Origin: a virus
Strand: one strand, 5' to 3'
Virus record (IMG/VR): IMGVR_UViG_3300018080_000267
Coordinates: 1 to 45,226 of that record
DNA: 45,226 nt
The position numbers and the translations under genes are program-made. This document shows positions 1-45,226 of this stretch, in pieces. How positions within the stretch are numbered: position 1 is the stretch's first letter; each line of letters begins with the position of its first letter. The notes beneath the pieces were generated by a model. It saw only the letters and a program-made list of their open reading frames with translations, made no database searches and had not been told where the DNA came from.

Positions 1-1055
1 AAATATGGAATTACGTTTTTTCCAGATTCGGCATCAAAAGACAAACCAGATGGCCAGAAAATTTTAGGATAATAAAAAAGAGCCGCTGGTAATGGTGGAA
101 TGACAGGTGTAATAACTGCCTTAAATTCGTATGGAGGACTAGTATCATCATTTACAAATTGCCATCGCTCTGGTCGCAATGGAGGTAACGAAATGGCCCC
201 ATTCGGAATTCCTGGCAACAAAATACTAATATCACTGCCAATTTGTTTATGATATGTTAAACGCCCCTGAGTGCCTGGCATACCATCAAGCTCAGTATTT
301 TTGATAAATGGAGGACATAAAGCATCATTACAACAACCAGACACATCTTCATCAGAACATATTGAAAAACCAGCTAATGCCGCCAGCGCTTGAATAATAG
401 CCATAAGCGCAGCCAACGCAATAAATATGGCCATAATATTATCTATAAAACAGAACAATGCCGCCAGTTTTTGAGCAATTGCTAATATAGATGCCTCGTC
501 TTGCTCTCCAATAGCCTTTCCTAAAGCTATGATATTCTTGATTATTTCTTCTATAATAGCAATTATTGTTTCAATAATAAACAATATAAGCGCCAAAATC
601 AAAAGCAACAACGCTATAATCATCGCTATTAATGCTAACCATGGAAACAAATTTAAGAATGGAGGCAAACATTGAGAAAATAATACTTGTAATTTAATAG
701 CCACAGCAACGGGATTAGGAATGGCACATAGAACCTCAATAATACAAACAATTAGACGCAAAGCCGCCATTATAAAATTATAAAATGACAAAAATGGAGC
801 AATCATACTAAGTAATTTAGAAATACCATCAAGAATTGTTCTCATCCAAGAATCTGGAAATGGCTTAAATAAACCAGAGGGAAATAATGCACCCAATTGT
901 CTCAATAAATCTAAAATATCTTCAATAATATCTGTCGGAAGATCCCAATCCGGAAGAGGAATTGTCAATGGAGCATAAGGTATACCAAATCCCGGAATTG
1001 GAATTGGTGCAACACCTGGTACATTCAAAGTATTATCTGATGGATCGCAAGGCAT
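1..1055 (-). CDS. Hydrophobic virion/baseplate-associated protein (partial, runs off left edge)
   Basis: The reading frame is open from an ATG at 1055 (preceded by AGGGAAGA) to the window edge, so the C-terminus is missing. The protein starts MPCDPSDNTLNVPGVAPIPI and has a Pro/Gly-rich N-terminus. It then carries a long run of hydrophobic and amphipathic helices, roughly residues 85-215, rich in Leu, Ile and Ala, with conserved-looking Cys residues. A Cys-rich turn (CSDEDVSGCC) and a more soluble Pro-rich region follow. It lies directly downstream of the baseplate spike gene, which suggests a tail or baseplate component. The helical region could be a membrane-interacting segment released on infection. 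I recall similar proteins beside baseplate genes in environmental phages, but no function is assigned. Family recognition is from memory only. Confidence 0.75.
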   Translation of the reverse strand, partial: MPCDPSDNTLNVPGVAPIPIPGFGIPYAPLTIPLPDWDLPTDIIEDILDLLRQLGALFPSGLFKPFPDSWMRTILDGISKLLSMIAPFLSFYNFIMAALRLIVCIIEVLCAIPNPVAVAIKLQVLFSQCLPPFLNLFPWLALIAMIIALLLLILALILFIIETIIAIIEEIIKNIIALGKAIGEQDEASILAIAQKLAALFCFIDNIMAIFIALAALMAIIQALAALAGFSICSDEDVSGCCNDALCPPFIKNTELDGMPGTQGRLTYHKQIGSDISILLPGIPNGAISLPPLRPERWQFVNDDTSPPYEFKAVITPVIPPLPAALFYYPKIFWPSGLSFDAESGKNVIPY

Positions 1056-1081
1056 ATCTTCCCTTTATTTCTTTCATGTCT

Positions 1082-3121
1082 TTAAATTGATGGTCCGCCC
1101 TTTTGTACAATACGACCACCATTAAACTCAGTATGAAAACTGATATTTTGGGCATCAAACTTAATACTACCCCTAGATTTGAAAATCATATCCTGTTTGG
1201 AATTTATCATTATGGTTCCTGGAGATACTATATCGATACCCATAGAATCTTTCCCGATTACACCGATTCTAAATATTGCAACTTGACCATTATAAGCCAC
1301 TCTCACATCCAAAGTACCATTTCTATAAGCATCATTTTGGTCCGAAAAGCGAGAATCTACCGTATTACCTATTCCAGGGCCACCAATTTGTATTAAAACA
1401 TCACCATCCATAGAGCCCGCATAGCTAATTCCCTGTTTATCACGACCAACACGAGAAACAACACCACCCGCACAATCCATCCATAATGATTGTCTGTCCA
1501 CGGTATTAGCTCCAATATTTAGCGACAAAAAACCATCAAGATTAATAGCACCACTTCTACCTCCGGCATCCGCATTACTACCAGACACCGTAAGCTTATC
1601 TTTAATAATATAATCCAAATCTGTTAAATTATCATTTAGAGGGTGTTTTTCATACCACTCAATAAGTTTTTGAGGAGGATTTGCTTGGTTTCTAGGGGCT
1701 ATTACTTGAAACTCACTACAAACAGATCTAATATCATGATGTGTCGTTCCATATTTAATTGGTTCACTGGTTTCTAAATCTATTGGTGATGCATAACCAT
1801 CTAATGTGCTATCTGTTGCGCTTAATTTGATTGATGGCAAATGACCAAAATTCTCTAAATATATTTCTTGACCTGAATCTGATTTTAAAAACTCATTAGC
1901 GTCATTTTCTCCAAAAGGCGCAATAACAGCCGAAAAATTGGCGCTTCTTGTTAACAGTGGTATATTGCCAGATTCGCTTGATGCCGGAACATTCAGCTTA
2001 AATTGGCCCTCCTTATCTATATCAAATGTAAATCGACTCCTATCTCTTCCATAATCTGTTGTTGCTGATGTTTCTACTACATTTGGGGGCGGTAGAACTT
2101 CAGGCTCCGCAGTTCCTTTTCGAGCATTTAATTCAAAATGATAAGCCAAAGACTTTCTCAATTCTGCCCTAATACGAGTATACGCATCCTGCTTATCTGT
2201 ATTTCTAGTAAATGATAAACTATCTATTTTACCAATTGGCAAAGCAGATTTATTTATATCTAATATGTTTCCAAAAGCATCTATTGCTGTTCCTTTAATT
2301 GTTTCTATTAAATGATTAGGATCGTGCAAAGACAAACTTAAAGCGTCGGCTCTAATATCAGTTCTTGAGTTACTAAATTTTTTAATAAATTTAGGAGTAG
2401 AGTATTTTTCTAATTCATTTTCGTCTGACTCTATATAATAACTATGAGCAAATTCATATACAAGATCTCTTTTTTCAACTAATGGAGGGTTTCTAACTTT
2501 ACCACCAAATGTAAGAATAGATTTCGGAGATTTTGGGTCCATACAGACGTGTTTAAGATAAGAATCATAAACATGAGAATCATAGGCAGAACCCAAAAGC
2601 CCACGATTAGCATTTTCTTGTAAATCTCTTTTTATTATGCCATTAACATGTCTTGCAGACTCTGTAAAAGACATCTCCTCTTTATAATTATGACTAATAA
2701 TATTTCTAATTGGATTAATATGCAAAAAGCTATCAGCATTACCTATTTCTGTCCCTGATTCAGGATCAACGATAATCCTATTGTCAGGCCTTACTTGTAT
2801 AAGAGCCCGACCATCGCGCAAAGCGGATAATTTTGTAGAATCTGAACTTATAAATTGCTCTGTACTAACATTTGTAGAATTAATAAAAGACACAATATAC
2901 CATTGGCCACCTTGAGATTGAGAAACAATTATTGGCGCACCTTCGCTTGGATAACCGCCCATAAATTGTCCCTCTTGACCTACCCACGCAGCAGGTAATG
3001 GTACCGGTTGAGATAAAGGTCCGCTTGGGTCTCCGTTTAACCCTATTGTAACCGTACCATCTCCATTATAACCACGTATAGTGGCTAAACGGAGCAATCC
3101 CATTTTAGAACCAGTACTCAT
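1082..3121 (-). CDS. Baseplate central spike / gpV-gp5-like protein with OB fold and C-terminal beta-helix
   Basis: The 679-residue protein has an N-terminal OB-fold-like region (about residues 10-80) with the motif GDGTVTIGLNG and a second strand set ending GGQWYIVSF, as in phage spike and VgrG proteins. The C-terminal ~100 residues (GTIMINSKQDMIFKSRG then ISFHTEFNGG) are short repeated beta strands, typical of the triple beta-helix needle of gp5/gpV-type spikes. The middle ~400 residues have no recognised domain. It follows the hub gene by 2 nt with SD GAGGAT, and comes near the end of the tail gene order, as expected for the puncturing device. No lysozyme motif was seen. The role is inferred from fold signature plus position. 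Confidence 0.7.
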   Translation of the reverse strand: MSTGSKMGLLRLATIRGYNGDGTVTIGLNGDPSGPLSQPVPLPAAWVGQEGQFMGGYPSEGAPIIVSQSQGGQWYIVSFINSTNVSTEQFISSDSTKLSALRDGRALIQVRPDNRIIVDPESGTEIGNADSFLHINPIRNIISHNYKEEMSFTESARHVNGIIKRDLQENANRGLLGSAYDSHVYDSYLKHVCMDPKSPKSILTFGGKVRNPPLVEKRDLVYEFAHSYYIESDENELEKYSTPKFIKKFSNSRTDIRADALSLSLHDPNHLIETIKGTAIDAFGNILDINKSALPIGKIDSLSFTRNTDKQDAYTRIRAELRKSLAYHFELNARKGTAEPEVLPPPNVVETSATTDYGRDRSRFTFDIDKEGQFKLNVPASSESGNIPLLTRSANFSAVIAPFGENDANEFLKSDSGQEIYLENFGHLPSIKLSATDSTLDGYASPIDLETSEPIKYGTTHHDIRSVCSEFQVIAPRNQANPPQKLIEWYEKHPLNDNLTDLDYIIKDKLTVSGSNADAGGRSGAINLDGFLSLNIGANTVDRQSLWMDCAGGVVSRVGRDKQGISYAGSMDGDVLIQIGGPGIGNTVDSRFSDQNDAYRNGTLDVRVAYNGQVAIFRIGVIGKDSMGIDIVSPGTIMINSKQDMIFKSRGSIKFDAQNISFHTEFNGGRIVQKGGPSI

Positions 3122-3123
3122 CT

Positions 3124-6100
3124 TTAATCCTCGGCTAGAGCATCAATTTCAGCCCTTAATCTTTCTATATAATCCGTTGCTATTTTCTTTATCTCATCAT
3201 TCGTTGTTAGTGCAGCTTGATTATCTGCGGCTTTCTCTTCTAATACCTGATCTTGAGGTGTCTTGGTTACCCATATGTCAATTACATTATTTGCTAATAT
3301 GGTGATTAGCTCTTTGGCTTGCGCCTTTAGTGCGGCATCACTTGAGGAAGTAGCATCTTGTGCACTTCCGGTTCCTGACGTTTGATATGATGAATCTCCA
3401 CCTTGTTCCTCAGCGCCTACAGATGAAATAAGGCTAGCCTGAACGCCAGAATTTAATATGCTTCTTGCGGCCGAAACGGCACTAGAAGAAGATGATCGTA
3501 GTTCAGACGTATCTTCTGAACTCAAATCAACTTCCACAGTACTTATAAACACATTTTCCAAATCAATGCTGGGTTGTGTTACATTATCGGGCAACAATGT
3601 TTCACCATCATCCGCAATTTGCGTAGGATTATTAACCCAAAACAATATTTCATCTGCAACCGAAATTAAATCATTATTAACTTGAATTTGCATATCAGGA
3701 GCGGTATTCTTATATACACGTAACTCTATATTAACTTTATCACTCAGCCGCGACGGATTTAGCAAACCAGTTGTAGCTAACAATATATTTGATAATGTTT
3801 TTCTATTTTGATCTCCGTACACACCACTAACTAATCCCTCCAAAGGAGAAACAAGCTGTATAGCGGTTTGATCTACAACGATAGTACCCACATGCACATC
3901 ACCATCTGTTCTGCCGTGCCTCATATGCCTCAATGAATTTGCATTATGCCGATTAGCATATAAACCCTTGCCGATAATATCTAATTGTGTTGGAATATAT
4001 TCTCCAGGATTATGACCGTAAGTGAGATTTATACTAGTGGTAAATGTGCTTCCATAAGTAAACGTTTGAGACACTGACTCCGAATAAAACAGTAGGTTTC
4101 TATCCTCAATATAATATACTTCGCCAGGCTGAATATATTCGTTACCTATAACCTCTACAGAACCACTAAATATTTGTTTCCTTGCCAAATTTAACAAAAA
4201 CACAGCATAAGGAGCACATTGGGTATTTGGATTGCTGAAAAATGGTGCTTGTACCGCATTTGGAGATCTAAAACCATACATCCTCCACATATCATAATCA
4301 GCCGCCCAAGCCGATCCCATAGCATTACCACCATGACCGGCTCCTCCAGCTAGTGCAGTGTTACCGGGCCAATCCACTAAGCCAGTAGCTAATTTCCCGT
4401 CAACCTGAATAACCGTATGAGGTGGCGCCACTTCTCTTATAGTTAAATTACGAATTTGACTATCTTCTATTACATAACGCTTCCCAGATTTATATCCTAA
4501 ATCATCAACGTTATTATCCTCAATCATATGTTCTAATAATTCCGGAAATTCTACATCATCTTCGGTCTTATTTAAATTGGGCAGCAAAACACTATCAGCA
4601 GCTTCAGAATTTTCTTCATTTAAAGTTAATCCTTCGGTATAATTTCTTACAGTATTCGATAGTATTTTAATAACTTGTTGACGCTCTGCTAATAAAGATG
4701 CAATCTGCTCTGTTACATTTAATATGTCGGTTTGTTCAATTCTAGACGTTACGGCAGTCGCCCTAGAGTTCGAAAACACAGCTTCACGTGATGCCGGAGC
4801 GTTTTGTATATTTTTCTCCGTTCGTAATCTGGTAGATATAGTTTTAATTCTATCAAAAATATATGTGTTACTGCCTACGAAATTGTTTTGATCATTAACA
4901 ACATCTGCACGTTTTACTATATCGAAAGACCGCCTAGCATTTAATGGAAAGGCCAATGTATCTGACAAATCTTTTAAAGCCATTTTAGCACTATCTTCAG
5001 ATAAGTCAGGATTACTTTGGTTTAATAAGCTACGAAAATCTTTACTACCAAGTTTACCATCAACCTCTTCGGTAACAAACCTAAATTCGTTTCCCAAAAA
5101 TTTAGCCACAGCAGTATCATCTGTATATCCGAGCGCTGCAGATCTTAGTCTTATTTGATCTTCAATTATTTCCAGCCTATCTGTCATGCCATCCATTTTA
5201 TTAAACATCAGGCTCTCTAAATATCTTGGAAACAACTGAATACCAGTTTGTGCTTTAGTCTGTACCATATCTCTAAAAACACTTTTTGGCATACGGTTAT
5301 ATTGTGGTGGCCTCGCAATAATATGCCCCTGAGTATTAGCAAACAACTCCAGGCCCAAAATGCCAGCCACATTTCTTGCCTCAGCCGCAACATCTGTAAA
5401 TGTGCTTGAGAATAATCCTAAGTCTTGTATGCCACGCTCAAATGCTTGTATATCATAATTTTTATCATATGAATCATCAACAATAAACAAATTTATATCT
5501 TCATTCGCCTTGACTTTCCATAACCTACGTAAAGTGAGATAATTTAACTTCTTACGAAATTCACTCATTTTGCGCCTTAATTCGCTATCAGTTGCAGTGC
5601 CACCAAGCTCGGACACATCAGGATCAAACGATATATCATTACCAAACACAGACAAGGCATTGGGTGATTTTTCGGCAGTGCTCTCATACATGCTATCCCA
5701 AGACGCTTGCTGCTGCTTAATTTCATTGTCATACCTCGCTATCTGTGCTGTGAGATCCTGAATTGGTGCAGTTGCCAATGATTGAGATGATCCGGATACT
5801 TGCCCTTCTGGTCCTACCGTATAATATTGCGGAGTATTTATTGCAGAACTCATAACACGAGCCACTTGATCAAATGTTTGTGCTCGCTTACGTAGCAAAT
5901 CTGAAAGTTTCTTATTCGTTGTTGTTAGTTCAAAACTACCCTTAACTGACCAAGCATAAGCCTGCTCATTCATTATCATTTTCTTAAAAGGAACAAAATT
6001 ACCCCAGGTAGCATTAGTTTCTTCAATATCACCAATCAACCCGCGAAAATAAGACATGCTAGAAAAATCTGTATTATTTAACTTTCCACTACGTATTGCT

Positions 6101-8262
6101 GCATACATAAAAGTATTAAAATTATACGGCTTTCCTGTAATCATTAGTGATAAAACATTCATCACATCTTGGCCAGCAAATGGACTTTTTGTTATTTGAG
6201 CTGGAATTTCCTGTCTAAATGAGCCAACACTAGTATTTGAATATGGCTCGCCCCACATTGTTAGCGATCCAATTCCCTCTTTCCACCTATAAACAAAACC
6301 ATCTGGTTCTCTAAATACTTGTCTCAGATTAGTGGCCTCTGCTGTTTTGCTGGAAAAGTCTGCACGCTGGGCATTACCATAAATCCCACCAAACAAATCT
6401 TGTCTTACTCGCTCATAATCTAAAACATTATATTTGTCACCATTAATAGTTGTTCCTTTAAACCTTCCGGCCTTTTCTCTAAATGAATTAGAAGCTAATA
6501 ATAGCTTATTTTCATCTAATAATTCTGGAATCTCCTCTTCTATCATCCCAGAAGACTCATTAAATTCTGTTTTAAACGGTGTTAGCGGATCGTATAAAGC
6601 GCCATTATATACTTTAACTGATGGGTTTATATTTAATTGTCCCATTTGCAAATAATATGAGTTATCTTTAATTTGTACAGATAATGTATATTTGCCAGGC
6701 TCACTACTATAACTATGCGAAGCTGACTCTACCGGACCAACAAATATGCATGTACCAGCAGATTCTCTTGTCATCTCGTTGCGAAGCATTGTCCACAACC
6801 ACATGGGAAAATCTGACCCAGCTATTGCATTCTTTTCTGCCTCAACAAAACTTCCAGCAGTCTGACCTCCACTAAATCCATTTCTAATATCATCAAATGC
6901 AGATTCTATATTTCCGATAGCTTGGTCTAATTTATTTAATAAAGAATTGTTTGCATAGCTAAAATTAAATCCCTTAGTAACACGCGAATCAATGCCAGTT
7001 TTAGAACTGGCAAATATATAAACCACATCCATTGGCTGTATAATTGGCTTATTAGCATAATGTAATCGCATCTTTCTACGAACATATGCCGTCTCTTTGT
7101 TGAAATCCGTAATCTTAGATCGTGTACTTTGCTTAAGGCTAAACCATGTAAATATATTCTGTACTATCTGCTTAAATATCTTTAACTCTTGATCTGTTAG
7201 TCCGTTCGTTCCCTCTTGGGCTGATGGATCTACTTGTACAGCAGAATTATCAAATGAAAATAGATTAGAGCCAAACAGACCAGCATCAAAATTAAACTGA
7301 ATTTCCCTTCCCTCTTCATCTATAACGGCCCTAACTTTTTTATAAAGCTTTGTTTCTTCATTAATATAAAAACGAATAGGAGACGCACCACGATATTGTC
7401 TAACATAATTCAGCCTTTGCTTCATATCATCTATGGATTGCTTTAACTGATGCTGCGTCAATCTAAAAAAGTTATTCTGACCAAAAAAATTAGCTGCCTC
7501 AGATATGGCCTCATCTATCTCCTCATTTGTAATAATCATCATTTTATAAGGATCTTCTACGGTAAGACTGGCCCTACCCTCACCAAATTTAGTAGATGTA
7601 GTACAGGACATGTTTTGAACTAACGTCAATTCAAATACCCCTGTGCCCTCTCCAGTATCCGTAGCATATGGTAATCCAGGATCTTTTACCCAAGTTGTTA
7701 CAAAACTAGGATCTGAAAATGCCTTTACCTTACGTACAGTTTGTAATATCGCTTGGGTTTTTGGATCAATTAACAAATTAGATGTAGGTAAAGCATTTAA
7801 AGCATCAACTGCGTCACCTATAATTGGGATTGCAAAATCATTAATAATTCCAGATGATTGTGACATAATACGCTCTATTTTTGTAGCTCTTTCATAAGCG
7901 GCAATCACCCTACACTTATTATAAAACAACTTTTTTGTTGCGCGTAAGAACAATTTATCCTCATAACACATTAAATCTGTTCTATAATTTTCTATTAATG
8001 AGGAGAATATTCTTTTTTTAATAATTACGGTAAGATCTGGCTCTTGCAATATTGCCTCTGAGGCTCTAGGCCTAACATTTCTAATTATGCCATCTTCGAT
8101 ATATTGTCGTTGGGCTGTGGTGTCAATTTTGCTTCTAAAATCACCCAAATTAGCAAATGGAGTATAAATTCCACCAAACATATTATCTAGAGAACTTGGC
8201 GTGTTCTCTGCTAAACCGAATTGCTCATTTAAGGCATCTGCAAATGCGTCTCCAAAACCCAT
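3124..8262 (-). CDS. Large baseplate hub / tail protein (1712 aa)
   Basis: This very long protein lies between a baseplate protein and the spike gene. Two regions resemble the strand patterns of gp27/late-control-D type hub domains: one near residues 215-250 (FGEGRASLTVEDPYKMM) and one near residues 510-550 (GPVESASHSYSSEPGKYTLS followed by KDNSYYL). Both have the form 'short strand, then V-x-D-P/N-x-Y', which is common in hub proteins. The rest is long helical and coiled-coil-like sequence, with a Gly/Ala-rich segment near residue 1320 and a Ser/Gly-rich linker near 1620 before a helical C-terminus. The size suggests several baseplate functions fused. SD CAGGTAAG precedes the ATG. Assignment as hub is an inference from motif pattern and synteny. 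Confidence 0.6.
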   Translation of the reverse strand: MGFGDAFADALNEQFGLAENTPSSLDNMFGGIYTPFANLGDFRSKIDTTAQRQYIEDGIIRNVRPRASEAILQEPDLTVIIKKRIFSSLIENYRTDLMCYEDKLFLRATKKLFYNKCRVIAAYERATKIERIMSQSSGIINDFAIPIIGDAVDALNALPTSNLLIDPKTQAILQTVRKVKAFSDPSFVTTWVKDPGLPYATDTGEGTGVFELTLVQNMSCTTSTKFGEGRASLTVEDPYKMMIITNEEIDEAISEAANFFGQNNFFRLTQHQLKQSIDDMKQRLNYVRQYRGASPIRFYINEETKLYKKVRAVIDEEGREIQFNFDAGLFGSNLFSFDNSAVQVDPSAQEGTNGLTDQELKIFKQIVQNIFTWFSLKQSTRSKITDFNKETAYVRRKMRLHYANKPIIQPMDVVYIFASSKTGIDSRVTKGFNFSYANNSLLNKLDQAIGNIESAFDDIRNGFSGGQTAGSFVEAEKNAIAGSDFPMWLWTMLRNEMTRESAGTCIFVGPVESASHSYSSEPGKYTLSVQIKDNSYYLQMGQLNINPSVKVYNGALYDPLTPFKTEFNESSGMIEEEIPELLDENKLLLASNSFREKAGRFKGTTINGDKYNVLDYERVRQDLFGGIYGNAQRADFSSKTAEATNLRQVFREPDGFVYRWKEGIGSLTMWGEPYSNTSVGSFRQEIPAQITKSPFAGQDVMNVLSLMITGKPYNFNTFMYAAIRSGKLNNTDFSSMSYFRGLIGDIEETNATWGNFVPFKKMIMNEQAYAWSVKGSFELTTTNKKLSDLLRKRAQTFDQVARVMSSAINTPQYYTVGPEGQVSGSSQSLATAPIQDLTAQIARYDNEIKQQQASWDSMYESTAEKSPNALSVFGNDISFDPDVSELGGTATDSELRRKMSEFRKKLNYLTLRRLWKVKANEDINLFIVDDSYDKNYDIQAFERGIQDLGLFSSTFTDVAAEARNVAGILGLELFANTQGHIIARPPQYNRMPKSVFRDMVQTKAQTGIQLFPRYLESLMFNKMDGMTDRLEIIEDQIRLRSAALGYTDDTAVAKFLGNEFRFVTEEVDGKLGSKDFRSLLNQSNPDLSEDSAKMALKDLSDTLAFPLNARRSFDIVKRADVVNDQNNFVGSNTYIFDRIKTISTRLRTEKNIQNAPASREAVFSNSRATAVTSRIEQTDILNVTEQIASLLAERQQVIKILSNTVRNYTEGLTLNEENSEAADSVLLPNLNKTEDDVEFPELLEHMIEDNNVDDLGYKSGKRYVIEDSQIRNLTIREVAPPHTVIQVDGKLATGLVDWPGNTALAGGAGHGGNAMGSAWAADYDMWRMYGFRSPNAVQAPFFSNPNTQCAPYAVFLLNLARKQIFSGSVEVIGNEYIQPGEVYYIEDRNLLFYSESVSQTFTYGSTFTTSINLTYGHNPGEYIPTQLDIIGKGLYANRHNANSLRHMRHGRTDGDVHVGTIVVDQTAIQLVSPLEGLVSGVYGDQNRKTLSNILLATTGLLNPSRLSDKVNIELRVYKNTAPDMQIQVNNDLISVADEILFWVNNPTQIADDGETLLPDNVTQPSIDLENVFISTVEVDLSSEDTSELRSSSSSAVSAARSILNSGVQASLISSVGAEEQGGDSSYQTSGTGSAQDATSSSDAALKAQAKELITILANNVIDIWVTKTPQDQVLEEKAADNQAALTTNDEIKKIATDYIERLRAEIDALAED

Positions 8263-8310
8263 ATTCTTACCTGTGTTATTTAAAACCTATGTATATATAT
8301 ATCAAGGTCT

Positions 8311-9219
8311 TTAGAAATCAAATAAATCCACTAAAGAAGAACTTGATGTTCCTGTATCTTCTCGCCTTACAGGAGTATATGTTCCGCCACGCGCAATCTG
8401 TCCAAAACTATGTGGCCTCCCAACAACAGGATCTGAATTACTACATCCGGAAACTGCACTGCGATGCCAACCAAGAAAGTTCTGACGAAATCCACGTTTC
8501 TGAAGGGCTGAAAATTCAATTGTATAATCAAAAAAACCTAATTGACTAGCTTTTTCTTCAACCCTAAAACTCTTAAAAAAACCACGATATACTTCACCAG
8601 ACCAATACATCTCTACTGTCGCTGCAATTTTGGCCAAACTAGGTGGTCGCTGTTTACTTCGTGTTGCCGCCTCTTCAGTAATACCAAGTAATGAATCTAA
8701 ACCCCCACCAACACTATCAAAACTTAATGCTGAGCCAACTCCAAAAATATCACTAGAAAACGTATTCTGTTGTACTTGTGCTGCGAGATTCAAAGCATAA
8801 GGATCAAAAGCCAATTGTTCATTGCGATATAAGTCATATAAGACATTAATTCCCTCTATACCAGAGGTACCTGTCGTTCCATTGATACTTAAATTAATTA
8901 TATTTTCTCCCCAATACTGAACAACAAATCCACCCTTAGTTCTTTGAGGGGTTATTTCTTTTGTATATTGATAAGTTATATTTTGAGGATTTACATACAT
9001 TTGAACCATAGGGCCTTCTGGAACCAACCAATGTATAAGTTTTCTATGAAACACTGCTGGTCTACGATTTTTTAAACGACCCTGTCTAGTATTCAATCCG
9101 CTAGTTCCTGGAACTTCTGCTGCCTGAAACCCATTGGCTCGCTCCGGACTCTCTCCCATAAAGCTTAAGGCAGTATCAAAAACATCACCTGAACTAATTG
9201 GTAAACTCGGTATAACCAT
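8311..9219 (-). CDS. Baseplate / distal tail protein
   Basis: A 302-residue protein between the tape measure and the hub, the usual place for distal tail or baseplate initiator proteins. The central part has beta-rich sequence (MYVNPQNITYQYTKEITPQR, GGFVVQYWGE) typical of small tail-tip adaptor proteins. Around residues 205-240 it has a segment (VYRGFFKSFRVEEKASQLG then FFDYTIEFSALQKRG) of the kind seen in phage proteins that describe a shifted beta-sandwich, in which a strand 'YRGFFKSF' is followed by 'YTIEF'. The C-terminal 60 residues are Ser/Thr/Gly-rich and probably disordered. The start has SD AGGAT. The general class is well supported by context, the exact baseplate role is not. Confidence 0.6.
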   Translation of the reverse strand: MVIPSLPISSGDVFDTALSFMGESPERANGFQAAEVPGTSGLNTRQGRLKNRRPAVFHRKLIHWLVPEGPMVQMYVNPQNITYQYTKEITPQRTKGGFVVQYWGENIINLSINGTTGTSGIEGINVLYDLYRNEQLAFDPYALNLAAQVQQNTFSSDIFGVGSALSFDSVGGGLDSLLGITEEAATRSKQRPPSLAKIAATVEMYWSGEVYRGFFKSFRVEEKASQLGFFDYTIEFSALQKRGFRQNFLGWHRSAVSGCSNSDPVVGRPHSFGQIARGGTYTPVRREDTGTSSSSLVDLFDF

Positions 9220-9241
9220 TTGTTTTATCCTATTCTATAAT

Positions 9242-11425
9242 TTAAACGCCCATCCATGCTTCTCTGCCTTCTCTTTCTCTTTGTGCAGCGGCTGATTCTT
9301 GAACTGCACCATCCTTTGTAATTTTAAGCAACTTATTATTACAATTTACACATATTACTTGAACTTCATGTTGTGTTACAGGAGTCGTTGTGTCGCCCGC
9401 AGCTGTCTGCCTTTCTTTTTGTTCCATATTTTCATTAATTATTCGTAATAAATCACTCATATTCATTACGGGTTGTGCTGCCGCTAGACCTTGCGCTTCT
9501 GGGCCACCCTCTATAACTTGCCTAATAGCTGTTTCAGGCATATCTCTGCTTGTCGCTCCACGAATTAAATTTATGGCTTCGTCTATAGTTATTGTTCTTT
9601 CTCCTGTGGCTGGAACTTCTGGTGTGCGCCTGTCCCTTGTAGTTCTTGATGAGGGCTCCTCTATAACTGGCGCCTTCTCTTTTCTCTCTTCTCTGTCTTT
9701 GTCTTTGTCTTGTAACGCCTTTGGGCCATTGCGAAAATTATCGGCCACACTTTTTATTTTATCAAATATGGCGCCAACATTTCCAACACCACGACCCATA
9801 ACATCTTCTAAAGTTTCTCCACCTTCCGCCCCCTTTCCAGCCAAAACATCTTGTGTGGCGGCCTCATCTGATGCTTTCGCCATATCGCGTCGAATCTTGT
9901 CTTTAAAAGTTTGTAAACCTTCTGTACCCACCGCCTTTCTAGTTGTTTTATATGCCGTTAATGCCTGCAACTCGCCAATATATTGCAAATCATTATGAAG
10001 AGTTGTTAATAATGACACTTGTCTGTCTGCTATCTTTTCACTATCTGATAATGCCTCTTTAAATGCATCTTCTGGTTTTTTAGGCTCTGCGGTTACTCCT
10101 CGCTCTTCTGCTATCATGCCTTCAATCATAGCTATTGCTTGCTGATCAGTATCTGCCATCTTAAGAGGGCCAGATGTCAATAACTTAATCTGTTGCGCCA
10201 TCTGCATTGCTGCCGCCTCATTCATTCTAGCCTGCTCTAAACCTACCAGTTCTACTCCTCCCATTTCCGACTGAAGAACATCTTTTACTTTATCCCTAAT
10301 TTCATCTAAACGATCCTCTCTAATCATCATATCAATTTCAAATGCGCCAGCCATGCCTCCACCCATTCCGCTCATTTCAGCTAAAAATGACTTCTGTGCC
10401 ATAGTCATTTGAGACATATTTCGCATTTGTGTGGTTGTTAATTCCTGAATAGCATCAGGGCCCAAGCCGGCTGCCCTTAATGCTGGAGTCATTTGAGCCA
10501 TAACTCTCACTGCACTTTGAGTTGTATCGCCCAAGAATTTAAATCCCTTAGCTACTTCAAAAGTGGTGTTACGTATGTTTTTCATGGGCATATTTAATCT
10601 TTGTGCCACATCGTGCATACTAGTAATCAATTGTAATGATTTTTGACCTTGAGTTCCAAATTGGGCAAATGCTTGTTGCAAATCCTGGGTAACAGTTTTC
10701 ATGTCTTGAAATGTTCCGCGAGTAACCTTAATGGTTGCCTCTAACATAGACATTCTCTGCCCTGTACCGTCTGTTTTAGTTATCACTTGTGACAACGCGC
10801 CAGGTATTTCTTGTAACTCTTGAAAATATTTGCGCGACGTATCTACACTTACACCAGTAGCATTAGATACATTTTTTAGCTGGGTAGATATTTGGAACAT
10901 TTTTCTATCCAAATCAGCAAATCCCAAACCCATACCACCCATAACCTTTCCAAAATCACCCGCCGCAGCAGCTCCTTGCAAAAACGCATTTTCCATATTT
11001 CGCATTTTTTGCCCAACTACCACCACATCCAACGCCCTAGCAAGATTTGGCATTTTCATTTTTTTGGCAGTTTCGGCTAAATCATCCAGTTGGGCCGTTG
11101 CTTCTGAGGCGCCATTACCCATAGATACAAGCTCTCTGGTAAATGCATCAAATTTCACCCCCTTTGCAGCGGCAACCAATAACATTGCTTTCCCGGCAAG
11201 TACTGAAATTTTTTCACCACTAATAGAGGCATTATCGCCCAGACCTAACATATCTTTACCAGTAGCAACTAATTCTTGTCTAAATTGTGAATCTGCCAGA
11301 GAAGACATACTCTTTGCCAATTCTGCTGTAGCCGCAGCTGCTTTTAGAGCTTTCTTTTTAGCCTCAGTAAGATGAATACCAAGCTTTTCTAGCATATCAA
11401 AATCTATAATAAAAGACTCGGCCAT
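9242..11425 (-). CDS. Tape measure protein
   Basis: The gene follows the two chaperone frames directly and encodes a 727-residue, mostly helical protein rich in Ala, Met, Gln and Lys. It contains Gly/Met-rich patches (GKVMGGMGLG, MSGMGGGMAG), as in tail length-determining proteins. Tail length scales with tape measure length; at about 0.15 nm per residue this one would suggest a tail of roughly 100 nm. A long charged linker (residues ~575-620, alternating Lys/Asp/Glu/Arg) precedes the C-terminal region. An odd feature is a CVNC pair near residue 692 (QVICVNCNNKLLKI), uncommon in tape measures and possibly a metal or disulfide site. Its ATG overlaps the end region of the chaperone frame and has SD AGAGGA. 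Identification rests mainly on position plus composition. Confidence 0.8.
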   Translation of the reverse strand: MAESFIIDFDMLEKLGIHLTEAKKKALKAAAATAELAKSMSSLADSQFRQELVATGKDMLGLGDNASISGEKISVLAGKAMLLVAAAKGVKFDAFTRELVSMGNGASEATAQLDDLAETAKKMKMPNLARALDVVVVGQKMRNMENAFLQGAAAAGDFGKVMGGMGLGFADLDRKMFQISTQLKNVSNATGVSVDTSRKYFQELQEIPGALSQVITKTDGTGQRMSMLEATIKVTRGTFQDMKTVTQDLQQAFAQFGTQGQKSLQLITSMHDVAQRLNMPMKNIRNTTFEVAKGFKFLGDTTQSAVRVMAQMTPALRAAGLGPDAIQELTTTQMRNMSQMTMAQKSFLAEMSGMGGGMAGAFEIDMMIREDRLDEIRDKVKDVLQSEMGGVELVGLEQARMNEAAAMQMAQQIKLLTSGPLKMADTDQQAIAMIEGMIAEERGVTAEPKKPEDAFKEALSDSEKIADRQVSLLTTLHNDLQYIGELQALTAYKTTRKAVGTEGLQTFKDKIRRDMAKASDEAATQDVLAGKGAEGGETLEDVMGRGVGNVGAIFDKIKSVADNFRNGPKALQDKDKDREERKEKAPVIEEPSSRTTRDRRTPEVPATGERTITIDEAINLIRGATSRDMPETAIRQVIEGGPEAQGLAAAQPVMNMSDLLRIINENMEQKERQTAAGDTTTPVTQHEVQVICVNCNNKLLKITKDGAVQESAAAQREREGREAWMGV

Positions 11426-11428
11426 ATT

Positions 11429-11743
11429 TTATTCCTCTGTTATAACTCGCCTTCTATGTCGTCGTCTCTTTCTTTGGTTTCTTTGCTGTTCTGCTTTGAG
11501 TTTTCTTTCCCGATCCTCCAAAACCATTCTTGTAGACTCATCAAATTCTTCATCAGACAACTTGATATTAGTACCTTCTTGATTCATCATTTGCCTGGCC
11601 ATATCAGGATTTGTAAATGCGCCATTCAAAATTGCATGGTTCTTGGCAAACTCATATTTCTCTTCCAAGTCACACGCCCAACATTCATACATGTACATAT
11701 ACAAAAGCGGATCAATTTCCTCAAACCATATATCGTCCGGCAT
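11429..11743 (-). CDS. Downstream frame of tail assembly chaperone (T part)
   Basis: This frame encodes the second half of the tail assembly chaperone pair. Read from its own ATG it starts MPDDIWFEEIDPLLYMYMYE and ends with a basic run rich in Arg (RKRRRHRRR). The same frame is open upstream through codons for SVKEPDHRFLWFLCKTFGK to the slippery site at 11800-11806. It is therefore most likely translated only as the C-terminal part of a -1 frameshift fusion rather than as a free protein. The segment WFLCKTFGKMPDD resembles the hydrophobic start of gpT-type chaperone domains. The ATG at 11743 has no convincing SD. The stop overlaps the SD of the tape measure gene. Confidence 0.75.
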   Translation of the reverse strand: MPDDIWFEEIDPLLYMYMYECWACDLEEKYEFAKNHAILNGAFTNPDMARQMMNQEGTNIKLSDEEFDESTRMVLEDRERKLKAEQQRNQRKRRRHRRRVITEE

Positions 11744-12495
11744 CTTTCCGAACGTTTTACATAAGAACCAGAGAAATCTATGGTCTGGTTCTTTTACGCT
11801 TTTTTTATTGCCTCTGAAACCTCCGAAACATCCTTGTCTGTATTAATTCCATACTTTTCTCTAGACTTATCAGCCATGGCCTGATACTTATCATAGATAT
11901 GTATTGTAACGCTCTCATCTAGCTCTTCAATGAGTGCTAGTTTTGCCTCGAAACTATCATCCCCAAGAATCTCCTCTACAAGATGATCATTAATTTTAAC
12001 AACAGAACGTGCCAACATATTAGATCTTAATTCATATGCAAATTCGGCAGGGTCAATCTCATTAGATGAAACAACTTTAGCAACTTCTTTCATTTCTCTT
12101 GTTTTAAGTGTCTGAATAGTAAATTTTACACCCTCCACTTCAAATTCATCCATCAACCGCCCAATACCAGTAAGAAATTCAACTCTTCTTTTGGCCTCTG
12201 GTGATAATTCCCTTTTCCCTCTTGCCGATCTCATCTGTTCTATTTTACTTAACTCATGTTTTGTTGTTTCAAATGAACGTTGAGGAGGCATTGATTGTTG
12301 TGCGTAAAATTCTTGCTGAGACTGCTGGGGGGCTGGCATAAAATCAGGAGCACCACCAGACACTTGTTGATACGCTTGTTGTGGTGACATTCTAACGGGT
12401 TTTTGAGGTATATCTGAATGATCCTCTACATTTAAAACCTGTCTCTGTTGTCCACCCAATGTTGTTTTTCCTAATTCACTTTCTATCTCTGTCAT
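11429..12495 (-). CDS. Frameshifted tail assembly chaperone fusion (G-T type, 355 aa)
   Basis: Most long-tailed phages make two tail chaperones, a short form and a frameshifted long form, which bind the tape measure during tail assembly. Here the short frame (11794-12495) ends right after a run of seven A on the coding strand. A -1 slip there continues the protein as S-V-K-E-P-D-H-R-F-L-W into the downstream frame, giving 355 residues. The frames are related by exactly -1 and the intervening codons contain no stop. Together with the hairpin just downstream, this is strong sequence evidence for programmed frameshifting. Position between tail tube and tape measure fits the conserved gene order. 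Confidence 0.85.
11763..11806 (-). promoter_or_regulatory. Programmed -1 ribosomal frameshift signal
   Basis: On the coding strand a slippery A-AAA-AAA heptamer (11806-11800) sits in codons ATA-AAA-AAA-GCG-TAA of the upstream frame. A 6-nt spacer (GCGTAA, including the zero-frame stop) is followed by a perfect 10-bp stem AAGAACCAGA/TCTGGTTCTT (11793-11784 with 11772-11763) closing an 11-nt loop. Slippery run, spacer of 5-9 nt and a stable stem are the classic parts of a -1 frameshift signal. All three are directly visible. Confidence 0.88.
11794..12495 (-). CDS. Tail assembly chaperone, short form (G part)
   Basis: A 233-residue protein with a Gln/Pro-rich, probably disordered N-terminal third (residues 20-75). 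A helical, charged C-terminal domain starts near the motif ELSPEAKRRVEFLTGIGRLM, followed by EFEVEGVKFTIQTLKTREM. The phrase 'V-x-F-x-I-x-T-L-K' resembles the early strand of tail chaperone domains in contractile phages. It is the zero-frame product ending in AIKKA just after the slippery site. SD AAAGGT lies 8 nt before the ATG. It follows a 220-nt intergenic region, one of the longer gaps in the tail cluster, that may hold a promoter. Confidence 0.8.
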   Translation of the reverse strand: MTEIESELGKTTLGGQQRQVLNVEDHSDIPQKPVRMSPQQAYQQVSGGAPDFMPAPQQSQQEFYAQQSMPPQRSFETTKHELSKIEQMRSARGKRELSPEAKRRVEFLTGIGRLMDEFEVEGVKFTIQTLKTREMKEVAKVVSSNEIDPAEFAYELRSNMLARSVVKINDHLVEEILGDDSFEAKLALIEELDESVTIHIYDKYQAMADKSREKYGINTDKDVSEVSEAIKKA

Positions 12496-12511
12496 AATAT
12501 TTACCTTTCAA

Positions 12512-12535
12512 ATATTATACGTGTACAATATTGAC
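12512..12535 (-). promoter_or_regulatory. Near-palindrome with TATAAT just upstream of the chaperone gene
   Basis: About 17-40 nt upstream of the chaperone ATG the coding strand reads ATATTGTACACGTATAATAT, which nearly matches its own reverse complement and contains a TATAAT hexamer. It could be a -10 region with an operator-like dyad, but no good -35 is present at 16-18 nt. The rest of the 220-nt gap (12496-12715) is AT-rich with no credible gene. Confidence 0.25.
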
Positions 12536-12715
12536 TATCGGCACCACGCCAATACCATACATCTATATAACAAAATATCCGCAATAATTAGGGTTTTAAC
12601 TTTAATAACCTTAAAACAACATACTTATCTAACATGATAGATTTAAACCAAAATTACTATTTAATCTAACACAAGATAAGCTAATTTGTTAATGATTTCA
12701 GTAACTTAAAGAACA

Positions 12716-13342
12716 TTATTCTGAAAACGCATTAAGCAATCCCGCGGCGTCCAAAGCTCCACGATAACTACTTGAAATGTCTGTTTCACGCTCAACGCTA
12801 TTAACAACAACCGGATATTGTCGTCCATTAGCAGCACCAGCAGGAACAATATTGCTTCCGCTCTTAATAATACTGAATATATCTTCGGCATCCCAATTCA
12901 TTGTTTCAGCAATAACAAAATCAGTAGCAGAATATGTATAAGTTATTTCTCGAATCCAGACATTTTTAATTGTTGTAATAATACCATTTCCTTTATCAGC
13001 ATCTTGGAAATAGTCATGTATTTCTATGTCAAATGGCAACCTTTGTGATTTAACATGTGCAAAGCCACGACTAAATGACTCGGCAATTCTCATCTTATCG
13101 AATCTAACGCGCTGGCAACTACCACTATAATCAGTAGACTTCTGTGGCGCACTATCTATATGGCCATCAGTCCCAATTTCATCTACCATTCTAATGGTAC
13201 CACGACTTTCTGTTACCTGTAAGCTCTGAACCGCACCTACCACGTTTCCTTCCGCAACAATAACTATATTAGTACTTAGATGCGTGGCGGTTCTGTTCTC
13301 ACCAGCATTATCAAACATTTCTGTAAATGTATTCCTAGGCAT
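12716..13342 (-). CDS. Tail tube protein
   Basis: A 208-residue protein encoded directly after the sheath, the standard position for the tail tube subunit that polymerises into the inner channel. It is beta-rich with the pattern VVGAVQSLQVTESRGTIRMV near residues 35-55, a typical tube-fold opening in which a strand is followed by 'E-x-R-x-x-R'. Strands such as FDIEIHDYF and WIREITYTYSATDFVIAETM fit a tube beta-sandwich. The length is slightly above the usual 140-180 residues. SD GAGTGGT precedes the ATG. The assignment is supported by order sheath-tube-chaperone-tape measure. Confidence 0.8.
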   Translation of the reverse strand: MPRNTFTEMFDNAGENRTATHLSTNIVIVAEGNVVGAVQSLQVTESRGTIRMVDEIGTDGHIDSAPQKSTDYSGSCQRVRFDKMRIAESFSRGFAHVKSQRLPFDIEIHDYFQDADKGNGIITTIKNVWIREITYTYSATDFVIAETMNWDAEDIFSIIKSGSNIVPAGAANGRQYPVVVNSVERETDISSSYRGALDAAGLLNAFSE

Positions 13343-13397
13343 ATGTTACCACTCTGATTTTTATATTTTACAACAATTTTAATTTTATGCTAAAATA

Positions 13398-15860
13398 TTA
13401 CAATATACCAACGCCAATCTTAATATAAATCCAATTAACTGGATACACCGGCTGTACTTGCACTGTAATATTCCACTGTCTGGGCTCAACTTTATCTCTA
13501 ACAACCTTTAGATCTGAGTATGAAGTTATCAATCTTTGAGTAATAAATGCCTGCATTACTCTGTTGGCCCGCGCAATTAACGTCCCTTGGAACGTAGGTG
13601 ATTCTGGTTGTCCTGGGAATCCTGCAAATGCAGCTCTCATGCTCTTAGAAATACGATCTCTAATAAACACAATGCTGATTTCTTCTTCCTCAGCATAACC
13701 ACTTTGTGTAGTGGTCTTACCCCAAATAACGGTTCCACCACCTATAGCAGGCTGGAGCACCGTAATACCAGCAACTGCCAAATTCTCCAATATAATTGGT
13801 CTGAACAGCTTATCCCTAAGTATGGTAAATCCAGCAAGCACCTTATTAGTTAGCGGTACAGCTACATTTGGAATAGCAGACAAATATCCAGCAGCAGCCG
13901 CGGCTATAAAGAAGCCATCCACAAGTGTCCTATCCGCACCAATCTGAACAACAATCTCATCAGGATAGAAATATACCACCCTGTAGGTACCACCAAACGA
14001 ATTTGGTATACCATAATCTGTCAAGTCTTCCACATTACCAGCTAGAATTTCTGAAATATCATCTCCTTGAATTCCCTCAAGTATACCAATATCCTCTACT
14101 GCAGCTGGTTCAGTTCCAATTACATTTTCTGGCTCTAAGCCCTGGATTGCTCCTATGAATAATACACGTTCTTTCTTATTCTTGATATTACTCATAGTTT
14201 CACAATGAATTCTAGCGGCTTGGAAAATAGCACTGATAGTTTGTGACGGCAAAGGAACAACAATATCGCATTCAATCAATTCCAAAGCCTCCAACGCACT
14301 TTGCCATCCTACATCAAAGAAGTCGGCGTCTTTGGTATCTACAACAGTTGCTCGTAAACTTTGCCCAGCACTTAATGCCAAATCATCTGTAAATAAAATT
14401 CTAGCACTACTATCAGATGAATCAAGCACCCTAAATTCTGCCCCAGTTTCATTAACAAAACCACCAGCATTAGAGATAGTTACAACGCCACCAGAAACAC
14501 CTGTAATAGCATATTCCCCAGCATTAGCGGCAGGAGCTAAAATCTTAACTGTTCTAGTACCACTAAGATCGTCTAAATCAAACTCAACTGTAGTGCTGCT
14601 AAGAGTCGCTGTCGTAGGTCCAGTAGATGTAATAACACCATCATCACCTTCCTTAGGCACAGAATCTTCCATAACTACTGTGTATGAATAAGTATAACCG
14701 GCACCAAATATGAACAAAGTTGGCGCGGCGGTAATTGCGGGATCATAAAAGTCTACTTTATTAGGAAGAATCTGTGTTTCTGTACCAGTAATAGGATCTG
14801 TAACAAAGAAGTTAATATTTGCATCCACATCAGGTGTTATACCTACTGGCAACGCAAATGTTAGATCATCCTGTGTTGCCCCACCAGAAGCCGATTCCTC
14901 TAAAGTATAAGATACTCTACGTGGAACACTTGGTGCCGCCTGAATACAATAAACGCCAGGGGGATTATTCGCAAAAGCCAATTGAGAACCAAGAGTTATT
15001 CTATTTTCCAAACTAGCCTGGCCATGCTTTTCAGCAATATCGTCAATATCGGTAAAGAACTCCGGATCATTCAGCTCGATTTCAGCAATATAAGTGGCCA
15101 CCAAAGAATCGCCAGCAGTTAAAGCGCCACTCTCTACCTCTACAGTAAATGTATCTCCCTCACGGAATGCAGTTGTACCCTCACTAATTGAGAAGGTTAA
15201 AATCCCATTAGTATTTGTCGTACCATTAGATTGCCAGAAAATCTGATTACCATAACCATCTAATATGTTCCCGCTAACTGAACCGGTAGCAAGGAATTTA
15301 GCATATCCGTCAATTGGGTTTCCATAACCATCACGAACAACAGAAGAGCATCTTATTGTCCAAGTTTCAGATGGAGCATTCTGATCGGACAATGTTAATC
15401 CGTTAATAGTACCGTTACCAACATTTGCTGTACTAGCGCTATAATAAGAACCGCCCTGATCTACCAAATGAGCAGTTTGAAGCTCAATATAACCCAAATT
15501 AATGTCTATGCGATAATCATAGGTATTACTAAAAGTTGTTCCAGCAGTAGCAAATCCAGCCTGTTCCAACCCAACTAGTGGTATTCCATTTTTATATAAT
15601 GTTGTGCGTCTAGCAATTACAGGCGGATAAGTTAGCTTAAAATGCCGTCCATCACTACCAGATGTGCTCGTGAAAGTTGGATTTAGGCCATCACTTCCAC
15701 CACCAACAGCCGAATTTATTAAGCGTTCTACTCGCTCACCTTCACCAACTATTGCGGCTATTCTAAGACCACCCGGTACCGAAACACCGTTAGAAATAGT
15801 TTCAGTTTCAGAATAAACTCCTGGAAGTGCGTTTGTTGCTCCTGGAAAGTTTGCGCTCAT
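13398..15860 (-). CDS. Contractile tail sheath protein
   Basis: At 820 residues this is a long version of the sheath subunit, which forms the outer contractile tube and drives the inner tube through the cell envelope. The N-terminus has the typical sheath opening ALPGVYSETETISNGVSVPG, and the next strand (LRIAAIVGEGERVE) is the usual 'VGxAxxG' type. The C-terminal ~150 residues carry a sheath-like core (VIWGKTTTQSGYAEEEEISI, then IRDRISKSMRAAFAG), and the final strands are WNITVQVQPVYPVNWIYIKI. About 350 residues of beta-rich sequence between the two are inserted decoration domains. SD AGAGGA lies before the ATG. Its presence defines the virion as a myovirus. Confidence 0.88.
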   Translation of the reverse strand: MSANFPGATNALPGVYSETETISNGVSVPGGLRIAAIVGEGERVERLINSAVGGGSDGLNPTFTSTSGSDGRHFKLTYPPVIARRTTLYKNGIPLVGLEQAGFATAGTTFSNTYDYRIDINLGYIELQTAHLVDQGGSYYSASTANVGNGTINGLTLSDQNAPSETWTIRCSSVVRDGYGNPIDGYAKFLATGSVSGNILDGYGNQIFWQSNGTTNTNGILTFSISEGTTAFREGDTFTVEVESGALTAGDSLVATYIAEIELNDPEFFTDIDDIAEKHGQASLENRITLGSQLAFANNPPGVYCIQAAPSVPRRVSYTLEESASGGATQDDLTFALPVGITPDVDANINFFVTDPITGTETQILPNKVDFYDPAITAAPTLFIFGAGYTYSYTVVMEDSVPKEGDDGVITSTGPTTATLSSTTVEFDLDDLSGTRTVKILAPAANAGEYAITGVSGGVVTISNAGGFVNETGAEFRVLDSSDSSARILFTDDLALSAGQSLRATVVDTKDADFFDVGWQSALEALELIECDIVVPLPSQTISAIFQAARIHCETMSNIKNKKERVLFIGAIQGLEPENVIGTEPAAVEDIGILEGIQGDDISEILAGNVEDLTDYGIPNSFGGTYRVVYFYPDEIVVQIGADRTLVDGFFIAAAAAGYLSAIPNVAVPLTNKVLAGFTILRDKLFRPIILENLAVAGITVLQPAIGGGTVIWGKTTTQSGYAEEEEISIVFIRDRISKSMRAAFAGFPGQPESPTFQGTLIARANRVMQAFITQRLITSYSDLKVVRDKVEPRQWNITVQVQPVYPVNWIYIKIGVGIL

Positions 15861-15863
15861 GAA

Positions 15864-15983
15864 TTATTCCTCTTTATTTAAACCTAACACAGACATTGCA
15901 CGGACATTCGATAAAAATGCTATATTATTACCTGCTATATATCGCTTATTTATATGTTTTCTTATGCCTTGATTTGTATAAAT
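15864..15983 (-). other. Possible 39-codon leader frame with orphan strong SD before the sheath gene
   Basis: Right after the stop of the upstream gene there is a near-perfect AAGGAGG (15993-15987) with no ATG at normal spacing. A frame beginning at an ATT codon (15983) stays open for 39 codons and stops inside the sheath ribosome-binding region (TAA at 15866-15864). An in-frame ATG near its end would give only a 10-residue peptide. The SD-to-ATT spacing is 3 nt, shorter than usual. It may be a relic start, a leader, or chance. Confidence 0.2.
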
Positions 15984-15991
15984 CTTCCTCC

Positions 15992-16789
15992 TTATACTTC
16001 CGCAAACGCATTTACCAAATCTATCTCAGTTATAATTCTCATATTTGGGGCAATTCTGGGTGGGGTTTGTCTAATATCACCAATATCCGTACAAATATTG
16101 ATAGCATCCACCACATTATCTATCGGAAGATGTCTTCTCCATTCACTTCTTATTTCAAAAGTAATTGATTTTTTGAATAATTTATCATTTCTATCATCTT
16201 CTTCGGAAGGTGGCCCTACCGATGGGCTGCCACTTTTAATTACAACTCCTGCCTTATACAACGATTCATAAGCCGCATCTACAAAAAATAAGGATACTAT
16301 TTCTGCCAGCTCATCCCTAGCCCTTAAAGACCTAGACTCTATATCTACAATAACTGAACCCTCCCAGGCTCCGGCTTGAATATAATGAGATGGTGTAGAA
16401 AGTATAGTTTCATTACCATATCCATCTATGTACCTAATAGATCTCCATTGAACACTACCTTTCTCACGACCCATTGATATTGGCACAGATTTACTACCAC
16501 CATGTCTAACTAACAAAGCTGGATAATATCTTACATCATATCTGTAATATTCTCCGATATATAGTCTTGTTGTGGCGTCATCATGTAATCCCGCACCTAA
16601 TGGTAAATCAGTATGATCTGGTGTATTTGGAAAGCCCCATTGGTCGCGAGAATAATGATAATATGAGTCCTCTTCGAAAAATTTTCTTAAAGTTTCTATA
16701 AAAATTTCTTTTGGATGAACTATTTGAGTATTTTGCACATAATCAAATATTTGATATAAGTCAGTTTTATATGAATGAGCTGTTGCCAT
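15992..16789 (-). CDS. Tail completion / neck protein (putative)
   Basis: A 265-residue protein immediately upstream of the sheath gene, where tail terminator or neck proteins are usually found. It starts with an amphipathic helix (SYKTDLYQIFDYVQ) followed by a beta-rich central domain (TTRLYIGEYYRYDVRYYPAL) and further strands (WEGSVIVDIESRSLRARDEL). It ends with a helix and a Pro-rich tail. This helix-then-strand layout resembles tail terminator folds, but length is above average and no motif proves it. I recall related proteins in environmental myoviruses next to sheath genes. SD AGGTGG precedes the start, 5 nt from the gene before. Confidence 0.55.
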   Translation of the reverse strand: MATAHSYKTDLYQIFDYVQNTQIVHPKEIFIETLRKFFEEDSYYHYSRDQWGFPNTPDHTDLPLGAGLHDDATTRLYIGEYYRYDVRYYPALLVRHGGSKSVPISMGREKGSVQWRSIRYIDGYGNETILSTPSHYIQAGAWEGSVIVDIESRSLRARDELAEIVSLFFVDAAYESLYKAGVVIKSGSPSVGPPSEEDDRNDKLFKKSITFEIRSEWRRHLPIDNVVDAINICTDIGDIRQTPPRIAPNMRIITEIDLVNAFAEV

Positions 16790-16794
16790 TTATA

Positions 16795-19700
16795 TTACCA
16801 CCTATAATTAACTTCAAATCTATATACATAGAAAGTTCTATTTCCACTACTAAGATCGGCATTTGTTGAAATTTTCGCATAAATTGGAGCCCCCTCACAA
16901 GTATTAAAGCCATATGCAGACACACTTAAAACTGTGGGGGTGGGTGATGTCCCCGTCCCTATTGGAACGGTAGTATTTGTGCCTATGTTATTCATGTCTC
17001 TAACGTATAAAGTGCCTGATTGTGTTGGAGATCCATTAGTACAATATATTGCACTTGATACGTCTAAGATATAAACGCCATGTGGTAGGTATTCATTTAA
17101 ATCAACAATCCAATCAAATGACATTACATTTGAATCTGCCTGACGGCCATGCCATTCTTGAGCCACAATATCTAACCAAGGCCGATCAGTCATTTCAACC
17201 CACGAATCATAACGACCAGTATTTATATCTCCATAACTAGAAGAGCCAAGTCCAACACTCGCCTGCCCACACATGCCACCTATATAAGCTGTGCCTAATT
17301 GGTTTTTGTTTCTCCCAACAGTCCAACTAGACGGGGCCGCAATTACGCGATCATCAGTCGCTGCAACATCAACATACGAACTATCCACAAAATTACCAAC
17401 TACAACTCCCCTAGTAGAATTAGGATCTCCGCCCGTCTCTATGTAAATATCCACATCATGTTCGATGGAGGTCCCATAACCTCGATACAACTCATTGCCG
17501 GTAACAATCTGTCCCTGACTAATAACCCCTACTCTCTTTCCTATATGTATCCCAACGCCATTATTAGGAAACGTACCATCTATCACAAACCCTTTGATAA
17601 TATTATTGGAAATTGTGCTGGGAGTATAAGAATATATTCCCCAGTTATACCAATAATCAGTGCCGTCAACAACACCCTGATCAATGTTGTTGCCAGTAAT
17701 TACCGCATTTGGCGCATCATTAGAATCAGATGGTATAACACTAATCGCCCTATTCATATAAGTTGACGCACTAGACCAATACCAGAAAGTGGGCTCTAAA
17801 TAACCTGCAAAGTCATGTGCTCGCAAAATATTGTTTGTTATACTTAACCCGCTCCTATCTGCGGGTGATGTAATATTACTTGTAGCACAATGAATCCAAT
17901 TACACTTATTATGATCTATCGCCACATTCCCCAAACTATATTCTGCAACATCGGTAGTAGCAAATGCATAATATGCCGCCGCCCCCACATGAGTTATTGT
18001 TCCAATGAAATGACACGTGTTGTTTGATATTCTTAGCCCGCTAGTAAAATCGGTACCAGATAACAAAGATGAATTTGTAACCTCTGTCGACGAAACCAAA
18101 AATCCAATCACACCACAGTGATTATTTATAACATCTACATTTACAGGCCTAAGTCCATAACCGGTTATATCGGTGCTATTAGCCGGGTTTGTTGGAGTTT
18201 CTGCAAAAGCCGTAACATAAATGCCTTGAGCGTAATTACATTTATTGTTCTCAATAATACAGTTGTGAGCCACCGCCGGCCCCGTCACAGCAGCGATTCC
18301 TCCCTCCAAATCAACCAAAGCTATCGCAGCCTGAATCTTTGCTGTTGCATTATTGGCATCATTAAATATATTATTTCTTATTTGATAATTCGAAACTATA
18401 TCGTCTTTATTCAGTTCAATGCTTATAAACGGGGGTCGTTGAGTAGTTAACGTAGAGGTAAATGAACAATCTTCTATTGTTACAGAATGACTCAATGTTG
18501 GATCTGCCCCACTTCCGGCACCACCTTGACCAGCACGATAAATACAACCATTACCAGTGTTTATATGATCATTTGCCGTATAAGCCGGAAGGCCTGTTGG
18601 ATCATAAACAAAATGCATATTACGCAACGTCACCAAGCTATCTACTAACAAACCTTGCCCTGTGGTAACAGTAAATATGGCACCATCGCCCTCAAAAATA
18701 ACTGGAACAAGAAAACCGGTCAGATCCAAACTAGCATCTACGTCAAATGCCCCGCGAACCCTAATTTTACAAACGCCACCAGTATAATTAACGTCATAGT
18801 TGTTTACCCAGGCTTTAATTGCGTCAATAGTATGAAAATTTCCAACAAAATCTTCTGTGGACCATACTAGTGAATGCAACGCATTGCTAGAATCAACAAA
18901 CTTGCGCACATCATCTACATCTGACGGAGTAATTGTAGTGCTGGCAACCAAAGATGTTACAATTGCTATTGGTGTTAAATCTTTTCGCGTATTAACTAGC
19001 TCAGTAAATGTTACAGAAGGAACATAATATACATTGCCGCTCTGATTAGACTCCGCAAAATACTGCACCTTCGTTGTAGTCAATAGAATAGACTCTAACT
19101 GATTTTCTTCATTCACACAGACCGCCCAATCAACCGTTACTGGGGGCGCCGGATTTGGAGGAGACTCTGGGAATATTTCTGGAATTGTAACGGACAAATT
19201 ATTAACAGTACTAATATGCCCATTAACTAAAGCGATCCCACCTTTGAAGAAAATCTCTCTATTATCTGTCGGGTTTATATAATCAAAATCTAATCCCCTT
19301 ACAACACCGTTCTCATGTAATAACCTATCTCCGGCAGAAATATAATCCAAAGCTGATTTTGTAAAATCAGTTTCATCTACACTTCCAAATTGTCGTTTAT
19401 CTACAACGTGTTCAACAATGTCTGAGTTGATTATTCTGTCCCAGTTTACTTCGCACGTAGCAAGAAGCATTATTTCATCGTCTTGTTGCAACGAACTAAA
19501 TAATTCTATATCAACATACCTCGGGGTTCCTCCGCCCCCGGCAGCTCCATCACTTAATATAAAATTGCCAGGACTAGTATTATCAACATCAACAAACTTT
19601 AAGTCAATATAATCTAAATTTGTCTCATCATAAAAGCGTGTAACAGCATCTTTCCGACCATAAGTCATCGGTCCTGTAGATAAAATAGCCCCACTAGCAG

Positions 19701-22173
19701 GATCTCTTTGACCAATTTGACCTATAAACTCTCCAGATGTTGTATCGTAACTATGAATATAAAAACGAATATATTTATTAAATGTAGTTGTACTGTCTCG
19801 ATATCCGCGTAGTTTTGATGACACATTAACTATATGCCAATTTGTAGTAGATAACCACAAACCTCCTGGAGGGCTTGGCGCTGATTGTTCTGCATGGTCC
19901 GGCATTCTAGCCCGCTCATGACTGAATGTTTTACCCTCTTCCGTAACATAAACCTCATGTAATCTGCGATATTTGTCACTTGTTGTGGTAACATCAATAA
20001 CATTTTGATTATTAAAGCTAACAGAATCTTCAGAAAAATATATTCTAACTGGAAGCGGAGGCTCAGAAGAAAAACCAAAACCGACACCAGTACCATGAAT
20101 TGAATTAATTACAGTTATTAGTGTCTGATCTGGAGTTCCAACACATACATTAAAAACAACTTCCTTTATAATAAAGCGGCCATAATCAACATCATAATAA
20201 AGCGGATCTGCAAAATCTACAGAAGGCTGAACCACAATGGTTTTTCCAGGTTTTAACTCTGCCGCTTTAAGATCTTTTGGTATTGAATATGTTGTTTCTA
20301 CGGTAAATGGACCTATAGGATTTCTATTATAAATATACCCATCCCAATATCCCTCACCATCTGCATTATATGTTTCTGCAAAGTCATCGCGCTTTCTTCC
20401 ATTTACAATATAATATCGCTGCTTTAGCGGAACAATAACTTTGGTGGGCATCTGAGCGGCCCACTCATCAGAAAATGTGCCTTGATATGCTGGGCTTGCC
20501 TCGTCTGCATGAGTAGCCCCTAATCCCAATGCATCAAACGTATCTCCAGCCGCCTCCCCTATTACATTTTCAGTATATCCACTAACCGTTAAGGTGCCGG
20601 AACTATTTACACCTTTAATAATCGCAAAGCTGGCACAATTAATTGCATCAGCCAACATTATTCCAAACTCGCCCTCATGAGCAAACGCAATAAATCTATA
20701 ATTATATCCCATTTCACGCAGTTTGTTATTTGTCTCTTGTACTACGGTTTCTAATGTATAATCACCTGGAGTTGTTCCACCATTTCCAGTTACATCTATT
20801 CCAGGTAAGAAGATCACATGTTCTGCCGGATTGCCTGTAGGATATAACTCTAAATAAAGATTATAATGCTCATTATCTAATTGACCAGCATCAAATCCCA
20901 AACCAATAGCCATAGCACCACGTGGATTACCTACAATTGCACTGCTGAGAATATAATCAAAAGAACCAACAGGAGTGGCGTTTGCAGCCGCCACAGCTAA
21001 AACACCAGCGGTTTTGGTATCATATAATGGACGATCTATTCTGGCATATGCATTATATCCGTCACTATCATACAAATTCACGCCATTTAATCTTACAACC
21101 CATGTGGTATCTGGAGTATATCTTAAAGAATCTATAATATACGAAGCAGACACACCATTTCCGTAATTAATAGTAATAACATCACCAGATTTAACGCGAC
21201 CAAATTGAGAATCAAAAACAAAATCAGTATTATCCGGATCGAATACAACCAAATCATCCCCGATAGTTAAACTATCTACAGGTTCGCTCTTAGGGGGGTG
21301 AACTAAGTATGTCACTACAGGTGTTGGAGGTACTACATTTTCTTTATATCCATCAGGTAAACATGGCCCTTGCGATCTTGTAATTTTTGGAACAGCATTA
21401 GCATGTTGGGTTGCTCGGTGTTGCCCAATATTAATTACCTCATAATCATCAATTGCCTGAAAAGCCTTTTGCGCATCCGTGGCTGTCTTTGGAATTTCTA
21501 TGAAATTATCAGTATTTACACCTATACCAGATGCAAAATGGGCGTCTCCGGTAATATTATTTTCGTGATTTATAAATGCCGTGTTAATTTCATCTAATGC
21601 TTCACCTACATTTTTAGCAGCGCGCATTACTCCGTTTCGATCTTTCAACCCTGCCCATGTAAAGGTTGGATCTCTCGGATCTGTAGGAACAGCATTTAAA
21701 TCAATATGAGTTCCAACATGACGTGCCGAAGATGTACCATCAGCCAACAAAGAGGCACCAGAAATATGCGCATGTAAATCAGAAAATATAGTATTAGTAA
21801 ATGACACCAATGAGTTCAATAATGCCGTATTAGACATTATCAAAGTATGCAAATCAGATGTCGAATAATTTAATGTAAGTTTTGATTCTTTAATGCCAGC
21901 GTTTAATCCAACATGAACATCAGTTATCGGCAAGGTAACCAAACCCACAGACGCCAATGCAGAGGCTTTAATTGTTCCATTGGGATTTATAGACACATTT
22001 AAACGATCTGCAACTGAATTTAGACTTCCAGACGGATCAATCCCTAATTCATTCTCAATCGCAAATACCGCCTCGCGAAGTTGATTTATGGCATCTCCAC
22101 CCACCTCCGTAATATTATCATCTACGCGAATAATAGTAGTATCGTCATCTATTTCAAATGGGTAAACACTCAT
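16795..22173 (-). CDS. Giant tail fibre/spike with right-handed beta-helix region
   Basis: At 1792 residues this is the longest protein in the window. The N-terminal ~260 residues (opening TTIIRVDDNITEVGGDAINQ) look like a virion-attachment region with short helices and repeats of 'HxG/HxD' type (HLH-like turns around ARHVGTHIDLNAVP). The middle has several beta-sandwich stretches. From about residue 1190 to 1640 it shows repeating short strands of the type 'ISNNTCHFIG' and 'IENNKCNYAQG', the Asn-ladder pattern of pectate-lyase-like beta-helices. This is common in spikes that bind or cut polysaccharides. The last ~150 residues match the end of the 1202-residue spike at 22629-26237 (RNKNQ junction, LPxGVxxxD, terminal xRYKW/NYRW). 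Catalytic residues cannot be assigned by eye. Confidence 0.72.
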   Translation of the reverse strand: MSVYPFEIDDDTTIIRVDDNITEVGGDAINQLREAVFAIENELGIDPSGSLNSVADRLNVSINPNGTIKASALASVGLVTLPITDVHVGLNAGIKESKLTLNYSTSDLHTLIMSNTALLNSLVSFTNTIFSDLHAHISGASLLADGTSSARHVGTHIDLNAVPTDPRDPTFTWAGLKDRNGVMRAAKNVGEALDEINTAFINHENNITGDAHFASGIGVNTDNFIEIPKTATDAQKAFQAIDDYEVINIGQHRATQHANAVPKITRSQGPCLPDGYKENVVPPTPVVTYLVHPPKSEPVDSLTIGDDLVVFDPDNTDFVFDSQFGRVKSGDVITINYGNGVSASYIIDSLRYTPDTTWVVRLNGVNLYDSDGYNAYARIDRPLYDTKTAGVLAVAAANATPVGSFDYILSSAIVGNPRGAMAIGLGFDAGQLDNEHYNLYLELYPTGNPAEHVIFLPGIDVTGNGGTTPGDYTLETVVQETNNKLREMGYNYRFIAFAHEGEFGIMLADAINCASFAIIKGVNSSGTLTVSGYTENVIGEAAGDTFDALGLGATHADEASPAYQGTFSDEWAAQMPTKVIVPLKQRYYIVNGRKRDDFAETYNADGEGYWDGYIYNRNPIGPFTVETTYSIPKDLKAAELKPGKTIVVQPSVDFADPLYYDVDYGRFIIKEVVFNVCVGTPDQTLITVINSIHGTGVGFGFSSEPPLPVRIYFSEDSVSFNNQNVIDVTTTSDKYRRLHEVYVTEEGKTFSHERARMPDHAEQSAPSPPGGLWLSTTNWHIVNVSSKLRGYRDSTTTFNKYIRFYIHSYDTTSGEFIGQIGQRDPASGAILSTGPMTYGRKDAVTRFYDETNLDYIDLKFVDVDNTSPGNFILSDGAAGGGGTPRYVDIELFSSLQQDDEIMLLATCEVNWDRIINSDIVEHVVDKRQFGSVDETDFTKSALDYISAGDRLLHENGVVRGLDFDYINPTDNREIFFKGGIALVNGHISTVNNLSVTIPEIFPESPPNPAPPVTVDWAVCVNEENQLESILLTTTKVQYFAESNQSGNVYYVPSVTFTELVNTRKDLTPIAIVTSLVASTTITPSDVDDVRKFVDSSNALHSLVWSTEDFVGNFHTIDAIKAWVNNYDVNYTGGVCKIRVRGAFDVDASLDLTGFLVPVIFEGDGAIFTVTTGQGLLVDSLVTLRNMHFVYDPTGLPAYTANDHINTGNGCIYRAGQGGAGSGADPTLSHSVTIEDCSFTSTLTTQRPPFISIELNKDDIVSNYQIRNNIFNDANNATAKIQAAIALVDLEGGIAAVTGPAVAHNCIIENNKCNYAQGIYVTAFAETPTNPANSTDITGYGLRPVNVDVINNHCGVIGFLVSSTEVTNSSLLSGTDFTSGLRISNNTCHFIGTITHVGAAAYYAFATTDVAEYSLGNVAIDHNKCNWIHCATSNITSPADRSGLSITNNILRAHDFAGYLEPTFWYWSSASTYMNRAISVIPSDSNDAPNAVITGNNIDQGVVDGTDYWYNWGIYSYTPSTISNNIIKGFVIDGTFPNNGVGIHIGKRVGVISQGQIVTGNELYRGYGTSIEHDVDIYIETGGDPNSTRGVVVGNFVDSSYVDVAATDDRVIAAPSSWTVGRNKNQLGTAYIGGMCGQASVGLGSSSYGDINTGRYDSWVEMTDRPWLDIVAQEWHGRQADSNVMSFDWIVDLNEYLPHGVYILDVSSAIYCTNGSPTQSGTLYVRDMNNIGTNTTVPIGTGTSPTPTVLSVSAYGFNTCEGAPIYAKISTNADLSSGNRTFYVYRFEVNYRW

Positions 22174-22193
22174 TTTATCTCACTTTAATCAAT

Positions 22194-22559
22194 TTACTTT
22201 ACGTATGGACCAGGCTCTTCTGGAGTAACTTTCTTGCCTATCTTTTTCATTATATTTTGTTTAATTAAGCGATAGACCAATCCACTAATTAAACCACAAA
22301 ACAGACCAAAAAACACATGTGCAGTAGTGGTTACAAATAATTCCGGATATGGATAACCAGAAAACAAACCACCCGCCGAACCACCAAATATTATAGGTAA
22401 CACAGGTAGTAAAAACTCTTCCCAAATTTTATTAAGTTTGGTATTCTTTTGCTTTAATTTCGGAAAGATAAGGCATAAAACCGTTCTCACAACCCATACA
22501 ATAGCAAAAACAGCTAAACAAAACACAATTATAGAGAGGGACGATTCTATAAGATCCAT
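22194..22559 (-). CDS. Small membrane protein, possible holin
   Basis: From the ATG at 22559 (SD AAAGG, 8 nt away) the product is 121 residues, MDLIESSLSIIVFCLAVFAI. The same frame could start 9 nt earlier at a GTG, with poorer spacing. It has three hydrophobic segments at about residues 5-32, 49-66 and 76-98, and a Lys-rich cytoplasmic-looking tail. A small three-segment membrane protein between two spike genes is compatible with a holin or another phage membrane factor. No lysin gene is adjacent, and there is no diagnostic motif. Function is therefore tentative. Confidence 0.65.
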   Translation of the reverse strand: MDLIESSLSIIVFCLAVFAIVWVVRTVLCLIFPKLKQKNTKLNKIWEEFLLPVLPIIFGGSAGGLFSGYPYPELFVTTTAHVFFGLFCGLISGLVYRLIKQNIMKKIGKKVTPEEPGPYVK

Positions 22560-22628
22560 GGTTAACACCTTTATTTTGTTACAATTTACCAGTCAAATAA
22601 ATATGGTAATATGCAGTTAAATGGGTGG

Positions 22629-25600
22629 TTACCATTTGTATCTTATAGTTATTGCTGTAAACCAAATATGTAATGTTTCCGCTTGAAGATCTTCTCCGTA
22701 TAGCTCGGATCGCAATTGCTCTTCAGGATTGTTAATATATGTATCCGCCCCTCCAAATGTTATCGTTCTTGTAATTGGTCCAGTGTCAGATATAAAATCA
22801 AACTCTCGCTGAATTGTTCCGGGTGTTACACCAGTAATATCCCAATATATAATTCCTGTTGGAGCGTCAAGCTCTTCATATACCTCTCCTGTAAGCTCAG
22901 CATCAACCAAACGCACCCCATTTGGCAACACATCAAATAATGACAAGCCCCAATATAAATCAGAATCACTTCCAAGCACCCCGCCAAGCAGCTCTAAACT
23001 ATAACTTGGTGGCAATACTGGTTGCATTGAAATTTCACCATCACTGGACGTTGGTGTAGTATTTTCGTCCTTAATAATTGGTAATCCGGTAGACGGTGAA
23101 TAAGCGTTTGATATAACTCCGGCATAAGTATTAATATTAAACGTTTCTATTTGATTCTTGTTGCGCTTTACCAGCCATCTATCAGTATCTGGTGTTCCAT
23201 CATAAACAACGGTGGTGTCAGAAAAATCAATAGTATCATAGTCAAATGAATTATCTATAACCATTCCACGACCAGACGTTGATGTTAAAAGAATATATGC
23301 ATAAACTAATGAACCAGGAACTCCATCGGCCATCAATCTGCGAGAAAATATATTATCACATATCAAGCCATCCTGATAAGGTTCATCCATACTTATCTCA
23401 CCATCAACAATTAAACAACATACTGGACCAGTAGGAGATATAAAATCAACACTATACATTGAAATATTATTATCATGCACTTGTATTACGGAACTGCGCA
23501 ACCATACAGAAGCTACAGATTCGGTGGGATCTAGCGCCTCATAAAAATTAACTATATCAATAGTGTTATTATGTATATTTACCTTTCTTGGAGCCACAGC
23601 ATTCTGAATCGATGTCGCATAATAATTATCTACATAAATTCCAGCTTGATGATCCATTGGTGAGCCGCTATCCCCCAACTGAGCAAACATCTTGTTATTA
23701 TTAACATTTACACTATAACCCGGGGCATAAACTTGTACTACACCCTGACCATCATAATATGATTGATCTGCAAAATAATGATAAATCTGTGGTATTACTA
23801 ATCCAAATGGAATTGACCGTTGCGTGAAAAAATTACCAGAAATTAAAACTTGCGGATCAAGATCTTCGGCCAAATCAAAAGAATCGTTATCTATATCAAT
23901 ATCGACCAACGTCTGAGTCGATATTGACGGTCCAGCAGTCCACTGAGCCTGCGAAAACTCAGAATTTACTATTGATATATTTCCCTTAACCAATTTTGAA
24001 AGGTCTGCTCGTTGAGAAACTTGTAACGGCAACGCCCCACCAAAAATTTTAGATTCATTAAAAGCAAATGTAGTATGCGGCCTTACATGTATTGTAGGCA
24101 AAGCATATGGTAGTATTCCAACAGTTTTTAGCTGATCCGGCCCATTAAACGTACACTTATCAATAAAAATTTCATTAGCATCTAATCTAACAAAGAAATC
24201 AAAACCACCCGGACCCAAAATAACTGGCGATATATTTTCGTTATAAGTCCATGTATTATCAGATAATATTTGTGTATTTTCAAATGTTACCTTTCCATCA
24301 TTTCCTAAATCGACCCAGAAATATCTATAAGAACCGGTTGGCGATAATGAGGAGATAGTATTACCAGTCAAATCCATAATGCAATTTTTAACTAGTATAT
24401 TTGGCTCTGTTGATTGGCTTGCGGTATAACCAATTCCAGCAGCATCTCCAATACCTCCCACATAACCATTACCACGAAACGTACAGTTTTCCAATACCAC
24501 CTGATCTGATTTGGGTAACAAAGCGCTTACATTATCACTATAATCGCCAGTTTGATAAAATTGACAGTTTTGAACTCTAACCATCCTTTTACAATCACAC
24601 GCTGCAGTTATATCTGGGACATATAATGCGACATTTTCAAACAAACAATCATCTGCTTCAACATAATCATGATCTTCCCAGTTCAAGTGCACAGAATGAT
24701 AATTTGCCGTTACCGCTACATTAGATCTCAATTTTATTGACTTTATCGAACTTCCCAGATCAAAATACCTGTTATTTAGCTTATCCACTACTGCACTAGA
24801 CACATCTAATTCAAAAACAGGATATTCATTATCTATTTTACAACCAACAAAATTATAGTTCTTGCCACCGGTTTTGGTTGTTACATTATACGTACCAGGA
24901 GTAACAACAACAGTAGTGGGATGATATAAATTTACATTCAACAATGTATCTATTGCGTCTTCGCCCATAAAATCGCCGGCAGTATGGTTAGCCGCCTGAT
25001 CGTTGGTTCCGACTACGACATACCAAGGATTATGAACACAAGACCCCCAATTATTACCAGTCATTGTTGCTTGGACTGTTTCACCAGATGGCATTACAAA
25101 TAGAGCTTGAATGTCAGTAGCCCAAGACGGACCACCCTCATTACCCACAATTGCTATATCAACATCACTAGATCCGCCACCCATAGTTTCTACGACAAAA
25201 CACGCAGCAACCGTAGCAAGCCCACCGCCAGGATCATAACCAACGTGATAATTATCCACTAAAGTTGCATTACACAAACTCATATCGACAAAACACTCGT
25301 CTTCTAGATTGTTTGGAAATGGATTGGCCTCTGTGCCAAATGTTCTGGCGCGACACTTATCTACAACCAAATGATCCACATCCCCATTTGATGGCAAAAA
25401 TCTAGCAGCTATTAACATACCATCGAAAAAACACCTCTTTAATGTTAAACTTGAAGGATCTGCGCCAAGACCCGATGTTCTTACACCACACAACGTCTTA
25501 CTACGACCATTTATAGGACCATTATCAACCCTTCCTACAAACTTAACCTCTTCACACGTGCAACTGGAACCTATTTCACACTGAATCATTGGAACTGAAG

Positions 25601-26237
25601 TCATAGTGGCTATAGGCTGGCCTCCCATTTGTACGGTGCCATTTAAATTATCGGCTAAAATAAGATTAAAAAATCTAGTATCATCAAGAGGGGCGCCAGA
25701 CTCAAGATCAATCTCTCCACCACCAGAATCGCCACCAATAGTAGTGGCCAAGGCTGTTGTCTGAACAATAAACATTGATTGTTCATTCATCTCTCCAATA
25801 ATTATAGTACCCCCTATTTCACCCATAATTGATATTCCCGGAGGTACTGTGACTGGTGTATCTAAAGTGTATTCTCCAGCCATTAATAAAATAATTCCGC
25901 CATCTTGCAGCCTATTATCGGCAAAAGCTGCTGTAAATGCCTGATCCAGAGTTGGTGTAGTAGCCGAATTTACGTTATAATTACCAAGAACATTTCGGGC
26001 CACATCTCCAATACTTATAAATCCGGTACCATTTGATGTGATTAAAAATGGTAAATTCTCCAATGTTGTCTGCACGTTATAACAGGTTGGAAGAATGGGA
26101 AGGGGAGGTTCCATCAAAATGTCAGGAGCACCGTGAAAATAATCTTGCCCCTCAACATGCGCATTAAAATCACGCTTAGCGGTAGCAAGATGCCCCCCTT
26201 GAATTTGTCGGTTTGAGCCTATAAATCTATAACCCAT
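22629..26237 (-). CDS. Tail spike with pectate-lyase-like beta-helix (1202 aa)
   Basis: After a short N-terminal anchor, residues ~85-145 give the hallmark start of a pectate-lyase-type beta-helix: a helix (TLDQAFTAAFADN), 'GGIILLMAGEYTLDTPVTV' and then 'PPGISIMGE'. Residues 150-1000 contain many short strands with Asn turns (IQNAVAPRKVNIHNNTIDIV, IQVHDNNISMYS). Such trimeric spikes recognise or degrade capsule or O-antigen. The last ~170 residues form a separate beta-rich module shared with the fibre at 16795-22173. SD AGGGAG precedes the ATG. The 133-nt gap upstream is AT-rich and contains TATAAT near 26302, but without a clear -35. Enzyme activity is not shown by sequence alone. Confidence 0.75.
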   Translation of the reverse strand: MGYRFIGSNRQIQGGHLATAKRDFNAHVEGQDYFHGAPDILMEPPLPILPTCYNVQTTLENLPFLITSNGTGFISIGDVARNVLGNYNVNSATTPTLDQAFTAAFADNRLQDGGIILLMAGEYTLDTPVTVPPGISIMGEIGGTIIIGEMNEQSMFIVQTTALATTIGGDSGGGEIDLESGAPLDDTRFFNLILADNLNGTVQMGGQPIATMTSVPMIQCEIGSSCTCEEVKFVGRVDNGPINGRSKTLCGVRTSGLGADPSSLTLKRCFFDGMLIAARFLPSNGDVDHLVVDKCRARTFGTEANPFPNNLEDECFVDMSLCNATLVDNYHVGYDPGGGLATVAACFVVETMGGGSSDVDIAIVGNEGGPSWATDIQALFVMPSGETVQATMTGNNWGSCVHNPWYVVVGTNDQAANHTAGDFMGEDAIDTLLNVNLYHPTTVVVTPGTYNVTTKTGGKNYNFVGCKIDNEYPVFELDVSSAVVDKLNNRYFDLGSSIKSIKLRSNVAVTANYHSVHLNWEDHDYVEADDCLFENVALYVPDITAACDCKRMVRVQNCQFYQTGDYSDNVSALLPKSDQVVLENCTFRGNGYVGGIGDAAGIGYTASQSTEPNILVKNCIMDLTGNTISSLSPTGSYRYFWVDLGNDGKVTFENTQILSDNTWTYNENISPVILGPGGFDFFVRLDANEIFIDKCTFNGPDQLKTVGILPYALPTIHVRPHTTFAFNESKIFGGALPLQVSQRADLSKLVKGNISIVNSEFSQAQWTAGPSISTQTLVDIDIDNDSFDLAEDLDPQVLISGNFFTQRSIPFGLVIPQIYHYFADQSYYDGQGVVQVYAPGYSVNVNNNKMFAQLGDSGSPMDHQAGIYVDNYYATSIQNAVAPRKVNIHNNTIDIVNFYEALDPTESVASVWLRSSVIQVHDNNISMYSVDFISPTGPVCCLIVDGEISMDEPYQDGLICDNIFSRRLMADGVPGSLVYAYILLTSTSGRGMVIDNSFDYDTIDFSDTTVVYDGTPDTDRWLVKRNKNQIETFNINTYAGVISNAYSPSTGLPIIKDENTTPTSSDGEISMQPVLPPSYSLELLGGVLGSDSDLYWGLSLFDVLPNGVRLVDAELTGEVYEELDAPTGIIYWDITGVTPGTIQREFDFISDTGPITRTITFGGADTYINNPEEQLRSELYGEDLQAETLHIWFTAITIRYKW

Positions 26238-26370
26238 GATACTCCCTATAATCTTAAAAACATCGCATTACACTTATCATTTCGCACAAATATCTGTTTA
26301 CATTATAATAGCGAAATATTATCACTAACATCATAAAAAAATCACACACTATACTATACTTACACTTGTT

Positions 26371-28014
26371 TTACACAACCACTAAAGTGTGTGTGTGCCC
26401 CAAATTTTCAGTTACCACACCATTAACAACCTCATGATTATGCCCCAATGATACAGATGTTGTTTGAGTAATCTGATTAATATTTACTATACCCTCATTT
26501 ACCCTAACCGTATGTGTATGTGGGATAGATGTTCCAGAAGGTCCCGCCAAAAACCCAATAGATGTAGAAAGATTCTCGGGCATAGTAGATGTATCATCAA
26601 TAAGCTTAATCTGATTAATAGGATCGGTTTTACGAACTCTCTGAGCGCTAAACTTTTGCGATCCACTTTCGCCTAAGAATAATTTGTTCCTTGTAACATT
26701 AAGAATTTCATAATAAAACATTCTAGTTCCGGCTTCATCATATCTAACAATAACATCTCGATCTTTTACAGCTGGTACAACCAATGTCCAGCAATTAGGT
26801 ATAAAATCGGATTCTAATCCAGCACTTCCAGGTTTCAAATCTTCTGTAGCCGGCTCAAATCTCACCAATATTCTACCATCGCTTCTACGAGGATTAAAAT
26901 ATTGCTCGTATCCAACAACAAATCCAGACCCATAACATAGGGGGCAACGATCTTCTGGATATTCAGCTGTTGGCAAATAACAAGAACATCTAACACCAGT
27001 ACGAACTCTTCTTAATAATGCAACTGGCTCGCCCGTTGTTTCCAGCAACATTTCTTCTCGCTGGTGATTAATTTCATTTATTGGCAAACCACGTAATTGT
27101 CTGCCAACTCCAAGATATCCATCAGCACAATAATGTTCTCCACCAATATAAGTACCTATACAACCACCCCGAATAAGAACCTCTGGATTTGTTCTATGCC
27201 AACCAGCATAATCATATTTGGGAAAATCCACTTGTGATGCATCGCTAGCGCTTAAATCAGATGTAAGCAAATCTTTATCCACTGTACGATAACCATCTGT
27301 CCTAGTATAAGCATAATTTGGATAAGAAAAATTAGCAGTTTCTTGCAATGTTAAATAATTTTCTTCTTCATATCCCTTCCAAAATCTTACCAAAGGATCT
27401 CTTATAGCAACCCCATCCCAACCATTGATCGTATGTGATCTTGCATGTGTTTCTCCCCAACCCCTATTATCAACCGTTCCAACTAATAAAGAATTACTTG
27501 GTATATCTTTTGATACATATCTAATCCATTCTGTACCAATCTGGACAATACCATACGCAGGAAACAATTGAATGTCTGATACCGGAATTGCCAAATCAGT
27601 TGCAGTAATATCACTCAATAATACTGCCTCGGGATACACCTTTAATTCAGGAAAACCATCAGGCAACAAATCCAAATTATACCAATCAGACAAATACTCA
27701 AATGCCCTAACGGCAAAGTAATATGTTTCTCCAGGCGTTAAATCTAAAATGTTTGCACTTAAATATCCATCCAAATGAGCTACAAATTTTACACCATCAG
27801 TAAAAACATTCTCTAAAATAGTAGAATAATATATATTATATCCTATAGAGTATAAATACCCATCCCCATTTGGACCATCTGGATATACATAACCATCTGG
27901 ATAGGCCCTACGCCATTCTAAAAATATTGAATATCCATCATTTTTAGACGCAGCTGTTTTAGCACCAGCTTCTGCTGGTGGAAAATATACAGGTGTTGGA
28001 ATATAACATGCCAT
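26371..28014 (-). CDS. Tail protein with fibronectin-III domain, Cys cluster and His-rich C-terminus
   Basis: The likely start is the ATG at 28014 (MACYIPTPVYFPP); another lies 15 nt upstream and neither has a strong SD. Residues ~35-110 form a fibronectin type III domain (YSIFLEWRRA, then YNIYYST, ending LTPGETYYFAVRAF). Residues ~340-375 have a zinc-ribbon-like cluster, CSCYLPTAEYPEDRCPLCYG, with the CPxCYGxG pattern. The last ~70 residues have three His pairs, HTHTV, LGHNHEV and LGHTHTL, resembling the metal-binding HxH motifs at spike and fibre tips. It starts the spike/fibre block and is followed by two giant spikes. A virion role in adsorption or tail decoration is inferred; the exact location is unknown. 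Confidence 0.65.
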   Translation of the reverse strand: MACYIPTPVYFPPAEAGAKTAASKNDGYSIFLEWRRAYPDGYVYPDGPNGDGYLYSIGYNIYYSTILENVFTDGVKFVAHLDGYLSANILDLTPGETYYFAVRAFEYLSDWYNLDLLPDGFPELKVYPEAVLLSDITATDLAIPVSDIQLFPAYGIVQIGTEWIRYVSKDIPSNSLLVGTVDNRGWGETHARSHTINGWDGVAIRDPLVRFWKGYEEENYLTLQETANFSYPNYAYTRTDGYRTVDKDLLTSDLSASDASQVDFPKYDYAGWHRTNPEVLIRGGCIGTYIGGEHYCADGYLGVGRQLRGLPINEINHQREEMLLETTGEPVALLRRVRTGVRCSCYLPTAEYPEDRCPLCYGSGFVVGYEQYFNPRRSDGRILVRFEPATEDLKPGSAGLESDFIPNCWTLVVPAVKDRDVIVRYDEAGTRMFYYEILNVTRNKLFLGESGSQKFSAQRVRKTDPINQIKLIDDTSTMPENLSTSIGFLAGPSGTSIPHTHTVRVNEGIVNINQITQTTSVSLGHNHEVVNGVVTENLGHTHTLVVV

Positions 28015-28062
28015 TATATCACAATGCAAAAATATAAGTAGCTTTTAAATTTTAAAATAATT

Positions 28063-28590
28063 TTACGACGTTACAATTCGAACAATGTCATCAATAAAAC
28101 CCCTTAATTGTTTTCTTCTCTTTTTACGCTCTTTAAGTGGTACATTATGATGATCTAGCACTCGTTTAACATACCGATCTGCCGCTGACTCACCATCTGT
28201 TTCTTCTATATATTCTGTCTGATTTTGAAAACTTTCTTGTTCGAATTCATTGTCTAAATAATCATCAGCAGATGATCCGGAACTACCCGTTGTAGGACCG
28301 TCACCAAAACATTGTTGAAGAAAATGCGTCAACTCATGTACCATATAATGCTCTATAGATTCAGAATCATTTAACAAATTATAATTAAAGTAAATTATTC
28401 CATTATCCGTTCTCGCAGAAACATCCAAATTAGCAAAACACATTGGTACCAAATCTATAAAGGAAGGATCAACGTCATGCTCTTTACACAATTCTTTAAA
28501 TGTATTACTTTTTCTTACAGTCTCACGTATATTATTGATTATATTCAATAATTTATCATAAGAAGTATCTGAATATACGTTCTCACCCAT
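28063..28590 (-). CDS. Zinc metallopeptidase-like protein (HExxH)
   Basis: The start chosen is the ATG at 28590 (MGENVYSDTSYDKLLN), because a GAGG SD lies 7 nt upstream; an ATG 12 nt earlier lacks one. The 175-residue product contains VHELTHFLQQ (H85, E86, H89), the zincin active-site helix. An acidic stretch follows with a candidate third ligand in the segment EFEQESFQNQTEYI. The family appears in several large phages as a small metallopeptidase of unknown substrate. The C-terminus is strongly basic (KERKKRRKQLRG). It lies in a cluster with a trypsin-like protease and an acidic protein. Peptidase activity is predicted, its target (virion maturation or host) is not known. Confidence 0.7.
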   Translation of the reverse strand: MGENVYSDTSYDKLLNIINNIRETVRKSNTFKELCKEHDVDPSFIDLVPMCFANLDVSARTDNGIIYFNYNLLNDSESIEHYMVHELTHFLQQCFGDGPTTGSSGSSADDYLDNEFEQESFQNQTEYIEETDGESAADRYVKRVLDHHNVPLKERKKRRKQLRGFIDDIVRIVTS

Positions 28591-28623
28591 AAAACGCCTC
28601 ATAAAACAGGTACTTATAGTAAA

Positions 28624-28953
28624 TTATTCTTCTTCCTCATGACCACCCGACTCAATAAAACGAAGCTTTTCATAATAATCAAAGTCATCTAACGACTTAG
28701 GTTCTTTGCTTCGATCTCCGCGTCCAGGATGCTCTACTAAATGATCCATAGCTATTTCTGTGGCAATGTCTTCACCATCATCTTCTTCTTCGTCAATATG
28801 CTCATATTCAACTTCTACGCCTTCTCTAAGAGCTTTTTGATCAAACTCATCAGGAGTCATGCCGGCAGCTAAACCACCTGGCAGATGCTCCTCCCATTCA
28901 GCTATTTTTTTTACAAATAAACCTGCTAATTTTAATATTTGTTCTGCTTTCAT
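28624..28953 (-). CDS. Acidic conserved phage protein (DUF5661-like)
   Basis: A 109-residue, very acidic protein. Its core (GMTPDEFDQKALREGVEVEY, then IATEIAMDHLVEHPG and FDYYEKL) matches the pattern I remember for the DUF5661 family: 'x-F-D-x-x-x-L-x-x-G-x-x-V-E-x-E-H-T-D, A-x-x-I-A-x-D-H-L, Y-Y-x-x-L'. The family has no known function and is often found in phage genomes near this metallopeptidase type. Here an extra acidic insert (EEEDDGED) interrupts the usual histidine region. No clear SD is seen. Family naming is from memory. Confidence 0.55.
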   Translation of the reverse strand: MKAEQILKLAGLFVKKIAEWEEHLPGGLAAGMTPDEFDQKALREGVEVEYEHIDEEEDDGEDIATEIAMDHLVEHPGRGDRSKEPKSLDDFDYYEKLRFIESGGHEEEE

Positions 28954-28976
28954 GCCATTATGCTAAAATATTCGTA

Positions 28977-30101
28977 CTATTTGCACCATCTCTTAAATAC
29001 AAAAATTCCCAAACTTACAAATAATATTATAAACAAAAAATCAATTAACGTAAAATTACTATTACTACAGCTCGTATCACAATTACAACCATCCTTTGAA
29101 TAATCCGTCGCTGGCATATCTGACTCCACTGAACTATCTGTATCTTCGGCATCTGGACATGTAGGACAAGTTCCAGCATCGCAAGGGTCACAAGAGTCAC
29201 AAGGTTCACAATCTTCGCACGGATCACACGGATCACATGAATTTTCTGAAACTTCCTGTTTCATTTCTTCATAAGCCCAATCAATCCATTGCAAATAAGA
29301 CCCCGGAATAGTATAAACAGCACCATGACCACAAGCTGCTACAGTAGGTGCCCTAGATGTGACCCCAGTTACATATACTTTATCATTATGAATTACATAA
29401 GCTGGCCCACCACTATCACCATAGCACGCATTTCCAGCATCTGGATTTTCACTTTCATCTTCTCCTAAAATCATCTCGTATTCACCACGCCAAGTTACAG
29501 GAACATCAACCGCGTATAACTCTCCTCCAGCAACATCTTTTTCATGTCGTCCATAACCAGCAATTGTCACAATATCCCCCACACTTATATTGTCGTTATA
29601 TTCTGATGGTGATAAAATTGGAACAAACACTATATTTGAAGGAGATGGAGAATTATCAACCAATAAAAGAGCTATATCATTATAATTGTCTCCAGCAGTA
29701 CCAGGATCAATTTCTTCGTCTAATTCTTGATCTTGTGGAGTTTCACCATAATACGAATCTTCGGCTTTCATTTTAGCTAAAACGGGAAAAAATGTACTAT
29801 AATCTGCTTCTCCTGGTTTTTCATAACCATACGCTATAGACATAATACTTGGGCTATAATTAACACAATGCGCAGCCGTCAACACTAGATCTGGCCTTAT
29901 AAGAGTTCCAGTACAATTTGGTGTCGATACATTTCCAAGCATTAAAGCAACAATAGATGGATATTCTGAATGTAAAGCTGGCGCCCCATTGATGATTGGC
30001 CCTTGATTCATAGACAAATTTTCTGACGCAGATCCCGCATTATATCCACACCCTATACAAAACAATAAGGCAGCCAACAAATATAAAAATTTATTACTCA
30101 T
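28977..30101 (-). CDS. Lipoprotein/membrane-anchored trypsin-like serine protease (S1 family)
   Basis: The ATG at 30101 (MSNKFLYLLAALLFCIGC) was chosen because SD GGAAGAA lies 5 nt before it; an ATG 24 nt further upstream has none. The 374-residue product opens with a signal peptide and lipobox-like CIGC (Cys18). The trypsin domain follows: mature start near PIINGAPA, catalytic His in LTAAHC, Asp in YNDIALL and Ser in CYGDSGGPAY. All three catalytic residues are present. A linker with repeated Cys pairs (about residues 289-318) leads to a second Cys group (GCNCDTSC), a transmembrane helix (FLFIILFVSLGIFVF) and basic KRWCK. The end resembles bacterial sorting signals of the MYXO-CTERM type. 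Such a protease is unusual in a phage and is probably host-derived. Confidence 0.82.
   Translation of the reverse strand: MSNKFLYLLAALLFCIGCGYNAGSASENLSMNQGPIINGAPALHSEYPSIVALMLGNVSTPNCTGTLIRPDLVLTAAHCVNYSPSIMSIAYGYEKPGEADYSTFFPVLAKMKAEDSYYGETPQDQELDEEIDPGTAGDNYNDIALLLVDNSPSPSNIVFVPILSPSEYNDNISVGDIVTIAGYGRHEKDVAGGELYAVDVPVTWRGEYEMILGEDESENPDAGNACYGDSGGPAYVIHNDKVYVTGVTSRAPTVAACGHGAVYTIPGSYLQWIDWAYEEMKQEVSENSCDPCDPCEDCEPCDSCDPCDAGTCPTCPDAEDTDSSVESDMPATDYSKDGCNCDTSCSNSNFTLIDFLFIILFVSLGIFVFKRWCK
29157..29238 (-). repeat. Degenerate tandem repeat encoding Cys-x-x-Cys units
   Basis: The coding strand repeats units like TGTGATCCG and TGTGACTCT, giving the peptide pattern C-D-P-C-D-P-C-E-D-C-E-P-C-D-S-C-D-P-C. 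It is the flexible linker between the protease domain and the membrane anchor, and likely varies in length between relatives by slippage. Confidence 0.7.
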
Positions 30102-30384
30102 TATTTCTTCCACAAAGCTCATCACAAAAAGCTCGTCTATTATCTGAATTAATAACTAATTGGTTAAGCTTTTCCTTGTCATCTCCCTCCATACAACCAT
30201 AACATCTTTTTAAATCAGCAATTCCTATGCGCCAATATATATCATTAGTTAAGCACATAAACCCTATTTGCAATTTACTGGGATTATCTCCTAGAACTAT
30301 ATTGGCATTCGGCGTCTTCTCAACATATTCATTCAACGATTCCAATAAATCTTCCCAATTATTAAAAACTTTCTCATCTGACAT
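30094..30384 (-). CDS. Small Cys-containing protein of unknown function
   Basis: A 96-residue protein that starts the transcription unit after the terminator near 30550, with a strong SD (GAGGAAG) before the ATG. The C-terminal half holds five cysteines in the pattern C-Y-G-C ... C-D-E-L-C (residues ~62-92), which may bind a metal or form disulfides. No family is recognised. Its end overlaps the protease start by 8 nt, so the two genes are probably translationally coupled. A role linked to the protease (for example an inhibitor or partner) is a speculation from this coupling. Confidence 0.65.
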   Translation of the reverse strand: MSDEKVFNNWEDLLESLNEYVEKTPNANIVLGDNPSKLQIGFMCLTNDIYWRIGIADLKRCYGCMEGDDKEKLNQLVINSDNRRAFCDELCGRNNE

Positions 30385-30545
30385 AATATCTTCCTCACAA
30401 TAAATATTGGCTTATATTATAAATCTCTTCCATATTTATATATATCAATATGTAATAGTTTTTGTTCTTGCGTCGTACATTTTTAATTTTTGTGCCACAT
30501 TTATCATGAAAAATACAGGAAATAGCAAATTAGACACGCTCGAAG

Positions 30546-30596
30546 AAAAAAAAGCCCGATAACAAAAAGTATAATGATTTAGTATATTTGTCGGGC
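30546..30596 (-). terminator. Rho-independent terminator after the neck protein gene
   Basis: On the minus strand a GCCCGA/TCGGGC stem, extended by CAAA/TTTG, closes a ~31-nt AT-rich loop and is followed by eight T. The stem overlaps the last codons of the gene 30579-31481. The following 190 nt (30385-30545) hold no credible gene. Confidence 0.65.
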
Positions 30597-31481
30597 GCGA
30601 AGGAATCGCATTCGAGCTATAGCAGGATACCTTGCAGTACTTATCGTTAATGTTCCAAGACCAATTGGTGACGGTTTCATGTTAAACTTAATTAATTTTA
30701 CTTTTTCAAAGTGATGAGTTAACAAAGTGCTCCATCTTGAATTCATTAGTTCCGCAACACTTGGTGGATTAAAATTAATACCCTGATCTGTAAGTTGAAA
30801 CTCTCTACCTCGCTCTAATAACATTTTACTAGACAAGGCTAATAACTCGGCTCCCTCAACTATTACATCATGAAACTGCTGAAGAATTTCCGTATCTTCA
30901 AAGGTAAAAAGCGTCCAATGTGGTATCTCATTAAACATAGTTAGCGAATTACCAAGAAATGATACTAAATTATCAACGCCATATATATCACAATCTACAT
31001 AGACGTCATTGCCCCACTCATCGGTAGTATTTACTTTACCACGAGAATCTAATCTGGCACGCAAAGATTTCAATAACACATTAATATTATGAATTGCCAA
31101 CTGACTATAACAAAAGCCAGGATCATCTCCAAGGTGCTCATATCCATCAGTATTTACCGCCGGCATCATGGTATTCTGAACTACAAAATTAAACGCACCA
31201 GATACTCTAAAACCATTCAGCGTACCATCCCAAATATCATTCCAAACACCTATACAAGCATTCCAACCAACTGGGAAATCATAACCATACAACCCAATGC
31301 CCGAGCGATAAACGCCTAAATTTGTAGGACCGACAACAACATTTCCACTTGGTTCTTCAATAGTTATAGTAGGAAGAGCATCTAGATCTGCGGGATTACC
31401 ATCTGGTCCTCGAAATTGGGCCTGTAGCCTAATTGTCTCCGTATGACCTACAGTTTCTCCGCGTGTCCTGTAAATAACCAT
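30579..31481 (-). CDS. Conserved virion/neck protein (300 aa)
   Basis: The N-terminal ~100 residues are a beta-sandwich (ETIRLQAQFRGPDGNPADLD, TITIEEPSGNVVV, YGYDFPVG) like those of immunoglobulin-type phage structural domains. The C-terminal two thirds are helical, with long helices (LFTFEDTEILQQFHDVIVEG, LLALSSKMLLERGREFQLTD) and an Arg-rich end (RMRFLRARQIY). I recall homologues in several large environmental myoviruses beside the shorter beta-sandwich protein found here just upstream. A connector, neck or portal-side role is plausible but not shown. SD AGAGGT precedes the start. The gene ends inside a strong terminator. Confidence 0.55.
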   Translation of the reverse strand: MVIYRTRGETVGHTETIRLQAQFRGPDGNPADLDALPTITIEEPSGNVVVGPTNLGVYRSGIGLYGYDFPVGWNACIGVWNDIWDGTLNGFRVSGAFNFVVQNTMMPAVNTDGYEHLGDDPGFCYSQLAIHNINVLLKSLRARLDSRGKVNTTDEWGNDVYVDCDIYGVDNLVSFLGNSLTMFNEIPHWTLFTFEDTEILQQFHDVIVEGAELLALSSKMLLERGREFQLTDQGINFNPPSVAELMNSRWSTLLTHHFEKVKLIKFNMKPSPIGLGTLTISTARYPAIARMRFLRARQIY

Positions 31482-31530
31482 GATATACCTCTATACCAAT
31501 GCCATAATATACATCGAGAATATATTAAAT

Positions 31531-31887
31531 TCACACAGGATAAACAGAAGAATTTCCAAATGGCAACGCAACATTAATTAAAAACAATTCATTATAAGTT
31601 AATGCCCCCTGCTCAGGAACTGGAGATAATGTTTGCCATGATACTGACGCCAAATATGTTCCCAAAGCAGAAGATCCAGATGGAATTACTACATTGCTAC
31701 GATAAGTACCAACGGCAACTCTAGTCATTTGAACTGGAAAGCCAGCCGCTGAAGACCCGTCTGGATTTAAAACATAATTAAGAGAAGGAACATATCCATC
31801 AATTGCATGACCATAGATTCCATTACTTAATACTTGAACAGACAAACCGACAGTTTGCCCTGGATTAGCATTTATACTCACTACCAT
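31531..31887 (-). CDS. Small Ig-like virion protein
   Basis: A 118-residue, beta-rich protein starting MVVSINANPGQTVGLSVQVL. The pattern of a strand, 'DGYVPSLNYVLNPDGSSAAG' and closing strands is similar to the N-terminal sandwich of the next gene (both open with a short strand followed by G-x-T-V/E and LxVQ/LQAQ). It is a conserved-looking structural protein, probably working with the 300-residue neighbour. It has no clear SD. Confidence 0.5.
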   Translation of the reverse strand: MVVSINANPGQTVGLSVQVLSNGIYGHAIDGYVPSLNYVLNPDGSSAAGFPVQMTRVAVGTYRSNVVIPSGSSALGTYLASVSWQTLSPVPEQGALTYNELFLINVALPFGNSSVYPV

Positions 31888-31906
31888 ATCAGAATATCAA
31901 ATTATG

Positions 31907-32287
31907 CTAATCTTCCTTATCAAAAAGAACCGACATCTCATCCGCATATTCTTCATCGGAAAATTCTAATTCCTCAAATTTAGGATCCACAACCTTAACA
32001 ACACTTCTTAATTTTGTTTGTATTGGCTGCTGTGATAATTCCTTCATTGGGGACGTTGGAAACTCTGGCTGATTATCACAAACCCTAATACGATCACGCT
32101 TTTTATGCAATGATCCAGACTCCTTAGATTTTTCCAATTGCTTTAAAGTATAAGAAAAATGTTTTTTATCTAGCAAGTTAAAAGATCTACCAGCCGGAAC
32201 TGTTAATCCCAAATCAGACAAACACACATTCATCTTAGATATATTAACTATCCAAAATGATTGATTTTTTTTATCAACGGCTTTCAT
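31907..32287 (-). CDS. Conserved phage protein of unknown function (126 aa)
   Basis: Residues 10-55 form a compact beta motif (SFWIVNISKMNVCLSDLGLT, VPAGRSFNLLDKKHFSYTL) that I recall from neck-region proteins of other large phages. The second half is basic, then acidic (FEELEFSDEEYADE), and likely disordered. Its ATG overlaps the cold-shock gene stop by 4 nt (ATGA), so the two are probably translationally coupled. It leads into the two Ig-like/neck genes. No biochemical function can be given. Confidence 0.55.
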   Translation of the reverse strand: MKAVDKKNQSFWIVNISKMNVCLSDLGLTVPAGRSFNLLDKKHFSYTLKQLEKSKESGSLHKKRDRIRVCDNQPEFPTSPMKELSQQPIQTKLRSVVKVVDPKFEELEFSDEEYADEMSVLFDKED

Positions 32288-32517
32288 TTATCAATTACGG
32301 TAACTTCCGTTGCCTTATCTTTACCGGCGTTATTTTTACCAATTGTAAATGATACTTTTTGTCCAGCTTTTAACAGTTTAAATCCTGGCATATTAATATC
32401 AGAATAATGAACAAAGATATCAGACAACGGTTCACCATTTTCATCAACGCGATTAATAAATCCGTAACCGGCCTTAATATCAAACCAATCTACTTCTCCA
32501 AAATACACTTTATCCAT
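32284..32517 (-). CDS. Cold-shock domain protein (CspA family)
   Basis: A 77-residue protein that is essentially one cold-shock domain. The opening VYFGEVDWFDIKAGYGFINR holds the RNP1 motif (AGYGFI, residues 16-21). RNP2 (DIFVHYSDI) is at about residues 33-40, and the last strands read GQKVSFTIGKNNAGKDKATE. These bind single-stranded nucleic acid through aromatic residues, and here the Trp, Phe and Tyr sites are retained. The usual Lys in RNP1 (KGYGFI) is replaced by Ala. Cold-shock proteins act as RNA chaperones; a phage copy could help phage mRNA translation or block host regulation. SD is weak (AAAG). Confidence 0.88.
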   Translation of the reverse strand: MDKVYFGEVDWFDIKAGYGFINRVDENGEPLSDIFVHYSDINMPGFKLLKAGQKVSFTIGKNNAGKDKATEVTVIDK

Positions 32518-32567
32518 AATACTTTACTTTCTTTACATAAGCGCCCATTTGTTAATAAAATATGATT

Positions 32568-32837
32568 TTATGCATTATTTTTTGCACCAGATTCGTCAGG
32601 TAAAACCTCTTTTCCACCAACAGTCAACCCACCAACACAACCTAGTACTCTATAAATCTCTACAATTCCCATCGTAGAAATATGTTTTCTTTCCTCTTCG
32701 TTAGAGCACTTTCTTAATAATTTATCATACTTATCAAATACCTGCATTATCTCTATTTCACATCCCATACGCCGAGCTGTAGCTAATATTCCTTTTCTTG
32801 TTGCTTGCTCAGTTTTACACTTTTCGTTATTATTCAT
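32568..32837 (-). CDS. Small unknown protein (89 aa)
   Basis: No family is recognised. The protein is helical in its first 65 residues (RKGILATARRMGCEIEIMQV, EEERKHISTMGIVEIYRVLG), followed by a Gly-rich loop (CVGGLTVGG). Its ATG overlaps the HNH nuclease frame by 8 nt with SD GAGGAAG, which suggests that the two are expressed together. It could be an accessory or immunity-like partner of the nuclease, but there is no direct evidence. Confidence 0.6.
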   Translation of the reverse strand: MNNNEKCKTEQATRKGILATARRMGCEIEIMQVFDKYDKLLRKCSNEEERKHISTMGIVEIYRVLGCVGGLTVGGKEVLPDESGAKNNA

Positions 32838-33159
32838 CTTCCTCGCCTTTCACAAACATAACTTTCGATTGTTGTGGTTTATGCACAAAATATGGTTCAT
32901 CTATATCTATATTCTTTTTGCCATCAATTTCATAAACCAAAGTTCGTCCATATGGTAATTGGGTGCTAGGATATGGACCTATTATTTTTATAAGCCCCGC
33001 ATGAATTTTATTATGACAATTAGCACACACTATGGCTAGATTCATTGGATGATTACTTGTGCCTAATTCTGTGCGCTCCACGATATGATGTTTGTGCAAA
33101 GTTTCAACATCACGTGTACCACAAATTTCACATTCTATTTTTTTAAGTTTTTTTGACAT
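32830..33159 (-). CDS. HNH endonuclease-type protein
   Basis: The 109-residue protein has a zinc-binding CEIC pair (residues 10 and 13), the catalytic HKHHIVERTE (His24/His25), Asn40 and a second CANC pair with His49 and His53. This is the complete beta-beta-alpha-metal HNH layout. The C-terminal third (GPYPSTQLPYGRTLVYEIDG) is separate. Small phage HNH proteins can be homing nucleases or DNA-processing enzymes. Here it starts 3 nt after the cysteine desulfurase stop, with no clear SD, so coupling is likely. The lack of a DNA-binding extension is typical of a stand-alone HNH. Confidence 0.8.
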   Translation of the reverse strand: MSKKLKKIECEICGTRDVETLHKHHIVERTELGTSNHPMNLAIVCANCHNKIHAGLIKIIGPYPSTQLPYGRTLVYEIDGKKNIDIDEPYFVHKPQQSKVMFVKGEEDE

Positions 33160-33162
33160 AAA

Positions 33163-34245
33163 TTATAATATTTTTCTTAGCTTATTGATAAAATATTCTA
33201 CATCATGAGACCTATATTCGCCCCAATGACTAATTCTTAAATAATCCTGACCATCACTAGGTCTCCCCAAAGCTTCCATTAAAGGAGACCCGCCGGAATA
33301 TAAAGAACCACAAGCGCTTCCCAGCCCACAATATATCCCGTCATTTCCAAGTAAATTCAATAATCTAAATGCATCTCCATCTTTTGGTGTCTTAGCATAT
33401 GTTGTATTAGGACAACGATTTGCATTTTCTCCAATAATATCAAATCCTAATGTTTTTAATTCTGGCTCTAATACATCTCTAAACTCAATCATATTCGCGT
33501 AACGCTCATCAAAAGTATTTATTGCTTCTTCTAACGCCACCGCAGAAGATGCTATGCCTGCTGTATTAGGTGTTCCAGAAATATCTCTAAAATACCTTGA
33601 ACCTACTCCAAACTCTCTCCAAACACTAGAATCTGATAAATACATAAATCCAACACCACCAGGACCACCAAACTTGTGCGCTCCAAACACAGCTATGTCT
33701 GGATTTAACTTGCTTATATCCACTTTAATCTTTCCCAATGATTGAGACATATCCGTAAAAATATAATTATCATTTGTACTATTTATATTTTGAATTGTTC
33801 CGATTTCATTTTGCATATGAATACATACAATATTTTTGGCACTTTCAAATAATACCTCGCCATCAGAGTTTACTTTCAGCTTTTTTATAAGTACCGAGTC
33901 AAACGCTGCATCTACAGCCGTATTTATAGCGGGATGTTCTATAGGAGATATAAAAACCTCATCATCCCCAGACATACGTACCATATGAGCTAATAATTGC
34001 GCCCCCCATTCACAAGCCTGGGTACATCCACTAGTAAAAACAATTTGATTAGGATCTTTCGCATTAATCAATTTAGCTATTTTAGATCTTGCCTCTTCAA
34101 TAGCGTTTTGTGCAGCACGACCAGTCGCTGACGGAGATAACGGATGTCCATGACCAGCAATAGAATCATTAAACTTATGATAAAAATCCATTACATGATG
34201 ACTCATTGGTAAATGAGCGTTAGCATCTAAAAATAATTCTTTCAT
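33163..34245 (-). CDS. Cysteine desulfurase (NifS/IscS-type, PLP-dependent)
   Basis: The 360-residue enzyme would take sulfur from L-cysteine as a persulfide and pass it to an acceptor. All key residues are readable: the N-terminal FLDANAH, the PLP-stacking His104 (SPIEHPA), Asn146 in NEIGT, Asp165 and Gln168 (TDMSQS), the PLP lysine Lys191 in GAHKFGGPGGVGF, and the SGTPNTAG substrate loop. The active-site Cys312 is in GLGSACGS, and an Arg lies in LRISHWG. The sequence therefore looks active. It is placed among fibre and neck genes and next to an HNH protein. No scaffold protein or sulfur-modification genes are visible here. Possible uses are Fe-S cluster supply, tRNA thiolation or DNA phosphorothioation. 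Confidence 0.9.
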   Translation of the reverse strand: MKELFLDANAHLPMSHHVMDFYHKFNDSIAGHGHPLSPSATGRAAQNAIEEARSKIAKLINAKDPNQIVFTSGCTQACEWGAQLLAHMVRMSGDDEVFISPIEHPAINTAVDAAFDSVLIKKLKVNSDGEVLFESAKNIVCIHMQNEIGTIQNINSTNDNYIFTDMSQSLGKIKVDISKLNPDIAVFGAHKFGGPGGVGFMYLSDSSVWREFGVGSRYFRDISGTPNTAGIASSAVALEEAINTFDERYANMIEFRDVLEPELKTLGFDIIGENANRCPNTTYAKTPKDGDAFRLLNLLGNDGIYCGLGSACGSLYSGGSPLMEALGRPSDGQDYLRISHWGEYRSHDVEYFINKLRKIL

Positions 34246-34272
34246 GCTCTTAAATATATCACGCCATTTAAA

Positions 34273-34473
34273 TTATTTATTACATATTCCAGGTCTTGTA
34301 CATAAATTCAACCACTTTGTCCCGTCCCATATCTTAATTAATTCCAAATTTATATCATATACCATTTGATTGGTATTAGGGGATTCGGGATATTCAGATG
34401 CCCCATGCACTTCTGGAACATTATATGCCGCTTTTATAATATCTGTCATATCAGTTTTAGGAATAGTGAACAT
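34273..34473 (-). CDS. Small fibre-tip-like protein
   Basis: A 66-residue protein. Its C-terminal half (SPNTNQMVYDINLELIKIWD followed by GTKWLNL) matches the short 'x-Y-D-x-x-x-x-x-K-x-W-D-G-T-x-W' module common at ends of tail fibres. The last residues of the preceding fibre (MLRWNGAAWVD) are of the same kind. SD GGAG lies in the 12-nt gap after the fibre gene. It may be a fibre tip or a decoration subunit. Function is inferred from the motif. Confidence 0.55.
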   Translation of the reverse strand: MFTIPKTDMTDIIKAAYNVPEVHGASEYPESPNTNQMVYDINLELIKIWDGTKWLNLCTRPGICNK

Positions 34474-34485
34474 ATTTTTTCTCCA

Positions 34486-35562
34486 TTACGGAACAATTGC
34501 GCCAGTAGTATCTACCCAAGCTGCCCCATTCCATCTCAGCATCATACCATTTCCAATATCAGTGGCAAAAAATTCAAACCCTAATGGTAAGTTTGTTGTC
34601 GGTCGCTGATCTGGACCCGCCGTAGTTCCAGACATAGTAATTCCAGACCATAATTGCACAACAGTTCCAAGAACACTCCAATTAGCCCAAGGGGTTGCAC
34701 CCATACTTTCAATAGCAACATTTCCAATCATTAGAAACGTTCCCACCGCAGCATCTACTGGAACTCCAGTTATACCAGAAAATGACGTTAAATTTTGAAG
34801 ATTTGCAACGCTGCCATTTGTAAGTCTAATACCATCCTGACCGTCTATTGTCCCATCTATACACAAAAACATAGACGCATCACACAACATCGCTAAACCC
34901 GTAACATTTGCGCTTAATGATGCGCCAAGATTTGACATAAAAAAACTACCATTAGAAGCATGAACAACCACATCAGCATCTCCACCTGCACCACCAGCAA
35001 GCCACCCAAACCCTGCGCCATCTAACATTACCGCAGTTCCTCCACCAGGCGAATCAAAAGCAGCCCAAATAGCAATTACCATCATATTTGGGGGAAGATT
35101 ATCACCGTGTAAAACATATGCGCCGTTTGTTGCTTCTCCGTGACAATATAATATAAATGATTCATTATTTACGCCCGGATTCGGCAATCCATCATCTACA
35201 ATTTTAATGGCACTATCTGTAGCATTTACAGACGTAGATATTACAGATAAACCATTAATTGCCGAACTAACATAAGGCATAACGAGTGTCGCCCCACTAG
35301 ATGAAGAAATTGTCGTTGTATCTGATAATCCAACACCATCAAAAGATGTTAATGTTATATGTCGTCTTAATACAACATTTTCATTATAAGTCCCTGGAGA
35401 AATTTTTATAACATATTTATTATTCGCAGCCTCATCTGAAAATGACGCCAAGGCCTCATTAATCGTAGAATAATCACCAGTACCATTTTGCGATACAACA
35501 ATTACATTTGCATCATATGTGTTTCCTGGACTGCCGATAATTGAACCACCAAAACTAGACAT
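34486..35562 (-). CDS. Beta-helix tail fibre/spike (358 aa)
   Basis: After a 6-residue start (MSSFGG) shared with the gene upstream, residues 18-75 read VVSQNGTGDYSTINEALASF and KYVIKISPGTYNENVVLRRH. This is the classic entry of pectin-lyase/pectinesterase-like beta-helices. Hydrophobic, Ala/Gly-rich rungs follow to about residue 290, and the C-terminus (PLGFEFFATDIGNGMMLRWN) is a small fibre-end module. It probably forms a trimeric short fibre. No catalytic Asp pair was assigned. SD AGGGA is present. Confidence 0.7.
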   Translation of the reverse strand: MSSFGGSIIGSPGNTYDANVIVVSQNGTGDYSTINEALASFSDEAANNKYVIKISPGTYNENVVLRRHITLTSFDGVGLSDTTTISSSSGATLVMPYVSSAINGLSVISTSVNATDSAIKIVDDGLPNPGVNNESFILYCHGEATNGAYVLHGDNLPPNMMVIAIWAAFDSPGGGTAVMLDGAGFGWLAGGAGGDADVVVHASNGSFFMSNLGASLSANVTGLAMLCDASMFLCIDGTIDGQDGIRLTNGSVANLQNLTSFSGITGVPVDAAVGTFLMIGNVAIESMGATPWANWSVLGTVVQLWSGITMSGTTAGPDQRPTTNLPLGFEFFATDIGNGMMLRWNGAAWVDTTGAIVP

Positions 35563-35576
35563 ATAATATCCCTATT

Positions 35577-35954
35577 TTAACGCCAAAATTTTCCAGATAA
35601 CTCTGTAGCAACAACCACAACATTTCCATTAGAAGTATCATCCGGATTTCCACCAGTTGCATCCCTATAAAAACGAATCGCCAACAAATCCCCAGGAATA
35701 ACTTCGGGAACCAAGTAAGGCGCAACAAAAGAAGTCATTTCTAATGCCGTTCCAGGAACAGGAATTGCCTGAGCAAATGATGTCTCTGTAGCTGTCCCGT
35801 TTAAAAGATCCCCATCCTTAATAATAGCATAATCACTATTAAACTCCACATTACCAACATTAGAAGTATACTGACCTCCACTTGTCGCTACAACAAGTTT
35901 CCTAGCTGGATTTACTGCAGATCCCCCGCCCGTTATTCCACCAAAACTAGACAT
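35577..35954 (-). CDS. Small virion protein with MSSFGG start
   Basis: A 125-residue protein with Gly-rich N-terminus (MSSFGGITGGG) and a beta-rich body (YAIIKDGDLLNGTATETSF, EVIPGDLLAIRFYRDATGG), like a jelly-roll or decoration domain of fibre-associated proteins. Its first 17 coding bases are identical to those of the next gene, so the two share a start peptide. It is followed 14 nt later by the beta-helix fibre. A virion role is inferred from neighbours only. Confidence 0.5.
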   Translation of the reverse strand: MSSFGGITGGGSAVNPARKLVVATSGGQYTSNVGNVEFNSDYAIIKDGDLLNGTATETSFAQAIPVPGTALEMTSFVAPYLVPEVIPGDLLAIRFYRDATGGNPDDTSNGNVVVVATELSGKFWR

Positions 35955-35966
35955 AGATATCTCTTT

Positions 35967-36275
35967 TTACATTGCTGCCCAAGCCTCAACTCGAACTACT
36001 TGACCAGGAACTGTAGTCCTAAACCATATTCTGCTAATTCTTCTGTTATCAAAAAATATAGCGGCCGTAGGTGTGCCAGGAGTTAAATCACCATGCAAAG
36101 TGTTACCATTAAAACTATATTCAATAACTTCAGTTCCTTCATTTACCAGAGAAAATGAAACTTGTCCTCTAAAATTAATTGCTATATCCTCATTATTATG
36201 TGGAAAATTAGCATTATTCACAGTTACTTTTTGGAAGAAATTAAAATCTTTTCCTTGAGTGGTTGGCGGTGGCAT
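35967..36275 (-). CDS. Small virion-associated protein (102 aa)
   Basis: A 102-residue beta-rich protein. The sequence FRGQVSFSLVNEGTEVIEYS followed by FNGNTLHGDL and RRISRIWFRTTVPGQVVRVE is typical of small phage decoration or receptor-binding modules. It is first of the fibre gene set and follows a 201-nt structured intergenic region. SD GGAG precedes the ATG. No family assignment. Confidence 0.5.
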   Translation of the reverse strand: MPPPTTQGKDFNFFQKVTVNNANFPHNNEDIAINFRGQVSFSLVNEGTEVIEYSFNGNTLHGDLTPGTPTAAIFFDNRRISRIWFRTTVPGQVVRVEAWAAM

Positions 36276-36392
36276 ACAAATCTCCGTTTTTCTTAAATTT
36301 TATCAGTTTTATATACAAATATAATTCTAATATAATATTGAAAAATGCATATACGAATATCTAGGATCAAAATAAAAATAAATATATTTAAT

Positions 36393-36480
36393 CGCGGAAT
36401 GGATACCATTCCGCGGGAGGATAGGGCTATATCCTTTGAATTATCAAGAAGCTCCCGCCTTTAGGCGGGAAAGTAGTCAC
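36393..36480 (+). ncRNA. Omega-RNA / IS200-IS605 right-end-like structured element (no TnpB present)
   Basis: In the 201-nt gap after the methyltransferase gene, the plus strand has a perfect hairpin CGCGGAATGG-ATA-CCATTCCGCG (36393-36415), then GGATA...TATCC. This is followed by TTGAATTATCAAGAAGC, a stem TCCCGCC-TTTA-GGCGGGA (36453-36470) and the end AAGTAGTCAC. From memory, 'CAAGAAGC + GC-rich TTTA-loop stem + ...GTCAC' is typical of the 3' end of TnpB guide RNAs and transposon right ends. GCGGGAG (36413-36419) can also pair with CTCCCGC (36452-36458), a possible pseudoknot. It lies opposite to all genes and its end overlaps the methyltransferase stop. Alternatively it is simply a minus-strand terminator. 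Confidence 0.45.
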
Positions 36481-38582
36481 TTATTGTTTATAAACATGTA
36501 TATACTCTCATATTTTTGCATACCAGCAGATTTGCTCAAATGACTCCTTATTGTTCGCAAATAAATTTCCTCACGAACATTTCCAAATATATCTATTGCC
36601 ATATTTAACATTCTGGGGTAATTCTTAACATTCAAGCCAAACCATTTTCCAGGCTTTAACATATACTTTACATTTTCAAGCGTCTTTTTCCAATATACAT
36701 CATAAAAATAATTTTCCCCACGATTATATGCTTGAGACAAATCATCAGAATAATATTCTTGATTAAAATATGGCGGACTACTCCAATATAAATCAATAGA
36801 ATTTTCTTTATCGCAATAGTCCTCAGAACCAGACTGTATTAGTTTATAATCTTTAAAATTAAAATACCTTGCCATTTCCTCTAATTCAACCACAGTAAGA
36901 GGATCCGTTCCAATATATTTTCTACCACATGACATTGCCCCTAATAATCTAGCCCCATAACCACAAGAATAATCACCAACAACATCGCCGGGATTAGAGT
37001 ATTTTAAACATACAAATTTTGCAATAGATGGTTTGAACATAGTAATGCTAGGAACCAACCTCATACTACGCATACCTTGTATCATCATTCTGTGACTAAT
37101 ATTAAAAGTTTCGTTTACTTTAGAATGCCAATTAATAACAAGCCGATTTTTTACTAATTTCAATAAAATATTATCATCTTTCCATAATTCAACCATATTT
37201 TTTTTGCCAGGCTCGGTAGCGTGACAAAAACTCTTACAAAAATGTTTACATATACTTGTTGCTGTAGAACTATTATTAAACAATTCATTTGTTGCTATAT
37301 CCGGATTATAATCGCACAATTTCTTATAATCAGAATTTAATTTTTTATCAGGATATTCGGGATACATCCAACCTTGTTGCCTAAAATGATTAAATAGCGG
37401 TTGAACATATTTTTCCCTATCTTCTTTTGGTAGTGGTTTTATAAGCCCAGCTGTTATCGGAATACCATCTACTTCTACTATTTTTGTATATGGATTGTCA
37501 TTTTTTCTTTTTATCCTTTTTACTGTAGCAGCGCTTACATTATATTGTTTAGAAATATTTTCTATATTATTATTTTGATTTAAATTGTTTATAATATCAT
37601 GTTTAATACTTTCTGGTATATTATATTTTTTACGACCTATTTGTCTGTTTTCTTGCTGTTTTTTAAGTACAAGGTATTTACTATATTTTCTATCTAACCT
37701 TGTTTCTAATGATGAGTTTCTATATAACCAATTCATAATAAGATCCACTTTTTCATTGCCATTAGATTCCATATCAAAAGTATTATTACCAGTTTTAGAA
37801 ATACAATAAAAATTTACAATAATATTCAACTTATCTAATATTAATCTTTGTATTTTTTCACACATCTCTTCAGTAGACGTTAATGACCACTTCCACTCTT
37901 TAGTTTGCTGCCTCATAGTAATACAGCCATCACCATCAAATAACCCTCTAATAAAATGGTTGTTTAAATCTTTACGCAACCATTTTGGAAATTCTATAAT
38001 AAAACTTTTAGCCTGTGGACATCCCTTTTCTTCCAACATATCACACATATGTTTACTATACATTCTTATACAACATGTCGGATATCTATTATTGCTTAAA
38101 TATCTTTTAATGTTTTGTTTTGGCATATTAATAAAACTACAAAATTTTACTAAATGATTATAATCTTCATCCTTTAATGTTAAATGTGCCGTATTTGTTC
38201 TTTTACAATTATAGGCATCAGCATAAAGAAAACCAAGCCAATATGCTTTTTGTGGTGTGTTTATATTATCAAAAATATCTTCATTAAAAAAAGTAAATCT
38301 ATGACTTTCATTTCTATTTCTTAATATTTCTTTTTCTTTTGCCCACTTTTGTATTCTACGTTTATCAATTGAATATTTTTTTCCTAAATTTTTGGCTGAT
38401 ACACCCAGTTCATATAATTCAAGTATTTTTTCTATTTTTGAATCATTAAATTGTTCTTTTTTTATAGAATAATTGTTTTGTTTTATTGTTTTTATAATTT
38501 GTCTATGGTCTTCTTCTAAATTAATAGCTATTCTCTTAGCTGAAAATCCGTTTTCTGTCATTTCTTTTATTTTATTTTGCAT
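36477..38582 (-). CDS. HTH-LAGLIDADG homing endonuclease fused to DNA methyltransferase
   Basis: The 701-residue protein has two N-terminal helix-turn-helix-like units (about residues 1-85) and a LAGLIDADG endonuclease domain. Its two motifs are AYWLGFLYADA (113-123) and FIRGLFDGDGCI (210-221). A third HTH (about 322-361) precedes a methyltransferase domain from about 370. The methyltransferase shows the AdoMet motif GDYSCGYGARLLGA (536-549) and the catalytic SSPPYF (601-606), the N4-cytosine/N6-adenine type. The C-terminus is ordinary. It is not intein-like: no N-terminal Cys/Ser or terminal His-Asn is seen at the junction. SD AAAGGTTC precedes the ATG. Selfish endonuclease joined with a DNA-modifying enzyme is unusual; the methylated base is unknown. 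Confidence 0.82.
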   Translation of the reverse strand: MQNKIKEMTENGFSAKRIAINLEEDHRQIIKTIKQNNYSIKKEQFNDSKIEKILELYELGVSAKNLGKKYSIDKRRIQKWAKEKEILRNRNESHRFTFFNEDIFDNINTPQKAYWLGFLYADAYNCKRTNTAHLTLKDEDYNHLVKFCSFINMPKQNIKRYLSNNRYPTCCIRMYSKHMCDMLEEKGCPQAKSFIIEFPKWLRKDLNNHFIRGLFDGDGCITMRQQTKEWKWSLTSTEEMCEKIQRLILDKLNIIVNFYCISKTGNNTFDMESNGNEKVDLIMNWLYRNSSLETRLDRKYSKYLVLKKQQENRQIGRKKYNIPESIKHDIINNLNQNNNIENISKQYNVSAATVKRIKRKNDNPYTKIVEVDGIPITAGLIKPLPKEDREKYVQPLFNHFRQQGWMYPEYPDKKLNSDYKKLCDYNPDIATNELFNNSSTATSICKHFCKSFCHATEPGKKNMVELWKDDNILLKLVKNRLVINWHSKVNETFNISHRMMIQGMRSMRLVPSITMFKPSIAKFVCLKYSNPGDVVGDYSCGYGARLLGAMSCGRKYIGTDPLTVVELEEMARYFNFKDYKLIQSGSEDYCDKENSIDLYWSSPPYFNQEYYSDDLSQAYNRGENYFYDVYWKKTLENVKYMLKPGKWFGLNVKNYPRMLNMAIDIFGNVREEIYLRTIRSHLSKSAGMQKYESIYMFINNK

Positions 38583-38608
38583 TTTGATGAACCTTTCTTA
38601 TACATGTA

Positions 38609-38637
38609 TATATAACACATTGCCTAGGTTCATTCAA
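38609..38637 (-). promoter_or_regulatory. Possible promoter for the endonuclease-methyltransferase gene
   Basis: On the minus strand TTGAAT (38637-38632) is separated by 17 nt from TATATA (38614-38609), about 27 nt before the ATG at 38582. Each box matches the sigma-70 consensus at four of six positions. It sits immediately after the MCP terminator, so an independent promoter here is plausible. Confidence 0.3.
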
Positions 38638-38638
38638 T

Positions 38639-38674
38639 AAAAAATAAGGGCTCGACCCAATTGGGGAGCCCTTA
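38639..38674 (-). terminator. Strong Rho-independent terminator after the major capsid gene
   Basis: The minus strand has a 9-bp perfect stem TAAGGGCTC/GAGCCCTTA (38674-38645) around a 12-nt loop, followed by a T6 run (38644-38639). It lies 30 nt after the MCP stop, as expected for a highly expressed gene. Confidence 0.85.
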
Positions 38675-38703
38675 TAAGCTATATGCAAGCTAAGTTATTG
38701 AAA

Positions 38704-39489
38704 TTATGCGCCAATTACAACGCTCTTATTACCGCGAGCGACACCGCGTGGATTCACAATTCCAAGACCAATAATTTCACTTACCACCCATCCTAATTTT
38801 AGCTGCTTAGGCTCGTCAGCGGGAAGTACCTCAATGTCCTGACGAACAGGCATCACACCAACAAACTCTGGGTCTGCACATGCGTAAACGGTACCAGCAG
38901 GAACAATCTTAGAAACAAGAATGTCTGCGCCCCAAACATGAGCATAAAGACCAGTCTGTAGAATCTCGCGCTGAGTCACAGGATCAACCTCACCACCATT
39001 AGCACCAGCACCACCGCCAGCTGCCCAGTTTAGAATATCGGTGAACTCATTGATGTTCATGAAAAACTTTGTGGTTACCAAGTCCCAACGATCTACCTGA
39101 ACCTTTAGTTCAACTAGGTCGCGCTTTAGCATTCCACCATCAGCAATATCTTGAGCAACGTTCTCGACAGTAGCAGCAGCATCTAGAGCGGCAAATACAT
39201 TTGCATCCTCTTGAGCCATAATTTCCTGCCTTGCCTTTTGAACGGCACGGTCAATCACGTTAAACCGACGTCTTTTAACTTCAGCAATACGAACGGTTGG
39301 ATTGGAGTAAAGCTCGAACTCGGGAACGGTTACACGATCACCGAATACGCGACTCTCAGGACCAGAGCCATTGCTTGAAACAACAACTGCAGCCACATCG
39401 ATATCGCGGTCATAAACTGGTAGGGCTCCTTGAGGAAGGGGATCAACCACGAGGGCACGTCTAGCAATTCCCTGATAATCAAGGTTTCG
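38704..39489 (-). CDS. Major capsid protein, exon 2 (codons 76-336)
   Basis: After splicing, the capsid frame continues as R-N-L-D-Y-Q-G-I-A-R and encodes 261 residues to a TAA. The exons join ...MANPIR to RNLDYQGIARRALVVDPLPQ, a continuous sequence I recognise as the conserved start region of an HK97-fold MCP group. Further family signatures are GALPVYDRDIDVAAVVV and SNPTVRIAEVKRRRFNVIDR. The mature protein is 336 residues. An apparent ATG at 39492 is a by-product of the intron's last bases (ATG ends the intron). Base composition is visibly less AT-rich than that of the endonuclease, consistent with a highly expressed virion gene. Followed by a strong terminator. Confidence 0.88.
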   Translation of the reverse strand, partial: RNLDYQGIARRALVVDPLPQGALPVYDRDIDVAAVVVSSNGSGPESRVFGDRVTVPEFELYSNPTVRIAEVKRRRFNVIDRAVQKARQEIMAQEDANVFAALDAAATVENVAQDIADGGMLKRDLVELKVQVDRWDLVTTKFFMNINEFTDILNWAAGGGAGANGGEVDPVTQREILQTGLYAHVWGADILVSKIVPAGTVYACADPEFVGVMPVRQDIEVLPADEPKQLKLGWVVSEIIGLGIVNPRGVARGNKSVVIGA

Positions 39490-40664
39490 CATTTGTTACA
39501 GGTCAGGGAACCTGGTTAGGTCATTTCTGCCTAACTCCTTATATTACTATAAGGGTCGGACTCTATCTTCTCCAATTTTGGAGTTTAGCATATTAGTCTC
39601 TGAGGATTCAGGCATAATTTTATATTTCATACTATCTATTACATGAGGCCTAATAATATCTGAAAGTTTTTGAGTATTTTTTTTATTTAAAGTAAGTTGA
39701 AAATATTCTTTTTCTTTAAATTTAAACCCCATAACTTTAGATCTTAAATCAAAACACCTTTTTAATAGATTTTGTAGTTTTATATTTTCTTCATATGTAA
39801 AGCCCATTGTCGCTATTCTCATATTTATTCCTGAATTTAGATTTCCGTCATCACAAATCCAAACTGCTAGTGCCAATGGAGTCATGTATATATCTAAATT
39901 GTCTGGAATATGTTTAATTCTTTGATTATCGTAAAACATGTCGGCAAATGAATTTAAGCCTTGATGACATATTGTTGCGGTCTGTAGCATTATAGAATTT
40001 TTTCTTTTATCTATATTTTCTCTCCATGCATTAACAAAAGGATCTAACATTGATATTTTCCAATGAAAATATTGTTTTTGTTTTTTGCAATGTCCAAAAG
40101 ATAGCTTATATAAAGAATTTTTGCCATCTCTATATAAACATCCATCTCCTAATAACATTCCAACTAAAATTTGTTTTTGAACATAATTTATAGGAATTGC
40201 TCTGAGATGATTATATCTTCTAGCCGAAGAGTCTGGAATTCTATTATTTGCTCTTAACAATCTTGATATAGCCGGAGCAGATATTTCGAACCATTTTGCT
40301 ATTTCTTTTATAGATTGTCCAGAATCAAACATTGATATAGCTTTTTTGACTTGATCATTTGTAAAATCAGATATGTATTTCTTCCTCCATTGGACTTTAT
40401 TTTTTAAATTTTTTCTTACATATTCATATGAAACATTATGTTTTGCAGCAATGTCTCGAATATTAAGTCCAAGTTTATATTCTTTTATTAAAACATCTAA
40501 TTTTACTGTCATGCCTGTCTTTCCTGCTGATTTTCTGTATCATTCTAACTCTGTTACTATAACGTGTTTTAAATTATCTACAGTGATTAATTTCTTGAGT
40601 GTTATAGTAGTTAGACATTCAGAGGTTCCAGCATATAGCTAAATTTTACATCCGCCGAAAATTA
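39490..40664 (-). ncRNA. Group I self-splicing intron in the major capsid gene
   Basis: The 1175-nt intron lies between exon bases ...CCTATCCGT and CGAAACC.... P1 is exon ATCCGT with intron GCGGAT, ending in the required U-G pair at the 5' splice site. P10 is intron TTTCG with exon CGAAA. The last intron base is G (omega-G). Near the 3' end the coding strand shows TCAGAGACTA (R-like, P7 5' side), the P8 hairpin CTCCAA-AA-TTGGAG (39583-39570) and AAGATAGAGTCC (S-like, P7 3' side). CAGGCAT at 40517-40511 can pair with ATGCCTG at 39615-39609, closing the loop that holds the endonuclease gene. All these elements are directly visible. Confidence 0.9.
39547..40512 (-). CDS. Intron-encoded LAGLIDADG homing endonuclease
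   Basis: The 321-residue protein has two N-terminal HTH-like segments (about residues 5-45 and 50-90: SIKEIAKWFEISAPAISRLL) and a two-motif LAGLIDADG domain: ILVGMLLGDGC (115-125) and LALAVWICDDG (213-223). Two motifs in one chain mean it can act as a monomer. It is expected to cut intron-less capsid genes at the splice junction and so spread the intron. The ATG lies inside a helix of the intron that closes the coding loop, and the C-terminal codons run through P8 and the P7 3' side up to the TAG. The gene is more AT-rich than the exons. SD CAGGAAAG precedes the ATG. Confidence 0.88.
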   Translation of the reverse strand: MTVKLDVLIKEYKLGLNIRDIAAKHNVSYEYVRKNLKNKVQWRKKYISDFTNDQVKKAISMFDSGQSIKEIAKWFEISAPAISRLLRANNRIPDSSARRYNHLRAIPINYVQKQILVGMLLGDGCLYRDGKNSLYKLSFGHCKKQKQYFHWKISMLDPFVNAWRENIDKRKNSIMLQTATICHQGLNSFADMFYDNQRIKHIPDNLDIYMTPLALAVWICDDGNLNSGINMRIATMGFTYEENIKLQNLLKRCFDLRSKVMGFKFKEKEYFQLTLNKKNTQKLSDIIRPHVIDSMKYKIMPESSETNMLNSKIGEDRVRPL

Positions 40665-40889
40665 ACGGATAGGATTGGCCATCGCTTGAGCAAGAGCAAT
40701 CTTGCCATCATGACTCATAATAGCGCGAGAGATCAGCTCATCCCGCTTGTCATCAGAAAGGCCCTGACCACTAAGAGCAGTATTAGAAGGCTGATTTTCC
40801 TCTAATACTGAAGCATACTTAGAAATGGTCTGAAGAGCATCTTGCAAACTCGATGCATTAAGCTCTCCCTGTGTATTAAACATATTCAT
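40665..40889 (-). CDS. Major capsid protein, exon 1 (codons 1-75)
   Basis: The first 75 codons start MNMFNTQGELNASSLQDALQ with SD AGGAG before the ATG at 40889. The sequence (SRAIMSHDGKIALAQAMANP) is the N-terminal arm region of the MCP. In unspliced RNA it ends at a TAA that is the first intron triplet, giving a 75-residue fragment. Splicing after T40665 restores the frame into exon 2. The gene follows a terminator and the decoration-protein gene. The two exons together make a 336-residue HK97-fold capsid protein. Confidence 0.88.
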
Positions 40890-40950
40890 ATTTTATCTCC
40901 TAAAGTTAAAAGACTACTCGCTTAGCCAGTAATCTGATTTACAGATTTGA

Positions 40951-40979
40951 AAAATTGGGCGCCTGAAACTCAGACGCCC
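40951..40979 (-). terminator. Rho-independent terminator between decoration and capsid genes
   Basis: The minus strand has a 10-bp stem GGGCGTCTGA/TCAGGCGCCC (one G-U pair) with a GTT loop, followed by AATTTTTC. It lies 16 nt after the stop of the 221-residue protein. Partial read-through could set the ratio between this protein and the MCP. Confidence 0.75.
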
Positions 40980-40994
40980 CTCTTTAGTTAAACA

Positions 40995-41660
40995 TTATCC
41001 TTCGCAATGGAAGTGAATTACAGCCTCAGTGTAAGTGACAGCTACTGCAGCCTGACCACTAGGTGAATTAAGTGCGGACACCAAAGTCACAGGAGTGTTT
41101 ACCAGACTTCCGTTAGTTGTAAACTCAATGAAACGAGCAAGGGTAAGAGCACCACCATCAAATGCCGAAGCAGCATCAGGAGTCAATAGACCAGTTGCCG
41201 TAGCGAACAAGGCATCTCCGCCAGCTAGAGTCGGATTCTGAGGATGGAGGCCAGTTACCGCGGTCTCATCAACTGCATCCAAAGTTACAGAATAAAGACC
41301 AGGCTTGTCCCAAAGGGTTAGTTTACCACTTCCAGTTGCAGTGTGCGGACCAAGAGCCGCGCCACCAGTTACAACTTGACCGGCAACAGCGCCCACAACC
41401 TCGCCGAATAGGGTACCATAACCAGAAGTACCATCATCGATTAGGAATAGAGGACGATCACCAGCGGTAAGAGCCGTAGTAACTGCAGGACGGGTTGTTG
41501 CTACATAACCATCTACATCAGGAGTGTGTAGGTCTGTGCCAGGAGTGGCAACATAAGTTAGAGTACCAACTTCACCACCACGAACAGTTGTGTATACGGT
41601 GTCTAAACCGTCAAACTGACCAAGAGGTTGAATTCCAGGTTGTAAAATTTTAAGAGCCAT
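40995..41660 (-). CDS. Putative capsid decoration/structural protein (221 aa)
   Basis: The protein is rich in Gly, Ala, Thr and Val and strongly beta (MALKILQPGIQPLGQFDGLD, VDGYVATTRPAVTTALTAGD, SGKLTLWDKPGLYSVTLDAV). It has no obvious helix until the end. It is encoded directly before the MCP with strong SD AAAGGAAAA and has the same less AT-rich codon use as the MCP, suggesting high expression. Decoration (head-stabilising) proteins commonly sit immediately before the MCP, so this is the best guess. No specific family is recognised. Confidence 0.6.
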   Translation of the reverse strand: MALKILQPGIQPLGQFDGLDTVYTTVRGGEVGTLTYVATPGTDLHTPDVDGYVATTRPAVTTALTAGDRPLFLIDDGTSGYGTLFGEVVGAVAGQVVTGGAALGPHTATGSGKLTLWDKPGLYSVTLDAVDETAVTGLHPQNPTLAGGDALFATATGLLTPDAASAFDGGALTLARFIEFTTNGSLVNTPVTLVSALNSPSGQAAVAVTYTEAVIHFHCEG

Positions 41661-41766
41661 TTTATTTTCCTTTTAGACACGTTCTATGTGTCCGATTTTT
41701 CTTACATCTAAGGATCTTACTTGTACTAACAGAAACTCTCAGTTTACAATTAGTCAATTTTATATT

Positions 41767-41795
41767 CTTATATTAGTAAAAAAGTAAAAAATCAA
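41767..41795 (-). promoter_or_regulatory. Putative sigma-70-like promoter for the capsid genes
   Basis: On the minus strand TTGATT (41795-41790) and TATAAG (41772-41767) are separated by 17 nt. The -10 matches five of six consensus bases. It lies ~107 nt before the decoration-protein ATG. Between them a short hairpin GACAC-ATAGAAC-GTGTC precedes the SD and may stabilise the mRNA. Confidence 0.45.
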
Positions 41796-41819
41796 CATAA
41801 AAAGTTTAAAATAATTACA

Positions 41820-42674
41820 TTATAACTTCTCTGCCATAGCTAAAAGCTGTTCTTTTCTAGTTTTTGCTACACTAACTTCTTTTTCCTCATCATTTTTGTC
41901 TTGTTTATGTTGAGAAATTATAGTTAATGCGCCAACAATATCGGCCGTAGAAGTAACTGGCATTTTAGCTGTAGCATTCCAAATCATACCTCTAACCCGG
42001 TTATCACCAACAGCCCTGGCAATTATATTTTCTAACCTCTGAGCCGCTTGTGCCACAGATTCTGGTTTACCATCTATTGGTCCAGTATAGACAGATCCGG
42101 CTATTGGCAATGATGTAGATAGAAATGACTGAAATCCCTTTATTATTTCTGCTTTCTCTTCTTCAGATTTGGCTTCTTCTGGTAATTTTTCAGATACACC
42201 AACCGCTTCTTCAATTTTATCTTCGACTTCTTCAGTAGCTTCTTCTTCCGCCTCTTCCGTAGGATCTTTCTTTTTTAATTTCTTCTGGTAATTATCATAA
42301 TCTATTTTTGCTCTATTTAAAGCGCCATAATTAAAACCATTTCCCGACACAATATTATAGGTATTGCCTGTTATAGCGTTAAGTTTACCTTCAAACTGAA
42401 TTAAAGAATATAAAAGATTTTTATCTAGCTTACCATTAACCTTACCGGCATATAAAGTTCCCAACGGCCCACTAGCCACAAACTGTTGAGCTTGTGTAAT
42501 CTGTTCTTCTGACATGGTAGTATCTGCGTAATTCATATCATTAGAAATCGTTTCGGCTTGATAAGGCTCTTTTAGACGACGAAAATCCCTATCTTCAGCG
42601 GGAACAACATATTCGATAGCGATGGAATAATCACCACTAGAAGGAGTTCCTAAAAGACCGTCAGTATATACCAT
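41820..42674 (-). CDS. Acidic head-region protein with an internal repeat
   Basis: The 284-residue protein has a central highly charged linker (about residues 135-180, KKKDPTEEAEEEATEEVEDK). On either side is a similar module: LGTLYAGKVNGKLDKNLLYS (about 72-91) and AGSVYTGPIDGKPESVAQAA (about 197-216), both 'x-Y-x-G-x-x-[DN]-G-K' followed by a helix. The repeat resembles small bacterial or phage 'GxxDGK' helical modules, as in peptidoglycan-binding-like domains, but is not convincing enough to name. Position before the capsid genes suggests a head or scaffold role. SD AAGGAAA. Confidence 0.55.
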   Translation of the reverse strand: MVYTDGLLGTPSSGDYSIAIEYVVPAEDRDFRRLKEPYQAETISNDMNYADTTMSEEQITQAQQFVASGPLGTLYAGKVNGKLDKNLLYSLIQFEGKLNAITGNTYNIVSGNGFNYGALNRAKIDYDNYQKKLKKKDPTEEAEEEATEEVEDKIEEAVGVSEKLPEEAKSEEEKAEIIKGFQSFLSTSLPIAGSVYTGPIDGKPESVAQAAQRLENIIARAVGDNRVRGMIWNATAKMPVTSTADIVGALTIISQHKQDKNDEEKEVSVAKTRKEQLLAMAEKL

Positions 42675-42682
42675 TATTTTCC

Positions 42683-43948
42683 TTATTCTGGAGCCAATTC
42701 AAACAAACCCTCGATATCTGAAATCACTTCCTCTACATTAGGTTCTTCGCCAGTTTCTTGAGCCTTTTCTTGCTCTTCTTTGATTTTACCAGCAAGTTTC
42801 TTGGAAATTGCATTGAGTACATTAACGCGCTTTATATTATCATTTATAGCATCAAACTCAGATGTACATGATGACTGAACGCGCTCCAAAGCCTTAACGG
42901 CCTCAGTAACATCGCCAGGAGATATAAACTCTTTAATATATTTGGCTGGCTCTAACCAAGATCCCCACCTTTTACTAAGCGTCCAAAACGAAGTAGATTC
43001 ATATGTTTTGGGAACTCTTTCAATCATTCCTATATACTCAGGAATAACGGCAACCATATCTTCACATGATTTTTTATATGATTCTAATATTTGAATTATA
43101 GCATTGTTATATTTTTGATTAAACAACTTAATCTCTTCTCCAACGCTCTCATCCTTAGACTTTGCTTTGGCCGCCAGTTTACTTATTCCTATCCTAATTT
43201 GATTTACCACTTTAGCCTGGGCCCTAAGCTTTCTAACATCACCCAAAAACGAAGATATTTCCAGGCCAAACTCCGGAAAATCTTCAGTTACATCACCAAC
43301 CTCGCTAAGAAAAACACTACAATCTTCCATCATTCCGCGGCTAATATTAACGGTATTAGATACCGCAGAATAAATACCAGCAGCCATCAATGCTTTGGGT
43401 AAAATTCTAATACCAATAACTCTCAAAAGCGGCCAAACCCAAGCCCATGCAACTTTTTCTATTGGTTGAGTTTCAGTGTCTTCAGTTTTTTTAATTAAAT
43501 TATCTTTTTTTTTATCCTTAATAACTCGCTCAGAACAACAATCGGCTAATTTCATAAGATCCTCTTCACCCTTCATATCCAACATAAAAGCGATTCTTAC
43601 AAGTTCATTTACTAATTCGTGTTGAGCCTTTACATATCGATGCTGCGTCAATTTTCCATCATTTGGTTTTAAAGCTATATCAGCAATCATATTTTGCTGT
43701 TCTTTAAGATTTTCTACAATGGCCTGAGATCTATCATATGATGGAGCTACAACGGCTGGAGATTCCGGATGTGCTTTATCTAATATGTCATCATCTTTTC
43801 CGTTTGGTTGCACACCATATAAAATCTCGATCTCAGAAAGATCTTGTGAATCATAGCGAGGATTTGTCTTCTCCTCCGCAGCTTCTTTTACAAGCCCCTC
43901 TTTGATAGCTATTTCCGCATATTTATCAAAAATTTCGCTATTACTCAT
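42683..43948 (-). CDS. Helical head-region protein of unknown function (421 aa)
   Basis: A 421-residue, nearly all-helical protein. One hydrophobic stretch (about residues 166-195, VAWAWVWPLLRVIGIRILPK) is followed by long amphipathic helices. It starts MSNSEIFDKYAEIAIKEGLV, similar to the start of the next gene upstream (MSNSDLQYLSD). The ATG overlaps the previous stop (TAATG), so both are probably translationally coupled. With its two neighbours it forms a set placed before the capsid genes. Internal head proteins or ejected proteins are possible roles. No family is recognised. Confidence 0.5.
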   Translation of the reverse strand: MSNSEIFDKYAEIAIKEGLVKEAAEEKTNPRYDSQDLSEIEILYGVQPNGKDDDILDKAHPESPAVVAPSYDRSQAIVENLKEQQNMIADIALKPNDGKLTQHRYVKAQHELVNELVRIAFMLDMKGEEDLMKLADCCSERVIKDKKKDNLIKKTEDTETQPIEKVAWAWVWPLLRVIGIRILPKALMAAGIYSAVSNTVNISRGMMEDCSVFLSEVGDVTEDFPEFGLEISSFLGDVRKLRAQAKVVNQIRIGISKLAAKAKSKDESVGEEIKLFNQKYNNAIIQILESYKKSCEDMVAVIPEYIGMIERVPKTYESTSFWTLSKRWGSWLEPAKYIKEFISPGDVTEAVKALERVQSSCTSEFDAINDNIKRVNVLNAISKKLAGKIKEEQEKAQETGEEPNVEEVISDIEGLFELAPE

Positions 43949-45114
43949 TATATTTTCCTTATTTTTCTAGCCGCATCTTTAGCAAATGTATCAACAACTT
44001 GCTTTAGTGAGTGATAATCCCGGGGCATTATTAGCTCATCGGGCATTTCTTTCTTGTTTCGATAATAACTATCCTCTAAATTCTCGGCCGTTTCATTAAA
44101 AGACCTAGTAGTTACAATTATGTCTTCATATCCGCTGAGATCTGGATAAATCTCTGACGCCCAATACAATAAAGTATCAACAATATCACGATTCATTAAT
44201 GGAACAATCCAAACATTGGCTTCATCATTTACAAATCGCGTTCTTCCAAATGATGTTGGTGTTAAAAGAGGATCAGTAATTTCTTCCTCTTTATCCTTAT
44301 CTGGCTCTTGCTTTTCGTCAGTTTTAGGAACATCTATTGGCTCTATCTCTTTGCCCGGCTCTGGAATCTCCTCTTCCTTATCCTTCTTTTTCTTACCTCC
44401 AAGCAAACCGCCAAGTAATGACGCACCAGCCATAAGTCCGGCACCAAGTAGCGCTGTTTTTATAGTCCAAACAATCAGACCACCAACCAACCACTTTGCC
44501 TTACCTGTCCTACGCAACCTGAATAAATCTCCAAAGATACGCTCTAATACTGGTCTGCCTTTCTGACCAAAAAATGGAATATTTGGACTTGTCGTACTAC
44601 GTTTTAGTGCATATGATTCCAAAAAAGCTGTTTTATACATCTTGTCAAGCTCACCACTTGCGTCTAGTTTGCGCAAATGCTCCAACATATCATAACTAGC
44701 CTCTGCGGTGATTGGACCAGCAACTTGAGATACCACTTCCCTACCAATACTAGAAACCTCATCAGATGTAACTTGGCCTTTAGATTCTAATAGTGGCTTG
44801 ATTTTAGCAACCATACCACGAGCTATTGCGTAAATATCCAGGCCCAAATGAGCAACAACCTTGCTAAGTATCCAAAATAATGGGTTTATCTTAAATATTA
44901 CGCCGTTCATTATAAGTTCTAAAACACCTCCGGCCATACCGCCTGGTTCATCAGCTTTTACTGTGTTCTTGACAAAATTCTTTATAAAAGATCCAATACT
45001 CCCCAAACCGATTTCGTCAGCAATTCCAGCTTGTTTGATAATATCAGAATCCATTACCGCTATTTTTTCAATTAACACGGTATCTGATAAGTATTGAAGA
45101 TCTGAATTTGACAT
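43948..45114 (-). CDS. Head-region protein with central hydrophobic segment (388 aa)
   Basis: The 388-residue protein has two hydrophobic parts: about residues 62-98 (GVLELIMNGVIFKINPLFWI onward) and about 208-243 (WLVGGLIVWTIKTALLGAGL then a Gly/Leu-rich stretch). These are followed by Lys-rich and acidic-proline sequence (KKKKDKEEEIPEPGKE), which is probably disordered. The end is charged and helical. Its ATG overlaps the preceding small frame by one base (TAATG), with SD GGAAGG. A membrane-active internal head protein is an attractive but unproven idea. Confidence 0.5.
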   Translation of the reverse strand: MSNSDLQYLSDTVLIEKIAVMDSDIIKQAGIADEIGLGSIGSFIKNFVKNTVKADEPGGMAGGVLELIMNGVIFKINPLFWILSKVVAHLGLDIYAIARGMVAKIKPLLESKGQVTSDEVSSIGREVVSQVAGPITAEASYDMLEHLRKLDASGELDKMYKTAFLESYALKRSTTSPNIPFFGQKGRPVLERIFGDLFRLRRTGKAKWLVGGLIVWTIKTALLGAGLMAGASLLGGLLGGKKKKDKEEEIPEPGKEIEPIDVPKTDEKQEPDKDKEEEITDPLLTPTSFGRTRFVNDEANVWIVPLMNRDIVDTLLYWASEIYPDLSGYEDIIVTTRSFNETAENLEDSYYRNKKEMPDELIMPRDYHSLKQVVDTFAKDAARKIRKI

Positions 45115-45226
45115 TACCTTCCTTCGTATGGTTGTGTAGATTTACCAAGAATAAACGGAACAACCCTTTCTATCGCCGCATGAGCCTGTTGGGTCCACTT
45201 ACCCTCATATTCAGACATTCTGAGTC
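45114..45226 (-). CDS. Partial CDS (C-terminal end), cut by right window edge
   Basis: The frame is open from the window edge to TAA at 45116-45114. An internal ATG at 45218 would give a 34-residue peptide (MSEYEGKWTQQAHAAIERVV), but the frame is also open upstream, so this is probably the C-terminus of a larger gene. It overlaps the next gene start by one base (TAATG). Confidence 0.5.
   Translation of the reverse strand, partial: LRMSEYEGKWTQQAHAAIERVVPFILGKSTQPYEGR

Follow-up and report, generated by a model that had tools for sequence, protein, structure and literature searches.

We find that a huge-phage genome fragment encodes an S1 (chymotrypsin-fold) protease with anchor-like signals at both ends, and our preferred interpretation, to which we assign a probability of about 0.45, is that it is a host-derived accessory gene (moron) carried by a phage-G-like huge phage of a Myxococcota-like or predatory-lineage host, its product acting as an anchored ectoprotease that would trim the surface of the infected cell. 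The window analysed here is the whole of a 45,226-base virus record (37% GC), in which the large ORFs lie nearly all on the minus strand and a tRNA search found no tRNA. It represents part of the genome of a phage-G-like huge phage; its close relative L002 has a major capsid protein with 54% identity to the counterpart in Bacillus phage G. That the protein itself is an exported, membrane-held S1 protease we regard as very likely (its parts are given in Table 1).

Residues 36-273 of the protein match PF00089 (E = 3.9e-21; 76.3 bits against a cut-off of 20.6), with a further match to PF13365 (4.6e-07). The initial annotation had proposed a complete catalytic triad, and this is borne out, since H78, D142 and S230 lie in a full S1 domain scoring above the Pfam cut-off; all three are invariant in a 27-row alignment of the protease and its homologues. 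The other features by which S1 proteases are recognised (GDSGGP, D229, equivalent to chymotrypsin D194, and the N-terminal I36) are all present, the I36 column holding Ile or Val in all rows and D229 being invariant. In an AlphaFold2 model built with 27 homologues, most of the S1 core has a block pLDDT of ~90-97, an acidic loop near residues 121-140 is of low confidence (51-59), and helices are predicted at residues 2-16 and 352-373 (22 residues). Foldseek matches of this model are S1 proteases (E ~1e-16). Parts of the propeptide and linker fall below a pLDDT of 50, with the linker low at 313-317 and 320-347, and the model thus suggests a low-confidence, probably disordered linker.

Table 1 Coordinates of the protease gene, its parts and neighbours in the window, and of lipobox genes in related phages
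Feature	Position	Strand	Basis or remark
S1 (chymotrypsin-fold) protease gene with N- and C-terminal anchor-like signals	28977..30101	-	374 aa, ATG at 30101
Signal peptide, residues 1-17 (MSNKFLYLLAALLFCIG), predicted helix 2-16	30051..30101	-	Sequence; AlphaFold helix
Lipobox-like Cys18 (FCIGC; Cys at -3)	30048..30050	-	FCLGC in orthologue
Presumed propeptide, residues 18-35, ending ...MNQGP/IING (slash marks the presumed cleavage)	29997..30050	-	S1-family alignment; activation inferred
S1 catalytic domain, residues 36-276	29274..29996	-	Pfam, AlphaFold, Foldseek, alignment
Triad codons H78; D142; S230	29868-29870; 29676-29678; 29412-29414	-	
Asp/Glu/Cys-rich linker, residues 277-336, with CDPCDPCEDCEPCDSCDPC array	29094..29273	-	Orthologue alignment; low pLDDT
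C-terminal tail, residues 337-374: DGCNCDTSC, hydrophobic helix 352-373 (28983-29048), KRWCK	28980..29093	-	
Conserved partner gene, 96 aa	30094..30384	-	Stop overlaps protease start by 8 nt (ATGAGTAA); same order in L002
DUF5661 protein directly downstream, same insert in both phages	28624..28953	-	PF18905 4.7e-07; L002
Flanking conserved gene, HELTH zincin-like, one slot edge	28063..28602	-	In 21/22 other records
Flanking conserved structural gene (300 aa), other slot edge	30579..31481	-	
Tandem lipobox genes: HtrA/MarP-like S1 protease and HEIGHLLGARH protein	L166:8353-9782 (G016:188353-189782)		
Gly-rich/Cys-repeat lipobox proteins	L224:4293-5009; L236:12629-13438; L249:5567-6292		In G013, G011 and G004

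The sole orthologue found in IMG/VR (L002:10004-11098, record 3300009128_000008) is 64% identical to the protein by tblastn and 69% in alignment, and it retains Cys15, Gly17 and Cys18, the catalytic residues, CDAGT..CPTCPDA, DGCNCDTSC, the helix and a KR.CK end. The earlier description of a phage-coded S1 protease with an export signal and two anchor-like ends is therefore upheld, its parts being present here and kept in the orthologue, and homologues are not confined to phage proteins lacking signal or anchor, given that many bacterial relatives also keep both ends. Two of the details proposed stand only in part. The lipobox-like Cys18 exists and is kept in the orthologue, but a strict PS51257-like rule fails in both phages owing to the Cys at -3 (FCIGC and FCLGC), and the site is accepted only by a relaxed rule that allows Cys at that position. 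Likewise, the window's protease does have the Cys-repeat linker, in which 9 of some 28 residues are Cys, whereas the CDPCDPCEDCEPCDSCDPC array is mostly absent from the orthologue, which has a shorter Glu/Pro-rich stretch in its place and keeps the CDAGT..CPTCPDA part of the linker only.

The layout of the C-terminal tail is not at chance level: a rule of Cys, strongly hydrophobic stretch and basic end fits 2 of the 375 non-overlapping ORFs of at least 100 aa from 22 phage loci, namely the protease and its orthologue. Resemblance to a MYXO-CTERM type signal had been suggested, and the tripartite layout is indeed there (Cys signature GCNC, helix 352-373, KRWCK), but the likeness does not extend to a curated-model match or to the score of our own profile. 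The NCBIfam sorting models, TIGR03901 and TIGR03382 included, give no match to either phage tail at E up to 10, and the same models recognise a made-up positive control tail at 30.9 and 23.8 bits. Our own profile, made from the tails of 41 S1 proteases (most of them from Myxococcota), scores the two phage tails at 0.2 and 3.0 bits (members 13.9-45.4; null maximum 4.1). With a working positive control and profile scores at null level, formal MYXO-CTERM membership is ruled out. Across 15 genomes or records searched, TIGR03901 scores above its cut-off in 8, all Myxococcota-like and with 10-115 matches each, and has no match in the phages among them. Proteins handled by myxosortase carry a GCGC-type Cys motif, a TM helix and an Arg cluster, and are lipidated and cleaved ahead of their type II secretion (PMC11980579). 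The phage protein is like these MrtX-sorted proteins in its GCNC (against the generic GCGC), TM helix, short basic end and N-terminal signal peptide, and differs from them in matching neither TIGR03901 nor TIGR03382. Going by its sequence, the phage tail could be processed by a myxosortase-like system or by another CPBP enzyme, or could be a plain TM anchor.

The designation 'trypsin-like' holds for the fold of the enzyme but not for its specificity. Alignment places N224, A251 and A261 at pocket positions 189, 216 and 226; position 189 is Asn in both phages as against Asp in 20 of the 26 other rows, and at positions 216 and 226 Ala takes the place of the Gly that prevails elsewhere. Consequently, as read from these residue positions, cleavage after Arg or Lys would not be expected, and the combination N189/A216/A226 would predict no simple specificity.

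When 85,000 species genomes were scanned with the alignment as a guide, the best relatives, among the matches listed, lay mainly in Deltaproteobacteria/Myxococcota. HMM matches at E<=1e-14 occur in at least 28 of 379 Myxococcota genomes and at least 6 of 58 genomes of an Oligoflexia-type phylum, these counts being lower bounds because at most 4-5 candidates per genome were scored in big phyla. Among the candidates scored, there were none in 398 Pseudomonadota-type genomes (the phylum of a Chromatiales genome) or in 396 Actinomycetota-type genomes (the phylum of a Saccharothrix genome), giving a Fisher p of 9e-15 for Myxococcota (28/379) against these two groups (0/398 and 0/396). Two of the best Myxococcota matches, L132 (LTAC... 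SDPIINGDKA ... GGCTCR...RRRDR) and L141 (DGGCGC...RRRSGSRRWC), together with L131, share the part order of the phage protein (signal peptide/lipobox, short propeptide, I(I/V)NG S1 domain, acidic/Pro linker and Cys-TM-basic tail) and its core motifs GELYxxD and GDSGGPAY...GVTSRA. They differ from it in being ~29% identical, in having D189 in most rows, and in their canonical lipoboxes and Arg-rich tails, whereas the phage tail is Phe/Ile-rich and ends in KRWCK. A lipobox and a Cys-TM-basic tail (by a home-made rule) occur together in 16 of 48 Myxococcota S1 proteins, in 1 of 2 from phylum-unassigned bins and in 0 of 67 sampled S1 proteins assigned to other phyla, the sampled homologues having been picked by similarity.

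A phylogenetic tree groups the phage pair with Myxococcota rows and a small number of Oligoflexia-type ones; the branch is long (1.42), its support is modest (82) and the placement is weak. Identity to bacterial relatives reaches ~30% at best, and thus no direct donor is identified; an exact-peptide scan of genomes for a close donor found none, and plasmid matches to the protease are ~25-31% identical only. The expectation that the protein would give a clue to the host group was nevertheless justified, its nearest bacterial homologues, among the matches listed, being Myxococcota S1 proteases of the same layout. A Myxococcota-like source of the gene appears likely, and the phage host lies most likely in Myxococcota or a related predatory lineage. 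As a separate observation, Gly-rich 'TGG' and Cys-repeat lipobox proteins of the related phages G013, G011 and G004 look myxobacterial by eye; a genome comparison for those of G013 gave low-complexity matches in 4/313 versus 1/329 genomes.

A different use for such an enzyme would be as a host-benefit (auxiliary) ectoprotease, digesting external protein for the feeding or predation of the infected cell and so raising phage yield. The closest relatives, among the matches listed, are Myxococcota S1 proteases, and many C-terminally tagged surface proteins of Myxococcota are hydrolases, some of them linked to predation (PMC11980579). However, the gene sits in a virion cassette and is presumably expressed late, when feeding help would come late, and an anchored enzyme would be better suited to acting close to the cell, such that we consider this explanation unlikely.

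Additional S1 proteases, of HtrA/Trypsin_2 type, are present at other positions in five related records (two of them near-identical), and the HtrA-like proteases of the related huge phages all begin with a lipobox-like signal by eye. Using a relaxed regular expression over eight phages, chosen partly for having S1 genes and not for lipoboxes, 30 of 2,668 ORFs have a lipobox-like start, and 5 of those 30 are S1 proteases; put otherwise, 5 of 6 S1 proteases have such a start (Fisher 7.6e-10), the sixth failing through an Arg in its hydrophobic stretch. In four other huge phages, phage G included, Trypsin_2 has no match. These HtrA-like proteases (L032-L036) resemble the window's protease in being phage-coded, in their lipobox start and in belonging to the same phage clade, and differ from it in having a Trypsin_2/HtrA-type domain, in lacking the C-terminal tail and in their genome positions. 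It is conceivable, if doubtful, that S1 ectoproteases anchored in the membrane have been acquired several times, each time independently, by huge phages of this clade as a general means of stripping the infected-cell surface, through protease-based superinfection exclusion or receptor destruction. To our knowledge such a mode is not described for known phage lipoproteins, which act by binding; a search for phage trypsin-like lipoproteins in the literature covered found none, and a jumbo-phage survey mentions neither trypsin nor lipoproteins.

In G016, the S1 lipoprotein gene adjoins a lipobox gene with weak reprolysin/matrixin-like matches, below cut-offs. This pairing with a matrixin-like metalloprotease, along with the export signals and structural-cassette position of the window's gene, would fit an enzyme exported to the periplasm or outer membrane that weakens the envelope at lysis, in concert with holin and endolysin. 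Yet no lysis genes are recognised next to the protease, and most relatives lack it and must lyse without it, which makes this role quite improbable.

The structural cassette that surrounds the gene is common to the window and 22 other huge-phage records, on contigs of up to 459 kb. The slot between the 300-aa gene and the zincin-like gene varies in content among the phages, with homing endonucleases as frequent occupants; each of these two flanking genes is missing from L009 alone, which starts inside the neighbouring gene. Among the related syntenic records, L002 is the only one with a protease orthologue, and its gene order around the protease is identical. The variability of the slot and the absence of the protease from the other relatives together indicate an accessory insert, not a core virion gene. 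From the 8-nt stop/start overlap (ATGAGTAA), the 96-aa partner gene and the protease are probably translationally coupled. As the gene is embedded among virion genes, its product might instead be a protease of the virion, with a role in processing structural proteins or in digesting surface layers at entry, but a signal peptide, lipobox-like Cys and C-terminal TM segment do not suit a virion protein that is assembled internally, and related records other than L002 keep the structural genes yet lack the protease; we judge this very unlikely.

Several other features of the window were recorded. The HELTH zincin-like protein has weak eCIS_core similarity (E 0.034, below cut-off). A homologue of NifS-like cysteine desulfurase lies in the structural cassette at 33163-34245 (-), and is also found in several related phages. 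A 701-aa ORF at 36477-38582 (-) combines a LAGLIDADG endonuclease part with a C-terminal part that has weak methyltransferase-like PHROG matches. The major capsid gene (39436-40889, -) appears to be split, with an N-terminal part at 40889-40665 and a C-terminal part from 39489, and a LAGLIDADG ORF (39547-40512) lies in the ~1.2 kb between them; Rfam gives no match at the gathering threshold. The tripeptide DGY is the most over-represented in the window (17 observed, 2.7 expected), mainly in the ORFs at 13398-15860, 16795-22173 and 26371-28029. The same holds for G016 (72 versus 9.5) and G013 (77 versus 20), the observation further takes in G001, G003, G004, G010 and G011, and 25 kb of phage G contain no DGY. 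The sites have mixed codons and no flanking consensus, and are concentrated in certain 20-kb blocks; some are conserved in nearly all relatives, others fall at loop or gap columns.

A search with the two-row alignment for further phage orthologues returned L002 again and nothing else, no close relatives of the protease were found in annotated phages, and a BFVD search gave weak viral S1 matches only, the named ones from eukaryotic or RNA viruses and many rows without a name. The orthologous protein has diverged by ~31%; the whole layout and gene order are retained, with the exception of the Cys array. Values of dN/dS against the orthologue are ~0.20 over the whole gene, with 0.17 in the S1 part and 0.21 in the C-tail, all rough because synonymous divergence is high; by these ratios, the gene and its orthologue are under purifying selection. 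The insertion hotspot, rich in homing endonucleases, might suggest a recently captured host gene riding as neutral cargo with no role in infection, but this is already disfavoured and scarcely credible, as triad, anchors and neighbours are kept in both phages and dN/dS is ~0.2 at high synonymous divergence.

Returning to an anchored ectoprotease acting on the infected cell, we envisage that the enzyme would be made late, together with the virion genes, exported by Sec, and attached to the envelope via the C-terminal tail, an N-terminal lipid, or both. Cleavage before an N-terminal Ile is the usual zymogen step in S1 proteases, and activation would here take place before Ile36, D229 being kept. 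Activation would release the enzyme from a lipid at its N-terminus, unless the propeptide stayed bound through a disulfide, so a C-terminal anchor would be what holds it in place; that this accounts for the presence of two anchors is a guess. The flexible linker would then present the active enzyme outward, where it could trim proteins that the infected cell itself displays. The gain for the phage would most likely lie in the removal of receptor-type surface proteins, such that superinfection is blocked and progeny are not lost on host debris. Surface or receptor trimming as the role of the protease is a tentative proposal, somewhat short of even odds, within which receptor removal and superinfection exclusion are plausible by analogy.

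The analogy is with two phage lipoproteins: Llp of T5, which blocks a receptor by binding it (PMC4728585), and Ltp of TP-J34, a non-enzymatic exclusion lipoprotein (PMC3952083). Phages thus do place lipoproteins on infected cells. Like these, the protease is phage-coded and is predicted from its sequence to be envelope-anchored and made in the infected cell; unlike them it is an enzyme, and would be a catalytic counterpart that may share their role. A bacterial parallel is VesB of Vibrio, described as a surface S1 protease with GlyGly-CTERM, a tripartite C-terminal tag (PMC13393428). VesB and the phage protein have in common the S1 protease, an unstructured linker, a tripartite C-terminal tag and surface anchoring (predicted for the phage protein), whereas VesB is bacterial, with a GG tag and another sorting enzyme, and has a signal peptide and propeptide, with no lipobox-like Cys mentioned in the description consulted.

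Our interpretation would tie an uncultured huge-phage group to Myxococcota-like hosts via a surface protein, and would offer a handle on how these phages alter the envelope. If related phages favour anchored proteases among their few lipoproteins, proteolytic receptor stripping would represent a new exclusion strategy, and, if true, anchored proteases would serve as metagenomic markers of phages that infect predatory bacteria.

Follow-up and report, generated by a model that had tools for sequence, protein, structure and literature searches.

Does the cysteine desulfurase-like gene found among the virion genes of a jumbo-phage contig code for an active enzyme and, if so, where would its sulfur go? 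The window, i.e. the whole stretch of DNA that was analysed (45 kb; 45,226 nucleotides), is a single IMG/VR virus record, IMGVR_UViG_3300018080_000267. A first-pass annotation had described a complete cysteine desulfurase carried in a phage structural cluster, regarded such enzymes as uncommon phage cargo and proposed roles in Fe-S cluster or thio-tRNA supply or in phosphorothioate modification of DNA. The features of the window relevant to these questions are listed in Table 1.

Table 1. Features of the desulfurase region, with positions in the window
Feature	Position	Strand	Evidence or remark
Tail sheath protein	13398..15860	-	phrog_2839, 8e-11
Conserved 300-aa neighbour, phrog_33358; gene used for the marker tree	30579..31481	-	Profile; neighbourhoods
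Cold-shock-domain protein, conserved neighbour	32284..32517	-	NCBIfam search; neighbourhoods
Conserved 89-aa protein, function not assigned	32568..32837	-	Overlaps HNH gene by 8 bp; neighbourhoods
Small HNH protein, 109 aa	32830..33159	-	Pfam HNH, 6.6e-9; 3 bp downstream of desulfurase
Cysteine desulfurase-like PLP enzyme (NifS/IscS fold), 360 aa	33163..34245	-	ORF, profile, fold, homologues
Arg337 codon, RxS motif	33235..33237	-	Invariant in phage homologues
Cys312 codon (TGT), predicted catalytic cysteine, GLGSACGS loop (IscS C328)	33310..33312	-	Invariant in phage homologues; alignment
Lys191 codon, predicted PLP Schiff-base lysine (IscS K206)	33673..33675	-	Invariant in phage homologues; alignment
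Conserved 102-aa protein, upstream flank of the desulfurase site	35967..36275	-	Neighbourhoods
Major head protein	38704..39492	-	phrog_2522, 3e-67; 54% identical to Bacillus phage G gp27

The desulfurase ORF starts with an ATG and comprises 360 codons. Its product matches the Pfam Aminotran_5 profile over residues 5-351 (4e-38) and the NCBIfam NifS model TIGR03402 from end to end (4.4e-43); the encoded enzyme is complete. The best sequence match in the PDB is 1ecx, a NifS-like protein (2.7e-32). The AlphaFold model, for which 19 phage sequences were used, has a pLDDT of 88.9; Foldseek matched it to 1ecx (E 2.4e-30), and VIA-align superposed 341 of its residues on NifS/IscS structures, with a Z score of 40.5 and an rmsd of 2.3. 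Profiles and structural comparisons thus agree on a full-length fold-type-I aminotransferase class V domain.

In alignments, Lys191, Cys312, His104, Asp165 and Gln168 correspond to K206, C328, H104, D180 and Q183 of Escherichia coli IscS. All the catalytic positions named in the first-pass annotation are therefore present, and together with His190 and Arg337 they are invariant in the 19-20 phage homologues aligned. By analogy with IscS, Arg337 is expected to bind the substrate carboxylate. The alignment with IscS and SufS also showed that the cysteine loop, GLGSACGS, is of the long SGSACxS type, not of the short SufS type. Sequence, fold and conserved residues all back the identification as a cysteine desulfurase, and on these grounds the protein is predicted to be active.

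With NifS and IscS of group I (1ecx and E. coli IscS), the phage enzyme has in common the full-length fold, the Lys/His/Asp/Gln/Arg/Cys set and the long GSAC loop, but sequence identity is only about 25-30%. Its NCBIfam scores fall below the curated cut-offs (147.5 bits against 530.75 for NifS and 86.3 against 643.2 for IscS), so that it does not qualify as a strict NifS or IscS equivalog. Unlike E. coli IscS, it has neither the RRKPRVR arginine patch (R220/R223/R225), which is the TusA binding site (PMC11302665), nor an IscS-type C-terminal tail. It thus lacks both hallmarks of the housekeeping enzyme, which argues against a simple substitute for IscS.

In a tree that comprised the phage proteins and twelve other sequences, none of them a reference DndA or SspA, the phage desulfurases form one clade (support 100/100), the stem of which has a length of 1.96 changes per site. 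Scans of genome contigs by pattern, which reach close relatives only, revealed no close cellular relative. The phage clade also has replacements at positions conserved in the reference proteins, including His for IscS T12 and N35 and Tyr for E236, among others, and the IscS stretch TESDN reads TQACE. Since such replacements affect otherwise conserved positions, the substrate could have changed. The protein might then be a class-V PLP enzyme that has kept the desulfurase fold while acting on another substrate, such as cysteine sulfinate, selenocysteine or another amino acid, or catalysing another reaction; the long stem of this single phage clade, its specific replacements and the low score with the curated model (147 bits, the cut-off being 531) are all in line with this idea. 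We nevertheless consider it unlikely, because the whole catalytic set is invariant, including the loop cysteine of the GSAC motif, and because NifS is closer in sequence than the selenocysteine lyases, although the latter also fit the fold.

Other NifS-like viral proteins are found in BFVD. They are virus-encoded and of the same fold class as the phage desulfurase, but their full-length matches are only 10-24% identical to it over structural alignments. Among the isolated phages of the phage collection there is no close relative, the tblastn matches being 23-34% identical, and Bacillus phage G is absent among them. The description of such enzymes as uncommon in phages thus holds for this clade in the isolated phages searched, but not for viral desulfurase genes at large, since in rumen viromes viral iscS is reported to be among the two auxiliary genes with the widest distribution (PMC5704599). 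The rumen genes are likewise cysteine desulfurase genes on viral contigs; they were listed as metabolic genes, however, whereas the present enzyme belongs to a phage-only clade fixed in a virion gene cluster. The main text of a comparison of 224 jumbo phages does not mention a desulfurase (PMC7824862). In the open-access literature searched we found no description of such a phage-only clade fixed in a virion gene cluster, and it appears to be new here.

The term 'structural cluster' proved apt, as the major head protein is encoded on one side of the desulfurase gene and the tail sheath protein on the other. Two LAGLIDADG-type genes (window 36477-38582 and 39547-40512) flank the major head protein gene, and in two other loci, L098 and L103, the match to the head gene is split in pieces around LAGLIDADG-type genes.

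Scans of viral contigs yielded over twenty desulfurase loci, 40-67% identical, on contigs of jumbo phages that are relatives of Bacillus phage G. At every locus that covers the downstream side, the small HNH gene is the next conserved gene; in a few loci one or two genes, among them HNH_3 endonucleases, are inserted before it. Beyond HNH, the order is largely constant, with the 89-aa gene, the cold-shock gene and the homologues of the genes at 31907, 31531 and 30579. In four related phages devoid of the desulfurase (L147, L148, L150 and L152), the HNH gene comes immediately after the 102-aa gene; in others that lack the desulfurase, HNH is absent as well. In most of the desulfurase-lacking phages (L147-L152, L154 and L155), the homologue of the gene at 31907 has the reverse orientation, and a second small inverted gene often lies next to it. 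Of 15 large records reached via the head protein, three carry the desulfurase; the other two desulfurase-bearing large records in that set had been picked for having it.

In a tree of the homologues of the gene at 30579, 20 phages with the desulfurase and 12 phages without it, the latter picked for covering the region and hence not a random sample, are on two sides of one branch (support 100/99). One gain or one loss therefore explains the pattern. For ten neighbouring genes, pairwise distances are correlated with those between the desulfurases (r 0.47-0.76, Mantel p at most 0.003). In five pairs of homologues, omega is 0.07-0.13, with synonymous change almost saturated in the two pairs that are furthest apart, and the gene is clearly under purifying selection. 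Its GC and third-position GC contents (GC3) are like those of the neighbouring genes. Co-inheritance, low omega and neighbour-like composition identify an old, selected gene of the lineage rather than stray cargo. The label of cargo is thus not supported for a gene that is fixed at a constant place in a single clade of jumbo phages of the phage G type and that evolves with the virion genes.

The same data bear on whether a bacterial gene was recently acquired or the assembly contaminated. Some database matches labelled as phage do sit in bacterial-looking sequence, as in the record of Microcystis phage MaAM05, the one tblastn match whose annotated surroundings were inspected. For the present gene, however, its recurrence at one site in contigs of many different samples, the phage-like composition, the co-inheritance and the failure of the pattern scans to find a close cellular relative refute both possibilities, which we regard as almost certainly wrong. 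In the MaAM05 record itself (L277, MW495066.1), sufS has acnA, icd, hemW, pgi and queG as neighbours, which resembles a bacterial chromosome, and hence that record may be contaminated.

The place of the gene in a late virion operon and its inheritance with that operon indicate that the enzyme is probably made in quantity during particle building. It might even be packaged in the particle or attached to it, and act in assembly or early after injection. Besides the constant site in the head-tail gene cluster and the inheritance with this cluster, this idea has a precedent in the family 2A encapsulins, with a desulfurase inside an HK97-fold shell (mentioned in PMC11946847). The two cases are alike in that the desulfurase is encoded beside the gene of an HK97-fold shell. 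In contrast, the encapsulin cargo groups with SufS in the tree and has a long N-terminal part, whereas the phage protein is a bare group-I-like domain of 360 aa devoid of such an extension, and thus of a targeting sequence of that kind; it does not belong to the family 2A cargo enzymes. As a site within an operon is no evidence of packaging either, we consider a virion-associated enzyme quite unlikely.

DNA phosphorothioation also involves enzymes of this family, DndA and SspA, and the PADLOC SspA and DndA models match the phage protein (159 and 149 bits). If the enzyme were a sulfur donor of that type, the phage DNA would be modified, and the adjoining HNH gene might be seen as a further hint. 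The first-pass annotation had made this role dependent on partner genes elsewhere in the genome. However, PAPS_reduct genes (DndC/SspD type) were found in none of the 24 records searched, which comprised 18 desulfurase-bearing ones and included records of 435, 459 and 392 kb; 14 of 14 controls were positive. The phage records thus differ from DndA/SspA systems in the lack of a detectable DndC/SspD-type partner. In addition, the NCBIfam NifS model outscores that of DndA (147 vs 97 bits), and the HNH protein is a bare 109-aa domain also found in phages without the desulfurase. A role as phosphorothioate donor is therefore highly improbable. The occurrence of HNH without the desulfurase likewise led us to reject it as an obligate partner of the enzyme.

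The other sulfur partners suggested in the first-pass annotation were not detected in the desulfurase-bearing records either. No MnmA scored over the cut-off in the records searched, TusA was found in none of 28 records, and IscU was absent from the desulfurase-bearing records. An IscU/NifU_N scaffold gene (2e-54; L111, positions 170631-171005 of the record of L085) is present in one related jumbo phage that has no desulfurase. We also searched four large desulfurase-bearing records, the fourth in part, with a panel of E. coli Isc, Suf, Csd, Thi and Moa proteins, TtcA, LipA, MiaB and BioB; besides the desulfurase itself, only radical-SAM proteins were retrieved, with the MoaA query. Radical-SAM genes occur in several large records of the group (L285, L286, L287 and L210:2584-3519). 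As candidate clients of the enzyme they were set aside, because they score over the cut-off in four of 14 desulfurase-bearing and two of 14 other records, with fragments in both sets, and hence show no clear link.

The neighbouring genes contain no invariant cysteine confined to desulfurase-bearing phages, and no sulfur-related family was recognised among genes common to desulfurase-bearing phages and missing from two phages without the enzyme. Thus, unlike NifS/IscS systems, the desulfurase-bearing phage records show no isc or nif partner genes in these searches; as many records are fragments and all may be incomplete, the failure to find a partner gene does not prove that the phages lack it. 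These negative results point to host acceptors or to acceptors of an unknown type.

We therefore favour, as the probable explanation, an active, diverged group-I-like cysteine desulfurase that is made with the late proteins and whose sulfur goes to a host acceptor or to an unrecognised phage acceptor. With PLP on Lys191, the enzyme would take sulfur from L-cysteine and release L-alanine; Cys312 would carry the persulfide, and its mobile loop would pass the sulfur on. The most likely receivers would be the host machineries for Fe-S cluster formation or tRNA thiolation, or else a phage protein not recognisable by known families. A supply of sulfur for Fe-S clusters or tRNA thiolation, as proposed in the first-pass annotation, is thus possible through host partners. 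It is unlikely, in our opinion, that the desulfurase has become a specialised component of the late phage programme, with an acceptor specific to phages or a function in or on the particle, in a process so far undescribed for phages.

Its status as a fixed member of the virion cluster in one lineage suggests that sulfur transfer matters for particle building. In phage lambda, loss of the TusA-MnmA thiolation branch, which starts at the host IscS, impairs infection, while loss of the IscU branch, which also starts there, helps it (PMC2900299). Given these opposite effects, we hypothesise that a phage-encoded source of sulfur could shift the balance; a phage with its own source would be a natural test of the idea drawn from the IscS branches in lambda. 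The present case also warns that not every viral iscS gene should be labelled as metabolic cargo.

Promoter-like sites are no more frequent in the region than in shuffled sequences. A putative programmed frameshift at positions 30094-30125 of the window was not convincing on reading and was discarded. The window also codes for a 382-aa protein (28977-30125) that matches the PADLOC LmuA model (9.7e-9), though its gene is located among virion genes. Finally, three large records of the group have in common a beta-barrel protein of the Ku type (Pfam Ku, 2e-39; L238:1812-2744).

Follow-up and report, generated by a model that had tools for sequence, protein, structure and literature searches.

A predicted mobile group I intron in a phage major capsid protein gene, with related introns at a dozen sites of the same gene

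Genes of DNA metabolism are the usual hosts of phage introns (PMC12908238). In the mycobacteriophage LittleE, however, an intron with a LAGLIDADG open reading frame (ORF) interrupts the major capsid protein (MCP) gene, as proven by RT-PCR and N-terminal sequencing (PMC3706429). The same paper cites a group I intron in the capsid gene of the lactococcal phage Tuc2009. In the Jug huge phages, essential genes (terL, nrdD, DNA polymerase) are interrupted by group I introns or by inserted endonucleases, and some of the splicing is backed by transcript reads (PMC12363816). Further, an intron endonuclease of the jumbo phage PhiPA3 acts in competition between co-infecting phages (PMC11620839).

We analyzed the 45,226-nt IMG/VR virus record IMGVR_UViG_3300018080_000267 (hereafter, the window), in which an intron interrupts an MCP gene. 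The LittleE intron resembles that of the window in that it is likely group I, resides in a gene for an HK97-type MCP, carries a putative LAGLIDADG ORF, follows an exon ending in U and itself ends in G. In contrast, it is 819 nt long, its I-CreI-related ORF lies on the opposite strand, its host belongs to another MCP family, and it occupies a single site in one phage. The Tuc2009 intron, which we liken by its description in the citing paper, is similar in being a group I intron of a phage capsid gene and differs in belonging to a lactococcal phage. The Jug introns are distributed over many host genes and are mostly short (mean, ~206 nt), and the accessible text names terL, nrdD and polymerase, not the MCP (PMC12363816); the PhiPA3 system involves another host gene and another phage lineage (PMC11620839). 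The initial annotation regarded an MCP host gene as unusual. Such hosts are indeed uncommon, but LittleE and Tuc2009 provide precedents, and the MCP is a rare, not a new, host of group I introns. The interest lies in what the sequences present as a radiation within the same gene around the window intron. This hotspot pattern appears to be unreported in the open-access literature searched (most subscription papers fell outside its scope), which held no account of an MCP intron hotspot or of the introns of this clade.

Table 1. Features of the interrupted MCP gene in the window, and related MCP genes with three resolved introns (intron sites in nt of the MCP coding sequence)
Feature	Position	Strand	Remarks
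MCP exon 1 (residues 1-75)	40665..40889	-	225 nt; aligned with intronless MCPs; terminal sequence CCTATCCGT
MCP exon 2 (residues 76-336)	38704..39489	-	786 nt; aligned with intronless MCPs
Group I intron, 1175 nt	39490..40664	-	exact junctions; covarying core; held-out model match, 104.8 bits
P1 5' strand TATCCGT (exon side)	40665..40671	-	pairs with guide sequence
Internal guide sequence GCGGATG (P1 3' strand)	40649..40655	-	covaries with exon between sites
P10 strand TTTCG	40656..40660	-	pairs with exon 2 CGAAA (39489..39485)
P3 5' strand TTTAGC	40638..40643	-	pairs with 39589..39584; compensatory changes over 19 introns
P4 5' strand GCTGG	40628..40632	-	pairs with TCAGC 40530..40526; paired in 19/19 introns, invariant
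P6/P6a 5' strands AGGA, CAGGCAT	40511..40525	-	pair with TCCT 39606..39603 and ATGCCTG 39615..39609; ORF in loop
LAGLIDADG homing endonuclease, 321 aa, N-terminal helix-turn-helix	39547..40512	-	PF03161, E 2e-34; motifs LVGMLLGDG and LAVWICDDG intact
P7, P3 3' strand, P8, J8/7	39559..39598	-	P7 GACT 39598..39595 : AGTC 39562..39559; P3 39589..39584; P8 39583..39570
P9, P9.1, P9.2 hairpins	39499..39554	-	compensatory changes in 18/20 pairs, sister introns
Terminal (omega) G, 3' splice site	39490..39490	-	junction reading and covariance model end
MCP gene of L082			introns at 209/221/277
MCP gene of L107			introns at 209/258/277
MCP gene of L117			introns at 221/277/737
MCP gene of L156			introns at 221/263/277
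MCP gene of L180			introns at 209/277/486

The initial annotation placed an intron in the MCP gene with splice sites exact to the base. When the two exons were joined at these sites, a stop-free, in-frame MCP of 336 aa was obtained (Table 1). The best 80 homologues of the joined MCP in IMG/VR were all uninterrupted, were 80-87% identical and crossed the junction without a gap, as expected if joining restores the capsid sequence ANPIR-RNLDYQG. The joined protein matched phrog_2522 (major head protein; E 1e-78) and the phage G capsid protein Gp27 (PDB 6wkk; E 4e-97, residues 44-327). By these comparisons, the host gene product is an HK97-type MCP, homologous over the whole protein including the junction, and the intron break falls within one of its most conserved stretches. 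A search for the MCP in the genome contig collection returned a single remote match (25%). Downstream of the capsid gene, we noted a Class-V aminotransferase and a pectinesterase-like ORF (window 33163-34245 and 34486-35562, minus strand).

P1 consisted of seven pairs (TATCCGT:GCGGATG) with U.G at the 5' splice site; the pairing itself had been recognized in the initial annotation, but as six pairs. The five pairs of P10 (CGAAA:TTTCG) and the terminal G were present as annotated. Among shuffled intron heads, a P1 of seven pairs arose in 0.96%, and a P1 of at least six together with a P10 of at least five in 0.01%. P1 was 4-8 pairs long among the 40 MCP introns scored, for which U.G at the splice site was a search requirement. 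The mean number of P1 pairs was 6.3 with an intron's own exon versus 2.7 with the exons of other sites, and the corresponding values for P10 were 4.4 and 1.8. Thus, the guide is refitted from one site to the next. The first codon of the window intron is an in-frame TAA (40664-40662), and in 39 of the 40 MCP introns an in-frame stop follows the 5' splice site by no more than about nine codons. Such early stops would keep ribosomes out of the intron core.

Inspection of the intron revealed a conserved P3-P8 core with R and S elements and the P3/P7 pseudoknot; R, P8 and S lie near the 3' end where they had been annotated, as does J8/7. P7 comprises four invariant pairs. A covarying fifth pair was visible by eye in sister introns; in the window this position is a non-standard A against G, and four pairs remain. 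P7.1/P7.2, the criterion for group IA, are absent, with the P7 5' strand and the P3 3' strand just 5 nt apart, and the core is likely non-IA and probably IB. The P6 pairing was taken from an alignment of 19 cores, and P6a was read by eye, its strands pairing as CAGGCAT/ATGCCTG, CTGGCA/TGCCAG or CAGACA/TGTCTG.

The Rfam model RF00028 detected no group I match in the window at the gathering score or at E up to 10, probably because the 950-nt ORF splits the core; ORF-less sister introns in the same MCP gene scored 72-82 bits. Rfam matches to snoRNA and miRNA families in the window were below their gathering scores and were dismissed as chance. From 17 sister introns, holding out the window intron and its two same-site relatives, we constructed a covariance model that covers the 3' half (P7, P8, P9, P9.1, P9.2). 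With this model, the window contained a single significant match (104.8 bits, E 4.8e-22), which ended exactly at 39490. The group I assignment of the initial annotation thus fell below threshold with Rfam but was recovered by the sister-built model, which also agreed with the annotated 3' splice site.

A whole-intron MAFFT alignment of 39 cores contained too many gaps in P1/P2 and in outlying sequences, and we therefore used the chosen 19-core subset and the window-free 3' half. In the 17-sequence alignment, from which the window was excluded, changes on both sides were found in 23 of 29 pairs, a number reached in 0 of 500 shuffles, and sliding the strands by one base reduced the paired cells from 96% to 33-37%. 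RNAalifold folded the 19 ORF-trimmed cores at -61 kcal/mol (z -35 versus shuffled columns) and recovered P1, P3, P4, P5, P6, P8 and P9 with extensions. Compensatory changes in the 19 cores occurred in P1, P3, P5, P8, P9, P9.1 and P9.2; this set includes P1, the exon side of which is fixed by the host gene, and the introns were partly chosen for P1.

The endonuclease ORF resides in the P6 loop, with its start codon in the P6a arm and its 3' end crossing P7/P3/P8 into P9. The LAGLIDADG_2 domain (PF03161) scored 119.5 bits versus a cut-off of 25, with both acidic motifs (GDG, DDG) present. The dN/dS ratio was ~0.14-0.25 versus three relatives, with dS near saturation. By these measures, the ORF is intact and evolves under purifying selection. 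The first five relatives of the endonuclease to be found (57-66% identity) were all located within the same MCP gene, and intronless (empty) MCP alleles occur in relatives alongside occupied ones. A separate 701-aa ORF just downstream of the MCP gene (window 36477-38582, minus strand), which combines an N-terminal endonuclease-like region (phrog_4645, LAGLIDADG_3) with a resolvase-type helix-turn-helix, is possibly a free-standing homing endonuclease.

Considering the junctions, the covarying core, the intact endonuclease and the occupied and empty alleles, we regard the element with high confidence as a mobile group I intron that would be spliced to yield the MCP message. In the predicted pathway, the transcribed RNA would fold, and the guide GCGGATG would pair with the last bases of exon 1 and place U.G at the cut. 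Guanosine would attack after the U and free exon 1, which would in turn attack after the terminal G, assisted by P10, to join the exons into the MCP message. Because the intron opens with TAA, translation of unspliced RNA would stop after 75 aa. The LAGLIDADG protein would cleave the empty MCP genes of co-infecting relatives close to the site of insertion, and the intron would be copied in when the cut gene is repaired. We infer splicing in vivo, the cleavage specificity, homing and an effect on particle yield from these sequences, and a dependence of particle production on splicing would follow from the gene structure.

Three other explanations were weighed. A dead intron or an inserted endonuclease gene may have broken this MCP copy, with the phage using another copy or being defective. 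The window is very likely a fragment, because related MCP contigs reach several hundred kb, and a second, uninterrupted MCP could lie elsewhere in the genome; the non-standard fifth P7 pair points in the same direction. However, a single MCP was found within the 45-kb window, and no second copy there. The ribozyme (P1, P10, core and terminal G) is intact and fitted to the exact site, the exons are undamaged and conserved, and the endonuclease has been maintained by purifying selection, all of which make inactivity very unlikely.

The capsid protein might instead be made as two separate polypeptides, since an in-frame ATG (39492..39490) directly precedes exon 2 and opens an ORF at 38704..39492. 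We consider this barely plausible: no ribosome-binding site was seen by eye upstream of that ATG, most sister introns end without an in-frame ATG, and the break interrupts a stretch of the MCP that is among its most conserved. Further, genes with exons of 12, 14, 16 or 19 nt cannot be produced piecewise. An equally slight chance was assigned to an intein, translational bypass or another insertion that does not involve RNA splicing. Inteins also carry LAGLIDADG endonucleases, but the in-frame stop at the very first intron codon leaves no continuous reading frame, which refutes an intein, and explanations of this kind do not account for the covarying group I core or the P1/P10 match. Thus, a spliced, mobile group I intron is the reading that we retain.

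The initial annotation overlooked that the window intron is one of many relatives at about a dozen sites of the same gene. A scan for the P3-P4 motif returned 36 stretches, mostly in the MCP. Using the reading frame, P1 and the terminal U and G to place the junctions, we resolved 46 introns (40 without near-copies) at 12 sites of the MCP coding sequence, namely nt 209, 219, 221, 225 (the window), 228, 258, 263, 277, 292, 486, 494 and 737, of which 258, 263, 292, 486 and 494 each rest on a single gene. Nine of the 12 sites fall within 84 nt, which was matched by 0 of 20,000 random placements, and, taken together, the sites are located in conserved regions of the protein (p 0.001 for residues, 0.006 for bases).

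Up to three introns were resolved per gene (Table 1). The shortest exons between introns measured 12 nt (L082), 14 nt (L156), 15 nt (L099), 16 nt (L101) and 19 nt (L107); in the three-intron gene of L082 (1783-4542), the 12-nt micro-exon GGCAAATCCCAT separates introns one and two. The first two introns (sites 221 and 277) of L104, L115 and L117 were recovered from three assemblies made separately, which is evidence against an assembly artefact. In a distant MCP family (26-47% identity in pieces), six model-positive cores lie between seven consecutive MCP exon pieces (L231 2680-7390 on contig G015; also G016 and G017), again in three separately assembled contigs. Just downstream of one interrupted MCP gene, we observed a remnant of a second MCP-like C-terminus (L081 4927-5109; 57% over residues 275-334).

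When MCP genes were collected with a conserved MCP peptide, a probe not chosen for introns, at least 80 loci were obtained, of which 62 were intact, 10 interrupted and 8 too partial to classify; the interrupted share was ~14% of the classifiable genes among the matches listed. The covariance model matched interrupted loci, and nothing exceeded 27.5 bits in 600 kb around 80 intact MCPs. In five intron-bearing jumbo-phage contigs (139-394 kb, 1.4 Mb in total), all nine model matches were MCP introns, and no match to the model was found in seven intron-free contigs. In the L117 contig, RF00028 detected one further intron away from the MCP gene, and more distant cousin introns occur outside the MCP in other phages. 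The restriction to the MCP holds for this intron lineage in these five contigs only.

In the endonuclease tree, site labels were strongly clustered (10 changes versus a shuffled mean of 19.2; 0 of 200 shuffles as low), and the three site-225 endonucleases, including that of the window, formed one clade (97/90). Some endonucleases grouped with those of other sites: that of L114 (site 277) was nested in the 221/219 group (95/93), that of L180 at site 209 grouped with site-228 proteins (100/100), and those of L180 at 277 and 486 of the same gene were sisters (97/95). The tree is most simply read as showing introns that home at one fixed site and occasionally relocate to another close by in that gene. 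Alternatively, recombination may have mixed cores and ORFs. Closely related introns and endonucleases occupy nt 221 and 225, exactly 4 nt apart. The cleavage overhang of LAGLIDADG enzymes is 4 nt long, and a correspondence with this offset is only suggestive.

On balance, we consider it likely that the MCP gene of a phage-G-like jumbo clade is the resident niche of one mobile group I lineage. This lineage would have radiated inside the gene as its endonuclease moved and P1/P10 were refitted between sites separated by anything from a few to hundreds of bases, leaving single genes with as many as three introns (six in the distant family) and with micro-exons of 12-19 nt. Such a multi-intron, micro-exon gene is reminiscent of mitochondrial cox1. 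The MCP usually ranks with the phage proteins made in the largest amounts, so each particle would rely on ribozymes that splice efficiently; some messages would have to be spliced three to six times, and across exons as short as 12-19 nt. Further, the capsid genes of such phages will be annotated as fragments. Occupied and empty alleles, related introns at a dozen sites of one gene and endonucleases with relatives 4 to several hundred bases apart would make the clade a natural experiment on the movement of introns from site to site, on homing as a form of competition among jumbo phages that infect the same cell, and on the price that a structural gene pays for being spliced.
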